NCBI RefSeq assembly: GCF_032362555.1 | Contig: NC_083531.1 | Span: forward strand, 1,054,001-1,118,000 | DNA from: Amyelois transitella | Taxonomy: Eukaryota; Arthropoda; Insecta; Lepidoptera; Pyralidae | Reading direction: 5' to 3' | DNA: 64,000 bases | Shown: piece after piece, positions 1-64,000 of the stretch | How the letters are laid out: each line of letters begins with the position of its first letter | Position numbering within the stretch: position 1 is the stretch's first letter | Notes under the pieces: model-generated | What the model saw: only the letters and a program-made list of their open reading frames with translations | Told to the model about the DNA's origin: nothing | The model's database searches: none | Translations under genes and position numbers: made by a program

Positions 1-1549
1 TTTATATGAACAGGAGGTCACGTTTTTCTGCAAGCGACTGTACAGTCAACAGCACATCAAACTACCCAAATTCACTGCAAATTAGCTTATATTACCACGC
101 CATAGCGTTCCATTCTGGGTAACTTGATATGCGGTTGACTGTAGATAGACTTACTCAAATCAGTCTTACTAGTGATTTTTACTTTTTTACGTAAAAAGTA
201 TATCTTTGCTGTGGCAAACTTCTTCATGGGCTTATTTTTGTCAGTGCAGAGTTTTAGTCATTTCTTGATAAAAAAAATATTCATCTTAAAATGGCCGAGT
301 AATAGCTATGTGGACGCTTTAATTCTACTTTTTCGTGACTTTTTGGGATGACACCAAAAGTCACTAAATCCTATATTATAAGTCTCTCCAACGCTCTTGT
401 TTGTCCACGGAATAAAATATTACCTTTAAACAATCTACACTTATAAATCATTAAAAGTTGATCAAATACACATTTCGGAAAAAATATTACAGCACAAACA
501 ACATGACGTTTGGGTTCCCGCCAATAAGTCTACCAAAAGTATATCTCATGTAGGTAGGTACTAGTTGGCATTATGCCTATACTTACACGTACGTAAAGAC
601 GAAAAAATGTAAACAATTGTCTATAAACAAAAAAAAAAATGTTCTTTATTTTTTTAAGTAATGATATTTTTTGTGTAAATTTTGTAAAAATAAAAATATT
701 GTCTATTATATTGTTTACGTATTTTCGCGATTAAGCTATTTTCTTTTAAATAAATGTTATTAATTCTTACATACTTCTTATTGTCATAAGTTAATTTGTA
801 TATACTTTTTTTTCAACTATTTTTAGGATTCATGTTGTTTAAGGTTTCATGCGACATTCAACTGATTTGTAATAATTTTTAATGGTATTTTTTTCAATGT
901 TATTTTTTAAGCTTCACATAAAATAGCTTTGTATTGGACATCATTTTGTCGTTTGAAAGATGTAATTAAAAATAAATTGTGTTTTTAAGTTTTGATCTAA
1001 ATAATTTTTGTAGCTAAGTAGTTAGTGAGGAATAAATTATATTTTTATTTGCATTTGTCAAGTTATAAAACAAAATATAATAACTCTGATTTTTTTATGT
1101 ATGAAACTTGTACTTACGATATTGACGTAACCTTTTGCTCTGAACTAGAGAAATAATATGGATAACCAGCTCAAATTATCAGAAATCATTTTCACTAACG
1201 ACCTTTTTGTTTCCACTCTTTCCAATTACGCCAATTAGACAAAGACAATGACCGAGACTATTGCCCTGTTACACAATTAGAAAGGTTAACAATTAAAAAA
1301 AAAACTATTTTTTCTATATTATTCCTTGCTAGCGAATTATCTTCAATTTACTTATAATATTTCCATGATCGTAATTTTTTTTATACAATATTTTTTTTCA
1401 ATGTACGCTCTTACCGCATTGCGCCGTTGATGTATTGAGTTAAGCTGAAATTAATTTGTTATTAGATTTGTTAGTTTTATGTGGTAAGGATCTTTCAATT
1501 GTAATAAATAATATTTTGAATAATTTTGCCATTTTATTTTCACGTCTTT
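1..1549. other. AT-rich non-coding DNA
   Basis: No coding region, RNA gene or clear element boundary is visible. The stretch is AT-rich with many A/T homopolymers. It could be intergenic or the 3' UTR/intron of a gene to the left; nothing in the sequence decides this. Confidence 0.5.
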
Positions 1550-1800
1550 ATCTCTTACGGGGAAGACTGAGCCCAAAATCGCTAAGATCCACGGCCACGT
1601 TCAGCTGGATTGACTAAGTGATAGAAATGAGATTCAGATAGGGAGGGACACGTTGCTAGCCCATCACCTTAAAGAATAAATCCCAAGCTGCTCAGCCTGT
1701 CCCTTAATTTGCTTTTACAGTATGTACGGGAAGGCAATCAGCTTGCTCTCATTCATGGCTACCAGTCCAGCACGGGAACTCGGTACTATTATACCTTAAC
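1550..1800 (-). repeat. Dispersed repeat family A, diverged copy
   Basis: Read on the minus strand, this carries the family-A landmarks in order: a shortened lead, GATGGGCTAGCAACGTG, the internal GAACGTGGCC block and the block ending in GGGATATAGACG-like sequence. It is diverged from the better copies at 33.5, 44.5 and 42.5 kb. A non-autonomous element remnant. Confidence 0.6.
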
Positions 1801-1954
1801 AAGTCATTTATAGTCAAATAACTTTGGAAGTTAATAGTAATTATTTCTAGAATATTCCAAAGTTCCGGAGAAGTTTTATCCTCGGGAGTATGAAAAAAAT
1901 GAATTAAATATGTGTACAATGTTTATTTGATAGACTCTTTTTTTTTTCTTTTTT

Positions 1955-2190
1955 TTTTTATACGGGACAAATTACACTGATTGAGTTAGCCTCGAAGTAA
2001 GTTCGAAACTTGTGTTACGAGATACTAACTCAACGATACTATATTTTATAATAAATACTTATATAGATAAACATCCAAGACCCAGGCCAATCAGAAAAAG
2101 TTCTTTTCTCATCATGCCCTGGCCGAGATTCGAACCCGGGACCTCTGTTGTCACAGACAAGCGTACTACCGCTGAGCCACAGAGGCCGTC
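1955..2190 (-). mobile_element. tRNA-derived SINE (family B)
   Basis: The minus strand starts at GACGGCCTCTGTGGCTCAG (A-box-like), continues to a B-box-like GGTTCGAATC, and ends in the tail with ACTTACTTCGAGGCTAACTC and TTTGTCCCGTATA. Near-identical architecture appears at 10.5 kb and 45.4 kb. A 66-residue open frame across it is only a by-product of the element. Confidence 0.8.
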
Positions 2191-2713
2191 AAAAAGAACT
2201 CTAAAACTCTAAAAGAACATTACAAAACTTATTCCTAATCATCATAAAACACAAGTTTTTTATAGTCTGAAAAAACAATTTAACAGGATTACACTCACGC
2301 ACGATAAAAACTATGGAACAGAAATCATAAAATATCAAGTGTAAATACATATTCTTTATGTACTACATACTAATCTGCAGTTCTACCATCCTTATTATGT
2401 CGTCTCGGCAATATTGGTCTTTGGCCTTAAGAATTTATAATGTATTTTGTATGTATTGTTTGTTCGTTTGTAAACTCTTTATTGCACATAGAAAAAATGT
2501 AATAAAAATACAAAACAGTCATTGGATTTAGAAGAATATGTACAATGGCGGACTTATCCCAATCGGGATTTCTTCCAGTCAACCAATCATTTGTATTTGT
2601 GTATTTTATGTATCAGTTAAAAGTAATATAATAAGGTCTTAGTACGTTCCTGAGAACAAACGGCCTGCTCTGATAGGCTCAACCTCTCAAACAATTTCGT
2701 GCCATACAAATTT
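2191..2713. other. Non-coding flank with element remnant
   Basis: No gene seen. Around 2480-2590 lies a fragment (ACAATGGCGGACTTATCCC then TTCCAGTCAACC) that recurs in diverged form near 46.69-46.77 kb, so it is a dispersed-element 3' end. The rest is AT-rich. Confidence 0.5.
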
Positions 2714-2719
2714 TTTATT
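2714..2719 (-). terminator. Candidate poly(A) signal of the 889-aa zinc-finger gene
   Basis: AATAAA on the minus strand, about 77 bp beyond the stop codon. It is a canonical polyadenylation hexamer in the right place, but the region is AT-rich, so chance occurrence is possible. Confidence 0.4.
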
Positions 2720-2795
2720 TCTGCGCAGATACATTGGCGTAACTTTAAAAAAGTGGTAATACTGCACCCAAATATGTATTCTAAACATTACATGA

Positions 2796-5465
2796 TTAAG
2801 GTTCGACTGTAGAAGGTTTCTTTTTCTGTTTAGGCTTGTTATTCATCAAAGCTTTAGCTACCGCCTTCTCAAAGTCCACGGTTTTTGGCTGGTAATATTT
2901 ACTACCTTTCATGTTCTCAATTAACTTCTCCACAGAAGTATCACCCAACAGATGCGCTAATGGATTCACACTCACTAATTTCTTACCATTCGGCAAAACT
3001 ATTTCTTTCTCCTTCTTTTCTACTTTCGTCTCTTTCTTCTTGTTTGGAGTTTTGACTACGTCGCTAATCTTCAGAATTTTGTAATACGGCGCTTCGGGTA
3101 ATAGAGTCGCTATCCGGATTTGATCCAATTCTTTGGGTACGTTAGGGAGTACAATTTTGCGTACCGTCGGCTGCGTTCTCATTTCGGTACCTTCTAGCAT
3201 GACCTCTTGAGCTACATCCGGTATCTGGTCGAGTCTCTCGTCAGTTACCATCTCTTCGTAATGATCATATATGTCATTATCGTTGTCGTAGTAAGCATCT
3301 TCATTGCGGTACGGCTCAGTGAATAACCGCCTACTTTCAACGTTCACCACTTTGACTGTCACATTTTGTCGTTCAGAATAATCAGGTTTAAATCTTACAG
3401 GCATCGCTAGTTTCGTCCTTGAAGTGCTATTTATGGTCGCTTTCGGTTGGAACTTTGTCAATTTAATGAAAGGCGGCTTCGGTGGGCAGTTCAGTGTCTT
3501 GATCATTATGTTACTTTCTATTTCAATGTTCTTCTTTGCTTCAATGCTTTCTGGAGTGAAATTTTCAATGAAGTTCTGAACGGATCCTTTGGAGCTTGCT
3601 TTTAATATTGCAGGTTCTTCGTGAGTATCGCAGTCCACTTTCTTTATTGTTCTTTGGAATTTTTCAGTTATTGTTAAATTGTCTTCTATGTAACTAGACT
3701 GATTAGATAAAGTGTTTGTATTAAACTTTTTGCGTTTAGCTAATATATTTTTGAGTGTTTCCGTCAGTTTTGACGATGAATGCTCTTTAGCGATATGAGC
3801 AGACAGCTTCACTCTTGAAGGAAATTTTCTGCCACATTTCACACAACTAACCCTCACATTCGGATGCGCAGAGTTCATGTGCTGGTGATAATTTTGAAAT
3901 GTAGAGCAAGACTTGTTGCAATATTTGCATGTGAACCGTTCTTTATTACTAATATGTTTCTTTACTTTCTGTATTTTTCTTGGCCTCGCTCGTCTTCTTA
4001 TATTTTTTCTTATTTGCAAAAGAGGTTGATCATCAGATGAATCAGATCCAAAATCTTCAAGTGTCTCTTCAGCTCGAGTAGATTTGGTTTTCCTTTTTGT
4101 TTTCTTTCCAGACTCATTTGCTTCATCCTCTGTTGGTGCTTCTGTCTCTGTTGCCATGAAGTCATAATTCATTGGTTTGCTCGCAACTTCCATTGCTACA
4201 AGAGCATTATCAGATTTGGAAGTGTTCTCAGTTTCTTCTAAACTTTTCTCATGCTCTGTACTGGTTTCTGCAGTACATTCATTTTCAGTAGTTTTATCTG
4301 TGTTACCATCAGCGGCGCCATCTTTCTGAATCTCCACCTTTTTCTCTTTGAAATAAACGTGGAATTTCTCATCAAACTCCACAGAGCCAACGCTGTTGTG
4401 CACCATTTTGATGTGAATTGTAAAATTCTTCCTTATTCTGAACTTTTTGTCACATATATTGCAACAATACGGCTCTATATCCTTGTGTTTTGTGACAAAA
4501 TGTGCAAATAACTTTTTCGGATGCATGAAAACCATATCGCAATAAACACATTTGTATTTATACATTGAAACATCGTGTGACCTTTCAATGTGCTTATCAA
4601 GGGCCACTTTTCCCACGCATTCTCTCTGACAATATTTGCAAACAAGAACGGAGATGGCTAACGGATGCTTTTCTATTTGATGTTTTGACAAATCGTCCAA
4701 TTTCTCAAACACAATACCACATTTATGACATTTGATCGCTTTACAATTCTTGCAGTGGGTTTTCCAAATATGAATCGGGAATGCTTTGAAACATTCCCCA
4801 CACATTTTCTCAACATTTCTTGTGCTATTGTCACACGCTACACGACCAGACAGATGCCTAATAAGGCTTTTTTTGTTTTTGTACACATTATGGCACGAAT
4901 TACAAGACAACGATCGGCAATTCTGCCAACTTAAGTGTTGAATATAATCATCAAGATGAAGAAATGTAGAGCTGCAAGCTGAACACTTCAACTTATTCTT
5001 TGCATCCTTGAGAAGATTAAATCTCATGTTAATTACAGATGACAAATGGGGCAAGCAGTCGTGGAGCAAGACACCATTAGTACTATCTCCATCTTTATGT
5101 TCATCAAATTCATGTTTCTCCAATTCAACAATATTAATGAACTGGCGTTCACAACGCGAACAAGCGTATTGAGTCGCGTTAGGAGAAACTATATGCGTTT
5201 TCTCGTGTTTCTTGCAATAATTCAAATCCACAAAAGCTCTGGAACAATACTGGCACATATTTAAATTTAGTAAATGGCTATCTCTGATGTGTATTGCATA
5301 ATCTTCAATACTTCTCTGTTTGCGATCACAAAATTGACAGGTTAGTATACCAGTTATATGGACTTGACTCTTGTGGATGTTCAGGTCTTCTAAATCTAGG
5401 AACTCTGCGAAGCAAATGCCGCAGGTGGTGTCTGTGTCCATGTAATCTATCTCAGGTTCGTCCAT
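2796..5465 (-). CDS. Multi-C2H2 zinc-finger protein, intronless, 889 aa
   Basis: An uninterrupted frame from ATG (5463-5465) to TAA. About 13 C2H2-type fingers can be read: roughly eleven in the N-terminal 375 residues (for example CGICFAEF...H...H, CQFCDRKQ, CQYCSRAF, CSRCERQF, CHKCGIVF, CVYCDMVF, CNICDKKF) and two more after the middle (CKYCNKSC, CVKCGRKF). Some fingers are degenerate, ending in Cys instead of the second His. Between the clusters is an acidic Glu/Thr-rich linker followed by a basic patch (KKTKRKTKS). The last 300 residues lack fingers and end in a Lys-rich tail. Linkers are not the TGEKP type. The likely role is a nuclear DNA- or RNA-binding regulator. I cannot assign an orthologue. 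The lack of introns suggests either an old retrogene or an intron-poor insect ZNF. Confidence 0.9.
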   Translation of the reverse strand: MDEPEIDYMDTDTTCGICFAEFLDLEDLNIHKSQVHITGILTCQFCDRKQRSIEDYAIHIRDSHLLNLNMCQYCSRAFVDLNYCKKHEKTHIVSPNATQYACSRCERQFINIVELEKHEFDEHKDGDSTNGVLLHDCLPHLSSVINMRFNLLKDAKNKLKCSACSSTFLHLDDYIQHLSWQNCRSLSCNSCHNVYKNKKSLIRHLSGRVACDNSTRNVEKMCGECFKAFPIHIWKTHCKNCKAIKCHKCGIVFEKLDDLSKHQIEKHPLAISVLVCKYCQRECVGKVALDKHIERSHDVSMYKYKCVYCDMVFMHPKKLFAHFVTKHKDIEPYCCNICDKKFRIRKNFTIHIKMVHNSVGSVEFDEKFHVYFKEKKVEIQKDGAADGNTDKTTENECTAETSTEHEKSLEETENTSKSDNALVAMEVASKPMNYDFMATETEAPTEDEANESGKKTKRKTKSTRAEETLEDFGSDSSDDQPLLQIRKNIRRRARPRKIQKVKKHISNKERFTCKYCNKSCSTFQNYHQHMNSAHPNVRVSCVKCGRKFPSRVKLSAHIAKEHSSSKLTETLKNILAKRKKFNTNTLSNQSSYIEDNLTITEKFQRTIKKVDCDTHEEPAILKASSKGSVQNFIENFTPESIEAKKNIEIESNIMIKTLNCPPKPPFIKLTKFQPKATINSTSRTKLAMPVRFKPDYSERQNVTVKVVNVESRRLFTEPYRNEDAYYDNDNDIYDHYEEMVTDERLDQIPDVAQEVMLEGTEMRTQPTVRKIVLPNVPKELDQIRIATLLPEAPYYKILKISDVVKTPNKKKETKVEKKEKEIVLPNGKKLVSVNPLAHLLGDTSVEKLIENMKGSKYYQPKTVDFEKAVAKALMNNKPKQKKKPSTVEP

Positions 5466-6089
5466 GATAGTGCTTAAGAACCTAATCGATCCCTTTAGTT
5501 GTTAACAAAAATGTTAAATTCTCGCAAAAAGACTCAAACCCACTATGTAACCATAACCAAACTTAAAAATTGTTATAAACTGAAGCCAACCAAAAACAGC
5601 AAAATGAACGGTCAATGTCACAGTGACATTTTAACTCAAATTGTTTTAACGCAATTGTTTATTTCATGGCCACGGAATCCTAAATATTTATCATCTTTGG
5701 TTGGGGTTATTTACAGGCTATTCACTAACAGCGAACTCTCTTCAAAATAACATACAAACGTAATAAAATCACGCCTCTTTTCCAGAAGGGTAGGCACTAC
5801 ATTTTCCCACTTGCCACAATCGCTGGATCTTTATTCACAATTCTACATTCTACATGTTGCTGAAGAAAATGCTGCATAGCAGATTCTTTTGCACTGACGG
5901 TTTGGAAGTGACACTAACAAAAGCTTTGAAAGTGATTCTAAAAAGTGTTAATTCAAATCAAATTCGACGTCAACCAATACTGTGAAACCAAACGATATGA
6001 CAATTATTAAGTGATGTTTGAAATGTTATATGATTAATATGATAATAAATAAAGAAATAGAATTATATTGACTCATAAATCAAGATTCA
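5466..6089. other. Intergenic upstream region with repeat remnants
   Basis: This is the upstream flank of the minus-strand zinc-finger gene. From about 5760 it holds a fragment of family E (ATCACGCCTCTTTTCC, GGTAGGCAC), then sequence resembling 41.9-42.2 kb (GACAATTATTAAGTGAT and nearby), so much of it is old dispersed-repeat DNA. No TATA box stands out close to the ATG. Confidence 0.45.
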
Positions 6090-6618
6090 TAAGGTGCGTT
6101 GGGGTAAATTCGGATTGTTTTTCGTTGTGTTTGACAGGTCATGTTTATGTTTTTTTTTCTAGACTTATATTTTAATTAAAACATTAAGTTTAATTGGGAA
6201 TTGTTTATGAAATGTCAAAGTATCAAATCTAAATGCGGATATCTCGCTAAACTAAATGATTGCCGCATAAACAGAGTTTAAAGTACACAAAGATTTTTTT
6301 AAATCCATGGGTAAGATCGGATGTAGTGGGGGTAAGTTCGGAAATGATATAAAATCGATTTTATGGCTCAGAACATACAGCCCATAATAGCAAAATATCC
6401 GACCTTTAACTTGCCTGTAACCCAGATCAATCAAATTTTACTGGAAAAGCCATAACACACAAACGACGCGGCTCAGTGACGGACGCGGACTGCGGGGAGG
6501 TGCACAACAAAATGGCATCTAGCGCTATGTTGTCAGTTTAGAAAAATTACTAATGATTTCGTAAATATTCAAAGAAAACGGTCTTCCCCCATTCACGATG
6601 TTACCCCAACGCACCTTA
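6090..6618. mobile_element. Tc1/mariner-type MITE, about 525 bp
   Basis: Perfect 16-bp terminal inverted repeats, AGGTGCGTTGGGGTAA at 6092-6107 and its reverse complement ending at 6616, are each flanked outside by TA (6090-6091 and 6617-6618). That is the target duplication expected of Tc1/mariner elements. The interior has no long open frame and contains sub-terminal sequences like the ends (GGGGGTAAGTTCGG). It is a non-autonomous element; the intact ends suggest moderate age. Confidence 0.75.
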
Positions 6619-6963
6619 CTCAAAACTAACGAGCATCGTTAGTTTTGAGTTTCTAGACTTGATCTGACGGAACTTACTCGATCGACAAGTAAACACTCGC
6701 TGTCCCATTTTACATCATATTAAAAAGCTACACTGAGATAATTCCTAATGGTTTCAAAATTCATCTACTCACTTAGCAAATATGTCTCGAGGCAACAAGT
6801 CGCAGAGACAAATTGCAAAATGAATAGAGCCCGTTAAACAGATCACGTTGTTAGCTGTCAAACTTCAAAATCTAACATGTCACCATTGGACTGTCACCAG
6901 ATGCCCGTACGATATTAAAACCGCGGCGGAGTCTTCTGCCATGCACAAAATCAAGATTTACAG
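6619..6963 (+). other. Possible 5' UTR exon/promoter region of the 8.2-kb gene
   Basis: The sequence ending ATTTACAG at 6963 is followed by GTAATTTC, a usable splice donor. A good acceptor, a long T run then CAG, ends at 8002. Joining them gives a 5' UTR with only a short upstream frame (ATG at about 6941 that hits TGA just after the junction). This supports a UTR intron of about 1.04 kb, but no transcript evidence is available. Confidence 0.35.
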
Positions 6964-7544
6964 GTAATTTCATGTATAATTATCTACAAAAAAACTTATT
7001 CACTACTCACCTAGTCATATAATGAGAGTTTGTAACATTGGATTGTCATTCTAACCTAAAAGCGAGGGATTGATATTTTCATAAATAAATTTACAATGCT
7101 TAGAAATTATAATGTAATATATGTGCCGGTCTGCAATTGTGATATGTTTGTGTTCTTGAGCTTGCATTGTTTATGTTAATCGTTTTAGTTTTATATTTTC
7201 TGTGTGCCAGAGAGTTCTATAACTTTCTCATTTTCACTTTGCCCTATCTTGTTGGGTAGTTATACCAAAGTTGCCTGAATCGTGCGAGTTGTATTGTTAT
7301 TTACATATTTGTTCGGTAAGTGATCGCTAATTGCATTTCAAACAATATATTTACATCATTTTCCTTGTCATTGAGTCATATTTATATCTCTTCACATTAT
7401 TATGGAAGGGTGTTTAGCTTTTCTGTATTTTGTGTACTTATCTATAAAATTGATACATTAGCATGAATCACATAAATTGGGCTATATAGAGAATACAACA
7501 ATAAACTTATACTGTTCTGTTCTAGTACAATTATATAGTTACAC

Positions 7545-7745
7545 AGAAAAAAACACACAAATTGAGTTAGCCTTGAAGTAAGTTTAAGACTTTAGTTAAG
7601 AGATATTATGTCAATGATACCATATTTTATAATAAAAACTAACATAGATAAACATCTAAGATGCAGGCCAATCAGAGAAATTTTGTTCCTTTTCATGCCC
7701 TGGCCGAACCCTGGACCTACTGAGACACAGACAAGCATATTACAA
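7545..7745 (-). mobile_element. Degraded tRNA-derived SINE (family B)
   Basis: It shares the tail block (AAATTGAGTTAGCCTTGAAG on plus) and the body block (ATGCCCTGGCCGAACCCTGG) with the copies at 2.0 and 10.6 kb, but has lost part of the tRNA-like head. It lies inside the putative 5' UTR intron of the next gene. Confidence 0.65.
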
Positions 7746-8002
7746 AACTAAATATTTTTTTAATATCTACAAATGTTTCTGTCTTCACTACTACATATGG
7801 AACATGCATATAAAATTTATATAAACTTTCTATAAAGTTTATACAAGATTTTTTGCGAGCATATGCTCGTAAAAAGCTCAATATTGCGGTGCACAAAAGA
7901 AAGGGAACTCTATCTGCTTATGACCACTGTTGTACATTGTTATTATTTAAATAAAAGTTAACTTAAATGAAACTCAATATATTTTTTTTTTTTTTTTTTC
8001 AG

Positions 8003-8240
8003 ATCTTGATATGCGGTGATACTCTCCCAACACTACTACCAATTTTGTTTTAATAAAATAATTATCAGAAATCCTTTTTTGGAATTGAAATTTTGCACAA
8101 TCACAAGTTTAGGCGTCGTACGGGCAACCAAATTAACCATTTCATAAGCTCTTTCGGGGGAAGACTTCAAATCTTGGTCGACCACCAAGACAGGTCTTGA
8201 ATCACTGTACAGATTTCGTTTTTTTTACACACTTTTGACA
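8003..8240 (+). other. Probable 5' UTR of the 757-aa zinc-finger gene
   Basis: The segment runs from the strong acceptor (poly-T, CAG ending at 8002) to the initiator ATG at 8241. It contains stops in all frames close to the start, as expected of a leader. Inference from splice signals only. Confidence 0.4.
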
Positions 8241-10514
8241 ATGGCTGAGGCGGACGAACTCGCCAACAAAATGGCGGACTTGACCGTCCTTTCGTTTAGG
8301 AAGGTGGATGACGTGAAACGCTTGGCAAAGCATTTCCAGAAGATTCTGAACAACCCGATCACGCAACAGAACGCGGTTGTTCACAAGTATTTGAGTGATC
8401 TTAACGAGACGCACAAAAAAGTGTTCCTTCAAAAACGCGAAGGTGTAGAAGTAGAGTATATTTTTACGACTGAAAAGAAGAGTAGCCTTCAGAGGCAACG
8501 CTTCAACAGTCTGCCAGTGAGCGAAGTACCTGAGTTATTGAAAGCGGAACTGCTGACCGATGAGAATGCAAAACAAGTGCACATTTGCACCGACTGTCAG
8601 GTCGAAATAGAGTTGAATGACGAGGAACCTCTTATGGAATCGCTGCAGCGACATTTTAACTTAGAAGTGCACTTGCCCAAGTTGAAACGAGAGAGTGTGG
8701 TGGACGTGTCCGAGCCTGTCGTCCTACCAAACATGTCCAGGAGACTCTCTGCTATGGAATGTGGGGAAACTCCAGCTCAAAGTTTGGATCAGATCATGCA
8801 AATGGTCAAGCCTATGGAGAAGTTGGATCGCACGTTTTTGGCCAGGCTGGAGACATCCTTGATTCGTCTGCTTCCAGACAATTCCGAAGCGAGTATTAAC
8901 GCAGCCATAAAATTTTACCAAAGTGCTTATGATAAACTGCGCCAGGAGATTGACGGTATAGACTTCTCGACCCAAACCAGCTCCGTAGCTCCAATAATTA
9001 TGAGCATCAAAGACAATGTTTACCAGAACTTCGCGGCAGATTCCAATAAAAACATAGAGAATGATGAAAACGAGCAAGCTGCAGATAAACCATTTAAGAG
9101 TCAAGTTAAAAAATACCGTTACTATGGTCCCATCGAGAATTTCATCCTGAAATTACTGGCCAATCACAAGTTACTGTCTTTAGTTGACGACCGCACTGGT
9201 AAACTAGCTTTTTTCTGCATAGCTTGCGAGTATTATACCCTCAGGTTCCGCTACGACAGCGTTCTAAACCACGTGTTCAGTGAATCGCACATCCACAACC
9301 TCTCGTGTATCTTGCAGGCTGATAAACACATTCCTTTCTCCATGGACGAAACCTCCATTGAGAAAATCAAAGAAATGAACCGTAAGTTCCTTTACGGGCA
9401 CGACGTCGTCGAAGACGTCAACGGACTGAGATGTGGCCTTTGCAAAACGTCAATTGAGCCCCTAGAAGCTTCCACTAATCATATTCTCGACGAGAATCAT
9501 CTTGCCAAGTTGTCAGACAAGCTTTATCGTAGAATGAGAGCGAATAACCCAGACGGGTCGGTCCCAGACGAGTGGGGCCCGAAAGATTTGGACTGGACAA
9601 AGTTCCTAGCGAGCGTCGGGCGGCCGCAGCATAATCGAGACCACGTCATCATAGAGAACTTCATCAAACCATCCGGGAAAATAGCAAATTACTGCGCATG
9701 CTGCGACATGACTCTGAAAGGGCCCAGGCAGGTTTTATTCAACCACGTCCGCCAGAAGAAGCATTTACGCAACGCCGCCCCGCACAAGCTGGTGATGCTT
9801 TACAAGAACCATTGCCGGCCTTCCGAATACTTCGCCAGTTTCGGCAATTTCTACGTGTGCACGATTTGCCCTGAATACGTCGCGTTGCCGTCTTTCGCCG
9901 CGATAGTCAACCATTTCGACAGTCAATTACACGTGGAGACCATATCGAAATTGATCCGTTCAGCTTTGTATGCGGACAACGTCGATAAAGAGTTATTAGC
10001 TGTCCACAATATAACCGAAGACGGGAGTAAATGCGAATTGTGCGATGAGAGTTTCAATAGCATGAATGAAGCTATTAATCACGTGCTAACCAGCATCGAG
10101 CATCAGAACAATGCCGTAGACGTGAAACTCCGAGCGAACAGAGGCGACATTATAAGTTTGTACATGCGTGGTAACTACATCCTCCATAGCGAAGGATCAA
10201 CTTTTAATTGCAAATCGTGCGGCGGTGTATTCAACTCTATAAGATCACTGCTCGCGCATTTGGTTTACGCCGACCATTTTACAGTGAGACCTAATTCGGA
10301 GAATGTTTTCCGTTTTTATTTGGAGTTGAAGCATAATATTATCATGTTGGGGAGGAATAAGTATGTGTACTATGATTTCGGGAAGCTTAAATGCGGGGTA
10401 TGTGACGGAGATGTCGCGGAGGGTGAGAACGCCAAGAGGCATGTTGTGTCTCCGAGGCACAGGGAGAACATGGGGGCCACTTATGTTATGAACGATGTGA
10501 CTGCTATGGAGTGA
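8241..10514 (+). CDS. U1-type/C2H2-like zinc-finger protein, 757 aa
   Basis: A single uninterrupted frame. I place the start at ATG 8241 (MAEADELANK...). The frame is also open to an in-frame TTG at 8235, but ATG is expected in an insect nuclear gene. About eight widely spaced C-x2-C ... H-x(4-5)-H units are visible: CTDCQVEIEL, CIACEYYTLR, CGLCKTSIEP, CACCDMTLKG, CTICPEYVAL, CELCDESFNS, CKSCGGVFNS and CGVCDGDVAE. Most have the longer Cys-His spacing and H-x5-H end of U1-like or matrin-type fingers, which bind double-stranded RNA or RNA-protein partners in known families. There is no signal peptide or membrane segment. The base composition is GC-richer than its surroundings, consistent with a conserved gene. 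I do not recognise the orthologue. Confidence 0.88.
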   Translation: MAEADELANKMADLTVLSFRKVDDVKRLAKHFQKILNNPITQQNAVVHKYLSDLNETHKKVFLQKREGVEVEYIFTTEKKSSLQRQRFNSLPVSEVPELLKAELLTDENAKQVHICTDCQVEIELNDEEPLMESLQRHFNLEVHLPKLKRESVVDVSEPVVLPNMSRRLSAMECGETPAQSLDQIMQMVKPMEKLDRTFLARLETSLIRLLPDNSEASINAAIKFYQSAYDKLRQEIDGIDFSTQTSSVAPIIMSIKDNVYQNFAADSNKNIENDENEQAADKPFKSQVKKYRYYGPIENFILKLLANHKLLSLVDDRTGKLAFFCIACEYYTLRFRYDSVLNHVFSESHIHNLSCILQADKHIPFSMDETSIEKIKEMNRKFLYGHDVVEDVNGLRCGLCKTSIEPLEASTNHILDENHLAKLSDKLYRRMRANNPDGSVPDEWGPKDLDWTKFLASVGRPQHNRDHVIIENFIKPSGKIANYCACCDMTLKGPRQVLFNHVRQKKHLRNAAPHKLVMLYKNHCRPSEYFASFGNFYVCTICPEYVALPSFAAIVNHFDSQLHVETISKLIRSALYADNVDKELLAVHNITEDGSKCELCDESFNSMNEAINHVLTSIEHQNNAVDVKLRANRGDIISLYMRGNYILHSEGSTFNCKSCGGVFNSIRSLLAHLVYADHFTVRPNSENVFRFYLELKHNIIMLGRNKYVYYDFGKLKCGVCDGDVAEGENAKRHVVSPRHRENMGATYVMNDVTAME

Positions 10515-10529
10515 GGTGGGTGTTGTATG

Positions 10530-10779
10530 AGTCTTTTTTTTTATATACGGGACAAATTACACAGATTGAGTTAGCCTCGAAGTAAGTTCGAGACTTGTGT
10601 TACGAGATACTAACTCAACGGTACTATATTTTATAATAAATACTTATATATAAACATAACAATCCAAGAACCAGACCAATCAGAAAAAGTTCTTTTCTCG
10701 TCATGCCCTGGCCGGGATTCGAACCTGGTACCTCCGGTGTCACAGACAAGCGTACTACCGCTGCGCCAAAGATGCCGTC
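10530..10779 (-). mobile_element. tRNA-derived SINE in the 3' flank of the zinc-finger gene
   Basis: A complete family-B copy in antisense orientation starts only about 16-27 bp after the TGA at 10512-10514. It shows the tail block with TATACGGGACAAATTACAC and the tRNA-like head at the right end (ATTCGAACCTGGTACC, CTACCGCTGCGCC on plus). It contributes an AATAAA at 10635-10640 that the gene could use as a poly(A) signal. Confidence 0.8.
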
Positions 10780-13700
10780 AAAATTTATTTTTCTTATGTC
10801 TTATGTGATTACTTTCGTTATTCTCCCAGCCCTTTATAATTAGACCACTCGATATATTTCGACCCATTTTATATGTCGTAGAAGCCGAATAAGGGAGAGG
10901 CTTTTTTGAGCTTGCTACCAACGTGAGTGGTTTAGACATACTTGTTTCCAGAGTTTAAAGTAAACAGACAAACATACAAGCAAGTCGCGTAGTGTCTTCT
11001 TTAGAGTTGTATACAATATTAAGAATTATGCTATAAAGCATTCACAATGTAAAAAATTCATAGTTACAGATTTCTAGCTCATTCTCATTGGGATTCTTAT
11101 AGGCGATGGGCTAGCAACCTGTCACTATTAGAATATGAATTCCATCATTAAACTATACAGCTGAATATACATTTTGTAGTCTTTTTAAGACTGTGGGCTC
11201 AGTTAACGCCGCAAGATATATACGTGACTATACATATGTATGTATTCTACCGCCAATTTTCCAGGTAGCGCCTGTTATTAATTGGAACATGTAAAAGCAT
11301 AATTTATTTAAGTGAAAAAATAAAAGCTATTCTTTTTTTATATTTTTTTTTCAGTAAATGCATGCAGCCAGCTGACGAAGACGTTAAGGTGCGTTCTGAC
11401 ACTAGAGTTACGTTCCACTTGATCTGACAGCTGTCTATAGTACATTCGAAACTGATACATAACCACAGATTTACTATTTTTATGAGCTACAGCACAGTTT
11501 GCCCGCGCGAATTAGGCGCCATCTTGCATGCAAGTTTATTTATACATATATTTCGGTGTTTTTTTTCTGTTGAATTTTTTAAAATTAATTTACATATTCC
11601 TTGTTCTATGTCCATTATAATTCAGTTATTCAGCGGTGTTATGTTTCGGACTCCGATTCAAATGATCTATAAATGCTTGGTTACTGAGTTATTTTTAAGT
11701 GAAACAAAATGTGATCATTGCGCCTGATATTACAAATTTTGAACGTATCTAAAGTGAATTGTTACTCTTTAAAACATTTTTATAAGCCATCAATATTAAT
11801 AAGTCTCTGTTAGATGCAAAAATTGTTAAAATAAATTGCTCCGTATTTTTATCTGTTAATAGATATTTTTGTTATGGACATTGTGTAACGATCAATATAT
11901 TTTATCGATATCGGCAGTTCGGCTGTCGATAGATATGCTCGGTAACAAAAGTGTTTTGTTCACAATGATATACATATTTTTATTTTATATAATTTATCCA
12001 ATTTATTCTAGCATTGAAACAAAACCTTATGAATAGAAAAATGCCTTCATATTTCTAGTAGTGTGCCGTTCTCGGGAATATATCCAATTTAATACACTCA
12101 ATATAAAACAGTTAATGGAAAATTTTAATTTTTACCACATCACAATTAGTAATATTTTTATCACAATAAAATTGTCAGGTACCGTTATTATTAGCACTCC
12201 TCAATATCACAAACACTGTATGAAATACAATGAAAACTGTATTTGTTCTCTGACAATGTCGATTTGAGAAAGGCACATCACTAGTTAAAACTTATAATAT
12301 TTACTAAACAGATGTTTTTACAAGTTTCATATACTCTTTACAACTAACTAACATATACATTATAAATAGTGTACTAAAATGTTCTTCCATACAGATCTAG
12401 TTTTATTATGCACATTTTAATAGGTTTATTTTTAAAAATCTTGAATTTTTTTTGTATATATGAATGATATAACAATATTATGAAAGATTATGTTTATTTG
12501 CATTGTGTGATTTTAATTAAGTTATTAAATAATTTGAAGTTTTAAAGATTATTCTACTATTGTTTTGGTAATTTTAACGAAAAACCACACTGAAAATTTC
12601 TGAAAATATGTACAGAAGGGGACACACTTTCCACAGAAATTTAATGGGCGAATCTAATCTTAATCAATTGATATTGTATAGTTTTTGATCCAAAATATTT
12701 TAAATATCGTTTATGATATTAAATGCTTGTGCAATACAAAGTTTTTAGCGAAAATCAAGTTAAACTTGTCCAAGTCAAAAGCCCAGAAAGTCCATAGACA
12801 TCCAAAATGAATATGCAATATGATTTTGTCAAATTGTTTAAATTGTTTCTGACGTGTCGATCAAAAATAAAACTAAATATCTTTGTGTATTTTTATCTGT
12901 AAGCAGTTTTATGCCACTTTTTGGAATAGTATATACAATTCTGGCTGCGTCCTGGACTATTACATTAAAAGAATGCAATTAAAAATAATAATATCCAAAG
13001 TTTTTTCACAAAAAAGATCGACATTGTATTTGCATGAATTTATCGATATTTGTTGATGAGCAACACTAGCGTTACTCACCATTGGTACCATTTATTACAT
13101 CTTGCCTCTCGCTTGGTATTCTTGGGAGTGACTTTTTAAAGAACCGCTGTGTATGTTAATTTTTGTATTATTCGGTGATTTAGTAATCAAGAAATTTTTG
13201 GGCAATTATTTGAAAAAAAAAAGTGTTATTTTTGGTTAAACCATGTGTGTTCTTATTTATTTTACAACTTCAATTTCGATCTCTGTACAAGGGTATGTAA
13301 GAAATAAAGACTAATTCTGCCAACGATTTTTTTTTACTAAATAAGAACTTTTTTAATGTCAATTGTACATTATATATAAAAACAAAATCATAGAATGGTT
13401 TCTAAAGACGTGAATTGACTGTAATATAATTTTAGCCATACAGAATCATGATTTTAGAATCAGTTGTTTTGTGTCCGTACTTTTTGCGAAATTGTTTAAT
13501 TTGATGTTAGTTTTTATTGCGAAGTAACCATGCCATAATATTGTAACGTTACGATCGAGTGGAACGAACTGTTCTTTTTTTTTACTTTTTAATTATTTTC
13601 TAGTGTATTTTTTAACATCTCGTCTATAGCTACGTCTCGTTGAACAATGAAATAATATTAAAGTAAATCGTTTTTAAAATTTTAATAAATGAAGTAATTT

Positions 13701-15778
13701 TTTATTTGATGACGTGTTTCATTTGGAGAATTTCGATTCCGCCCGTGTGAGATGCACCCTATATCCTTCCCAGTACTCCGATTGGTTTAGTGGTTTTTAC
13801 GTGGAAGCCGGACAAACAAACACACTTTTACGTTTATTATATTAGTATAGACTAGCTGTTGCGCGCGACTTTGTCTGCCGTAAATCATATCATTGTCACT
13901 TTAGTTCAAAAGTTAACAAAAAAAGGGATGAAGGGAGATTATTTTTGTAAAGGTAACGGTTTTAAAATTAGCCTAACACATCTTAGAAAGCCTCATTCGA
14001 ATCGGAGCAATACTTTTCGCGTGTTGCGATTTTGTAACGTACAGACTGAAATTATAAAAATCACATTTTTCCGGTTCCCAACACCAATAAAAAAAGAAAA
14101 GGATCACTCCATCTCATTTCCATGGATTTCGTAAAAGGCTACTAAGAAATAGGCTTATAAACTTGGGATTCTTCTTTCAGGCATTGGGGTAGCAACCTGT
14201 TGTTAATTGTATCCAGCTGAACGTGGCCTATCAGTCTTTTCAAGACTTGCTCTGTCTACTCCGCAAGGGATATAGACGTAATTATATGTATGTAAATGCA
14301 CTCTCTTAGTAAGTAGGCAGATTTTTTTAAGTCACTTTAAAGTACAAATATCGGTTATTTACAATGATAATATACATAAGTAAGGATTTTTGTCCCTAAA
14401 GTCCCTACTATAAAACCAAATTCTACTCTGAGTTATGTATATTCGTTTGAGCGCTAACCAATACCCACCCTGAGCTCCTCTCTAGACGTCAGTAACGCCA
14501 GGAGGAAGGAACATTTGTAATCTCTGGCAAAATTTCAACGAAGTTCGGATATATCCGAAAGGGTAAATATGAACATCTGAAGTTATGAAATATTTTTTTT
14601 TTATAAATAAACACAAGATAATATTTAAAATTGTGTAAAATTAACTTGCAGTACATAAACATTGTAAGCATGAAATGTTCACGATCAACAGGTGTAGTCA
14701 TTTTCTTCTGACAAAGTATTGGAGCTCAAGTAGTTATGTCATGCACACTAAACTGTTTAAACTGATGGCGGCAAGGAAGCAAAAAAAAAACGCAATTTTG
14801 ATGTATGGAGAAAACATTATCTTTCGTTTTAAGCACATTATTTTATATAATTATGTTTAGTATTTATAGTTCCGCATTTACAAAACTTACCAGCGCATTA
14901 TTTTTAAATATATTTAACCAATAAAACAAGCTTCTTATTCGCTTATAAAATATTTATTATCTATAATGTGAAAAATATTAGACACATTTTATATGTAGTA
15001 AATAACTTCATTACGAAAATTATGATACTATACAATAAATATGTCTTAGTAGATGTATCTAAGAAGATACTTTTATGTTTGGAGCACTCACAGTTGAAAC
15101 ATTTCTTATAAAATCAAATGATGAAAATCTTATCTATCTAGTATTTATTGTGTACCCAAAACATAGTATTTAGGTAATATATTATAGTTACATATAAATA
15201 CATGAATACTATATTCTATTACGCTTGTAACTTTTGCCGCGATTCCGTATACATATCTGAATTCTACAGATACAGAATCTTTTTTGTTTTCGTTTAGACT
15301 TTGTAATAATATAATATTATTTTATTTAATTTAAACATAATGCACGTAAAATGTAATATTAGGGAAGAATACATATTAATAATAAAAAAAAATAAAGGAA
15401 AAAAACATAGGCGTACAAGTACTGCAACGTATATATAATGTGTAAGGTAAAAAATCAGAAGGTATGTATACAAACTTACTTTCCATTTTATAATATTAGT
15501 TGGTGTAAGGATAAACAATATAAAATTTTTACAGATTATTAATCACTAGTTTGTGCGCGGGGCTTCGCTCCCGTGGGATTTTCCAGAAAAATAGTCATAT
15601 TCTACTTCAGGGTCAATTCTATGTCTGGACCAAATTTCATAAATCTCGGTCCATCATCAAATTACATAGGTACATACTATATTAAATATAATATTTATAA
15701 ACATTTTATGATATGTTTTTTTTTTTAAATTAATTCTGACCAAAACACATCATATTTTTTTTATTTTCTTTTTAACTT
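10780..15778. other. AT-rich intergenic DNA with scattered repeat remnants
   Basis: I see no supportable gene in these 5 kb; all open frames are short and AT-rich. Family-A remnants lie at about 11095-11240 and 14085-14310 (GGGATATAGACGTAATTATATGTATG). Part of another element family is near 15546-15640 (GCGCGGGGCTTCGCTCCC). Unspliced 3' UTR or a non-coding transcript cannot be excluded. Confidence 0.5.
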
Positions 15779-15784
15779 TTTATT
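15779..15784 (-). terminator. Poly(A) signal of the sericin-like gene
   Basis: AATAAA on the minus strand, about 18 bp after the TAG stop at 15802-15804. It implies a very short 3' UTR. Further AT-rich hexamers lie just beyond. Confidence 0.55.
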
Positions 15785-15801
15785 TTACTCGATGTACAGG
15801 A

Positions 15802-15956
15802 CTAGGTGGTAGTTATTTCGGCTGGCAAGTCCTTCATTGGCACAAGTTTTGGCGCGCTGTCACTTTGACAGGTGCAGAAGCAGTTCTTCTGCTTGGGCCC
15901 GTTCGGTAAAATCAGGATCTTCAAATTCATGTTGGTTTCTAAAGCGTGCATGATTT
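15802..15956 (-). CDS. Sericin-like gene exon 25: C-terminal tail with CFCTC motif
   Basis: 155 bp after acceptor TTTCAG, phase 1, ending TAG at 15802-15804. It encodes about 50 non-repetitive residues ending in the block NCFCTCQSDSAPKLVPMKDL and a few more. These three closely spaced cysteines are the only ones near the C terminus. Short C-terminal CxCxC-type motifs are known from moth sericin-like proteins and probably make disulphides. Phase agreement with exon 24 supports the junction. Confidence 0.75.
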
Positions 15957-18900
15957 CTGAAACAAATATAAATAATAGTGTAGCTAAGAAATGAGTACCT
16001 AATTGGGATTTTTAATTTGATTGTACATTTCTCTTCCTGACATTGTAGTCCCGGTAACATCCTCACCTCTTCGAAGAGGAGCCCGGGATGCGCCTTTGTC
16101 CATGGATCTTAGATAGGTGACTCAGGTTTTTACACGAAGCTTACCTCGTTTTCCTTGCTGAATAGCCAATTTGCCTCCCACTCCTGGTTTGGTCGGTGGT
16201 GTAGTGATACTTTGTATTTCATTGTGGGACTCAGCTTCGCTTCGTGATTCGGCTTCGCTTCGTGATTCGGCTTCTCTTCGGTAATCAGCTTCGCTTCGTG
16301 ATGCAGAGGCACTCGTAGAAGCTGCCTCGCTATGAGATTTCGCTTCGCTCTTAGATTCGGCCTCTCTTCGCGACTCTGAAGATGTCTTAGAAGCTTCGTC
16401 CTTTCGAGACTTAGCTTCGCTTCGTGCTTCAGCCTCGCTTCGTGATTCAGAGATACTCGTAGAGGCTGCTTCTTTTCGAGACTCAGCTTCGCTTTGTGAT
16501 TCAGAGGCACTCGTAGAGGCTGCTTCCCGTCGAGACTCAGCTTCGGTTCGTGATACGTCCTCGCGTCGTGATTCAGCTTCGCTTCGCGATTCAGAGGCAC
16601 TCTTTGACTCTGCTTCTCTTCGAGATTCAGCTTCGCTTCGTGATACAGAGGCACTCGTAGAAGCTGCCTCGCTAGAAGATTTCGCTTCGCTCTTAGATTC
16701 GGCCTTGCTTCGAGACTCTGAAGCACTCTTAGAGGCTGTTTCCCCGCGAGACTTAGCTTCGCTTTGTGATTTGGCTTCGCTTCGTGATTCGGCTTCACTT
16801 CGCGATTCAGAGGCACTCTTGGAGGCTGCTTCCCTTCGAGACTCAGCTTCACTTCGTGCTACTGCCCCGCTTTGAGAATCAGAGGAACTTCTAGAGGCTG
16901 CTTCACTTCGAGATTCAGCTTCGCTTCGTGATTCGGCTTCACTTCGCGATTCAGAGGCACTCGTAGACTCGCCTTCGCTTCGTGATACTGAGTCACGCTT
17001 TGTCTCTGCTTCTCTTCGAGATTCAGCTTCGCTTCGTGATGCAGAGGCACTTGTAGAAGCTGCCTTGCTATGAGCTTTCGCTTCGCTCTTAGATTCGACC
17101 TCGCTTCGAGACTCTGAAGCACTCTTAGAGGCTGCTTCCCTGCGAGACTCAGCTTCGCTTCGTGATTTGGCCTCGCTTCGTGATTCGGTTTCACTTCGCG
17201 ATTCAGAGGCACTCGTAGACTCGCCTTCGCTTCGTGATTCAGAGGCACTCTTGGAGGCTGCTTCCCTTTGAGACTCAGCTTCGCTTCGAGCTTCGGCTTC
17301 GCTTTGTGACTCTGAGGCGCTTTTGGAAGCTGTTTCGCTTCGAGTTTCCTCTTCGCTCTTAGATTCAGCTAAGCTTCGTGATTCGGAAGAACTCTTTGAC
17401 CCAGCTGTCCTGCGAGACTCAGCTTCGCTTCGTGATTCAGAGGCACTCTTGGAGGCTGCTTCCCTTTGAGACTCAGCTTCGCTTCGAGCTTCGGCTTCGT
17501 TTTGTGATCCTGAGGCGCTCTTGGAGGCTGCTTCGCTTCGAGTTTCCTTTTCGCTCTTAGATTCGGCCACGCTTTGTGATTCCGAAGAACTTCCAGAGGC
17601 TGCTTCCCTTCGAGTCTCAGCTTCGCTTCGGGCTTCAGCTTCGCTTCGTGATTTTGAAGAACTCTTCGACTCAGCTACCCTGCGAGACTCAGCTTCGCTT
17701 TGTGATTCGGAAGAACTCTTTGACTCAGCTTCTCTGCGAGACTCAGCTTCGCTTCGTGATTCAGAGGTACTCGAAGAGGCTTCTTCCCTTCGAGACTCAG
17801 CTTCGCTTCGTACTTCAGCTTCACTTCGGGCTTCGGCTTCGCTTCGTGATTCAGAAGTACTCGAAGAGGCTGCTTCTTTTCGAGACTCAGCTTCGCTTCG
17901 GGCTTCAGCTTCGCTTCGTGATTTTGAAGAACTCTTCGACTCAGCTACCCTGCGAGACTCAGCTTCGCTTCGTGATTCGGAAGAACTCTTTGACTCAGCT
18001 TCCCTGCGAGACTCAGCTTCGCTTCGTGATTCAGAGGTACTCGAAGAGGCTTCTTCCCTTTGAGACTCAGCTTCGCTTCGTGCTTCGGCTTCGCTTCGGG
18101 CTTCGGCTTTGCTTCGTGATTCTGAAGAACTCTTTGACTCAGCTTCCCTGCGAGACTCAGCTTCGCTTCGTGATTCAGAGGTACTCGAAGAGGCTGCTTC
18201 TCTTCGAGACTCAGCTTCGCTTCGGGCTTCAGCTTCGCTTCGTGATTTTGAAGAACTCTTCGACTCGGCTACCCTGCGAGACTCAGCTTCGCTTCGTGAT
18301 TCGGAAGAACTCTTTGACTCAGCTTCCCCGCGAGACTCAGCTTCGCTTCGTGACTCAGAGGTATTCGAAGAGGCTTCTTCCCTTCGAGACTCAGCTTCGC
18401 TTCGTGCTTCGGCTTCGTTTCGGGCTTCGGCTTCGCTTCGTGATTCGGAAGAACTCTTTGACTCAGCTTCCCCGCGAGACTCAGCTTCGCTTCGTGATTC
18501 AGAGGTATTCGAAGAGGCTTCTTCCCTTCGAGACTCAGCTTCGCTTCGTGCTTCGGCTTCGTTTCGGGCTTCGGCTTTGCTTCGTGATTCTGAAGAACTC
18601 TTTGACTCAGCTTCCCTGCGAGACTCAGCTTCGCTTCGTGATTCAGAGGCACTCTTGGAGGCTGCTTCCCTTCGAGACTCAGCTTCGCTTCGAGCTTCGG
18701 CTTCGCTTTGTGACTCTGAGGCGCTCTTGGAGGCTGTTTCGCTTCGAGTTTCCTCTTCGCTCTTAGATTCAGCTAAGCTTCGTGATTCGGAAGTACTCTT
18801 TGACCCAGCTGCCCTGCGAGACTCAGCTTCGCTTCGTGATTTAGAGGCACTCTTGGAGGCTGCTTCACTGCGAGACTCAGCTTCGCTTCGTGATTCGGAA

Positions 18901-21900
18901 GAACTCTTTGACTCAGCTTCCCTACGAGACTCAGCTTCGCTTCGTGCTTCGGCTTCGCTTCGGGCTTCGGCTTCGCTTCGTGATTCTGAAGAACCCTTTG
19001 ACTCAGCTTCCCTATGAGACTCAGCTTCGCTTCGTGATTCAGCTTCGCTTCGTGATTTTGAAGAACTCTTCGACTCAGCTACCCTGCGAGACTCAGCTTC
19101 GCTTTGTGATTCGGAAGAACTCTTTGACTCAGCTTCTCTGTGAGACTCAGCTTCGCTTCGTGCTTCGGCTTCACTTCGGGCTTCAGCTTCGCTTAGTGAT
19201 TCTGAAGAACTCTTTGACTCAGCTACCCTGCGAGACTCAGCTTCGCTTCGTGATTCAGAGGCACTCTTGGAGGCTGCTTCCCTTCGAGACTCAGCTTCGC
19301 TTCGGGCTTCAGCTTCGCTTCGTGATTTTGAAGAACTCTTCGACTCAGCTACCCTGCGAGACTCAGCTTCGCTTCGTGATTCGGAAGAACTCTTTGACTC
19401 AGCTTCCCTTCGAGACTCAGCTTCGCTTCGTGATTCAGAGGTACTCGAAGAGGCCGCTTCCCTTCGAGACTCAGCTTCGCTTCGGGCTTCAGCTTCGCTT
19501 CGTGATTTTGAAGAACTCTTCGACTCAGCTACCCTGCGAGACTCAGCTTCGCTTCGTGCTTCTGCTCCGCTTCGTGCTTCAGCTTCACTTCGGGCTTCAG
19601 CTTCGCTTCGTGATTCTGAAGAACTCTTTGACTCAGCTACCCTGCGAGACTCTGCTTCGCTTCGTGATTCGGAAGAACTCTTTGACCCAGCTTCCCTACG
19701 AGACTCAGCTTCGCTTCGTGATTCAGAGGCACTCTTGGAGGCTGCTTCCCTTAGAGACTCAGCTACCCTGCGAGACTCAGCTTCGCTTCGTGATTCGGAA
19801 GAACTCTTTGACTCAGCTTCCGTTCGAGACTCAGCTTCGCTTCGTGCTTCGGCTTCGCTTCGGGCTTCGGCTTCGCTTCGTGATTCTGAAGAACCCTTTG
19901 ACTCAGCTTCCCTATGAGACTCAGCTTCGCTTCGTGATTCAGAGGTACTCGAAGAGGCCGCTTCCCTTCGAGACTCAGCTTCGCTTCGGGCTTCAGCTTC
20001 GCTTCGTGATTTTGAAGAACTCTTCGACTCAGCTACCCTGCGAGACTCAGCTTCGCTTCGTGCTTCTGCTTCGCTTCGGGCTTCAGCTTCGCTTCGTGAT
20101 TCTGAAGAACTCTTCGACTCAACTACCCTGCGAGACTCTGCTTCGCTTCGTGATTCGGAAGAACTCTTTAACTCAGCTTCCCTGCGAGACTCAGCTTCGC
20201 TTCGTGATTCAGAGGTACTCGAAGAGGCTTCTTCCCTTCGAGACTCAGCTTCGCTTCGTGCTTCGGTTTCGGCTTTGCTTCGTGATTCTGAAGAACTCTT
20301 TGACTCAGCTTCCCTGCGAGACTCAGCTTCGCTTCGTGATTCAGAGGTACTCGAAGAGGCTGCTTCCCTTTGAGACTCTGCTTCGCTTCGTGATTCAGAG
20401 GCACTCTTTGACTCAGCTTCGCTTCGTGCTTCGGCTTCGCTTCGGGCTTCGGCTTTGCTTCGTGATTCTGAAGAACTCTTTGACTCAGCTTCCCTGCGAG
20501 ACTCAGCTTCGCTTCGTGATTCAGAGGTACTCGAAGAGGCTTCTTCCCTTCGAGACTCAGCTTCGCTTCGTGCTTCGGCTTCGCTTCGTGATTCTGAAGA
20601 ACTCTTTGACTCAGCTACCCTGCGAGACTCTGCTTCGCTTCGTGATTCAGAGGTACTCGAAGAGGCTTCTTCCCTTCGAGACTCAGCTTCGCTTCGTGCT
20701 TCGGTTTCGGCTTTGCTTCGTGATTCTGAAGAACTCTTTGACTCAGCTTCCCTGCGAGACTCAGCTTCGCTTCGTGTTTCAGAGGTCCTCGAAGAGGCTG
20801 CTTCCTTTCGAGACTCAGCTTCGCTTCGTGATTCAGAGGCACTCTTGGAGGTTGCTTCCTTTCGAGACTCAGCTTCGCGTCGTGCTTCTGCCTCGCTTTG
20901 AGATTCAGAGGAACTTCTAGAGGCTGCCTCCCTTCGAGATTCAGCTGTGCTTCGAGACTCAGCTTCGCTTCGTGCTTCGGCTTCGCTTCGGGCTTCAGCT
21001 TCGCTTCGTGATTCTGAAGAACTCTTTGACTCAGCTACCCTGCGAGACTCTGCTTCGCTTCGTGATTCTGAAGAACTCTTTGACTCAGCTTCCCTGCGAG
21101 ACTCAGCTTCGCTTCGGGCTTCAGCTTCGCTTCGTGATTTTGAAGAACTCTTCGACTCAGCTACCCTGCGGGACTGAGCTTCGCTTCGTGATTCGGAAGA
21201 ACTATTTGACTCAGCTTCCCTGCGAGACTCAGCTTCGCTTCGTGATTCAGAGGTACTCGAAGAGGCTTCTTTCCTTTGAGATTCAGCTTCGCTTCGTGAT
21301 TCTGAAGAACTCTTTGTCTCAGCTTCCCTGCGAGACTCTGCTTCGCTTCGTGATTCGGAAGAACTCTTTGACTCAGCTTCCCTGCGAGACTCAGCTTCGC
21401 TACGTGATTCAGAGGTACTCGAAGAGGCTTCTTCCCTTCGAGACTCAGCTTCGCTTCGTGCTTCGGCTTCGCTTCGGGCTTCGGCTTTGCTTCGTGATTC
21501 TGAAGAATTCTTTGCCTCAGCTTCACTGCAAGACTCAGCTTCGCTTCGTGATTCAGAAGTACTCGAAGAGGCTGCTTCCCTTCGAGACTCAGCTTCGCTT
21601 CGTGACTCGGCCTCTCTTCGTGACTCGGCCTGGCTTCGTGATTCAGAGGCACTTCGAGACTCTCCTTCGCTTTGTGATTCAGACGCACTCTTTGACTCTG
21701 CTTCCCTTCGAGACTCAGCTTCGCGTCGTGCTTCTACCTCGCTTTGAGATTCAGAGGAACTTCTAGAGGCTGATTCCCTTCGAGATTCAGTTTCGCTTCG
21801 TGCTTCGGCTTCGCTTCGGGTTTCTACTTCGCTTCGTGATTCTGAAGAACTCTTTGTCTCAGCTTCCCTGCGAGACTCAGCTTCGCTTCGTGATTCAGAG

Positions 21901-24900
21901 GTACTCGAAGAGACTGCTTCCCTTCGAGACTCAGCTTCGCTTCGTGCTTCGGCTTCGCTTCGGGCTTCGACTTCGCTTCGGGCTTCGACTTCGCTTCGTG
22001 ATTTAGAAGAACTCTTCGACTCAGCTACCCTGCGAGACTCAGCTTCGCTTCGTGATTCAGAAGAACTCTTTGACTCTGTTTCCCTGCGAGATTCAGCTTC
22101 GCTTCGTGATTCAGAAGCACTCGTTGAGGCTGTTTTCTTTCGAGACTCGGCCTCGCTTCGTGTTTCGGCCTCACTTCGCGATTCTGAGGCGCTCTTATGG
22201 GCTGTTTCGCTTCGAGATTCCGCTTCGCTCTTAGATTCGGCCTCGCTTTGTGATTCTGAAACACTCTTAGATTCGACTTCGCTTCGTGACTCTGCTTCCT
22301 TAGCTTCGCTTCTAGATTCCGAAGTATTTGTAGATTCAGAGGCACTCTTGGACTCTGCTTCGCTTCGTGATTCTGTTTGTCTAAGAGATTCAGATTCAAA
22401 GTTGCTTTGACTTTGACTATGACTTTTTGATATTTGCTTTTCAATTTCAATACTTTGTGTTGCTTTTGAATGACTTGGTGAAGGTTCTACAGGAATTACT
22501 GGGTGACTTTGGCTAGGTCTGGGCTGACTTTGAATTGGTTGCAACGGTTGGCTTTGATCCGGTACTGGCTGCAAAGGTTGGCTTTGACCAGCTACTGGCT
22601 GTAAAGGTTGACTATGACCAGGTACTGGCTGTAAAGGTTGGCTTTGACCAGGTACTGGCTGTAAAGGTTGGCTTTGACCAGGTACTGGCTGTAAAGGTTG
22701 ACTTTGACCAGGTACTGGCTGTAAAGGTTGACTTTGACCAGGTACTGGCTGTAAAGGTTGGCTTTGACCAGGTACTGGCTGTAAAGGTTGACTTTGGCCA
22801 GGTCGTGGTTGCTGTGTCGGCTGTATTGGTCTCTGTCCTGGTGCAGGTCGCAAAGGCTGGCTTTGGCCATATAATGGTTGCTGGGCTGGTGCCAATGGTT
22901 GGCTTTGTGCTGGTTTAAATTGCTGAACTGGTTGCAATGGTTGATTTTGACCTTGCACTGCTTGTAATTGTTGGATTTGGCCTGGTCTCAATGGTTGTCC
23001 TGGTTGCAAAGGTTGGCTTTGTCCTGGCTGAATTGGTTGACTTACACTCGGTACTCGTTGCAAAGGCTGGCTCTGGCCTGGTCTTAGTTGTCCTGGTTGC
23101 AAAGGTTGTTGTAGTGGTTGCAAAGGTGGGCCAAGTCTTTGTTGTTCAAAGCTACTCTGTTGGCGACTTGATGAAGAAGCTTGACTAGCGCTAGAAGATT
23201 GTGAAGAAGACTGCGAAGTTTGTCCCTGAGAATATTGGCTTGAAGGTTGCAAAGGTTGTGAAACAATAGGCCGTTGTAGTTGAATTGGCTGTGAAACAAC
23301 AGGTCGTGGTTGAATTGGTTGTTGTGGTTGCAAAGGTTGTGAAACAACTGGCTGTTGCGGTTGAATTGGCTGTGAAACAACAGGCTGTGGTTGAATTGGT
23401 TGTTGTGGTTGCAAAGGCTGTGAAACAACTGGCTGTTGTGGTTGTATTGGCTGTGAAATAACGGGCTTTGGGTAAATTGGTTGCTGTGGTTGCTGAGGAG
23501 ACACAGGTCTCTGTTGTAAAGGTTGCGGTGGTTGAACTGGTTGTACAATTTGTGGTGGGATTGGTCGCTGTGTGCGCCCAGGTTGCAACGGGCGTTGGGG
23601 TTGAATTGGTTGCGATGGCACTGGTTGTACAATTTGTGGTTGCAAAGGTCTCTGTGGCGACACAATTTGAGGTTGCTGAGGCAATGGTTGTACTACTTGT
23701 GGTGTAGTCGGGTGTACAACTTGTGGTGAAACTGGTTGCGCAACTTGTGACTGCCCAAGCTGAGGCTTGCCAGTTAGATTTGTAGATTCTTTATTAGTTT
23801 TCCATGCATTTTGTGATTGGCTTGATTCAGATTGTGCTCTGGATTCAGATTGCGCTCTAGATTCAGATTGCGCTCTAGATTCAGATTGTGCTCTAGATTC
23901 AGATTGTGCTCTGGATTCGGATTGTGCTCTGGATTCAGATTGCGCTCTAGATTCAGATTGCGCTCTAGATTCAGATTGTGCTCTGGATTCGGATTGTGCT
24001 CTGGATTCAGATTGTGCTCTGGATTCAGATTGTGCTCTGGATTCAGATTGTGCTCTAGATTCAGATTGCACTCTGGATTCAGATTCTGATCGTCTTCTTT
24101 CAATCTCTGATTCCGTTTGCGAACTTGATGCGCTTTCTGATTCAGATTGTGTTCTGGATTCCGAGTGTTTTCTGGATTCAGATTCAGCCTCTAATCGTTT
24201 TTTTTCACTAGCTGATTCAGAACTAGCAGCACTTTGTGATTCTGAATGACTTTGTCTTTCTGATTTTGATTCAGATTGCAAACTTGATGCACTTTCTGAT
24301 TTGGTCTCTGTTTCAGATCGTTTCCTCTCATTTTCTGATTTCTCTGATTCAGATCGCGAAGTGGAAGTACTTTCTGATTTAGATTCAGCTTCTGAACGTT
24401 TTCTTTCATTCTCTAATTGAGCACTAGATTTACTCTCTGACCTAGACGCGGCTTCTGATTTCTCTGATTCAGATTTAGCACTGGATTCGGATTTAGACTC
24501 TGATTCTGAGTGATGTCTATCAATATCTGATTGAGCGCTAGATTCACTCTCTGATTTGGATTCAGCTTCTGATCGTTCTGATTCAGATCTAGAAGCACTT
24601 TCTGATCGGTCTGACTGCTGTGATTCTGACTGGGCACTGGAAGTACTTTCAGATCTTGACCTTTCAAGTTCTGATTTTGATTGGGCACTTGATTGTGACT
24701 GTGAAATAGAAGCACTTTCTGATTTCGATTGTGATTCTGAACGACGCCTTTCAGTTTTTGATTCAGATTGACTAGATTCAGATCTAGACTTTGATTCTGA
24801 ACGTTGTTTCTCACTCTCCAATTGAGCACTAAGAGCGCTTTCTGATTTAGACTGTGATTCTGAATGCTGTCTCACACTCTCCGATTGTGAACTAGAAGCG

Positions 24901-27900
24901 CTTTCTGATTTAGACTGTGACTCTGAATGCTGTCTCTCACTCTCTGATTGAGCACCAGAAGCGCTTTCTGATTTAGACTGTGACTCTGAATGCTGTCTCT
25001 CACTCTCTGATTGAGCACCAGAAGCGCTTTCTGATTTAGACTGTGACTCTGAATGCTGTCTCTCACTCTCTGATTGAGCACCAGAAGCGCTTTCTGATTT
25101 AGACTGTGACTCTGAATGCTGTCTCTCACTCTCTGATTGAGCACCAGAAGCGCTTTCTGATTTAGACTGTGACTCTGAATGCTGTCTCTCACTCTCTGAT
25201 TGAGCACCAGAAGCGCTTTCTGATTTAGACTGTGACTCTGAATGCTGTTTCTCGCTCTCAGATTGAGCACTAGAAGCGCTTTCTGATGCAGACTGTGACT
25301 CTGAATGCTGTCTCTCACTCTCAGATTGGGCACTAGAAGCGCTTTCTGATTTAGACTGTGACTCTGAATGCTGTTTCTCGCTCTCTGATCGAGCACTAGA
25401 TTCACTTTTTGATGAAGATTTGGATTCTTCACTAGATTTAGATTTAGACTCTGTCTCTGAACGTTGTGTTTCTGTTTCAGTTTGTGCACTAGATTCACTT
25501 TTTGAGCGAGATTCAGCCTCAGAATGTGACTCTTCACTTGCTGATTTCTCTGATTCAGATCGTGCACTTGATTCAGATTTAGACCCAGAACGTTGTCTTT
25601 CGCTTTCAGACTGTGATCTAGATTCACTCTCAGATTTCGCAGCTGATTCTGATTCTGAAAGGCGCTTTTCTGTTTCCAATTTCTCTGATTCAGATTGTTC
25701 ATTAGATTCAGATTCTGATCTTGACGCACTTTCTGACTTGGACTCTGATCGTTGCCTTTCACTTTCTGATTTCGACTCAGACTGTGATTCAGTGGTTTGT
25801 GATTTCCCTGATTCGGTTTGAGCACTGGATTCAGATTGGGATAGTGTTTTTTCGCTTTCAGATTTCTCTGATACAGATTGTACGGATTCAGACCTGGTCT
25901 CTGATTCTGAGCGTTGTGTTTCACTTTCTGACTGTGCACTCGATTCACTTTCTGATTTAGATTCAGCTGCTGATTCAGATTGAGAACTAGAAGCGCTTTC
26001 TGATGTTGATTCAGCTGCTGATTTCTCTGATTCAGATTGGGAACTAGAAGCGCTTTCTGATTTAGACTCTGATTCTGAACGTCGCCTTTCACTTTCTGAC
26101 TGTGCACTAGCAGATTTCGATTCGGACTCAGAAGCACTCTCGGATTTTGATATTGTCTTTTCACTTTCAGATTTCTCTAATTCAGATTGTGCCCTAGATT
26201 CGGATCTGGACTGTGATTCTGATCGTTGTCTCTCAATTTCTGATTGTGTACTTGAAGCGGTTTGAGATTTTGATTCAGATTCTGAACGAGAAGCACTTTC
26301 AGAGTTAGATTCTGAACGAGAAGCACTTTCAGATTTAGATTCAGATTCTGAACGAGAAATACTTTCTGATTTAGATTCAGATTGTGAATTAGAAGCGCTT
26401 TCTGATTTTGATTGAGCTACTGATTTCTCTGATTCGGATTGTGAACTAGAAGCGCTTTCTGATTTTGATTCAGCTTCTGATTTCTCCGATTCAGATTGTG
26501 AACTAGAAGCGCTTTCTGATTTCACCGATTCAGATTGTGAACTAGAAGCGCTTTCTGATTTTGATTGAGCTTCTGATTTCTCCGATTCAGATTGTGAACT
26601 AGAAGCGCTTTCCGATTTTGATTCAGCTTCTGATTTCTCCGATTCAGATTGTGAACTAGAAGCGCTTTCTGATTTTGATTCAGATTCTGATTTCTCTGAT
26701 TCAGATTGTGAACTAGAAGCGCTTTCTGATTTTGATTCAGCTTCTGATTTCTCCGATTCAGATTGTAAACTAGAAGCGCTTTCTGATTTTGATTCAGCTT
26801 CTGATTTCTCCGATTCAGATTGTAAACTAGAAGCGCTTTCTGATTTTGATTCAGCTTCTGATTTCTCTGATTCAGATTGTGAACTAGAAGCGCTTTCTGA
26901 TTTTGATTCAGATTCTGATTTCTCCGATTCAGATTGCGAACTAGTAGCGCTTTCTGATTTTGATTGAGCTTCTGATTTCTCCGATTCAGATTGTGAACTA
27001 GAAGCGCTTTCTGATTTTGATTCAGCTTCTGATTTCTCTGATTCAGATTGTGAACTAGAAGCGCTTTCTGATTTTGATTCAGCTTCTGATTTCTCTGATT
27101 CAGATTGTGAACTAGAAGCGCTTTCTGATTTTGATTCAGCTTCTGATTTCTCTGATTCAGATTGTGAACTAGAAGCGCTTTCTGATTTTGATTCAGCTTC
27201 TGATTTCTCTGATTCAGATTGTGAACTAGAAGCGCTTTCTGATTTTGATTCAGCTTCTGATTTCTCTGATTCAGATTGTGAACTAGAAGCGCTTTCCGAT
27301 TTTGATTCAGCTTCTGATTTCTCTGATTCAGATTGTGAACTAGAAGCGCTTTCTGATTTTGATTCAGATTCTGATTTCTCCGATTCAGATTGCGAACTAG
27401 TAGCGCTTTCTGATTTTGATTCAGATTCTGATTTCTCCGATTCAGATTGCGAACTAGTAGCGCTTTCTGATTTTGATTCAGCTTCTGATTTCTCCGATTC
27501 AGATTGTGAACTAGAAGCGCTTTCTGATTTTGATTCAGATTCTGATTTCTCCGATTCAGATTGCGAACTAGTAGCGCTTTCTGATTTTGATTGAGCTTCT
27601 GATTTCTCCGATTCAGATTGTGAACTAGAAGCGCTTTCTGATTTTGATTCAGCTTCTGATTTCTCTGATTCAGATTGTGAACTAGAAGCGCTTTCTGATT
27701 TTGATTCAGCTTCTGATTTCTCCGATTCAGATTGTGAACTAGAAGCGCTTTCTGATTTTGATTCAGCTTCTGATTTCTCTGATTCAGATTGTGAACTAGA
27801 AGCGCTTTCTGATTTTGATTCAGCTTCTGATTTCTCTGATTCAGATTGTGAACTAGAAGCGCTTTCTGATTTTGATTGAGCTTCTGATTTCTCCGATTCA

Positions 27901-30900
27901 GATTGTGAACTAGAAGCGCTTTCTGATTTTGATTCAGCTTCTGATTTCTCCGATTCAGATTGTGAACTAGAAGCGCTTTCTGATTTTGATTCAGCTTCTG
28001 ATTTCTCTGATTCAGATTGTGAACTAGAAGCGCTTTCTGATTTTGATTGAGCTTCTGATTTCTCCGATTCAGATTGTGAACTAGAAGCGCTTTCTGATTT
28101 TGATTCAGCTTCTGATTTCTCTGATTCAGATTGTGAACTAGAAGCGCTTTCTGATTTTGATTCAGCTTCTGATTTCTCCGATTCAGATTGTGAACTAGAA
28201 GCGCTTTCAGATTCAGTTGATTCTGTTGTTGTAGTAGTTGGCGCTTCAGTAGTGGTTGTTGTTGTGGTAGTTGGCGCTGGTGTAGTTGTAGTGGTTGTAG
28301 TAGTAGGAGCTGGTGTAGTTGTTGTAGTGGTTGTAGGTTCGGGCGTAGTTGATGAGCCGAGCTTACTAGGTTTGTTCTGTTTGATGTACTCAATGGCTTT
28401 ACGTATATCTGAAATTTAAATTGGGATAATATAAATATTATATAAATATACCTGAGATTTTTTGCAAAAAAATTGGCAATCGTAATGTTATAATTCGACG
28501 TTTTACTAGAATTCTATTATGAAGAGGTAAAAATTGATTCATGAAAATTCTTAAACCGTTAAAAAGATAGTATCTGCGGGTGTTCTAGTCTATGTTTGTA
28601 CCACAGACAAAATCGTGTTGCGCCGCTTGTAATCCATAAAGTTCTATAAACTTATTAAATATTAAGAATTTAAGGCGTCTATTGGAATCTTGCCTGATAT
28701 GCCAATAATAGTGTCCAAATAAGTACCTTTCACTTTAAAACCAAAAGTTCGTTACAGCACTTCTATAAAGTAGATTCCCAGATAAGAGTTAAATCTATAC
28801 ATAAAATAAAACGGTAAAATATTTTGTCTGTACATTTAGTATTTTGACTGAAATTGATAGAGAATTTTATTTTTACTTTTTTTGTCTGTCTGTCTGTATC
28901 TGACTGTATGATCAAGATTCAACTTGAAATTTAAGCGGACGAAGTCGCGGGCAACAGCTAGTTAAACAATATAACGTCGTTATACGTAATATCGTCATTT
29001 TCGAAGGCACGGCAGAACTTTCTTTTCACATTTTTTTACTAGTTAACGCTGTTACAGAATCAATTACCCGCACCTTTAATTTTAACTAGAGGCCGCCCGC
29101 GACTTCGTCCGCATGGAAACCCTATCAATCCCGCGGGAACTCTGGGATAAAAAGTAGCCTATGTGTTATTCTGGGTCTTCAGCTACCTACATACCAAATT
29201 TCATGGTAATCGGTTCAGTAGTTTTTGCGTGAAAGAGTAACAAACATCCATACATCCATACAAACTTTCGCCTTTATAATAGTAGTAGGATATGCAAAGT
29301 TTAATTTCTTACCAGATTCTCCTGTAGCCTCTCGAAGTTTGGATAACGCATCCACGAAGTCTGAAATTAATGACGTTGTATTAACAATTCGTAAGAAATT
29401 CAAAATGGCCAATACCCAATGTAGGATCGTCGTTAAAGACTCAAGGAGTATTGCCACTCTGGGCTCCTCTTTAGTTAAGTTTTTTTAGTTAACAATTTAT
29501 ACAAAGAAATATGTATTTATGGATTACTTACCAGTTGTTTCTGTAAACTCCTCGCAAATTGTGATAACCTCTTCTAAATCTATAAATATAAAGCATCAAT
29601 TTAAGTCAAATGAAATTGCAAACGATGTTAAGCGTAACATTAAGACAATGAAGAAAATAAAATAGTATCACTATATAAACGATTTGTTATTAAAGTTCCG
29701 TGTGGTCCCCGGCACCAATTCAAAAAAGAATAGGACCACTCCATCTCTTTCCCATGGATGTCGTAAAAGGCGACTAAGGGATAGGCTTACAAACTTGGGA
29801 TTCTTTTTTAGGCGATGGGCTAGCAACCTGTCACTATTTGAATCTCAATTGTATCATTAAGCCAAATAGCTGAACTGTCATTATTTTAATCTAAATTCCA
29901 TGATTTAGCCATACAGTTGAACAGTTAATACAATCAGTCTTTTCAATACTGTTGACTCTATCTACTCCGCAAGGGATGTAGACGTAACTATATGTATGTA
30001 GGTATTTATACTCACAGAAACGCTTGCTGATAGTAATGAAAAGCTCGAAGAATCTAATGATATCTGTAAATATTTAAAGGTTATTTTTTAATTATGTGTT
30101 TACTAATTTATGCCCACAGGACACATATGGATTTTCTTAATTCTGCTCATTTCTCAAGAAATATCTTCCAGCAGATCCGAATTTTATGGAATAATAACGT
30201 TTATTATAACAGTAAATATAATCATTTCATTTATTATATTTGAGAATTAGCAATTTTATAAAATTATTGAGGTTACTATCTCGCAGATAGATAAAATTTC
30301 ATTAAATTTGGATGAAATTATCGTACTAGCAAGTGGAAATAATATACATATTTGATAAAAATCATAAAGCTTCAACAAGTTTACTTACCAATTCTGACAA
30401 TAGTATAGATGACCTCGATGGATTCGAAGAAAGCTGAAAATTCAATGAATAATTTAATACAATGTTTTATGCGTTATGAACTTAAAGAGACTATATGTAA
30501 TTAACTCATATATACATGTAATTAACTCAGATACACTCATGAAATTATTTGGAATCGATTACACAGATACAAACAAGTGTTCCTGTTTCAGAGCACCTAG
30601 GTCTTAGGGTCGAAAACTCGGCCAGGACATTAAGAAAAATTAACATTTTTCGATTAATCTGAGTGGAGGATACTTATTTCATTATCAATTGTTATCAGAT
30701 ACTAACTCAAAAATAGTGTTGTCGAATTTTCGAACTTCGTTTGAGGCAAGCTCATTCTATGTAAATTGTTTTCGTAAGTATATACTTATTTAATAAAAAA
30801 AAACACACTGTCTCTCTTTCTGTGTAAAACACGATTGTATTATAAATAATTATATGGTAATACTTACACTTATAAACTTGGGATTCTTCTTTTAGGCGGT

Positions 30901-33900
30901 GGGCTAGCAACCTGTCACTATTTGAATCTCAATTCTATCTTAAAGCCTAATAGCTGAACGTAGCCTATCAGTCTTTTCGAGACTATTGGCTCTGTCTACC
31001 CCGCAAGGAATATAGACGTGATTATATGTATGTATGTATGTAATACTTACACGTAGTTCGCGTCATTTGGTTGAATTTCAACGCAGCCGCTGCGAAGTTT
31101 GTAGAATTGGTGATACGAAGGATGGTCTCTATGAAAACTATGATCTCCACCTTGGTGTACTTGTAGACCGTCTCGAAAAACAGGAAAATGTCTGGAAATC
31201 AAAGTGAAGAAAATTATCAGGAGTCATTTGCAGACCTACAACACGTTAGTTTGTAAAATTAAGCGTTTACATTTGACCTTAAAATAGAAGTTGTTGAAGA
31301 AAATTGTGAGTTCCAAAATCTATTAACGCATAACTCTTGGAGTTTGAATGACATATTTATATTACGTACCTGTTATTTTAGTAACTTTGATGATAACGTC
31401 CCATGCTTTTTGAATTGCTGCAAGAGAAGAAAGTTATTACAATTTAATATTGATATCAATAATAAATCAAAATTTAAATTGATATCAATGGCGACACAAT
31501 AATAAGGAAAAGAACATAATCACTAAAATAATAATATGATAATAATATATAAATAAATAAAACCTTTATTTTTCTCTTTACAAAGGATTATTTTATTAGG
31601 CATTAGGTTTTTTTTATAACTAGGTTTTATACATTCTATTTCATTGCTTGGTATCAACAGACTTCACCTTTGGCTGGAGGCTAGGTGCTGTTATAGGTTG
31701 CTGAAGGAACATGTGCTACAGGTAGCTAGGCCCCACCCTTGGAATTACATAGCATTGATGGGCAGTCTATGTGTTGAATGAAGTGGACTAAATATACAGG
31801 TAGGTAAGTTATACTAAATACTTATGTATAGGTATGGGATGTATATATGCAAAGACAACTTACATTTAGTGCCCGTGTGTGAACACAGTTTCTTGAAGAA
31901 ATCGATTATATCCTCATGACCGGATTTAATTCGAATTTGGTCCAGAACATCTAGCATCGATGCTTCTGGAATGAAAACAAACAATCCAATGTTAATAAAT
32001 AAATGAAGTTAGTTTTTATACGCTCTACCTAGGTATATAAAAGCTAAAACAAAAAAATAGGTTTTAAGTCATTTAATTTAATTCATAAATTGTTCCGCTA
32101 ATTTGAAAAACATCGTCCACATAAACATATAAATAAAACAAATTTCTATTAAAAAATATATATGTTATTGATCGTAATTTATTAAGTTCATTTTACAATC
32201 CAAATTGAATATATCTGATTAATTTAAATAATTGTATCAATGATAAAATTTGACAAAGTGGAAAGTGATTTAAAAAATATTATCTGATGATAACCTAACG
32301 CCGAGTCTACATTGGTAAACTTACCCTTTCTAGTTGTTAATGACTTGATGATAGTGCTTGCGTCCTCAAGAACCCTGGTCTGGGTGATGTCTAACAAGGA
32401 GTTTAGGAAGAAAATCGCGTCACGCCTCCTGGTCACCTTGTTGATACGGGTGATGACGTTGACAATATCTGTAAAAATTACAAACATCATATTTTTTTTG
32501 TTAATAATTTATATTAGATATTTTACTAGAAGAGACACACTGTTCTTCAAAATCACTTCACTAGGCTGATGAATTGAGAAGACTCGGGGCGAGACTCTAT
32601 GACTTAGTAAAACATCACTTGCTTTTTTAACGCAGTTAACGCGGTTTGATTGGGTGAATAATTTTATCACACCGTAAAGATTTCCCCTATTACTATTACA
32701 TTACTATTACATTTAACTTGTTTATAGTCTTCTATTTTCTGTATTTTGTTAAATTGTCTGTAAGTATAACTTACTTAGTGCCGTGTGGTTCCTGGCACAA
32801 ATGAAAAAAGAATAGGACCACTCCATCTCTTTCCCATGGATGTCGTAATGGGCGACTAAAGAACAGGCTTATAAGCTTGGGATTCTTTAAAGCGATGGGC
32901 TAGCAATCTGTCACTATTTGAATCTCAACCAAACCAGCCAAACATCTGAACGTGGCCTGTCAGCCTTTCAAGATTGCTGGCTCTGTCTACCCCGGGATAT
33001 AGACGACAATTATATGAATGGATGGATGGAAACTTACTATCATCATCGAAGACGTTCTTGAAAACGTCTTGCACTTGTTCCAAGTTGACGCGTCCGGTGA
33101 TGCGGTATAAGTTCTGTACAATTACTCTTAAACCTGAAAGTGGAAAATGTGCAAATTATTTATTTACCTTTATTTCTTGTAAAATAATTTTTTTTAGAAC
33201 AATTATTTCTTATTATCCATCACATAATTATGCAATCAAAATTTTAAAATAACGATTAAAGACGGCTTTCCGATGTACAAAGTTAATTTAAAATTATAAA
33301 TAGGTGTACTTACTTGTTCGGTTGATTTCCTGAATCAATTCTTCCAAGGCATATTTCAGTTCTGTAAATCAAATAGTTTTTATAAGTAGGTATATTATGT
33401 AGCAATTGTCGAGTAATTAATAATTATGTTAAAATTTTTACAAAGGAAATGTAAAAAAAATATGAAAATGAATAATTCATGAAATCAGTTATGATAATTT
33501 GTACGTATTTTATGTATCTTGTGCCGTGTGGTTCCCGGCACCAATACAAAAAAGAATAAGACCACTCCATCTCCTTCCTCCGGATATCGTAAAAGGCGAC
33601 TAAGGGATAGGCTTACAAAATTGAGATTCTTCTTCTAGGCGTTGGGCTAGCAACTAGTCACTATTTGAATCTCAATTCTATCATAAAGCCAAATAGCCTG
33701 TCAGTCTTTTCAAGACTGTTGGCTCTGTCTACCTCACAAGGGATATAGACGTGACCATATGTATGTTTATGCATCAAAATACATACATTAAAAACAATAC
33801 ATAAAGTATTGTTTTTAATGTATGTATTTTGTAGTATGCATGTGAATTTCACCGCACCACCTACTTAAAGTTTTTCTGTTTGGTCAGCTGGTAGACGGGT

Positions 33901-36900
33901 AGAGAATGCCAAACGGAAATAAGTTCACCTTTTGTACATTTCATTTTGTGCAATAAAGTTTTGAATAAATAAATAAATAATGAATTTTTACAAAGGAAAT
34001 GTAAAAAAAATATGAAAATGAATAATTCATGAAATCAGTTATGATAATTTGTACGTATTTTATGTATCTTGTGCCGTGTGGTTCCCGGCACCAATACAAA
34101 AAAGAATAAGACCACTCCATCTCCTTCCTCCGGATATCGTAAAAGGCGACTAAGGGATAGGCTTACAAAATTGAGATTCTTCTTCTAGGCGTTGGGCTAG
34201 CAACTAGTCACTATTTGAATCTCAATTCTATCATAAAGCCAAATAGCCTGTCAGTCTTTTCAAGACTGTTGGCTCTGTCTACCTCACAAGGGATATAGAC
34301 GTGACCATATGTATGTTTATGCATCAAAATACATACATTAAAAACAATACATAAAGTATTGTTTTTAATGTATGTATTTTGTAGTATGCATGTGAATTTC
34401 ACCGCACCACCTACTTAAAGTTTTTCTGTTTGGTCAGCTGGTAGACGGGTAGAGAATGCCAAACGGAAATAAGTTCACCTTTTGTACATTTCATTTTGTG
34501 CAATAAAGTTTTGAATAAATAAATAAATAATGAAGTCAGAAGTCTTCTTTTATATATTTGCTTAGTCAACCTAATTAAATTAACAATAATCCTGTGCCGT
34601 GTGGTTCCCGGCACCAATACAAACCAGAAAAAGAATAGGACCAGTCCATCTCTTTCCCATGGATGTCATAAAAGGCGATTAAGGGATAGGCCAACTTGGG
34701 ATTCTTTTCTAGGCGATGGGCTAGCAACCTGTCACTACTTCAATCTCAATTCTATCATTAAGCCAGATAGCTGGACGTGGCCATTCGGTCTTTTTAAGAC
34801 TGTTGGCTCTGTCTACCCCGCAAGGGATATAGATGTGACCATGTGTGTGTGTGTATGAAGTCAGACTTACGAGTTTGACCCGTAGCCTTCTTGATCACAA
34901 CTATGCTCTTGGAGAAACTCTTGTTGTTCAGTATCTGACAGAAAGTGATTATAGCTTCGCCGATGTCTGAAAAACAAATAAATTTATAGTATAAATCATC
35001 AGCACTAAGTAATATCTGTATTGAAATACTAGACAAAGATTATAATATTATAAAATAATAATAATTCAAATTACCTCCAGTTCTGGTGACGGACATGAGT
35101 AGATCGAACGCTCCTTTCATATCTGGAAATGAAGAGAATGTAACAATTATACCAGAAGTTTTATTTGTCACCAAAATATTCCATTGTCATGGCGGCTTTC
35201 TGTGGAAACTGCCTTTATTTATGATTTAGACTCTAGATTGACATTCATACATACATACATCACGCCTCTTTCCCGGAGAGGTAGACAGAGACCACATCTT
35301 TCCATTTACCACGATCTCCGCACACTTCTTTCGCTTCATCCACATTCATAACTCTCTTCATGCAAGCTCGTCGGTTTCGGGTACTCTTGACCTGACCTTG
35401 CTAGAACCTCTATGATTTGATCAAGGTACGTTCTTCTAGGCCTTCCCACTCCAACATTTACATTCACACTTCTTTTGTATATTTGCTTTGTCAACCTTAT
35501 TAAATTAACAATATAAAAAAAAAAAACAGAAAAAAATTATTTATATGGCAAAACAACGTTTGCCGAGACAGCTAGTTATTAACAATAATATTATATAGTT
35601 TTATTTTCACTTACCAATTTCAGGGAGCAAGTTCTCAAACACCTTTGGGAACTCAGCCGGCCCCACGCCGCCCGTCAGCTTGCGGATTGTCAGCTTGATT
35701 CCTTGAAGACCTAAAATAATATCGTTTTGAATTCTAAATGTATGTATGTATGTTATATATTCAACTTGCTTTTATCCGAGCTTCGCCCGTGGTTTATACC
35801 CCACTTTTATTATCTCCTTTAGGGTTAAGTATGTACATACATACTCTTCTTATATTAATATCCTACTTATATTATAAATGCGAAAGTTTGTGAGTATGTC
35901 AGTATGGATGTTTGTTACTCTTTCACGCAAAGCTGCCGAACCGATTACGATTGGTATGTATGTAGCTGAAGACCCAGAATAACATATAGGCTACTTCATA
36001 TCCCGGAGTTCCCGCGGGATTGATACGGTTTCCATGCGGACGAAGTAGCGGGAGGCCTCTAGTATGTCATTATTCTCATATCGTAACACATTTGCCGCCA
36101 GTAAGCTGTTCAAATGTTGCCGTCCCTCGTGATTAGAGATCATTTCGATACCACACACGCAGAAAATAAGGTGGAGGTCAAATGTCAAATTTTGTAATTA
36201 AAAAACTAAATATTTTTTTTTGGTATTTTTTTTATATCTGTAAGAAAAAAAAAATTCGGTTCTTAATTTGCCGCCTTCTCAAATCCGCCGCCCTAGGCTT
36301 CAGCCTACTCAGCTTGCTGGTAAATCCGCCGCTGATCGTCACTAAATAGTACAAATCACAGTATTCTTACAAGATACGAGTATTTATGCTTGTATGTGTA
36401 CTACTTTATGCTTGTAGATATTTAAAACTGCATAGTTAATCGATTTCAATGCAGTTTTTTTAGTAGATAAAGTGATTGAAGAGGTAGGTTACCTATACGT
36501 ATAAATTATATGTATAAATGAAGTATAATTATGACCTAATGCTTACCTTTGGTGTGGGCGACATGTCTGAAATAATCGCAGATTTCATGGGAATCTGCGA
36601 AACAAAATTAGATAGATAAGAAAAAAAAATGTTGCTATTGGAAAAGAATTTTTTGAGAAGTTCTAATATTGGAATATTTTATTAAATTTATATGGTAAAA
36701 ATTAAAATTTTAAAGCACATTTAGAGGAGAAAATACTACCTATAATGTTAAATCTTAGAGACTTGTAATAATGGCACTTTTTAAAATCAATTTAAATTAA
36801 TTTCAAAATAGGTTGACATGAAATTGCAAATTAAAGATTAATAATTAAAACTAGTGATTGACTTTAAAATCAAGCGACTTACTCTTTTCCCCAGAAATCT

Positions 36901-39900
36901 TCTGCAATATCTCGAAGATTGCATCAAAATCGGCATGTCCAGTTAGGCGTTTCAGAACTTCGTATGCCTTGAAGACATCTGAAAATTGAGTCACAAAGTC
37001 ACTGTTATGAAATTCAATGCTAAAAAATATAATTTGACTCAAAGTGAAGGTTTAAAATGCAAGTGTAGGTAAATATAAAATTTTGGTACTATATGTTTAA
37101 ACCTTTGGACTAAGCAGATAAATTTACTTTTACACTGTTAGATAATGCGATTATTAATATTACTTATTTGTACCTTCAATTAAGTTTTCATAAATAAATA
37201 GTATAAGTAAGTAAAAATAGTTATGTATAAGAAGAAAAAAAGTTGAGTGACAATATGAAAAAAAAAACAAACTTACTGTTTTCATTGGTCATTTCTCTCA
37301 ATAATGCGACGATAACTCGAACATCTGAAAGTTAAAATAAATATGGTAATTTATGTTCGTGAAAGAGTATGCTGCTTGTTTTATTTTTTTTAAATTCGTA
37401 CCATAAAGAAAACAAAAATTTTAATAATAGTCTAGGTTTGTCTGTTGATACTGGCTACTAAAAAAAATTAATAAAAGAGTGACTTAAAAAAAATTGAATT
37501 GGCGCGCATTTTTAAAATCCCTCATAAAAGTTTTTGTGTAAAAAGTTTCAACGGCAGAAAATGTTACATGGCATCAAGTCCAACTGTTGTTATTTTTTTA
37601 AGAGCAATAAAATGTGAAAAAAAAACTTACTGGCTGTTCCCTCCAATTGAATAAAGAATGAAGTGACGAACTTCCATTCCCTGGAACCTCGGATTCTTCG
37701 TATAAACTCGTATATTTGGCTACGACCTGTCACAGAAAAGGTTTGTTATTTTTCTTATTATTTATAGTTAAGTACAAACATAATAATTAAATGCAATTAA
37801 CGTAAATTAAAGAGTAATTTAAATTAACTTAAACTTATTACCATTTACCACTCTGCCGCTTATACTAAAAAAAAAAACACATTTTCATATCTTGAAAGGA
37901 CAATATTCGAGGTCGATTGAAGAGGTGTATATAGTACCTAGTATATTTTTATTTATAACTAGCTGTCCTCGTGACTTCGTCCGCATAGAATAGTTATTTT
38001 GGGCATCATTGAAGCCCCCAATGATGAATAATTTTCCCCGTTCTTTTTCACATTTCCCATTATTTTTTCCCTCCTTATAATTGCAGCGTGATGTTAAATA
38101 GCCTAAAGCCTTCCTCGATAAATGGTCTATTCGAAACAAAAATATTTTTTCAATTCGAACCTGTTGTTCCTGAGATTAGCGTGTTCAAACAAACAAACAA
38201 ACTCTTCAGCTTTATAATATTAGTATAGATGATCATTGAATTTCAGAGACAAGCGTTTTGAAACAAATGAGGTGCCGTGTAGTTCTATTCCTGGTACATA
38301 CCCTTCTTTTTTATATGAAAATGTTCATCACCTGGCGTTAAGCCCGTTTAGAACCCCTCTGGAGAGGAGCCTGCGGTGATATGCCAATATGCCAACATGG
38401 CATGGATTGGGTGAGTCAGGTTTTTACAAGAAGCGACTCCCGTCTGACCTCCGCAACCTTTGCAGCGACATCTAACCCATGTTAGATCATGGTAACATAT
38501 CCACATAATTATCTTTACTTACTTTTAAGTCCTGCCGTTGTCCCGATGTATCGCAAAGCGGCATTTTCATCTGAAATAATTAATTACCATTAAAATGCGT
38601 GATTTCCCTTCCTAGGGGTCAAAATTTAAATAACCATTTTTAAGACTTTAATTTAGAATTGTTTTTTTTTATTATTAAATTACAGATATTAATAGTTTTA
38701 TTTTATTTTAATAAAGTATTTATTTTATATAAAAAAACCTATTAAAATTATAATATCCTTAAAATAAGTTCAACTGGCAGAGAATGGATTGTGGCATTAA
38801 GTGCACCTGTTGTACATTTTACGTGAATAAAGTTTAAATAAATGTTGGCTTTAAATCCAAACTTCCTATTAATCATACAATATACGAGATAATATAAGTC
38901 TAGTCTTTCTATGTACCTATATGTTAACTGTACAAGCGAATGTGTTGTCGCAACACAACTTAATCATTATTTTCATTTTATTTGACGTTTTACAAATGCG
39001 TTCGTTGCAAGACGATGACGCATAATTCCTATAACTTCTCTCTCTCATCCATATCTTTGTTTGCCGCAATCCGATTTTTCTTCTATTGTTTTTCCTATAA
39101 CTTCTATTGCCTATATAGTATTAACTATTCCTATTATTTAAATAAAGAAAACGTCCATGATAAAATAAAGGTACAATACGTGCGGGTTGAAAATATCTGT
39201 ATTATTTATAAATATTGCAGTCAAACTCATAAATTAGTTTTGGAATCAATTAAGTATCATTAATCAAATAAAGGTTTCAAAACCAAACATCCTTATTTTT
39301 CTGTTGTTTCGCGGAAAGCACACCTATGTATTTGCATAGACAAAAGACGTGCGCAGACGCAACAATATCACAATTTAATCAACTGGCGTTCATTTCGTGG
39401 TAACTCTTTGTTTCTTAAAAATAAACACATAAATTAAGTATATACATAGTTAAAGTTGTACTCTTATATGAACAAACATGTTAGAAGATGAAATATGACC
39501 ATTTTTTAATATTGGCTCAATTCGTTAATTAATTATTTAAACAATTGTTGAACAAGGTCAATTTACGGAGCATTTGTTTAAACAATTCATTTTTGTTGAA
39601 CAATGATGTAGGTTGGGGTATGTAGGATAATGTGTGTGCGTCAGTTGCTTATAGATTTTGCTATGTGCGTTATGTTTATAAGTTTTTATGTTTATTTTCT
39701 ACGTTGGGGTCAAAAACTTTTTTTTTTTTTATTTACCTTGTTAGTACCGGAGGGGTTCTGGACGTGATTTTATGTTAATGTTAGTTATTTTTAATTACGT
39801 TTCAAAGAGTATTTTCAGGCACCAATGTAACAGGGAGATGTTCTCAATAAAAAATGTTTGCTGAAGATAAAAAAAATACCTAATACTTATGACAATATTT

Positions 39901-42900
39901 TATGAGATTAATAACGTCTTAATATTATTTTGTGATTGAATGTTAAAAGGTTGTTTATTTATTTTAAATTTAATTTCCAATCTTCAAAATATTTTGTCAA
40001 CAACTTGTGTCACGTGAAAAAGTAAATTTTATTATTTGACGAATAGAAATTTAATAAACTTAATTTTGTATTTTAACTAATGCATACATTATGTTTGTTT
40101 TTTTTTTATTTTTAATTTGAGGTGATAATATTTTTAGCAATAATATACGTATATGTTTTGTTGCACAATAATCGGTCTAACAAAAAGAATCTTCGAAACA
40201 AAAATTGTATTTTTTTTGCCTCATAATGCCTGATTTTCCCAAATCCCACGTAAAACATAGTCCCGTTATTATTTCCTACGATTCAATTAATAATTGTAAT
40301 TTATTTCAATATAGGTTTTAAAAATACACCACCATTCTGAAAATACCTTCTTAAACATACTTTATTTATTTTGCAAAAAAATTCACACCCAAATGTATTT
40401 AATTTATTTTAAAGAATACAGAGAACTAGAAAAATAGAGCAATGAAAAATCTCCACAGATAAAAAAAAACATTTGAAATGACATTCGGGCAATAGTACAG
40501 TCAACCGCATATCAAGTAACCCTGCATGAACTCTATGACACGGTAATATAGAGCCGAGTTTGCAGTGAATTTTAGACTTCGACTGTAGATATGCCTGATG
40601 GAAAAAAAAAATTCTTAACTTACCATGAAGACCGGTGAGCTGGTAAAGAAGTTCGGCGCTCTGTTTATGCGCGTTGTGTCCTGGTAAAAACAAGGTATGA
40701 TTATTAAATAATAGGTGTATAGCTGTTGTCCGCGGCTCCACCCACGCCTGTCGCTAACCTGTGGAAACTAAAATTATCTCTTGTGGCGTTTCGACTTTGT
40801 CAATCAAAAGAAAGAACAAATCAAAAAAAGAACTCTTTCCCCGTTTGTTTTTTGCATAAACACATCCTGTGGGATACGACCCACATCTGTTTCTACTATT
40901 TCTTTTTTATCTTATTATGTTGTATTCTGTTATGTGTATAATAAATAAAATAAATAAAAAAATAAAAAAAAATCATATTTGCGAAGACCTACTGGTCCAT
41001 GCCGTGTGGTTCCTGATACCAATTAAAAAAAAAAGTACCACTCTACCCCGTTCCCATGGATGTCGTAAAACGGATAGGCTTATAAACTTGAGATTCTTCT
41101 TTAAGGCTAGCAACCTGTCTGTCCAACTATTTGGATCTCAATTCTATTATTAAGCCAAAAAACTGAACGTGGCCTATCAATTTTTTCAAGACTGTTCGCT
41201 CTGTGTACCCCGCAAGGGAAGGATATCATAATATCGTCCGACCTTCCTAACCTTTTCAGCGGAATTTAATCCAAATTTTTAACCTTTGGGTAGGTGTACT
41301 ACACAACCAATTGTTTGAATGTGCAGATTTTCTCACGAAATTTTCATTATTTTTAATCTGGCACTTAAGTACTACTTCCTACACTCTTATATACATACTT
41401 CTGTAAGGTTATCAATATTTTAATAACTAACCTCTAAATCCAAAGAGGTTTCGCAAAATGTCTGATATAACATCGACGCCGGTGTCTGAAAAAAAAAATA
41501 TTGTTTTAATTTTCGAACTCTTGGTGACAAAATTATGCCTAGAAAGTACTTAAGTGTACATTATTTCACACACAAGAAACCCACTCTTAGACATAATTGG
41601 ATTTTTACCTTGGCCCATTTAAAATGGGCAGATTAATAATTGCAACCAACATCTTTCTACAAATTAATTGACCTGCTATATATAAAAGAGGTCACTGACT
41701 GACATAATATGACGTCGGGTCTTCCCCTAAGTTCGTCGGAGTTTATTGGTCAGGGGTTTTGGCCCTCTTCAATGACTAATTTACGCTACCTTTAGGTACG
41801 ACTGTAGACTGAGTTCTACATTCATTCATGTTTTTCAATGTAGACAATGTCCACGATTTAGATTCAAGAGATCTATATTTGTAAATTGACGTCCGATAAA
41901 AATGCTGCAGTGTAGTTTGTTCCGCCGCTTCTTCTACACATGCGCTTTGAAAGCGGCAGTAGTAATAATTAGATTTAAGTGATGTGACGTCAATAAGTGA
42001 TATCTTGTATCCAATATTGAAAATGCTGCAGTGCAGTTTGTTACCGCTTCTTCTGCATTGACGCCTTGGAAGCGGCAGTAAGCATAGTTTTAAGTACCTA
42101 ATTTATTTGACGTCAACAAATGTTGTTAAACCATACGTTTTGACAATTATTAAGCGATATGAAGTATCCTATAATAATGAATAAAAATTTGGAATTTTAA
42201 TTTGAAAACTATTCTATTCTATTCTGCAGGCAGGTCGATGGAGTGGTCGTGGCTGCCTCGGTTTTCACAATTACTTGGGAGTTCTAATAAGGCGGCGGCG
42301 TCGTCACTGCTCGACGACGTCTGCCGCAAGGCAGCGAGGGGAGGGTTTGATCTGGCGGTCTGAAGGGCTGACATAATAGCGCACAATCCAAACCTATTAT
42401 ATGGTCAGGGGTGCAAAAGGGAGGAGTTCCCAAAATTCCGGAATAAAAGTTATAAATAAATAAATACCGTGTGGTTCCCGGCACCAATACAAAAAAGAAT
42501 AGGACCACTCCATGTCTTTCCCATGGATGTAGTAAAAGGCGACTAAGGGATAGGCTTACAAACTTGGGATTCTTTTTTAGGCGATGGGCTAGCAACCTGT
42601 CGCTATTTGAATCTCAATTTTATCATTAAGCCAAATAGCTGAACGTGGCCGTTCAGTCTTTTCAAGACTGTTGGCTCTGTCTACCCCGCAAGGGATATAG
42701 ACGAGACGATATGTATGTATGTTATAAATAAATATGATACCAGTACTTACTGACAATTTCTGAATCAACTTTGGTCTCCTTGTTCCAAGACTCTTTAGCC
42801 GCATCAGCCGCTTCATCGATACTCTTGTCTATGCCTTCAGGGTGATATTCCACACCATGGGAAAAATCTGAACTATCAGATTCAGTGAAATGTGATTCGG

Positions 42901-45743
42901 ATTTTGATTGGCTCGATTCTGCATGTGATTGACTGGAACTTTCCGATTGACTTTCTGATTGGCTTTGCGAAGAAGAACTTTCAGATGAAGAACTGAATTC
43001 GGAGTTCTGAGACGAACTTTCAGATTCGAACTGTGAACCAGATTTAGTTACACTCTCCGATTCCGATGAACTACTGGCTGATTCGCTTTCAGATCTGAAA
43101 CTCGATGTTTCATCATTAATATTGAGCAGCGACGGTAATTCTGTGGCTTCTGGGTGTTTGTTGGGAAAAGACGGTAGCTCAAGTCTTGGTGGGCCGAGTG
43201 GGTGGTGTCCAAAACCTGGTGGGCCTGAAGGATGGTGACCGAAGCCTGGTGAGTGGTGTCCAAAGTTCGGTGGGCCTGGCGGGTGGTGGCCAAAACCTGG
43301 GGGTCCGGGTGGTGGCCCAAAAGCTGGTGGGTGTCCAAAACCTTCTTCGTGATGGTGTCCTGATGGTGGCAGACCAAAACCGTGGTCTTTAACTTTTCCC
43401 CCTAAGCCTGGAGGTGTTCCGAAGTGGTGGGGCCCGTTGCCATGGTGTCTTACGTCTTCATGGCGGCCTGATGGAAGAAAAGAAAAACGTATGTGTAAGG
43501 AAATCGGTGATAAAAAGATAAGATGAGATATTTCGATGGCATTCGCGTTCAGTTGTCTGAGTAGGTGGAAGTTTCCTTACAATGTTTTACCCTTCCCACA
43601 GTTGAAGCTTAATATAGGTACCTTTACCTCAGGGGAAGATACAATTTTAAAGTTCACCAGGAACAATATAAAATATCTTTATCTTTAGACCCTTAGCCGC
43701 CTTCTATCATGAGTCTCTCATTTTTATTCATCTTTCAAAAATCACCAATTCTAATCCACCTCTCTGGAGTGAACCCATTGAGTGGGTAAGTCACATACAT
43801 AAAATCATGCCACTTTCCCGGAGGGGTAGGCAGAGACTACATCTTTTCACTTGCCACGATCTCTGCATACTTCCTTCGCTTCATCCACATTCATAACTCT
43901 CTCCATGCAAGCTCGGCGGTTTCGGGTACTCTTGACCTGACCCTTTACCAGGACGTCCTTAATTAACGTAAGGTAAGTCACGTTTTACTGAAACGATTCC
44001 CGTCTAACTAAGAGGGGTACCTAACTAATCTAGCATGTAAGTATCATGGTTGAAAATTCAGTTGCTTGACGGTGTAAATTTCTTCACTGTGATTTCCCTC
44101 ACCTCTCCGCTATCAGGTTACTTATTTCTTAATGGCTTCTACATACCCTGCTTTCATTTATTTGTCTCTCTCATCTTTACAATTCCATTCCCCTGTTGCA
44201 CCATCAGTTTCGCTTGTAGACCTTAATTCCGATTTTCTACAATTTTTTTTATTGATTTACTTTCACGAACCATTCTTTTTTATGATAACTACCTTTATTT
44301 TGCTGGCTTTTAAGTTGGCGGACGACATTCACTTTGTGAGGCGCTCCTAGAAACATTAAAACCAAATGTAGCCACTCCCACGCGTGGGCAAAGGCTTTCT
44401 TACCAACGTACATACAATTGCAAAGAAGTATTAAACCATTATGGTGGCGTGGTATTTCGTTTCGTGGTGCCGTGTGGTTCCCGGCACCAATACAAAAAAG
44501 AATAGGACCACTCCATCTCTTTCCCATGGATGTCGTAAACGGCGACTAAGGGATAGGCTTACAAACTTGGGATTCTTTTTTAGGCGATGGGCTAGCAACC
44601 TGTCACTATTTGAATCTCAATTCTATCACTAAGCCAAATAGCTTAACGTGGCCATTCAGTCTTTTCAAGACTGTTGGCTCTGTCTACCCCGCAAGGGATA
44701 TAGACGTGACCATATGTATGTATGTATGTAATTATATGTATGGTATTTCAGTAAGCTTGTTTCGTGTGGGACGAATCGAAACAAAAAAGGTGTTAAAAAT
44801 ATATACATCACAATATGGTCATTATTCTACTCTAAAAGTGCTCTGTCAGGAAACCCACTGTCAATTAAGTAATCGTTACTTTTATGGATGTTATGTAATC
44901 AAATGGAAAAAGAAGACTAGATAATATATAAAAACTAATTAACCGATATATAAAAAAAAATAACGTGAAGAATAAAAAATATGACACCTCCGACCAGATC
45001 AAGGATAATAAGTATTTTATTATTAAAAAGGTTTTCTGTACTTACGATTGGGTTGTGGGTCTGCATTTGTCGTGTAGACCTGACATAATAAAAAAAATTA
45101 TATACATATTTTTTTTTACTTTTAAAACACTTTGGTTTCGAAAGATTCGAACCACACTCCAAAAATATATAAGAAGTACTTTAACCCTTTAGTCGCCTTG
45201 GACATTTAAAGATGATCTTATTGCTACCACATTGACTATTCTAAGTTAGTCATTTCAAGATTAGATTTTTAATGACTCAATTATGCGCTTAAAACAGTAT
45301 TATGTCAAAAACACTGTAACGAAGTATTTTTTGTTAAACAGAAGAAAATTAGGAAGTACTGAAAGTACCTACTGTTCATACTCGCAAAGTACTGTTCCCG
45401 GGGAATTTTGTATAAACTTATTGACGGCCCCTGTGGCGCAGCGGTTGTGCGCTTGTCTGTGTCACCGGAGGTCCCGGGTTCAAATCCCCCATGATGAGAA
45501 ACGAACTTTCTCTGATTGGCCTGGGTCTTGGATGTTTATCTATATAAGTATTTATTATAAAATATAGTATCGTTGAGTTAGTATCTCGTTACACAAGTTA
45601 CTTCGAGGCTAACTCAAATCTGTGTAATTTGTCCCGTATATATTTATTTATTTAATTATTACGCGAATTAAAAGTTGTTTAGTATTCTATAATGTACTTA
45701 CGTATAGCGCCCAAACTAATATCTTAAGCACAAACAATTTCAT
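15802..45743 (-). CDS. Giant sericin-like secreted silk protein, 25 coding exons, about 4,888 aa
   Basis: Exons in transcript order: 45702-45743, 45046-45079, 42751-43467, 41432-41485, 40624-40680, 38523-38570, 37631-37726, 37277-37324, 36883-36978, 36547-36594, 35615-35710, 35075-35122, 34871-34966, 33314-33361, 33038-33133, 32325-32468, 31864-31965, 31370-31417, 31051-31191, 30389-30433, 30016-30063, 29532-29579, 29313-29360, 16145-28408, 15802-15956. Every junction has GT/AG ends. After a phase-0 first intron all introns are phase 1, and the total of 14,667 bp is divisible by 3. The protein is secreted: signal peptide; His/Gly/Pro-rich then Ser-rich region; 16-residue helical modules; Thr-rich linker; about 4,000 residues of Ser-rich repeats; CFCTC tail. 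Seen: structure and composition. Known: moth sericins are Ser-rich repetitive silk-gland glues, and some have many short exons plus one long one. Inferred: silk coating or adhesive. A mucin-like secreted protein is the alternative. Confidence 0.82.
16045..16140 (+). repeat. Dispersed repeat family F inside the last sericin-like intron
   Basis: The segment (CATCCTCACC ... GAGGAGCCCGGGATG ... GACTCAGGTTTTTACACGA) matches diverged copies at about 38335-38490 (plus) and 56500-56675 (minus). It fills about half of the 188-bp intron and reaches into the exon-24 splice donor. Confidence 0.65.
16145..28408 (-). CDS. Sericin-like gene exon 24: 12,264-bp repetitive exon
   Basis: It starts after TTTCAG with a last 16-residue module (DIRKAIEYIKQNKPS), then a Thr/Pro linker and about 4,000 Ser-rich residues. 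It ends at donor GTAAGC (16139-16144) after KLAIQQGKRG. Length is divisible by 3 and the frame is open throughout. Reading on past the donor adds only seven residues before a stop at 16122-16124; that is intron read-through, not the true end. Part of the frame could appear to begin at 26525, but that codon is GTG inside the repeat. Blocks in order: 19-residue, mixed, 21-residue, 6-residue, Pro/Gln-rich, then long Arg/Glu/Ala/Ser hexads. Confidence 0.82.
16210..22400 (-). repeat. Long hexad-based Ser/Arg/Glu/Ala repeat array
   Basis: About 2,060 residues in register of six: SRSEAE, SRREAE, SKSSSE, ARSEAE, SRREAA, SSSTSE. The hexads combine into 18- and 24-residue higher-order units (such as SRSEAE-SRREAE-SKSSSE). 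Acidic and basic residues are nearly balanced. The antisense strand also stays open for long stretches, which is a by-product of the repeat. Confidence 0.85.
22470..23760 (-). repeat. Pro/Gln-rich island with 30-bp repeat QSQPLQPVPG
   Basis: About 430 residues dominated by Q, P, L, V, S and I interrupt the Ser-rich chain. The N-terminal part is built on QPVVSQPIQPQQP-like units. The C-terminal part has about nine copies of QSQPLQPVPG. It is almost free of charge, unlike its neighbours, so it probably forms an extended proline-rich segment. Confidence 0.82.
23828..24085 (-). repeat. 18-bp coding tandem repeat SRAQSE, 14 copies
   Basis: Fourteen hexapeptides (one with V for A) lie directly N-terminal to the Pro/Gln-rich island. 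They differ only at silent third positions (GCA/GCG, AGA/AGC-type changes). Confidence 0.85.
24835..25400 (-). repeat. 63-bp coding tandem repeat (21 residues), 9 copies
   Basis: The unit is about SESERQHSESQSKSESASGA plus Q. Five central copies are virtually identical; outer ones vary (EK/VR for ER, SAQ/SSQ for GAQ). It is embedded in more degenerate Ser/Glu/Lys/Arg sequence from 24.1 to 26.4 kb. Confidence 0.8.
26390..28212 (-). repeat. 57-bp coding tandem repeat (19 residues), about 31 copies
   Basis: The unit encodes ESASSSQSESEKSEAESKS with few changes (Q for E, T for S, L for S). Copies are highly similar at the DNA level, which points to recent homogenisation. Ser is about half of the residues, often every second position. 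Confidence 0.85.
28213..28345 (-). other. Thr/Pro-rich mucin-like linker
   Basis: Encodes three runs of six or seven threonines separated by PAP or EAP, ending TTTTESTE. Dense Thr with Pro is the usual setting for O-glycosylation. It separates the helical modules from the Ser-rich repeats. Confidence 0.7.
29092..29295 (+). repeat. Dispersed repeat family D
   Basis: Begins GAGGCCGCCCGCGACTTCG, contains CAATCCCGCGGGAACTC and the block TGCGTGAAAGAGTAACAAAC, and ends near CTTTCGCCTTTATAATAG. Related copies lie at 35860-36065 (minus) and 62508-62670 (plus). It ends about 20 bp from the donor of exon 23. Confidence 0.65.
29698..30003 (+). repeat. Dispersed repeat family A, near full length
   Basis: Runs from CCGTGTGGTCCCCGGCACC through ATGGATGTCGTAAAAGGCG, GATGGGCTAGCAACCTGTC and CCGCAAGGGATGTAGACG to a GTAT-rich tail. 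Antisense to the sericin-like gene, in the intron after exon 21, with the tail 12 bp from its donor. Confidence 0.75.
30868..31041 (+). repeat. Dispersed repeat family A, 5'-truncated
   Basis: Starts at CTTATAAACTTGGGATTC and ends in (GTAT)n. The tail is within 10 bp of the exon-19 donor (31050/31051). Antisense to the gene. Confidence 0.7.
32777..33030 (+). repeat. Dispersed repeat family A
   Basis: GTGCCGTGTGGTTCCTGGC to a GGAT-rich tail. It lies antisense in the intron after exon 15, 7 bp from that exon's donor. Confidence 0.72.
33433..34534. repeat. Exact 550-bp tandem duplication in the intron between exons 13 and 14
   Basis: 33433-33982 is repeated at 33983-34532 with no difference that I could find. 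Each copy holds a family-A element (from 33521 and 34071), a hairpin, and a LINE-like 3' end with GGTCAGCTGGTAGACGGG and AATAAAG, ending in (AAAT)n. Copies meet at the AAAT/TGAA tail. Confidence 0.85.
33775..33831. repeat. Perfect hairpin, 26-bp arms, 5-bp loop
   Basis: Arms 33775-33800 and 33806-33831 are exact reverse complements, built on ATACATACATTAAAAACAAT. An identical hairpin lies at 34325-34381 in the second 550-bp copy. Confidence 0.8.
34594..34857 (+). repeat. Dispersed repeat family A
   Basis: GTGCCGTGTGGTTCCCGGC to a GTGTGTGT tail. It lies antisense in the intron after exon 13, 13 bp from its donor (34870/34871). Confidence 0.72.
35245..35470 (+). repeat. Dispersed repeat family E
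   Basis: ATACATCACGCCTCTTTCCC, GGTAGACAGAGACCACATC and GCTTCATCCACATTCATAAC, then GTTTCGGGTACTCTTGACC. Shared with 43790-43970; fragments occur near 5765 and 63475-63545. Confidence 0.65.
35860..36065 (-). repeat. Dispersed repeat family D, minus orientation
   Basis: The plus strand reads GCGAAAGTTTGTGAG ... GTTACTCTTTCACGC ... CCCGCGGGATTG ... GCGGACGAAGTAGCGGGAGG, the reverse of the copy at 29.1 kb. Confidence 0.65.
37968..38229 (+). repeat. Dispersed repeat family C
   Basis: ACTAGCTGTCCTCGTGACTT, GGGCATCATTGAAGCC, AGCCTTCCTCGATAAATGG and AAACAAACTCTTCAGC, ending in TATAATATTAGTATAG. Other copies: 53247-53517 and 62178-62440 (plus), 46010-46272 and parts of 55465-55680, 55915-55985 and 61111-61212 (minus). 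Confidence 0.7.
41001..41220 (+). repeat. Dispersed repeat family A, diverged
   Basis: GCCGTGTGGTTCCTGATACC, ATGGATGTCGTAAAACG and GTACCCCGCAAGGGA. Lies antisense in the intron after exon 4, about 200 bp from the donor. Confidence 0.65.
41899..42190 (+). repeat. Internal duplication of a dispersed element
   Basis: Two diverged copies about 118 bp apart start AAAATGCTGCAGTG and contain GCGGCAGTA and a GACGTCAA block. The following GACAATTATTAAGCGATATG resembles 5.9-6.0 kb. Confidence 0.55.
42467..42722 (+). repeat. Dispersed repeat family A
   Basis: CCGTGTGGTTCCCGGCACC to (GTAT)n. Antisense, in the intron after exon 3, 28 bp from its donor (42750/42751). Confidence 0.72.
42751..43467 (-). 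CDS. Sericin-like gene exon 3: His/Gly/Pro-rich then Ser-rich
   Basis: 717 bp, phase 1 at both ends, open throughout. The first half is a tandem-like series around GFGHHPPGPP and variants (GFGHP, NFGHH, GFGHHPSGPP). The middle is a short unique region (LELPSFPNKHPEATELPSLL). The second half is Ser/Glu/Gln-rich (SESESASSSSESES, SSQSQSESQSESSSQS). It ends in an acidic, probably helical stretch (IDKSIDEAADAAKESWNKE) leading into the 16-residue modules. The His clusters could bind metal ions; this is inference. Confidence 0.8.
43790..43970 (+). repeat. Dispersed repeat family E
   Basis: Same order of blocks as at 35.25-35.47 kb (GGTAGGCAGAGACTACATC, GCTTCATCCACATTCATAAC, GTTTCGGGTACTCTTGACC), in the intron between exons 2 and 3. 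Confidence 0.65.
44467..44732 (+). repeat. Dispersed repeat family A, well preserved
   Basis: GTGCCGTGTGGTTCCCGGC to GACGTGACCATATGTATG and (GTAT)n. One of the cleanest copies; antisense in the intron between exons 2 and 3. Confidence 0.75.
45046..45079 (-). CDS. Sericin-like gene exon 2
   Basis: 34 bp between acceptor TGTCAG and donor GTAAGTAC. It completes the signal peptide and opens the mature chain (DPQPN...). It changes the phase from 0 to 1, which all later introns of the gene keep. Confidence 0.75.
45424..45655 (+). mobile_element. tRNA-derived SINE (family B), best copy
   Basis: A-box TGGCGCAGCGG and B-box GGTTCAAATCC are spaced as in a pol III promoter. They are followed by the body (GGCCTGGGTCTTGGATG) and the tail (CGAGGCTAACTC, TTTGTCCCGTATA, then T/A repeats). 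Lies antisense in intron 1 of the sericin-like gene. Confidence 0.85.
45702..45743 (-). CDS. Sericin-like gene exon 1: start codon and signal peptide core
   Basis: Encodes MKLFVLKILVWALY (14 residues), then the donor GTAAGTAC. With exon 2 (VYTTNADPQPN) it makes a typical cleavable signal peptide: Lys near the N terminus, a hydrophobic core, and probable cleavage after TNA. A 14-residue first coding exon is also a familiar layout in lepidopteran silk genes. A TATA box and an initiator-like sequence lie just upstream. Confidence 0.8.
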
Positions 45744-45811
45744 GACGCCAATGTGTGGCCAGTTAAGAAACTGCTTTCCACTGTAAGTCCTCATCATCAG
45801 CCCCCTTTTAT

Positions 45812-45821
45812 CATATATATA
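45812..45821 (-). promoter_or_regulatory. TATA box and initiator of the sericin-like gene
   Basis: The minus strand reads TATATATATGATAAAAGGGG, followed about 35 bp later by an initiator-like ACAGT (45780-45784). The 5' UTR would be about 40 bp before the ATG at 45743. A strong TATA promoter fits a highly expressed tissue-specific gene. Confidence 0.55.
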
Positions 45822-46009
45822 CGGCAAACAGAAGGCAGCTGAACAAATTGTTATGTTTGTTTATTAGTTGGTGACGATTGGCTGAAACGCAAATGGGTGG
45901 TGAACATTTTCTACGTAATTTGTTTACGTATCGTGAAAATTAACTGTAGTAAGTTGAGAAAAATATGTGGTACAACAAAAAAAATTGTTTTTATTTTTAA
46001 AATACATTT

Positions 46010-46272
46010 ATAATAATATTATAAAGCTAAAGAGTTTGTTTGTTTGTTTGAACGCGTTAATTTTGGGAACTACTTGAAAAAACTAATTGAAAAATTCATT
46101 TTTCATTGAATAGACATTGAATGCGTTGAATGCATTTATCGAGGCTTTGGGCTTTATAATATAAAAATTAGGAGCGAAGAAATAATGGAAAATGTGAAAA
46201 AAACCTGGGAAAACTATTCATCCTTGAGGGCTTCAATGATGCCCAAAATAACTATTCCACGCAGACGAAGTT
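46010..46272 (-). repeat. Dispersed repeat family C, minus orientation
   Basis: Plus strand: ATAATATTATAAAGCTAAAG, GTTTGTTTGTTTGAACGCG, CATTTATCGAGGC, GGGCTTCAATGATGCCC and CCACGCAGACGAAG. Lies upstream of the sericin-like promoter. Confidence 0.7.
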
Positions 46273-47534
46273 GAAAGCGGGAAAAGCTTTGGTTGAGAAG
46301 AGACAATGGCTTATTGCTGGAAGAGAGATTAAGAGTTACAGGTTGCAATTTTTGCTGATTGGCCTTGGTCTTAGATTTTTATTAATTGTAGTATTGACAA
46401 AAATTTTTTGGTTGCCTTTTCTAACAATCATATTATGTACTAAAATAAGTATAAAAAAACAATTAGTTAATTTTTAAAATAGTTTAATTTTGCGTCATTA
46501 CCGCAGAACATTGAAGGTGAGACCTTCTCCGTTCACATTACACGCTTTGGTACACAATAATGCCTATACATACAGAGACTAAAGAATTTCATGGGGCGTA
46601 TATGAAAAAAGTCCCAAAAAAAAAGCAAAAAATACAAATAATAGCAATTAAATTAGCCTGTGGTGATGTTAAAATTACTTATTGCACCATAAGAGTAAAA
46701 CATACAAAACAGACTGAGATAGTACAAAGGCGGACTTATCGCTAAAGCAATCTCTTCCATTCAACCTTAAACTAAAGATTTTCTGAAAAAGAAGAAGAAG
46801 AAATAAGTAGTGTCCTTGTATTGAATTTCTCTTTATTTTAAGTTTTATTCTTATATATATTCCTTGATGTACAAGACTATATCAATTAAAAAAAAGGTAT
46901 AGATGGACTGACTACGAACGTGCTTTGTTATTATATGTATGTATGTATCAACATATAATAACATGGAGGAGCAAAGTCTCGAAAGAACTGAAAGGCATAA
47001 AAGACTTATCAACAAAACCTGCGATTTTTTTTCAGAATAATTTCTTTATTAATAGGAAAAAAAGTACATAATATAAAAATATTTAAAAAAAATGTATATA
47101 ATAAAGATGTAATAAATGTAGGTACTGATATTAATTGTGACGTAATACTTTCGCATTCTTAAATTAATTTTTGTAACTTTGGTTATAACTCTTTTTAAAT
47201 ATACACCCCACAAATGAGAGATATGATTCCATATTTAACATTAACACGAAACTAAAACTATTCCTATATTAAATAAATAAAATAAAAACAGCTTCAAAAT
47301 CAATCATAATTCTGTTATTTCTCTTATCATTCCCGACTGCATGCTAAAGTCGGCATGTAAGTGATATTTACATGCTATATTGATAACAAAGCCTTTACTC
47401 TTATCAACCAGCTTTTTACATCTAGCTTTAGTTGGCGATTTTTTCCTTTAAGTACCTTCTACGACACTTTCAATGATAGAGCATGTAAAAAAATCACGCA
47501 AAATTTGGAGCATAATTAAACCTTTAAAAAAACT

Positions 47535-47558
47535 GCATGTAAATGATCATTTACATGC
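47535..47558. promoter_or_regulatory. 24-bp perfect palindrome, related copy 180 bp away
   Basis: Each half is GCATGTAAATGA. A near-match (GCATGTAAGTGATATTTACA then TGC) lies at about 47354-47376. The repeated, symmetric TGTAAAT/ATTTACA core looks like a dimeric factor site, but no function is shown. Confidence 0.35.
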
Positions 47559-49879
47559 CTGACATTACATCTTTGGACGCAAATCGAAAATAAGCTTTTA
47601 ATGACAAACATAAAGTAGCGAAAATTTTCAATTATCAATGATTTATTTTGAAGCGAATTCACATTTTTCTAATGACATACATAAATGCTGTAACTAGACT
47701 CGACTCTAAACTCTTACATTCCACTGCTAATATTATTGAGATTTTACGTACGATAAAAAAGAACCTTATAGAATAAGATATAGTTGCACTTTTGCTAACT
47801 CATTCAAAGGCTGATACTGTAATCAGGTGATCTCAGCCAGTGTTGCCAACCCCAACGAAAAAAATGTAGATCAGAATTTAAAAAAAAACTCAGTTCCTTT
47901 GAAAATTGTACCAACGGTTTCGAGACATCGGGTTCATACTCATATTTGAAATGATTTTGTTCACAGAATGAGAATTTTTTAGTTGATTAGTGCATGAAAT
48001 TCTTCGTAAATTACAACAATGATTAAAAAACTGCACATTTGGATGTCAAAACAGAGGGGTTGGCTACACTGATTACAGACCTTTTGCTCAAATACGCCAT
48101 GGGATTCTGTGAATGTGCAAATATTTCTTACAATTTAACAATAATAAATACACATATTTGTGTACATCAGATCTGATAATGGACCAGCCATCCGACCAGC
48201 GGTTTTAATATTGACTTGTTTTATGTAAACAATGGACAACAATAATAAAAAAAGGGACAGCTAGCTATTAGAAATATGCAAGACAAGTTTAATTTAAATA
48301 AATGCCGTTCTTTTATTAATAGTCTGTGCTCATGATACAATATTATGTAAAATTATAATATTCAAATCAAAACTGTTTTTCATTTTATAAAATACCTAAG
48401 CTTAGTTCAGACACCAGTCTCTCACAAACTTACTTTGCATAGTTAACTTTTCTGTAAATATTTTGATGTAAGTTTGTGTAGAGAAAAAAAAAGAAATTTC
48501 AATTTGAAAAGTGTAATACTTCGCTTAAGATTATATTTTTTTAGAGACAATGAATCAAAAATTGAAAAAAATAACTCTTTTTTTTGGTTATATATATATT
48601 TTTTTATGTTAGTGAATAGGGTAATACTTGACTCATAATGAATTTCAAATTTAAAATGAATGTTTATTATTACATTAAGCTTAGGAAATCAAAAAATATC
48701 ATTTTTTTTAAATATGACCACGAGATTACTTTTAAAATGTGATTTTTTATTTTTAATCTGTAACGTTAAAAACGCATGTCGTGATGTGACGTCACACAAA
48801 ATGTAAACTAAAGAAATTGTACGTTAACAAAACCGGTCAAGTCAAATGTTTGTTTTTAATACTATGACGTCAGAGCACAGATAATAAATAGACTAACATG
48901 GCCGACAACGTTTTCGGTCATTATGGAAAAATATGATTTAAAAAAAGTTTTTATGACTTTTAAAGGTATTTAAAAATGTACCTAATTATATATTTTTTGG
49001 TATAAAATAACAAATATGAACTATTTAGAACCAACTGAAAAAACAGTCAAATAGCCTATTGTGTCAACATTTTTTTCGAGGTTTTTTGAGTAAAAATAAT
49101 TTTATTTTGAATTTGAATAGCTTTGAAACACTTTCGAATCACGAGTACAGTCAACATGTATATGAAAAAGATACGAATGAATTAATACAATCCTAAAATA
49201 GAAGATTACTGTGTGTTAATTTTTTACTTAATATAAATAAAAATAAAATCAATATAGTTTTTATAGCTGTCTGTTTATGTGGCCTACTTATATTTTTTTA
49301 CTAGAATAATCTATTTGTTGTGATAAACGTGAAGCAAAGAAAAATACCCAAATGTTGACATAATTCGACAAATATACAGTCATTACACAAATATGCGTAT
49401 TAAGAGACATCTAAACAAACTAATTTAATTATTTATGTACGTACACACTTACGGTAGGAGAACATAATAAAATTAACATTTTACTCTTAAGGGTCGCCTG
49501 CACCTGCCTGGATTAACATTTAAGATTTTCTATATTTATATATTTGATTTCAGAAGTAAATAACAAAACAACTGTATGTATATTTTAATGCAAATTTAAT
49601 CATCGGCTTCTATTTTCGAAAGAAAAAATACTTTATTTGATAATTTAATAGCGTTTTTTACTACGTACATTTTACAAGTAACAGCTTTGGTTCAATTGTG
49701 ATACAGACAAGTAGTCTTAAACTAGCACAGATCTAGAACTCTGAGCGTTTGTGCTCTGTGGTCCTAGCTACGGACATAGAGTCAGCGAAGACACGATACG
49801 ATTATCAATTTTTGACAATCCTCATGGCATTCTTGAAGTCAAATTTAAAGTACCCTGCAGTTCAAATTGAATAAAATGA

Positions 49880-50180
49880 TAGCTAACGCCCCTACAGAGG
49901 TAGCAATGGTTCGGGCTCGACCGCCAACAAAAGGAAGCTCTCCTCCAAGCTGGGAAACCGCGCGAGAGACGATGTTGAGTTAGACGTTGTATTTATGTTT
50001 CAGTGCGTGAAATCATTGACTCGCGCTGCTATTGGCTGAGCGAGTCATATTCCTCGCTGTGATTGGTTGATGGCGTGTGACGTCAGTGATGTCGCCACAC
50101 CCCATTTGCATCTGTGCAGCACCTTCCGCCTTATTGTCGCATCCCACCATGCCATATTTTTTGCGTTCACTGAATTCACA
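49880..50180. promoter_or_regulatory. GC-rich promoter-like island
   Basis: In an otherwise AT-rich region this contains ATTGGCTGAGCGAGTCAT, GATTGGTTGATGGCG (CCAAT-type boxes on the minus strand) and TGACGTCA at 50078-50085, with several CpG. It suggests a CCAAT/CRE promoter of an unrecognised transcript. No adjacent coding exon was found. Confidence 0.3.
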
Positions 50181-53029
50181 TCCGTAGCTTAAGAAAATTC
50201 GAGAGAGAATACTATAGTATAGTAAAAGGGGCTTATGGTTTGTCTGGAATAAACGTAATTTTACTATTTACTTTTACAGAGTTCTAGATGTAACTAAAAC
50301 CTTAAATTAATACACTTTTTGTGCGGTAATCGCGAAAATAACCCCTAAAATCTGGTGTGACTATAGCGACATCTGTACTCTATGGCTAGATTTTTATTAT
50401 TGTTTTTTAATATGTAATGTATTCTGCAATTTTTCTGCCTTTCATTTTTTATTTCTCTTTTCGACTCTTTGGGAACTAGTAAATAAAGTATAGATGTCGC
50501 CACTATCTATTATTCTATCACACGGAATTTTTTAAAGCTAAACAGCTAAATCATTTTAACTTAATGAACTACGCTTAAGAGATTAAACATTTTTGTGGCC
50601 CCGAAATTAAGATGGCGTGTACAGTGAAGAGAGTCAAATGTGACAATTTCTGTTTGCCGGGTCATAATTATGACACAATTATATATGGCGACTAGACAAT
50701 TTTAATGGCACATAGAAGAAAAGTTGATTGACTTTAAAGAAAAGTGTTATATTTATTCTAAGTAAAAAATAAAAGAAAATGCGTACATTGTAAATCTGTC
50801 AAAAAAAATTTGGCAATACTTTTTATATTTATGAAAAACACTAACAGAATGCGTAATCAAAGTTCAATTTTCAATAGACAACAGTATTTTATGTATTTTT
50901 GTAAAGGTTTTTTTTAAATAATTTCCAATTGGGGGAGGATAACTATTTCAAACTTAAATATTTAACAAAAAGTTTGCCCTAAGTTACTAGAAATTTCTAC
51001 AACCAACCACGCGAACACTTGCCACTCCATCTAGTCACCATTGCACAGAAAAATATAAAAAAAAACTTATCCGACTAAAGAATATTATTTAAAAAATAAT
51101 TATCTAAATTAATGTAATCAAATATACAGTCTCTAGAAATTTGGCATTTTTTTGGATTCTATATAAGAGAGCAAAGATTACAAATTATGTTTAATGTCAG
51201 TTGAATTGAAAGCGAGTCAAAAGTTACGTTATTCAAGAACATATACATATACATATGTGTGTGTGTCTTACAATCCTTCTCTTTCTCTCTAACTAAGAGT
51301 TAAGCGAAAAAGAAAAAGAGATAATGTGAGATTTAAGCGTTGTAAACTTAAGTCTCCCACGATTTTAAAATCTTTTTCATAATATGAAAAATCAATAAAC
51401 AACTTTAATCAGAACAAAGTTTAAACGGAAATAAGAAGATATCCACATTTTAAAATAATCAGTGTCAAAAGTTTTGTATTTTTTTTTTTTGGTTTGAGAC
51501 CTTAATTCTTTCAATTCAATTGTTATTAACAAATTCACAGATGATACATTTAATTTAATAACAACAAGGAAATCTATAATTTATTTTTTTAATTTTCATT
51601 TGTCATCTAAATTTAAGATGCACAGCGCTTCGGAATTATATGCTATTTTTTTGTGCGATAAAGTACAATAAAAAAAAAATACTTTGTAAATTTTTCGCAG
51701 TTTAAAAGTGAGTACATATTAGTATAGGATTTCCAGATCTCAATTTTGAAAACACAAACTTGTACTAGAAATAATTTCTAAATCTTATTTAATAAGCATT
51801 TTGAAGAAGTGCGTTTTATTATTATTATATATCTATTAATTAAATATATAGGATAAAACACTTTAATAAGGATATATAATATCTATAATGAATACGCGGA
51901 TAGATATAAATATGCATTCTTTTTTTACATACATTTAATGTAATATCATTTGGATTTTTTATACACGATGTAAAAAATATTTCTAATTAAAAAAAAAGAC
52001 ATCTAAACATCTAATTTGAAAAGAAAAACATATTTTTTACATCCCATAATAATGCTTTATATAACCTACAAATTATCATACATCATAACATTAATGTATT
52101 GTCTATTATCTAGAAACAATTATTATTTACAAATCCTATTTGGAAAAAAATGTTTTTTTTTAAATCTAAAATATGTATTTGTGTTACTTAAAAAATAAAG
52201 GTCGGGCAGTTGAAATACTTTTTTTTAATTTCTAAAACTTTGTTCATCTAATAAAAAAAAAATATAAAGTAAGGTCGGGCAGCTTTTATTTTTAATTTGA
52301 CACAATAAGGATTTAATTTTGACAAAATGCTATACCGCAGATACTAAAGGAAACTGATGAATATATTAAATACTGTTTTATATATTTTTTAATCGAGCAG
52401 TTTTCTCTCCTACCCTTTTCAAAACTTTGGTAAAAAAAAGTATTGTTATATGTTGTAAAGTTCTAAAACAATTTCAGAAAATGTGCACGTATACATAATA
52501 TCTGTACGCACCTTCTCACCCGGTGCATAAGGTTCATTTTGGTGGGAAAAAAAAAGTATGGCACCATAAAAATCGAATGAAGTTTTAAATATATTAAAAA
52601 TAAAAAAAAAACTAAAAAATAAGAACTTAATAAATAAGTTGACGTGATTTTACTCTACCAGTTTTGAATTAAATAACAGTTTTTGGTAATTGATTTCATG
52701 AAATGTTTAGTTTACAGTTTCACAATCAATCGATCAATGTATTTAAAAAACAAAATTAAATTAGCGTCTCTGAATACTAAATTATATTTTTGAGTGACCT
52801 AGTTATTTTAAACTGGACAACTGAAGTTATTTTAAAGTTAAAAATTTCAATTTAATTTCTGCCAATGACACAACCTACAAAAGATTGTATAAATTTGAGA
52901 ATTTTCACTTTAAAACAAACTGTCTTTTTCTAAACATTCTTATTTTAAACGACGCAACCGATTTTGATGTAGTTTTCACAACTATTAAATTAAATACTGT
53001 AAGTTTATAAAACACTATCACTTTTATAA

Positions 53030-53235
53030 GTCGCCTGCGCAGAATACCAGCGCAACCTACCGCCCAATCCAACCGAATGAGAACTCAATGAAATAACGGC
53101 CTTATTACAACTGTATTAAACGCAAAATCCAAAAGCAAAATGTCTCCTGCTATCTCGCTCACAATGGCGGACAGTTTAGATCGCGAGTTCAAATCGCGCG
53201 CTCTGATTGGGTCAACCGCTCAATTATTTTTCCCG
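53030..53235. promoter_or_regulatory. Second GC-rich promoter-like island
   Basis: Contains CTGCGCAGAATACCAGCG, CACAATGGCGGAC, TCGCGAGTTCAAATCGCGCG, a CCAAT-type GATTGGGTC and TTTTCCCGCC. It resembles a housekeeping-type promoter and is followed directly by a family-C element. The gene it would serve is not visible. Confidence 0.28.
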
Positions 53236-53246
53236 CCATAATAACA

Positions 53247-53517
53247 CTAGCTGTGCCCGCGACTTCATCCGCGTGGAATAGTTATTTTGGGCATCATTGA
53301 AGCTCTCAAGGATGAATAATTTTCCCCGTTTTTTTACATATTCCATTATTTATTTGCTCCTTATAGTTGCAGCGTGATGTTATATACATACACATATAGC
53401 CTAAAGCCTTCCTCGATAAATGGTCTATTCAGCGCAAAAAGAATTTTTCAATTCGAACCAGTGGTTCCTGAGATTAGCGCGTTCAAACAAACAAACTCTT
53501 CAGCTTTAACTTATAAA
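53247..53517 (+). repeat. Dispersed repeat family C
   Basis: CTAGCTGTGCCCGCGACTTC to ACAAACTCTTCAGCTTTAAC. Lies just downstream of the RGS stop codon and antisense to that gene. Confidence 0.7.
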
Positions 53518-53679
53518 AGTGATAACTTATAAAAAAAAACACAATTTACCATTGTAAAAGAAAATACATCATTAAATTTTGTAAATTTCCTTGAAAAAAA
53601 AAAAATCTTGCACGTGTTAACACTGTTTTCCATTGACACAACCAATTTGACCCGCTTGCCGCAAAAGAGGGTGATGTAT

Positions 53680-56600
53680 TCAATTCGCCGACGTCTCCTT
53701 TCTCGCCGTGAAGGACACAATCGATCGGATCCCTTTGACTGAGGTCTGAAAAATTTAATAATCCCATAATCACAAGGTCCTGGGTTATGTCAAAAATTTA
53801 ATTTTAAGACGAATCTAAAATCATACGGCAGCCATCTTGGATTGATTCACATCAAATAATTTTTTTTTTCGTTAATAATTCTAATTTGCCGTGTGGTTCC
53901 CGGCATCAAGACAAAAAAAAGAATAAGACCACTCTATTTCTTTCCTGTGGATGTCCTAAAAGGCGACTAAGGAATGGGCTTATAAACTTGGTATTCTCGT
54001 TTTAGGCGACGGGCTATCAACCTGTCACTATTTGAATCTCAATTCTATGATTAAGCCAAGCAACTGAACGCGGCTCCTATCAGTCTTTTGAAGACCGTTA
54101 GCTCTGTCCACCCCGCAAGGGATATACACGTGACCTTATACCCACGTAGGTATGTAAATGACAACAACAAATAAAAAAAAACAACACAAAACCAAAAAAA
54201 AAAAACCAAAAAAAAAAAAGATAATTCACCTTTTTCTTGGAGCCGTTGAGGTAATCCTTGTACATCTCAGAGCGGAGGTAACGGGAATAGCTGTCGGATT
54301 TCATGAGATGATACACGTGCGCCTGGAATTATAAACGTTTCGTTTAAAAACTTCGTGCCGTGTGGCTCCCGGCATTAATACAAAAAAAAAATAACCACTC
54401 CATTGCTTTCCCATGGATGTCGTAAAAGGCGACTAAGGGATAGACTGTTGGCTCTGTCTACCCGGCAAGAGATATAGGCGTGATTATATGTATGTATGAA
54501 ATTAAATATCAAAACTGTATTTTTGATATGACCAAATGTTTGCAATTTCTTTAGACGGCGTTCATCGCTTCTGTGCGAGCGGGACGGCAAATATTTCCAC
54601 GAATAACGACAGTGTGCCGTGCGGTTCCCGGCACCAGTACAAAAAAGAATAAGACCACGCCATCTCTTTCCTACGGATGTCGTAAAAGGCCACTAAGGGA
54701 TAGGCTTACAAACTTGGGATTCTGTCACTGTTTGAATCTCAATTCTATCATTAAGCCAAATAGCTGAGCGAGGCTTATCAGTCTTTTCAAGACTGTTGGC
54801 TCTGTCTACCCCACAAGGGATATCGACGTGATCATATGTATGTATGTATGTATGTAACAACGACAGAAAAAAGCAATAAGGGACTTCATTAAGTGTTGTA
54901 GGTCTATAAAAAATAGGTGGCGCTACTCGCAACACTGAGTGAAATGGGCGGCTACTTTTTTTTTCTGAAATTTCCCACGGGAGCGAAGCCCTGCGCAAGC
55001 GCATGTCAAAATGTAATTCAGCGGAGCATTCACATTTGGAAGCTTCGCAATCTTACCTGCGCCTGATCGAAACAGTATCTGTCGGGTGTTCCAGATTCCA
55101 CTTTCGTTCTTGTCAGTTCTCTATAAAAAAAAACAGTGGTTGGATAGAAAAATTTCAGAAAAATAGCAATTATTTGGATCGAAAATTTAAAGCGACGTGT
55201 GGTAACCTGCACTATAGAAAAGAACCACACCATATGTTCCAGCCCATGGATGTCGTGAAAGGCGATAAAGGGATAGGCTTATAAACTTGGGATTTCGCTT
55301 GTTGGCGATGGGCTTAGCAACCTGTCACTATTTGATGCGAATCTAGATTCCATCATGAAGCCATACAACTGAACGTGGCCTTTCAGCCTTTTCGAGACTG
55401 TTGGCTCTGTCTACCCCGCAAGAGATGTAAATGTACATGTCTTGCGGGGTAGACAGAGTCGAATTGAAAAATTCTTTTTGCGTTGAACAGACCATTTATC
55501 GAGGCAAGCAAAAGGCTATATAACATCACGCTGCAACTATTAGGAGCGAAGAAATAATGGAAAATGTGAAACAAAAAAAAACGGGGAAAATTATTCATCC
55601 TTGAGGGCTTCAATGATGTATATATCTATGTATATATCCCAATATAACTATTCCACGCGGACGGAGTCGCGAGTTATTATGTGTCTTAAAAATAAGTGCC
55701 TCTCATTCTGCTTGTTTTAATATCGTCATAGCCAAATGTTTAGCGTTTTTCATTTTGACCAATAAATATTTTTGTATGAATACATTTTCTTATTTCAATT
55801 GAGTTAACAGTTTAATACAGTATTGACAGATGAACGTGGGCTCTCAGTCCTTTGAAGACTGTCAGCTCTGTCTACCCCGCAAGGGATATAGACGTGATAA
55901 ATAGTATGTATGTATAATAGGCTTCAATGATGCCCAATATAACTATACCACGCGGACGGAGTCGCGGCGCGGGCGCAGCTAGTATAATTTCTATCTCTCT
56001 ATCTCACTCACTCACCTGCTGGCCGCGTCGATGTTGACCGGCGACGGCGCATCTGATGCGAGGAACTCCTTCCAAATCTCCTTGGCCCGGGTCGACACTC
56101 GACGTATCGGGAGCGCCTTCAACTCCTGCACAGCTAGCCAGAATCTGTTTAAATTACGAATAACATATAGTATATGTGACTGTTTGTGTGTACGTAGGGG
56201 ATGTAGGGGGGAGGGATGGGCACATTATCACAATTTAATGCATTAAAAAATAAAACAGATATTATTGATAATCAACATTTATTGTCAATTCTCATTGCAG
56301 CGCCACACATTTGGCTGGATATCTTACAAAGAACTTTAAAAACAATTATAATCTATCTTAACGTTACGAGATAATGCAGAAAATAAGTAAGAAGTGACAA
56401 ACAAGATACATATATGCATACATATAACCACGTCTTTATCCCTTGCGGGGTAGACAGAGCCAACGGTCTCGAAAAGAACATCGTGAAGGAAACCTGCACA
56501 TTCAGGAAACTGAATGTGTTACCATGATCCAATACGGGGTAAGGTTCCCCTGCAAAGGTTGCGGAGGTCGAAACGCGAGTCGCTTCGTGTAAAAACCTGA

Positions 56601-59600
56601 CTCACCCAATACAGGATCCAATGGATGGTCGAAGACATACCCCGGGCTCCTCTCCAGAGTGGTGAGGATGCAACCGACACTAGTTACCTGAGGTTCCGAG
56701 CGTGTGTGAGTGTGGGTGAGGTACCTGAGGTTCCGAGCGTGTGTGAGTGTGGGCGAGGTACCTGAGACTCTCGAGTGTGTGTGTGGGCGAGGTACCTGAG
56801 GTTCCGAGCGTGTGTGAGTGTGGGGCGAGGTACCTGAGGTTCCGAGCGTGTGTGAGTGTGGGCGAGGTACCTGAGACTCTCGAGTGTGTGTGTGGGCGAG
56901 GTACCTGAGGTTCCGAGCGTGTGTGAGTGTGGGTGAGGTACCTGAGGTTCCGAGCGTGTGTGAGTGTGGGCGAGGTACCTGAGACTCTCGAGTGTGTGTG
57001 TGGGCGAGGTACCTGAGACTCTCGAGTGTGTGTGTGGGCGAGGTACCTGAGGTTCCGAGCGTGTGTGAGTGTGGGTGGGGTACCTGAGGTTCCGAGCGTG
57101 TGTGAGTGTGGGCGAGGTACCTGAGACTCTCGAGTGTGTGTGTGGGCGAGGTACCTGAGACTCGAGTGTGTGAGTGTGGGCGAGGTACCTGAGACTCTCG
57201 AGTGTGTGAGTGTGGGCGAGGTACCTGAGACTCTCGAGTGTGTGAGTGTGGGCGAGGTACCTGAGGTTCCGAGCGTGTGTGAGTGTGGGCGAGGTACCTG
57301 AGGTTCCGAGCGTGTGTGAGTGTGGGCGAGGTACCTGAGGTTCTCGCCGCTGAACTCCTTGCTCAGGAACCTGGCGAAGTGGTCGCGGCCCGCGGCGTCC
57401 TGCAGTGTGTGAGTGTGGGCGAGGTACCTGAGGTTCTCGCCGCTGAACTCCTTGCTCAGGAACCTGGCGAAGTGGTCGCGGCCCGCGGCGTCCTGCAGTG
57501 TGTGAGTGTGGGCGAGGTACCTGAGGTTCTCGCCGCTGAACTCCTTGCTCAGGAACCTGGCGAAGTGGTCGCGGCCCGCGGCGTCCTGCAGTGTGTGAGT
57601 GTGGGCGAGGTACCTGAGGTTCTCGCCGCTGAACTCCTTGCTCAGGAACCTGGCGAAGTGGTCGCGGCCCGCGGCGTCCTGCAGTGTGTGAGTGTGGGCG
57701 AGGTACCTGAGGTTCTCGCCGCTGAACTCCTTGCTCAGGAACCTGGCGAAGTGGTCGCGGCCCGCGGCGTCCTGCAGTGTGTGAGTGTGGGCGAGGTACC
57801 TGAGGTTCTCGCCGCTGAACTCCTTGCTCAGGAACCTGGCGAAGTGGTCGCGGCCCGCGGCGTCCTGCAGTGTGTGAGTGTGGGCGAGGTACCTGAGGTT
57901 CTCGCCGCTGAACTCCTTGCTCAGGAACCTGGCGAAGTGGTCGCGGCCCGCGGCGTCCTGCAGTGTGTGAGTGTGGGCGAGGTACCTGAGGTTCTCGCCG
58001 CTGAACTCCTTGCTCAGGAACCTGGCGAAGTGGTCGCGGCCCGCGGCGTCCTGCAGTGTGTGAGTGTGGGCGAGGTACCTGAGGTTCTCGCCGCTGAACT
58101 CCTTGCTCAGGAACCTGGCGAAGTGGTCGCGGCCCGCGGCGTCCTGCAGTGTGTGAGTGTGGGCGAGGTACCTGAGGTTCTCGCCGCTGAACTCCTTGCT
58201 CAGGAACCTGGCGAAGTGGTCGCGGCCCGCGGCGTCCTGCAGTGTGTGAGTGTGGGCGAGGTACCTGAGGTTCTCGCCGCTGAACTCCTTGCTCAGGAAC
58301 CTGGCGAAGTGGTCGCGGCCCGCGGCGTCCTGCAGTGTGTGAGTGTGGGCGAGGTACCTGAGGTTCTCGCCGCTGAACTCCTTGCTCAGGAACCTGGCGA
58401 AGTGGTCGCGGCCCGCGGCGTCCTGCAGTGTGTGAGTGTGGGCGAGGTACCTGAGGTTCTCGCCGCTGAACTCCTTGCTCAGGAACCTGGCGAAGTGGTC
58501 GCGGCCCGCGGCGTCCTGCAGTGTGTGAGTGTGGGCGAGGTACCTGAGGTTCTCGCCGCTGAACTCCTTGCTCAGGAACCTGGCGAAGTGGTCGCGGCCC
58601 GCGGCGTCCTGCAGTGTGTGAGTGTGGGCGAGGTACCTGAGGTTCTCGCCGCTGAACTCCTTGCTCAGGAACCTGGCGAAGTGGTCGCGGCCCGCGGCGT
58701 CCTGCAGTGTGTGAGTGTGGGCGAGGTACCTGAGGTTCTCGCCGCTGAACTCCTTGCTCAGGAACCTGGCGAAGTGGTCGCGGCCCGCGGCGTCCTGCAG
58801 TGTGTGAGTGTGGGCGAGGTACCTGAGGTTCTCGCCGCTGAACTCCTTGCTCAGGAACCTGGCGAAGTGGTCGCGGCCCGCGGCGTCCTGCAGTGTGTGA
58901 GTGTGGGCGAGGTACCTGAGGTTCTCGCCGCTGAACTCCTTGCTCAGGAACCTGGCGAAGTGGTCGCGGCCCGCGGCGTCCTGCAGTGTGTGAGTGTGGG
59001 CGAGGTACCTGAGGTTCTCGCCGCTGAACTCCTTGCTCAGGAACCTGGCGAAGTGGTCGCGGCCCGCGGCGTCCTGCAGTGTGTGAGTGTGGGCGAGGTA
59101 CCTGAGGTTCTCGCCGCTGAACTCCTTGCTCAGGAACCTGGCGAAGTGGTCGCGGCCCGCGGCGTCCTGCAGTGTGTGAGTGTGGGCGAGGTACCTGAGG
59201 TTCTCGCCGCTGAACTCCTTGCTCAGGAACCTGGCGAAGTGGTCGCGGCCCGCGGCGTCCTGCAGTGTGTGAGTGTGGGCGAGGTACCTGAGGTTCTCGC
59301 CGCTGAACTCCTTGCTCAGGAACCTGGCGAAGTGGTCGCGGCCCGCGGCGTCCTGCAGTGTGTGAGTGTGGGCGAGGTACCTGAGGTTCTCGCCGCTGAA
59401 CTCCTTGCTCAGGAACCTGGCGAAGTGGTCGCGGCCCGCGGCGTCCTGCAGTGTGTGAGTGTGGGCGAGGTACCTGAGGTTCTCGCCGCTGAACTCCTTG
59501 CTCAGGAACCTGGCGAAGTGGTCGCGGCCCGCGGCGTCCTGCAGTGTGTGAGTGTGGGCGAGGTACCTGAGGTTCTCGCCGCTGAACTCCTTGCTCAGGA

Positions 59601-62600
59601 ACCTGGCGAAGTGGTCGCGGCCCGCGGCGTCCTGCAGTGTGTGAGTGTGGGCGAGGTACCTGAGGTTCTCGCCGCTGAACTCCTTGCTCAGGAACCTGGC
59701 GAAGTGGTCGCGGCCCGCGGCGTCCTGCAGTGTGTGAGTGTGGGCGAGGTACCTGAGGTTCTCGCCGCTGAACTCCTTGCTCAGGAACCTGGCGAAGTGG
59801 TCGCGGCCCGCGGCGTCCTGCAGTGTGTGAGTGTGGGCGAGGTACCTGAGGTTCTCGCCGCTGAACTCCTTGCTCAGGAACCTGGCGAAGTGGTCGCGGC
59901 CCGCGGCGTCCTGCAGTGTGTGAGTGTGGGCGAGGTACCTGAGGTTCTCGCCGCTGAACTCCTTGCTCAGGAACCTGGCGAAGTGGTCGCGGCCCGCGGC
60001 GTCCTGCAGTGTGTGAGTGTGGGCGAGGTACCTGAGGTTCTCGCCGCTGAACTCCTTGCTCAGGAACCTGGCGAAGTGGTCGCGGCCCGCGGCGTCCTGC
60101 AGTGTGTGAGTGTGGGCGAGGTACCTGAGGTTCTCGCCGCTGAACTCCTTGCTCAGGAACCTGGCGAAGTGGTCGCGGCCCGCGGCGTCCTGCAGTGTGT
60201 GAGTGTGGGCGAGGTACCTGAGGTTCTCGCCGCTGAACTCCTTGCTCAGGAACCTGGCGAAGTGGTCGCGGCCCGCGGCGTCCTGCAGTGTGTGAGTGTG
60301 GGCGAGGTACCTGAGGTTCTCGCCGCTGAACTCCTTGCTCAGGAACCTGGCGAAGTGGTCGCGGCCCGCGGCGTCCTGCAGTGTGTGAGTGTGGGCGAGG
60401 TACCTGAGGTTCTCGCCGCTGAACTCCTTGCTCAGGAACCTGGCGAAGTGGTCGCGGCCCGCGGCGTCCTGCAGTGTGTGAGTGTGGGCGAGGTACCTGA
60501 GGTTCTCGCCGCTGAACTCCTTGCTCAGGAACCTGGCGAAGTGGTCGCGGCCCGCGGCGTCCTGCAGTGTGTGAGTGTGGGCGAGGTACCTGAGGTTCTC
60601 GCCGCTGAACTCCTTGCTCAGGAACCTGGCGAAGTGGTCGCGGCCCGCGGCGTCCTGCAGTGTGTGAGTGTGGGCGAGGTACCTGAGGTTCTCGCCGCTG
60701 AACTCCTTGCTCAGGAACCTGGCGAAGTGGTCGCGGCCCGCGGCGTCCTGCAGTGTGTGAGTGTGGGCGAGGTACCTGAGGTTCTCGCCGCTGAACTCCT
60801 TGCTCAGGAACCTGGCGAAGTGGTCGCGGCCCGCGGCGTCCTGCAGTGTGTGAGTGTGGGCGAGGTACCTGAGGTTCTCGCCGCTGAACTCCTTGCTCAG
60901 GAACCTGGCGAAGTGGTCGCGGCCCGCGGCGTCCTGCAGTGTGTGAGTGTGGGCGAGGTACCTGAGGTTCTCGCCGCTGAACTCCTTGCTCAGGAACCTG
61001 GCGAAGTGGTCGCGGCCCGCGGCGTCCTGCAGCAGCTCGCGCAGCCCGAACGCCCAGCGCCGCACGCGCCGCAGCGGCAGCGGGTCCTTGCTGGAACCAC
61101 GCGTACACATCTATACTAATATTATAAAGCTGAAGAGTTTGTTTGTTTGAACGCGCTAATCACAGGAACTACTGGTTCCAATTGAAAAATTATTTGCGTG
61201 CGTTGAATAGGCCATTTATTATTAGTATTAATACCAATTAAATTAATTATTATTAAATTGATTAATTATTCAATTATTATTATTACCATGCGTGCGGCAC
61301 AAGGCCGGCGTACATACAAGGATTTTTAGGTTATCTATCTATATATATATAAAAATGAATTGCTGTTCGTTAGTCTCGCTAAAACTCGAGAACGGCTGAA
61401 CGGATTTATCTTATCTTGGCCTTGGATTATTCGTGGAGGTCTAGAGAAGGTTTAAAAGGTGAGAAAAATTCGAATAATTGCCGCGAAAATCCTCAATACA
61501 GCATTTTTCTATTTCCCATACAAACGTTTTCTAACTTATACGTACAATCATTTTGAGCTTTATTGCTAATGTATAAAGTTCACTGTTGTCTAAGCAATGT
61601 AGGTCTAATAGATAGGAACAAAAAACTGTCATATTACCAATTTTTTTGACAAAACGAAGTCTGTCGGGTCCGCTAGTTCGATATACATATAGCATACATA
61701 CGCATACATACATATAGCATACTGTCGATGACGTCGTGACGCATCCATTATTCATTTATATACATATACATACATACATAATACATACATACATATACAG
61801 TGCCGTGTGGTTCCCAGAACCAATACAAAAAAGAATAGAACCACTCCATTTCTTTCCCATGGATGTCGTAAAAGGCGACTAAGGGATAGGCTCACAAACT
61901 TGGGATTCTTTTTTAGGCTATGTATACATACATACATATGGTCACGTCGATATCCCTTGCGGGGTAGCCAGAGCCAACAGTCTTGTAAAAATTGATAGGC
62001 CCCGTTCAGCTGTTTTGGCTTAATGATAGAATTGAGAATAGAATAGTGACAGATTGCTAGCGTGTCGCCTAAAAGAAGAAAGTTTATAAGCCTATCCCTT
62101 AGTCGCCTTTTACGACATCCATGGGCAAAAGATAGAGTGATCCCTTTTTCTATTGGTGCCGGGAACCACATGGTGTATACTAGCTGCGCCCGCGACTTCG
62201 TCCGCGTGGAATAGTTATTTCGGTCATCATTGAAGCCCTCGATCCCCTTTCCCCGTTTCTTTTACATTTTCCATTATTTATTCGCTACTAATAATTGCAG
62301 CGTGATGTTATATAGCCTAAAGCCTTCCTCGAAAAATGGTCTATTCAACGCAAAAACAATCTTTCCTATCGAACCCGTAGTTCCTGAGATTAGCGCGTTC
62401 AAACAAACAAACTCTTCGGCTTTATAATATTAGTATAGAAATAAACATATGGATGGAGTGATTCTATTCTGTTCATACGACACATAAATTTTTATTTTAT
62501 ACATTAGGTCGCCCGCGACTTCCGTCTGTTTAAAATTAATCCCGCGGGAACTCCGGGTAAAAAAGAAGCCTATGTGTTATTCTGAGTCTTCAGCTACCTA

Positions 62601-63406
62601 CATACAAAATGTCATTGTAATCTCGTTCAGTTGTTTTTGCGTGAAAGAGTAACAAACATCCATACTGACTTTAGGCGATGAGCTAGTAACCTTACACCTA
62701 TATGATGCCAATTCCATCATGAAACCATAAAACCTCTAAGGAACTATCGAAAGTGGAGAGGGGTTAGTGCGAGTTTTACTCGAACAAAACGCGTCGAGCA
62801 AGTAATCGCAAATTTGTAATTAGTGCCATCGAGTTACTACTAGGTGGCACTGATCAAAATCACATACAAAATTTGCGTTCACTCGCTCGACGCGTTTGAT
62901 CGAGAGTGAGATGGAGAGAGAGAGGAAGGGAGAGTGAGATGGAGGGAGATAGGGACAGAGAGGGAGATGGAGAGAGAGAGGAAGGGAGAGTGAGATGGAG
63001 GGAGATAGGGACAGAGAGGGAGATGGAGAGAGAGGGAGGGAGAGAGTGAGATGGAGAGAGGGAGAGAGGGAGAGAGGGGGAGAGGGGGAGAGAGAGGGAG
63101 AGAGGGGGAGAGTGAAAGGGAGAGGGAGATGGAGAGAGGGAGAGAGAGATGGAGAGAGGGAGAAAGAGATGGAGTGAGGGAGAGTGAGATGGAGAGAGGG
63201 GGAGGGAGAGAGAAGGGGGGGAGGGAGAGAGAAGGGGGGGAGGGAGAGAGAGAGAGGAAGAGAGGGACAGAGAGAGAGTGAGAGACACTCACCATTGTTT
63301 CTCCTGCTCCCACAGTTCCGTGGTGTCGCTGATCCACGGGTTGGGCCACTCGGGCGGAGTCAGGAACGCGTCGTACTCAGCGTACTGCTCGCAATAAGCT
63401 ATGAAC
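53680..63406 (-). CDS. RGS7: R7-family regulator of G-protein signalling, C-terminal part (partial)
   Basis: Coding exons in order: 63293-63406, 60962-61090 (minimal form), 56016-56144, 55057-55120, 54230-54322, 53680-53745 (TGA at 53680-53682). They join in frame for 197 residues; earlier exons (DEP, GGL) lie beyond the window. The first exon gives the linker after the GGL domain ([20 protein letters not shown]), typical of R7 proteins. The RGS box follows: [83 protein letters not shown]7 RGS proteins, with Gbeta5, speed GTP hydrolysis on Gi/o in neurons. FWLAV is like RGS6/7, not RGS9/11 (FWEAC), hence the symbol, although the paralogue is not proven. The tail [20 protein letters not shown] is short. 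A 40-copy repeat interrupts the gene. Confidence 0.85.
53888..54155 (+). repeat. Dispersed repeat family A in an RGS intron
   Basis: GCCGTGTGGTTCCCGGCATC to GGGATATACACGTGACC and a GTAT-type tail; antisense to the RGS gene, followed by an A-rich stretch before the donor at 54229/54230. Confidence 0.7.
54355..54857 (+). repeat. Two family-A copies in one RGS intron
   Basis: The first (54355-54498) has an internal deletion between AAGGCGACTAAGGGATAG and CTGTTGGCTCTGTCTACC. The second (54613-54857) is fuller and ends in (GTAT)n. Both are antisense to the gene. Confidence 0.7.
55195..55680. repeat. Diverged family-A copy adjoining a family-C fragment
   Basis: 55195-55440 carries ATGGATGTCGTGAAAGGCG, GCGATGGGCTTAGCAACC and CTGTCTACCCCGCAAG (plus). 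55465-55680 carries family-C landmarks in minus orientation (GACCATTTATCGAGGC, CACGCGGACGGAGTCGCG). Confidence 0.6.
55830..55985. repeat. Family-A 3' end and family-C end
   Basis: 55830-55905 holds GTCTACCCCGCAAGGGATAT and a GTAT tail (plus). 55915-55985 is a minus-strand family-C terminus (CACGCGGACGGAGTCGCG ... GCAGCTAGTAT). It ends about 30 bp from the RGS exon donor at 56015/56016. Confidence 0.6.
56415..56675 (-). repeat. Family-A fragment and family-F copy
   Basis: 56415-56480 is the family-A end in minus orientation (ATCCCTTGCGGGGTAGACAG). 56500-56675 is family F (GTTGCGGAGGTCGAAACGCG, GTGTAAAAACCTGACTCACC, GGGCTCCTCTCCAGAGTGG). It abuts the 34-37-bp minisatellite. Confidence 0.6.
56686..57334 (-). 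repeat. 34-37-bp minisatellite next to the 93-bp array
   Basis: About 18 units of two related types on the plus strand: one with GAGGTTCCGAGCGTGTGTGA (37 bp) and one with GAGACTCTCGAGTGTGTGTG (34 bp). Each includes GCGAGGTACCTGAG, the same exon/donor junction as the 93-bp unit. So it is a degenerate, shortened derivative, or ancestor, of that array. Confidence 0.85.
57335..61032 (-). repeat. 93-bp minisatellite of an RGS exon-intron junction, 40 copies
   Basis: Thirty-nine full units plus the original exon end (60962-57335 = 39 x 93). Each unit is 71 bp of exon 3' end (from CTGCAGGACGCC to GAACCTCAG) plus 22 bp of intron start (GTACCTCGCCCACACTCACA and two more bases). The copies appear identical: translations in three frames repeat without change. 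Every copy keeps the donor CAG|GTACCT. 93 = 3 x 31, so the RGS frame stays open throughout. Confidence 0.9.
61111..61212 (-). repeat. Family-C fragment just upstream of the array exon
   Basis: CTATACTAATATTATAAAGC ... TTTGTTTGAACGCGC (plus) begins 20 bp from the 3' splice site (61090/61091). Much of the branch-point/polypyrimidine region of that acceptor is therefore element-derived. Confidence 0.65.
61800..62175. repeat. Inverted pair of family-A elements
   Basis: A truncated plus copy (61800-61918, GTGCCGTGTGGTTCCCAG) is followed by a minus copy (about 61919-62175) ending GGTGCCGGGAACCACATGG. It could fold into an imperfect hairpin. Confidence 0.65.
62178..62670 (+). repeat. Family-C and family-D copies
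   Basis: 62178-62440: CTAGCTGCGCCCGCGACTTC to TATAATATTAGTATAG (family C). 62508-62670: GGTCGCCCGCGACTTCC, AATCCCGCGGGAACTCC and GCGTGAAAGAGTAACAAAC (family D). Confidence 0.65.
62899..63285. repeat. GA-rich microsatellite/minisatellite
   Basis: About 390 bp of GAGAGAGGGA-type purine repeats with longer units such as GAGTGAGATGGAGGGAGATA. It ends within about 8 bp of the splice donor of the RGS exon at 63293. On the transcribed strand it is a pyrimidine-rich tract. Confidence 0.85.
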
Positions 63407-64000
63407 CTGATGTAAAAAGACATTTCTTGTTAGGTTAGGTTTGCTCTGTCTACCCCGCAAGGGATAAGGATGTGACTATAGGCAGAGATCACATCTTGAA
63501 ACGTTACCCGCATACATCTTTCGCTTCATCCACATTCATGATTCTTCATGAAAGTAATAAATAAATAAATCTACAGGGTGACATTTAAAACTGCATCCTT
63601 TTAAACATAGACTATACCCATGCTTCTGAGCCGGTTGAGCCTATTTTTATTTAAATTAAACGTCATCATTTTCACATTTAAAAAACCCTCAAAAACTACG
63701 TCACACGCTTTAATACTAAGACCAATACTAGAAAAACAAATTAAAACTAAACATGTAAATAAATGTCTGAAAAATAAATTACTTTTCTAGTATCAAGATT
63801 AAGTAAAGTACAGAGTTGTCGAGATCGTTCAGCTGAATGAATTGTGTCGTTGACCTCTGAATCTTACGCGTCGCTTTTGGTATTTGTCGCGGGGTGATAT
63901 GACGTATTTAGGATCGTGGATTTTGGTTTTTTTTTTCGTACTTTCTGAAATATGAATCGATAATTTTAGAGAATATTCTTTAGATGAGTACACTTAACAG
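63407..64000. other. RGS intron sequence at the window edge
   Basis: Upstream of the acceptor TTTTTACATCAG of the 63293-63406 exon. It contains short family-A/E fragments (CTGTCTACCCCGCAAGGGAT, CTTCATCCACATTCATG) at 63445-63545. No further exon could be recognised. Confidence 0.45.

Follow-up and report, generated by a model that had tools for sequence, protein, structure and literature searches.

A predicted silk mucin-1 gene of Amyelois transitella with a conserved exon array of 16-residue helical modules

The nearest known kind of gene to the one analysed here is the silk mucin-1 (Muc1) of moths (Ephestia, Galleria, Plodia and Yponomeuta; in Bombyx XM_021350004.2), with which it was compared by published description. 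Whole-exon duplication in Muc1 has already been published. Muc1 of Yponomeuta has 32 exons and duplicates whole exons, whereas sericin repeats sit in large exons (PMC9684489). The Muc1 name does not by itself imply such an array, since the genes so called have 2 exons in a caddisfly (PMC9432349) and 4 in Neomicropteryx (PMC11906653). The C-terminus of Ek-Muc1 carries NCFCTC, the published mark of Muc1 (PMC9745057). The same source describes Sericin 1 and P150-type sericins, which are likewise Ser-rich silk-coat proteins and have a C-terminal cysteine motif of their own, a two-cysteine CXCX in Ser1 and KCYCSC in Ek-P150. The available portions of the published Muc1 accounts (PMC9684489, PMC9745057) make no mention of a helical module array: the words helix, helical, helices and solenoid are absent from the main text of PMC9684489, and helix and amphipathic are absent from the available portion of PMC9745057.

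Splice-site search and assembly on the genomic sequence produced a predicted model of 25 exons on the minus strand of the window, the whole 64,000-nucleotide stretch of A. transitella DNA that was analysed. Its frame is open from an ATG at 45743 to a stop ending at 15802 and encodes a predicted protein of 4,888 aa. Exon 1 (45702..45743) contains the ATG, ends at a GT donor and encodes a hydrophobic N-terminus that, judged by eye, is a putative signal peptide. It is followed by exon 2 (45046..45079), which has AG/GT borders and an open frame, and by exon 3 (42751..43467), whose open frame has the composition of a Pro/Gly/His-rich and then an acidic Ser-rich segment. Exons 4-23, together with their introns, occupy 29313..41485. 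The very large exon 24 (16145..28408; 12,264 nt) has an open frame that by composition encodes a last helical module, a Thr/Pro linker (49 residues, 61% Thr) and Ser/Glu-rich and Gln/Pro-rich repeats. In the low-complexity repeats, Ser makes up 42% of residues 813-2277 and 33% of residues 2735-4815. Exon 25 (15802..15956) encodes a C-terminal domain with NCFCTC at residues 4862-4867 and the stop codon. An Rfam search of the window gave no match at the gathering score.

The best assignment for the predicted gene is silk mucin-1 and not a sericin. It combines Ser-rich low-complexity repeats with many exons (25, of which 20 are symmetric and repeat-bearing, as in whole-exon duplication) and with a three-cysteine motif (NCFCTC, of the CXCXC type) near the C-terminus. 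The two-cysteine CXCX motif of Sericin 1 is not present, since CFCTC has three cysteines, nor is the KCYCSC of Ek-P150. A sequence-only reading of this DNA had called the gene sericin-like, and this label was set aside because the C-terminal motif is NCFCTC, which places the gene with silk mucin-1. Bombyx sericin 4, going by its exon number, might be the same gene.

All of exons 4-23 (20 of 20) are flanked by AG and GT and begin and end in phase 1, as the sequence-only reading had stated for the introns of the array. Of the 20, 15 have a length exactly divisible by 48 nt. Most exons (12 of 20) encode one unit: exons 4 (41432..41485; 54 nt, 18 residues), 5 (40624..40680; 57 nt, 19 residues) and 20 (30389..30433; 45 nt, 15 residues), and the 48-nt exons 6 (38523..38570), 8 (37277..37324), 10 (36547..36594), 12 (35075..35122), 14 (33314..33361), 18 (31370..31417), 21 (30016..30063), 22 (29532..29579) and 23 (29313..29360). 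Two units are found in the 96-nt exons 7 (37631..37726), 9 (36883..36978), 11 (35615..35710), 13 (34871..34966) and 15 (33038..33133) and in the 102-nt exon 17 (31864..31965), and three in exons 16 (32325..32468; 144 nt) and 19 (31051..31191; 141 nt). The claim of one module per exon thus holds for 12 of the exons and fails for eight, of which six carry two modules and two carry three. The number of about 30 copies was correct: there are 30 modules in exons 4-23, and the one that opens exon 24 brings the total to 31.

The array corresponds to residues 265-763 of the predicted protein. Exactly 16 residues are found in 25 of the 31 modules, the other six having 14, 15, 15, 18, 18 and 19. The module pattern consists of helix-cap residues and hydrophobic residues at positions 2, 5, 6, 9 and 12. 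Among the 25 exact units, positions 2, 5, 9 and 12 are hydrophobic in 21 to 24, frequently I, L or F, with 24 of 25 at position 5 and likewise at position 9. Position 13 is T in 14 of 25, compared to 23 of 375 at the other positions, and position 14 is G or N in 13 of 25, compared to 25 of 375. Hydropathy autocorrelation of the array reaches r 0.39 at a lag of 16 residues (z 8.5 relative to 2000 residue shuffles) and peaks again at lags 32 (z 6.3) and 48 (z 5.3), and the helical hydrophobic moment of the 25 exact units has a z of 7.1. Together with the caps, this bears out the proposal that the hydrophobic spacing marks repeated short amphipathic helices; the absence of periodicity above chance, named beforehand as the result that would count against it, is excluded by the shuffle tests. 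In a scan with a hidden Markov model of the module, the first 13 rows were the called exon sites, and since the model had been trained on most of them they were not counted. The array makes up 10% of the protein length and holds 190 of its 416 VILMFWY residues, in line with the proposal of a region of about 500 residues, probably folded, in a protein that otherwise consists of low-complexity repeats.

One homologue was found, the Manduca sexta hypothetical protein O3G_MSEX013794 (P0001; 2,605 aa). It is itself a predicted protein, and because it starts within the array it is probably a truncated model. Its coverage starts at exon 12. It contains modules 12-31 (exons 12 to 24) in the same order, with 155 of 322 residues (48%) identical, and is 4 residues longer at exon 20. 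For 17 of the 20 modules the best match is the colinear one, the exceptions being the third modules of exons 16 and 19 (E16c, E19c) and the module of exon 20. The C-termini share 44 of 78 residues, including NCFCTC. In contrast, the Ser/Thr-rich middle of the Manduca protein is unrelated: none of the 30 commonest 6-mers of A. transitella exon 24 occurs in it. The predicted helix array is old and conserved, unlike the fast-changing Ser-rich repeats, because Manduca keeps modules 12-31 in order at 48% identity while the middle is unrelated. The open 25-exon frame and the homologue rule out that the array exons are chance open frames in introns. A protein search with the 499-residue array gave no match, since full-length relatives exceed the length range of that search. 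No second locus was found in the 327-Mb genome, and none of 251 and 494 pattern matches in viral and prokaryote contigs, respectively, was confirmed.

In alpha-helical repeat families such as TPR, PPR, HEAT and armadillo, short helices follow one another in tandem and their hydrophobic residues are regularly spaced. The array is built in the same way, but differs from them in having 16 residues per helix and in giving no match above cut-off in Pfam, none in PDB sequences searched by phmmer and none in a fold search. Neither the array nor the Manduca protein matched any Pfam family above the curated cut-off, and an NCBIfam search of the array gave no named domain, in agreement with the claim that no named domain matches the module. 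A Pfam match to the Spumavirus Gag domain (E 0.00098) lay under the cut-off and was taken as chance. A profile search matched a designed PPR protein (5i9h) weakly (E 0.0032), without any single significant stretch.

The proposal of serial exon duplication is supported, as is that of a symmetric phase-1 exon array. Recent duplication is unsupported because direct repeats miss the array exons (in region 28400-41600, the 32 copies in eight listed families of at least 40 nt overlap none of the 20) and because the A. transitella modules are on average 13% identical (maximum 44%). Duplication of blocks inside the array was also rejected: the best self-match over 32 residues scored 53 (column-shuffled null 48.0, sd 6.8), and over 48 residues it scored 54 (null 54.0, sd 8.2). 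Symmetric phase-1 mini-exons that were duplicated again and again in the distant past probably gave rise to the array, and the introns between some modules were lost or never present.

In two AlphaFold2 models every module is predicted as a single helix (20 of 20 and 11 of 11), both at low confidence (pLDDT 46.4 and 52.5; pTM 0.27 and 0.31). A Foldseek search returned 26 rows and no fold match (best E 2.5). At this low model confidence, the helices may form a solenoid, a bundle or an extended chain. The conserved stretch of the array is probably folded. There is a hint of a 48-residue repeat of three helices, which exon lengths and the Manduca modules favour and the A. transitella modules do not. 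By two scorings, a period of three has p 0.002 and 0.0096 in the 20 Manduca modules, 0.016 and 0.032 in both species combined, and 0.54 and 0.49 in A. transitella alone; for the upstream A. transitella modules against Manduca p is 0.91. For two-helix alternation, the signal was confined to one subset of 18 A. transitella modules (p 0.018-0.02; whole array 0.22-0.43, Manduca 0.37-0.58). A period of four (p about 0.04 in the A. transitella array, 0.72 and 0.52 in Manduca) was taken as chance because several periods were tried. It is a tentative idea that, in moth silk mucin-1, symmetric exons of 48, 96 and 144 nt, adding one to three helices each, have given rise to an unnamed conserved fold, a solenoid of about ten three-helix repeats of 48 residues that acts as a specific coat-docking domain, while the remaining 90% of the protein is of low complexity and can change freely.

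The reading we prefer, to which we assign a probability of about 0.55, is a Muc1 with a conserved, compactly folded helical repeat domain that acts as a docking or assembly part of the silk coat. Residues 265-763, with their 31 helix-turn modules, would form an alpha-helical repeat domain, which may fold in a solenoid-like manner, possibly with three helices per 48 residues. This domain would anchor the long hydrophilic chains in the silk coat, and the C-terminal three-cysteine unit may form disulphide links. Apolipoprotein-type repeats, which are separate amphipathic helices binding lipid or surfaces, offer a different model, in which the modules bind lipid, wax, an air-water interface or a fibre surface as a chain of separate helices and form no compact domain. 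The strong amphipathicity of each unit, the T-G/N turn that sets it off and the lack of confident packing in the AlphaFold2 models are all in its favour. However, the constantly filled hydrophobic positions 2, 5, 9 and 12 and the identity and order that modules retain across species suggest specific packing over a generic amphipathic surface, and we regard separate helices as unlikely.

Any array exon can be dropped without a frameshift because every one is symmetric, and Bombyx sericin 1 yields several mRNAs by alternative splicing (PMC8329953). On these grounds, the array might chiefly serve to generate isoforms that differ in helix number, or silk-gland mRNA might omit most of it. This is somewhat less likely still: the Manduca sequence, which may itself be a gene prediction, preserves the order of all 20 modules it covers, with 48% of the residues identical, and such conservation implies normal translation of these modules. 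In coiled-coil silks, helices associate between chains, and the 2-5-9-12 spacing (3-4-3) resembles heptad a/d positions. We nevertheless consider a coiled-coil or rod formed between chains, in place of association within one chain, improbable: each helix runs for about 12 residues before the conserved turn (T13, G/N14) closes it, so that there is no long continuous heptad run. Finally, the exons could have proliferated neutrally and without function, like shifting sericin repeats, and repeat number does vary freely elsewhere in silk-coat genes (PMC9684489, PMC9745057). One-to-one orthology of modules, with 48% identity to Manduca against the mean of 13% within A. transitella, largely refutes this and leaves it very little probability.

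Silk-coat proteins are usually compared via their fast-evolving repeats, which are hard to align across species. If the conserved domain of about 500 residues is folded, it would provide a means of recognising Muc1 across moths and a concrete candidate for the anchor of the silk coat, and the array would illustrate clearly how helices can coincide with exons in a repeat protein.

A search for phase-1 exons, followed by assembly, recovered a 25-exon gene on the minus strand that extends from window position 45743 to 15802 and is open for 4,888 residues. The sequence-only reading had labelled it sericin-like. However, its product ends in ...ILPNGPKQKNCFCTCQSDSAPKLVPMKDLPAEITTT, and this C-terminal NCFCTC is the motif that the accessible text of PMC9745057 reports for mucin-1 of Ephestia kuehniella. 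Thus, the gene is very probably silk mucin-1 (Muc1). Exons 4-23 (41485-29313, minus strand) fill exactly the stretch 29313..41485 that had been singled out, and all 20 start and end in phase 1, as had been claimed; 15 of them are 48, 96 or 144 nt long. Exon 24 (12,264 nt), on the same strand, opens with one further module, and exon 25, also on the minus strand, holds the stop codon. Several array introns carry copies of a SINE-like interspersed element (29695-30008, 30876-31042, 32777-32955, 34600-34859 and 41025-41249; direct-repeat families D1, D2 and D4-D6). Two direct copies 550 bp apart (33433-34282; 300/300 aligned bases identical) lie in the intron that separates exon 13 from exon 14, and an interspersed element is part of what is duplicated.

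Residues 265-763 of the product divide into 31 units, 30 of which come from exons 4-23, matching the roughly 30 diverged copies expected, and one from the start of exon 24. We name them by exon, with a letter for their order within it. The proposal of one module per exon holds for 12 of the 20 exons, but six encode two units and two encode three. Exactly 16 residues are found in 25/31 units; those of exons 4 and 5 have 18 and 19, and by eye the helix there appears shifted. The claimed amphipathic periodicity is borne out: compared to 2000 shuffles, hydropathy autocorrelation peaks at lags 16 (z 8.5), 32 (z 6.3), 48 (z 5.3) and 64 (z 4.4), and the hydrophobic moment is maximal at 100-110 degrees (z 7.1), the value for a helix. 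Among the 25 exact units, hydrophobic residues occupy positions 5 and 9 (24 each), 12 (22), 2 (21) and 6 (19), position 1 is D, N, S or T in 17, position 13 is T in 14 and position 14 is G or N in 13. In terms of helix capping, such a pattern marks a short helix that starts with an N-cap, ends in a turn and is joined to the next by a short link.

A first protein search found no relative among the 7,999 sequences scored. In a second, the 8,000 best-sharing candidates gave a single match, the hypothetical protein O3G_MSEX013794 of Manduca sexta (2,605 residues), which, used as the query in a third search, retrieved itself alone among 2,915. Its residues 1-321 correspond to modules E12-E24 (155/322 identical, 231 positive, 5 gap positions), and the C-termini of the two proteins share 44/78 residues. 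The colinear window module is the best match for 17 of the 20 Manduca modules; the exceptions are E16c, E19c and E20, whose colinear partners rank 2, 8 and 14, the latter two adjoining a 4-residue length difference between the species. Mean identity is 44% over the 16 orthologous pairs of equal length and 13% between the 25 exact window modules, and the cross-species module score averages 40.0 at lag 0, compared to at most 5.0 at all other lags from -10 to 10. In the middle region of the Manduca protein, in contrast, Ser, Thr and Glu abound, and none of the 30 6-mers that are commonest in the exon-24 repeats occurs there. Thus, at least E12-E24 predates the split of the two lineages, and selection has maintained it during the replacement of the low-complexity repeats.

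AlphaFold2, run on Manduca residues 1-321 without an alignment, predicts 20 helices for 20 modules (pLDDT 46.4, pTM 0.27), which start at module position 2 in 10/20 and end at position 12 or 13 in 15/20 cases. Within one residue, 16/20 lie inside a single module, and a shift of the helices by one or two residues brings all 20 inside. A second model, of residues 144-321 with rows added for two window exons, gives 11 helices for 11 modules, as assigned by reading (pLDDT 52.5, pTM 0.31). Both agree with the repeated short helices predicted earlier. A Foldseek search with the second model gave 26 rows (best E 2.5), among them the N-terminus of Nup358 and designed alpha-repeat proteins but also unrelated helical proteins; we do not count this list as evidence. 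The predicted helices are thus credible, and the models do not fix the overall fold. We put the probability that the array is a helical repeat domain at about 0.85.

In exons 6-15, lengths of 48 nt alternate with 96 nt, and exon 16 is 144 nt long, which suggests that three modules make up one repeat unit. Judged by eye, the 15 segments formed by grouping the modules in threes align with few gaps; their second helix shows D...F...L..IT and their third an EA-like pair. Permutation tests for period three, under two scorings, gave p 0.002 and 0.0096 for the 20 Manduca modules, 0.016 and 0.032 for both species combined, and 0.54 and 0.49 for the window array alone; upstream window modules against Manduca gave 0.91, and earlier subsets 0.42 (18 window modules) and 0.084 (9 Manduca modules). 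As five periods were tried in two species, this is at most a hint of a three-helix repeat. The 15-residue units E19a (exon 31051-31191) and E20 (30389-30433) each supply the first helix of their 48-residue segment, and the units after them are alike; their self-match is not above the shuffled null.

In line with the earlier statement that no named domain was known, no Pfam family reached its cut-off for the array or the Manduca protein, no NCBIfam family matched the latter at E 1, and phmmer found no PDB sequence at E 10. A two-sequence profile retrieved 12 PDB sequences at E <=10, led by a designed PPR protein (E 0.0032, no single significant stretch), and a profile of the 15 aligned 48-residue segments retrieved eight (best E 0.15). 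In the genome (327,366,114 bases, 33 contigs, window included), all 14 matches to E6-E24 at E <=10 (16 candidates scored) lie within the gene's own locus (window 28362-38571), with no second locus; because this search reads exon by exon and scores the best candidates alone, diverged copies built of 48-nt exons could escape it. The C-terminal domain has one weak match on another contig (L011, G000:C13:10101211-10101312; 35% over 34 residues, E 0.16), which may be a chance hit or a relative of sericin 1 or P150.

Elsewhere in the window, 40 copies of a 93-bp unit (57312-61032, 100% match) form a tandem array, either a true expansion that carries part of an exon or an artefact of the assembly; the minus-strand translation of the unit matches the RGS domain start (PF00615, E 3.9e-17, profile positions 2-38 of 117). 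A 37-bp unit, present in about 18 copies (56685-57343, 89% match), shares words with the adjoining 93-bp unit. Two C2H2 zinc-finger open frames lie nearby, at 2796-5465 (minus) and 8235-10514 (plus) (PF00096, E 1.6e-17; PF12756, E 4.5e-10).

Exon duplication in Muc1 is already published, as the accessible parts of PMC9684489 report. Genes named Muc1, which may or may not be the same gene, have 2 exons in a caddisfly and 4 in Neomicropteryx (PMC9432349, PMC11906653). In the silk-gene literature surveyed, mainly open-access papers, such a domain is nowhere described for Muc1; the main text of PMC9684489, whose supplementary figures S4 and S11 may draw the module, does not use the words helix, helical, helices or solenoid. 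The gene adds a member to a known family, and its exon duplication is known; a conserved helical repeat domain lacking a library match is undescribed in the accessible literature.

The protein starts with a hydrophobic N-terminus, followed by a Pro/Gly/His segment and one of acidic Ser-containing sequence. The helical array comes next, and a Thr/Pro linker joins it to repeats, charged Ser-rich and Gln/Pro-rich, that span about 4,000 residues; a small C-terminal domain with three cysteines completes the chain. Exon 3 (42751-43467) encodes the Pro/Gly/His segment (24, 23 and 18% over residues 27-125), unlike the remaining protein; our guess is a metal or pH-sensitive element. The array makes up 10% of the protein's length and holds 190/416 of its VILMFWY residues, which constitute 2% of the Ser/Glu blocks. 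A docking or assembly role for the array is possible, and we propose it tentatively. Most likely, the array would fold and make specific contacts with itself or with another silk protein, the C-terminal cysteines would form disulphides, and the contacts of the array would anchor the hydrophilic chains to the coat of the fibre.
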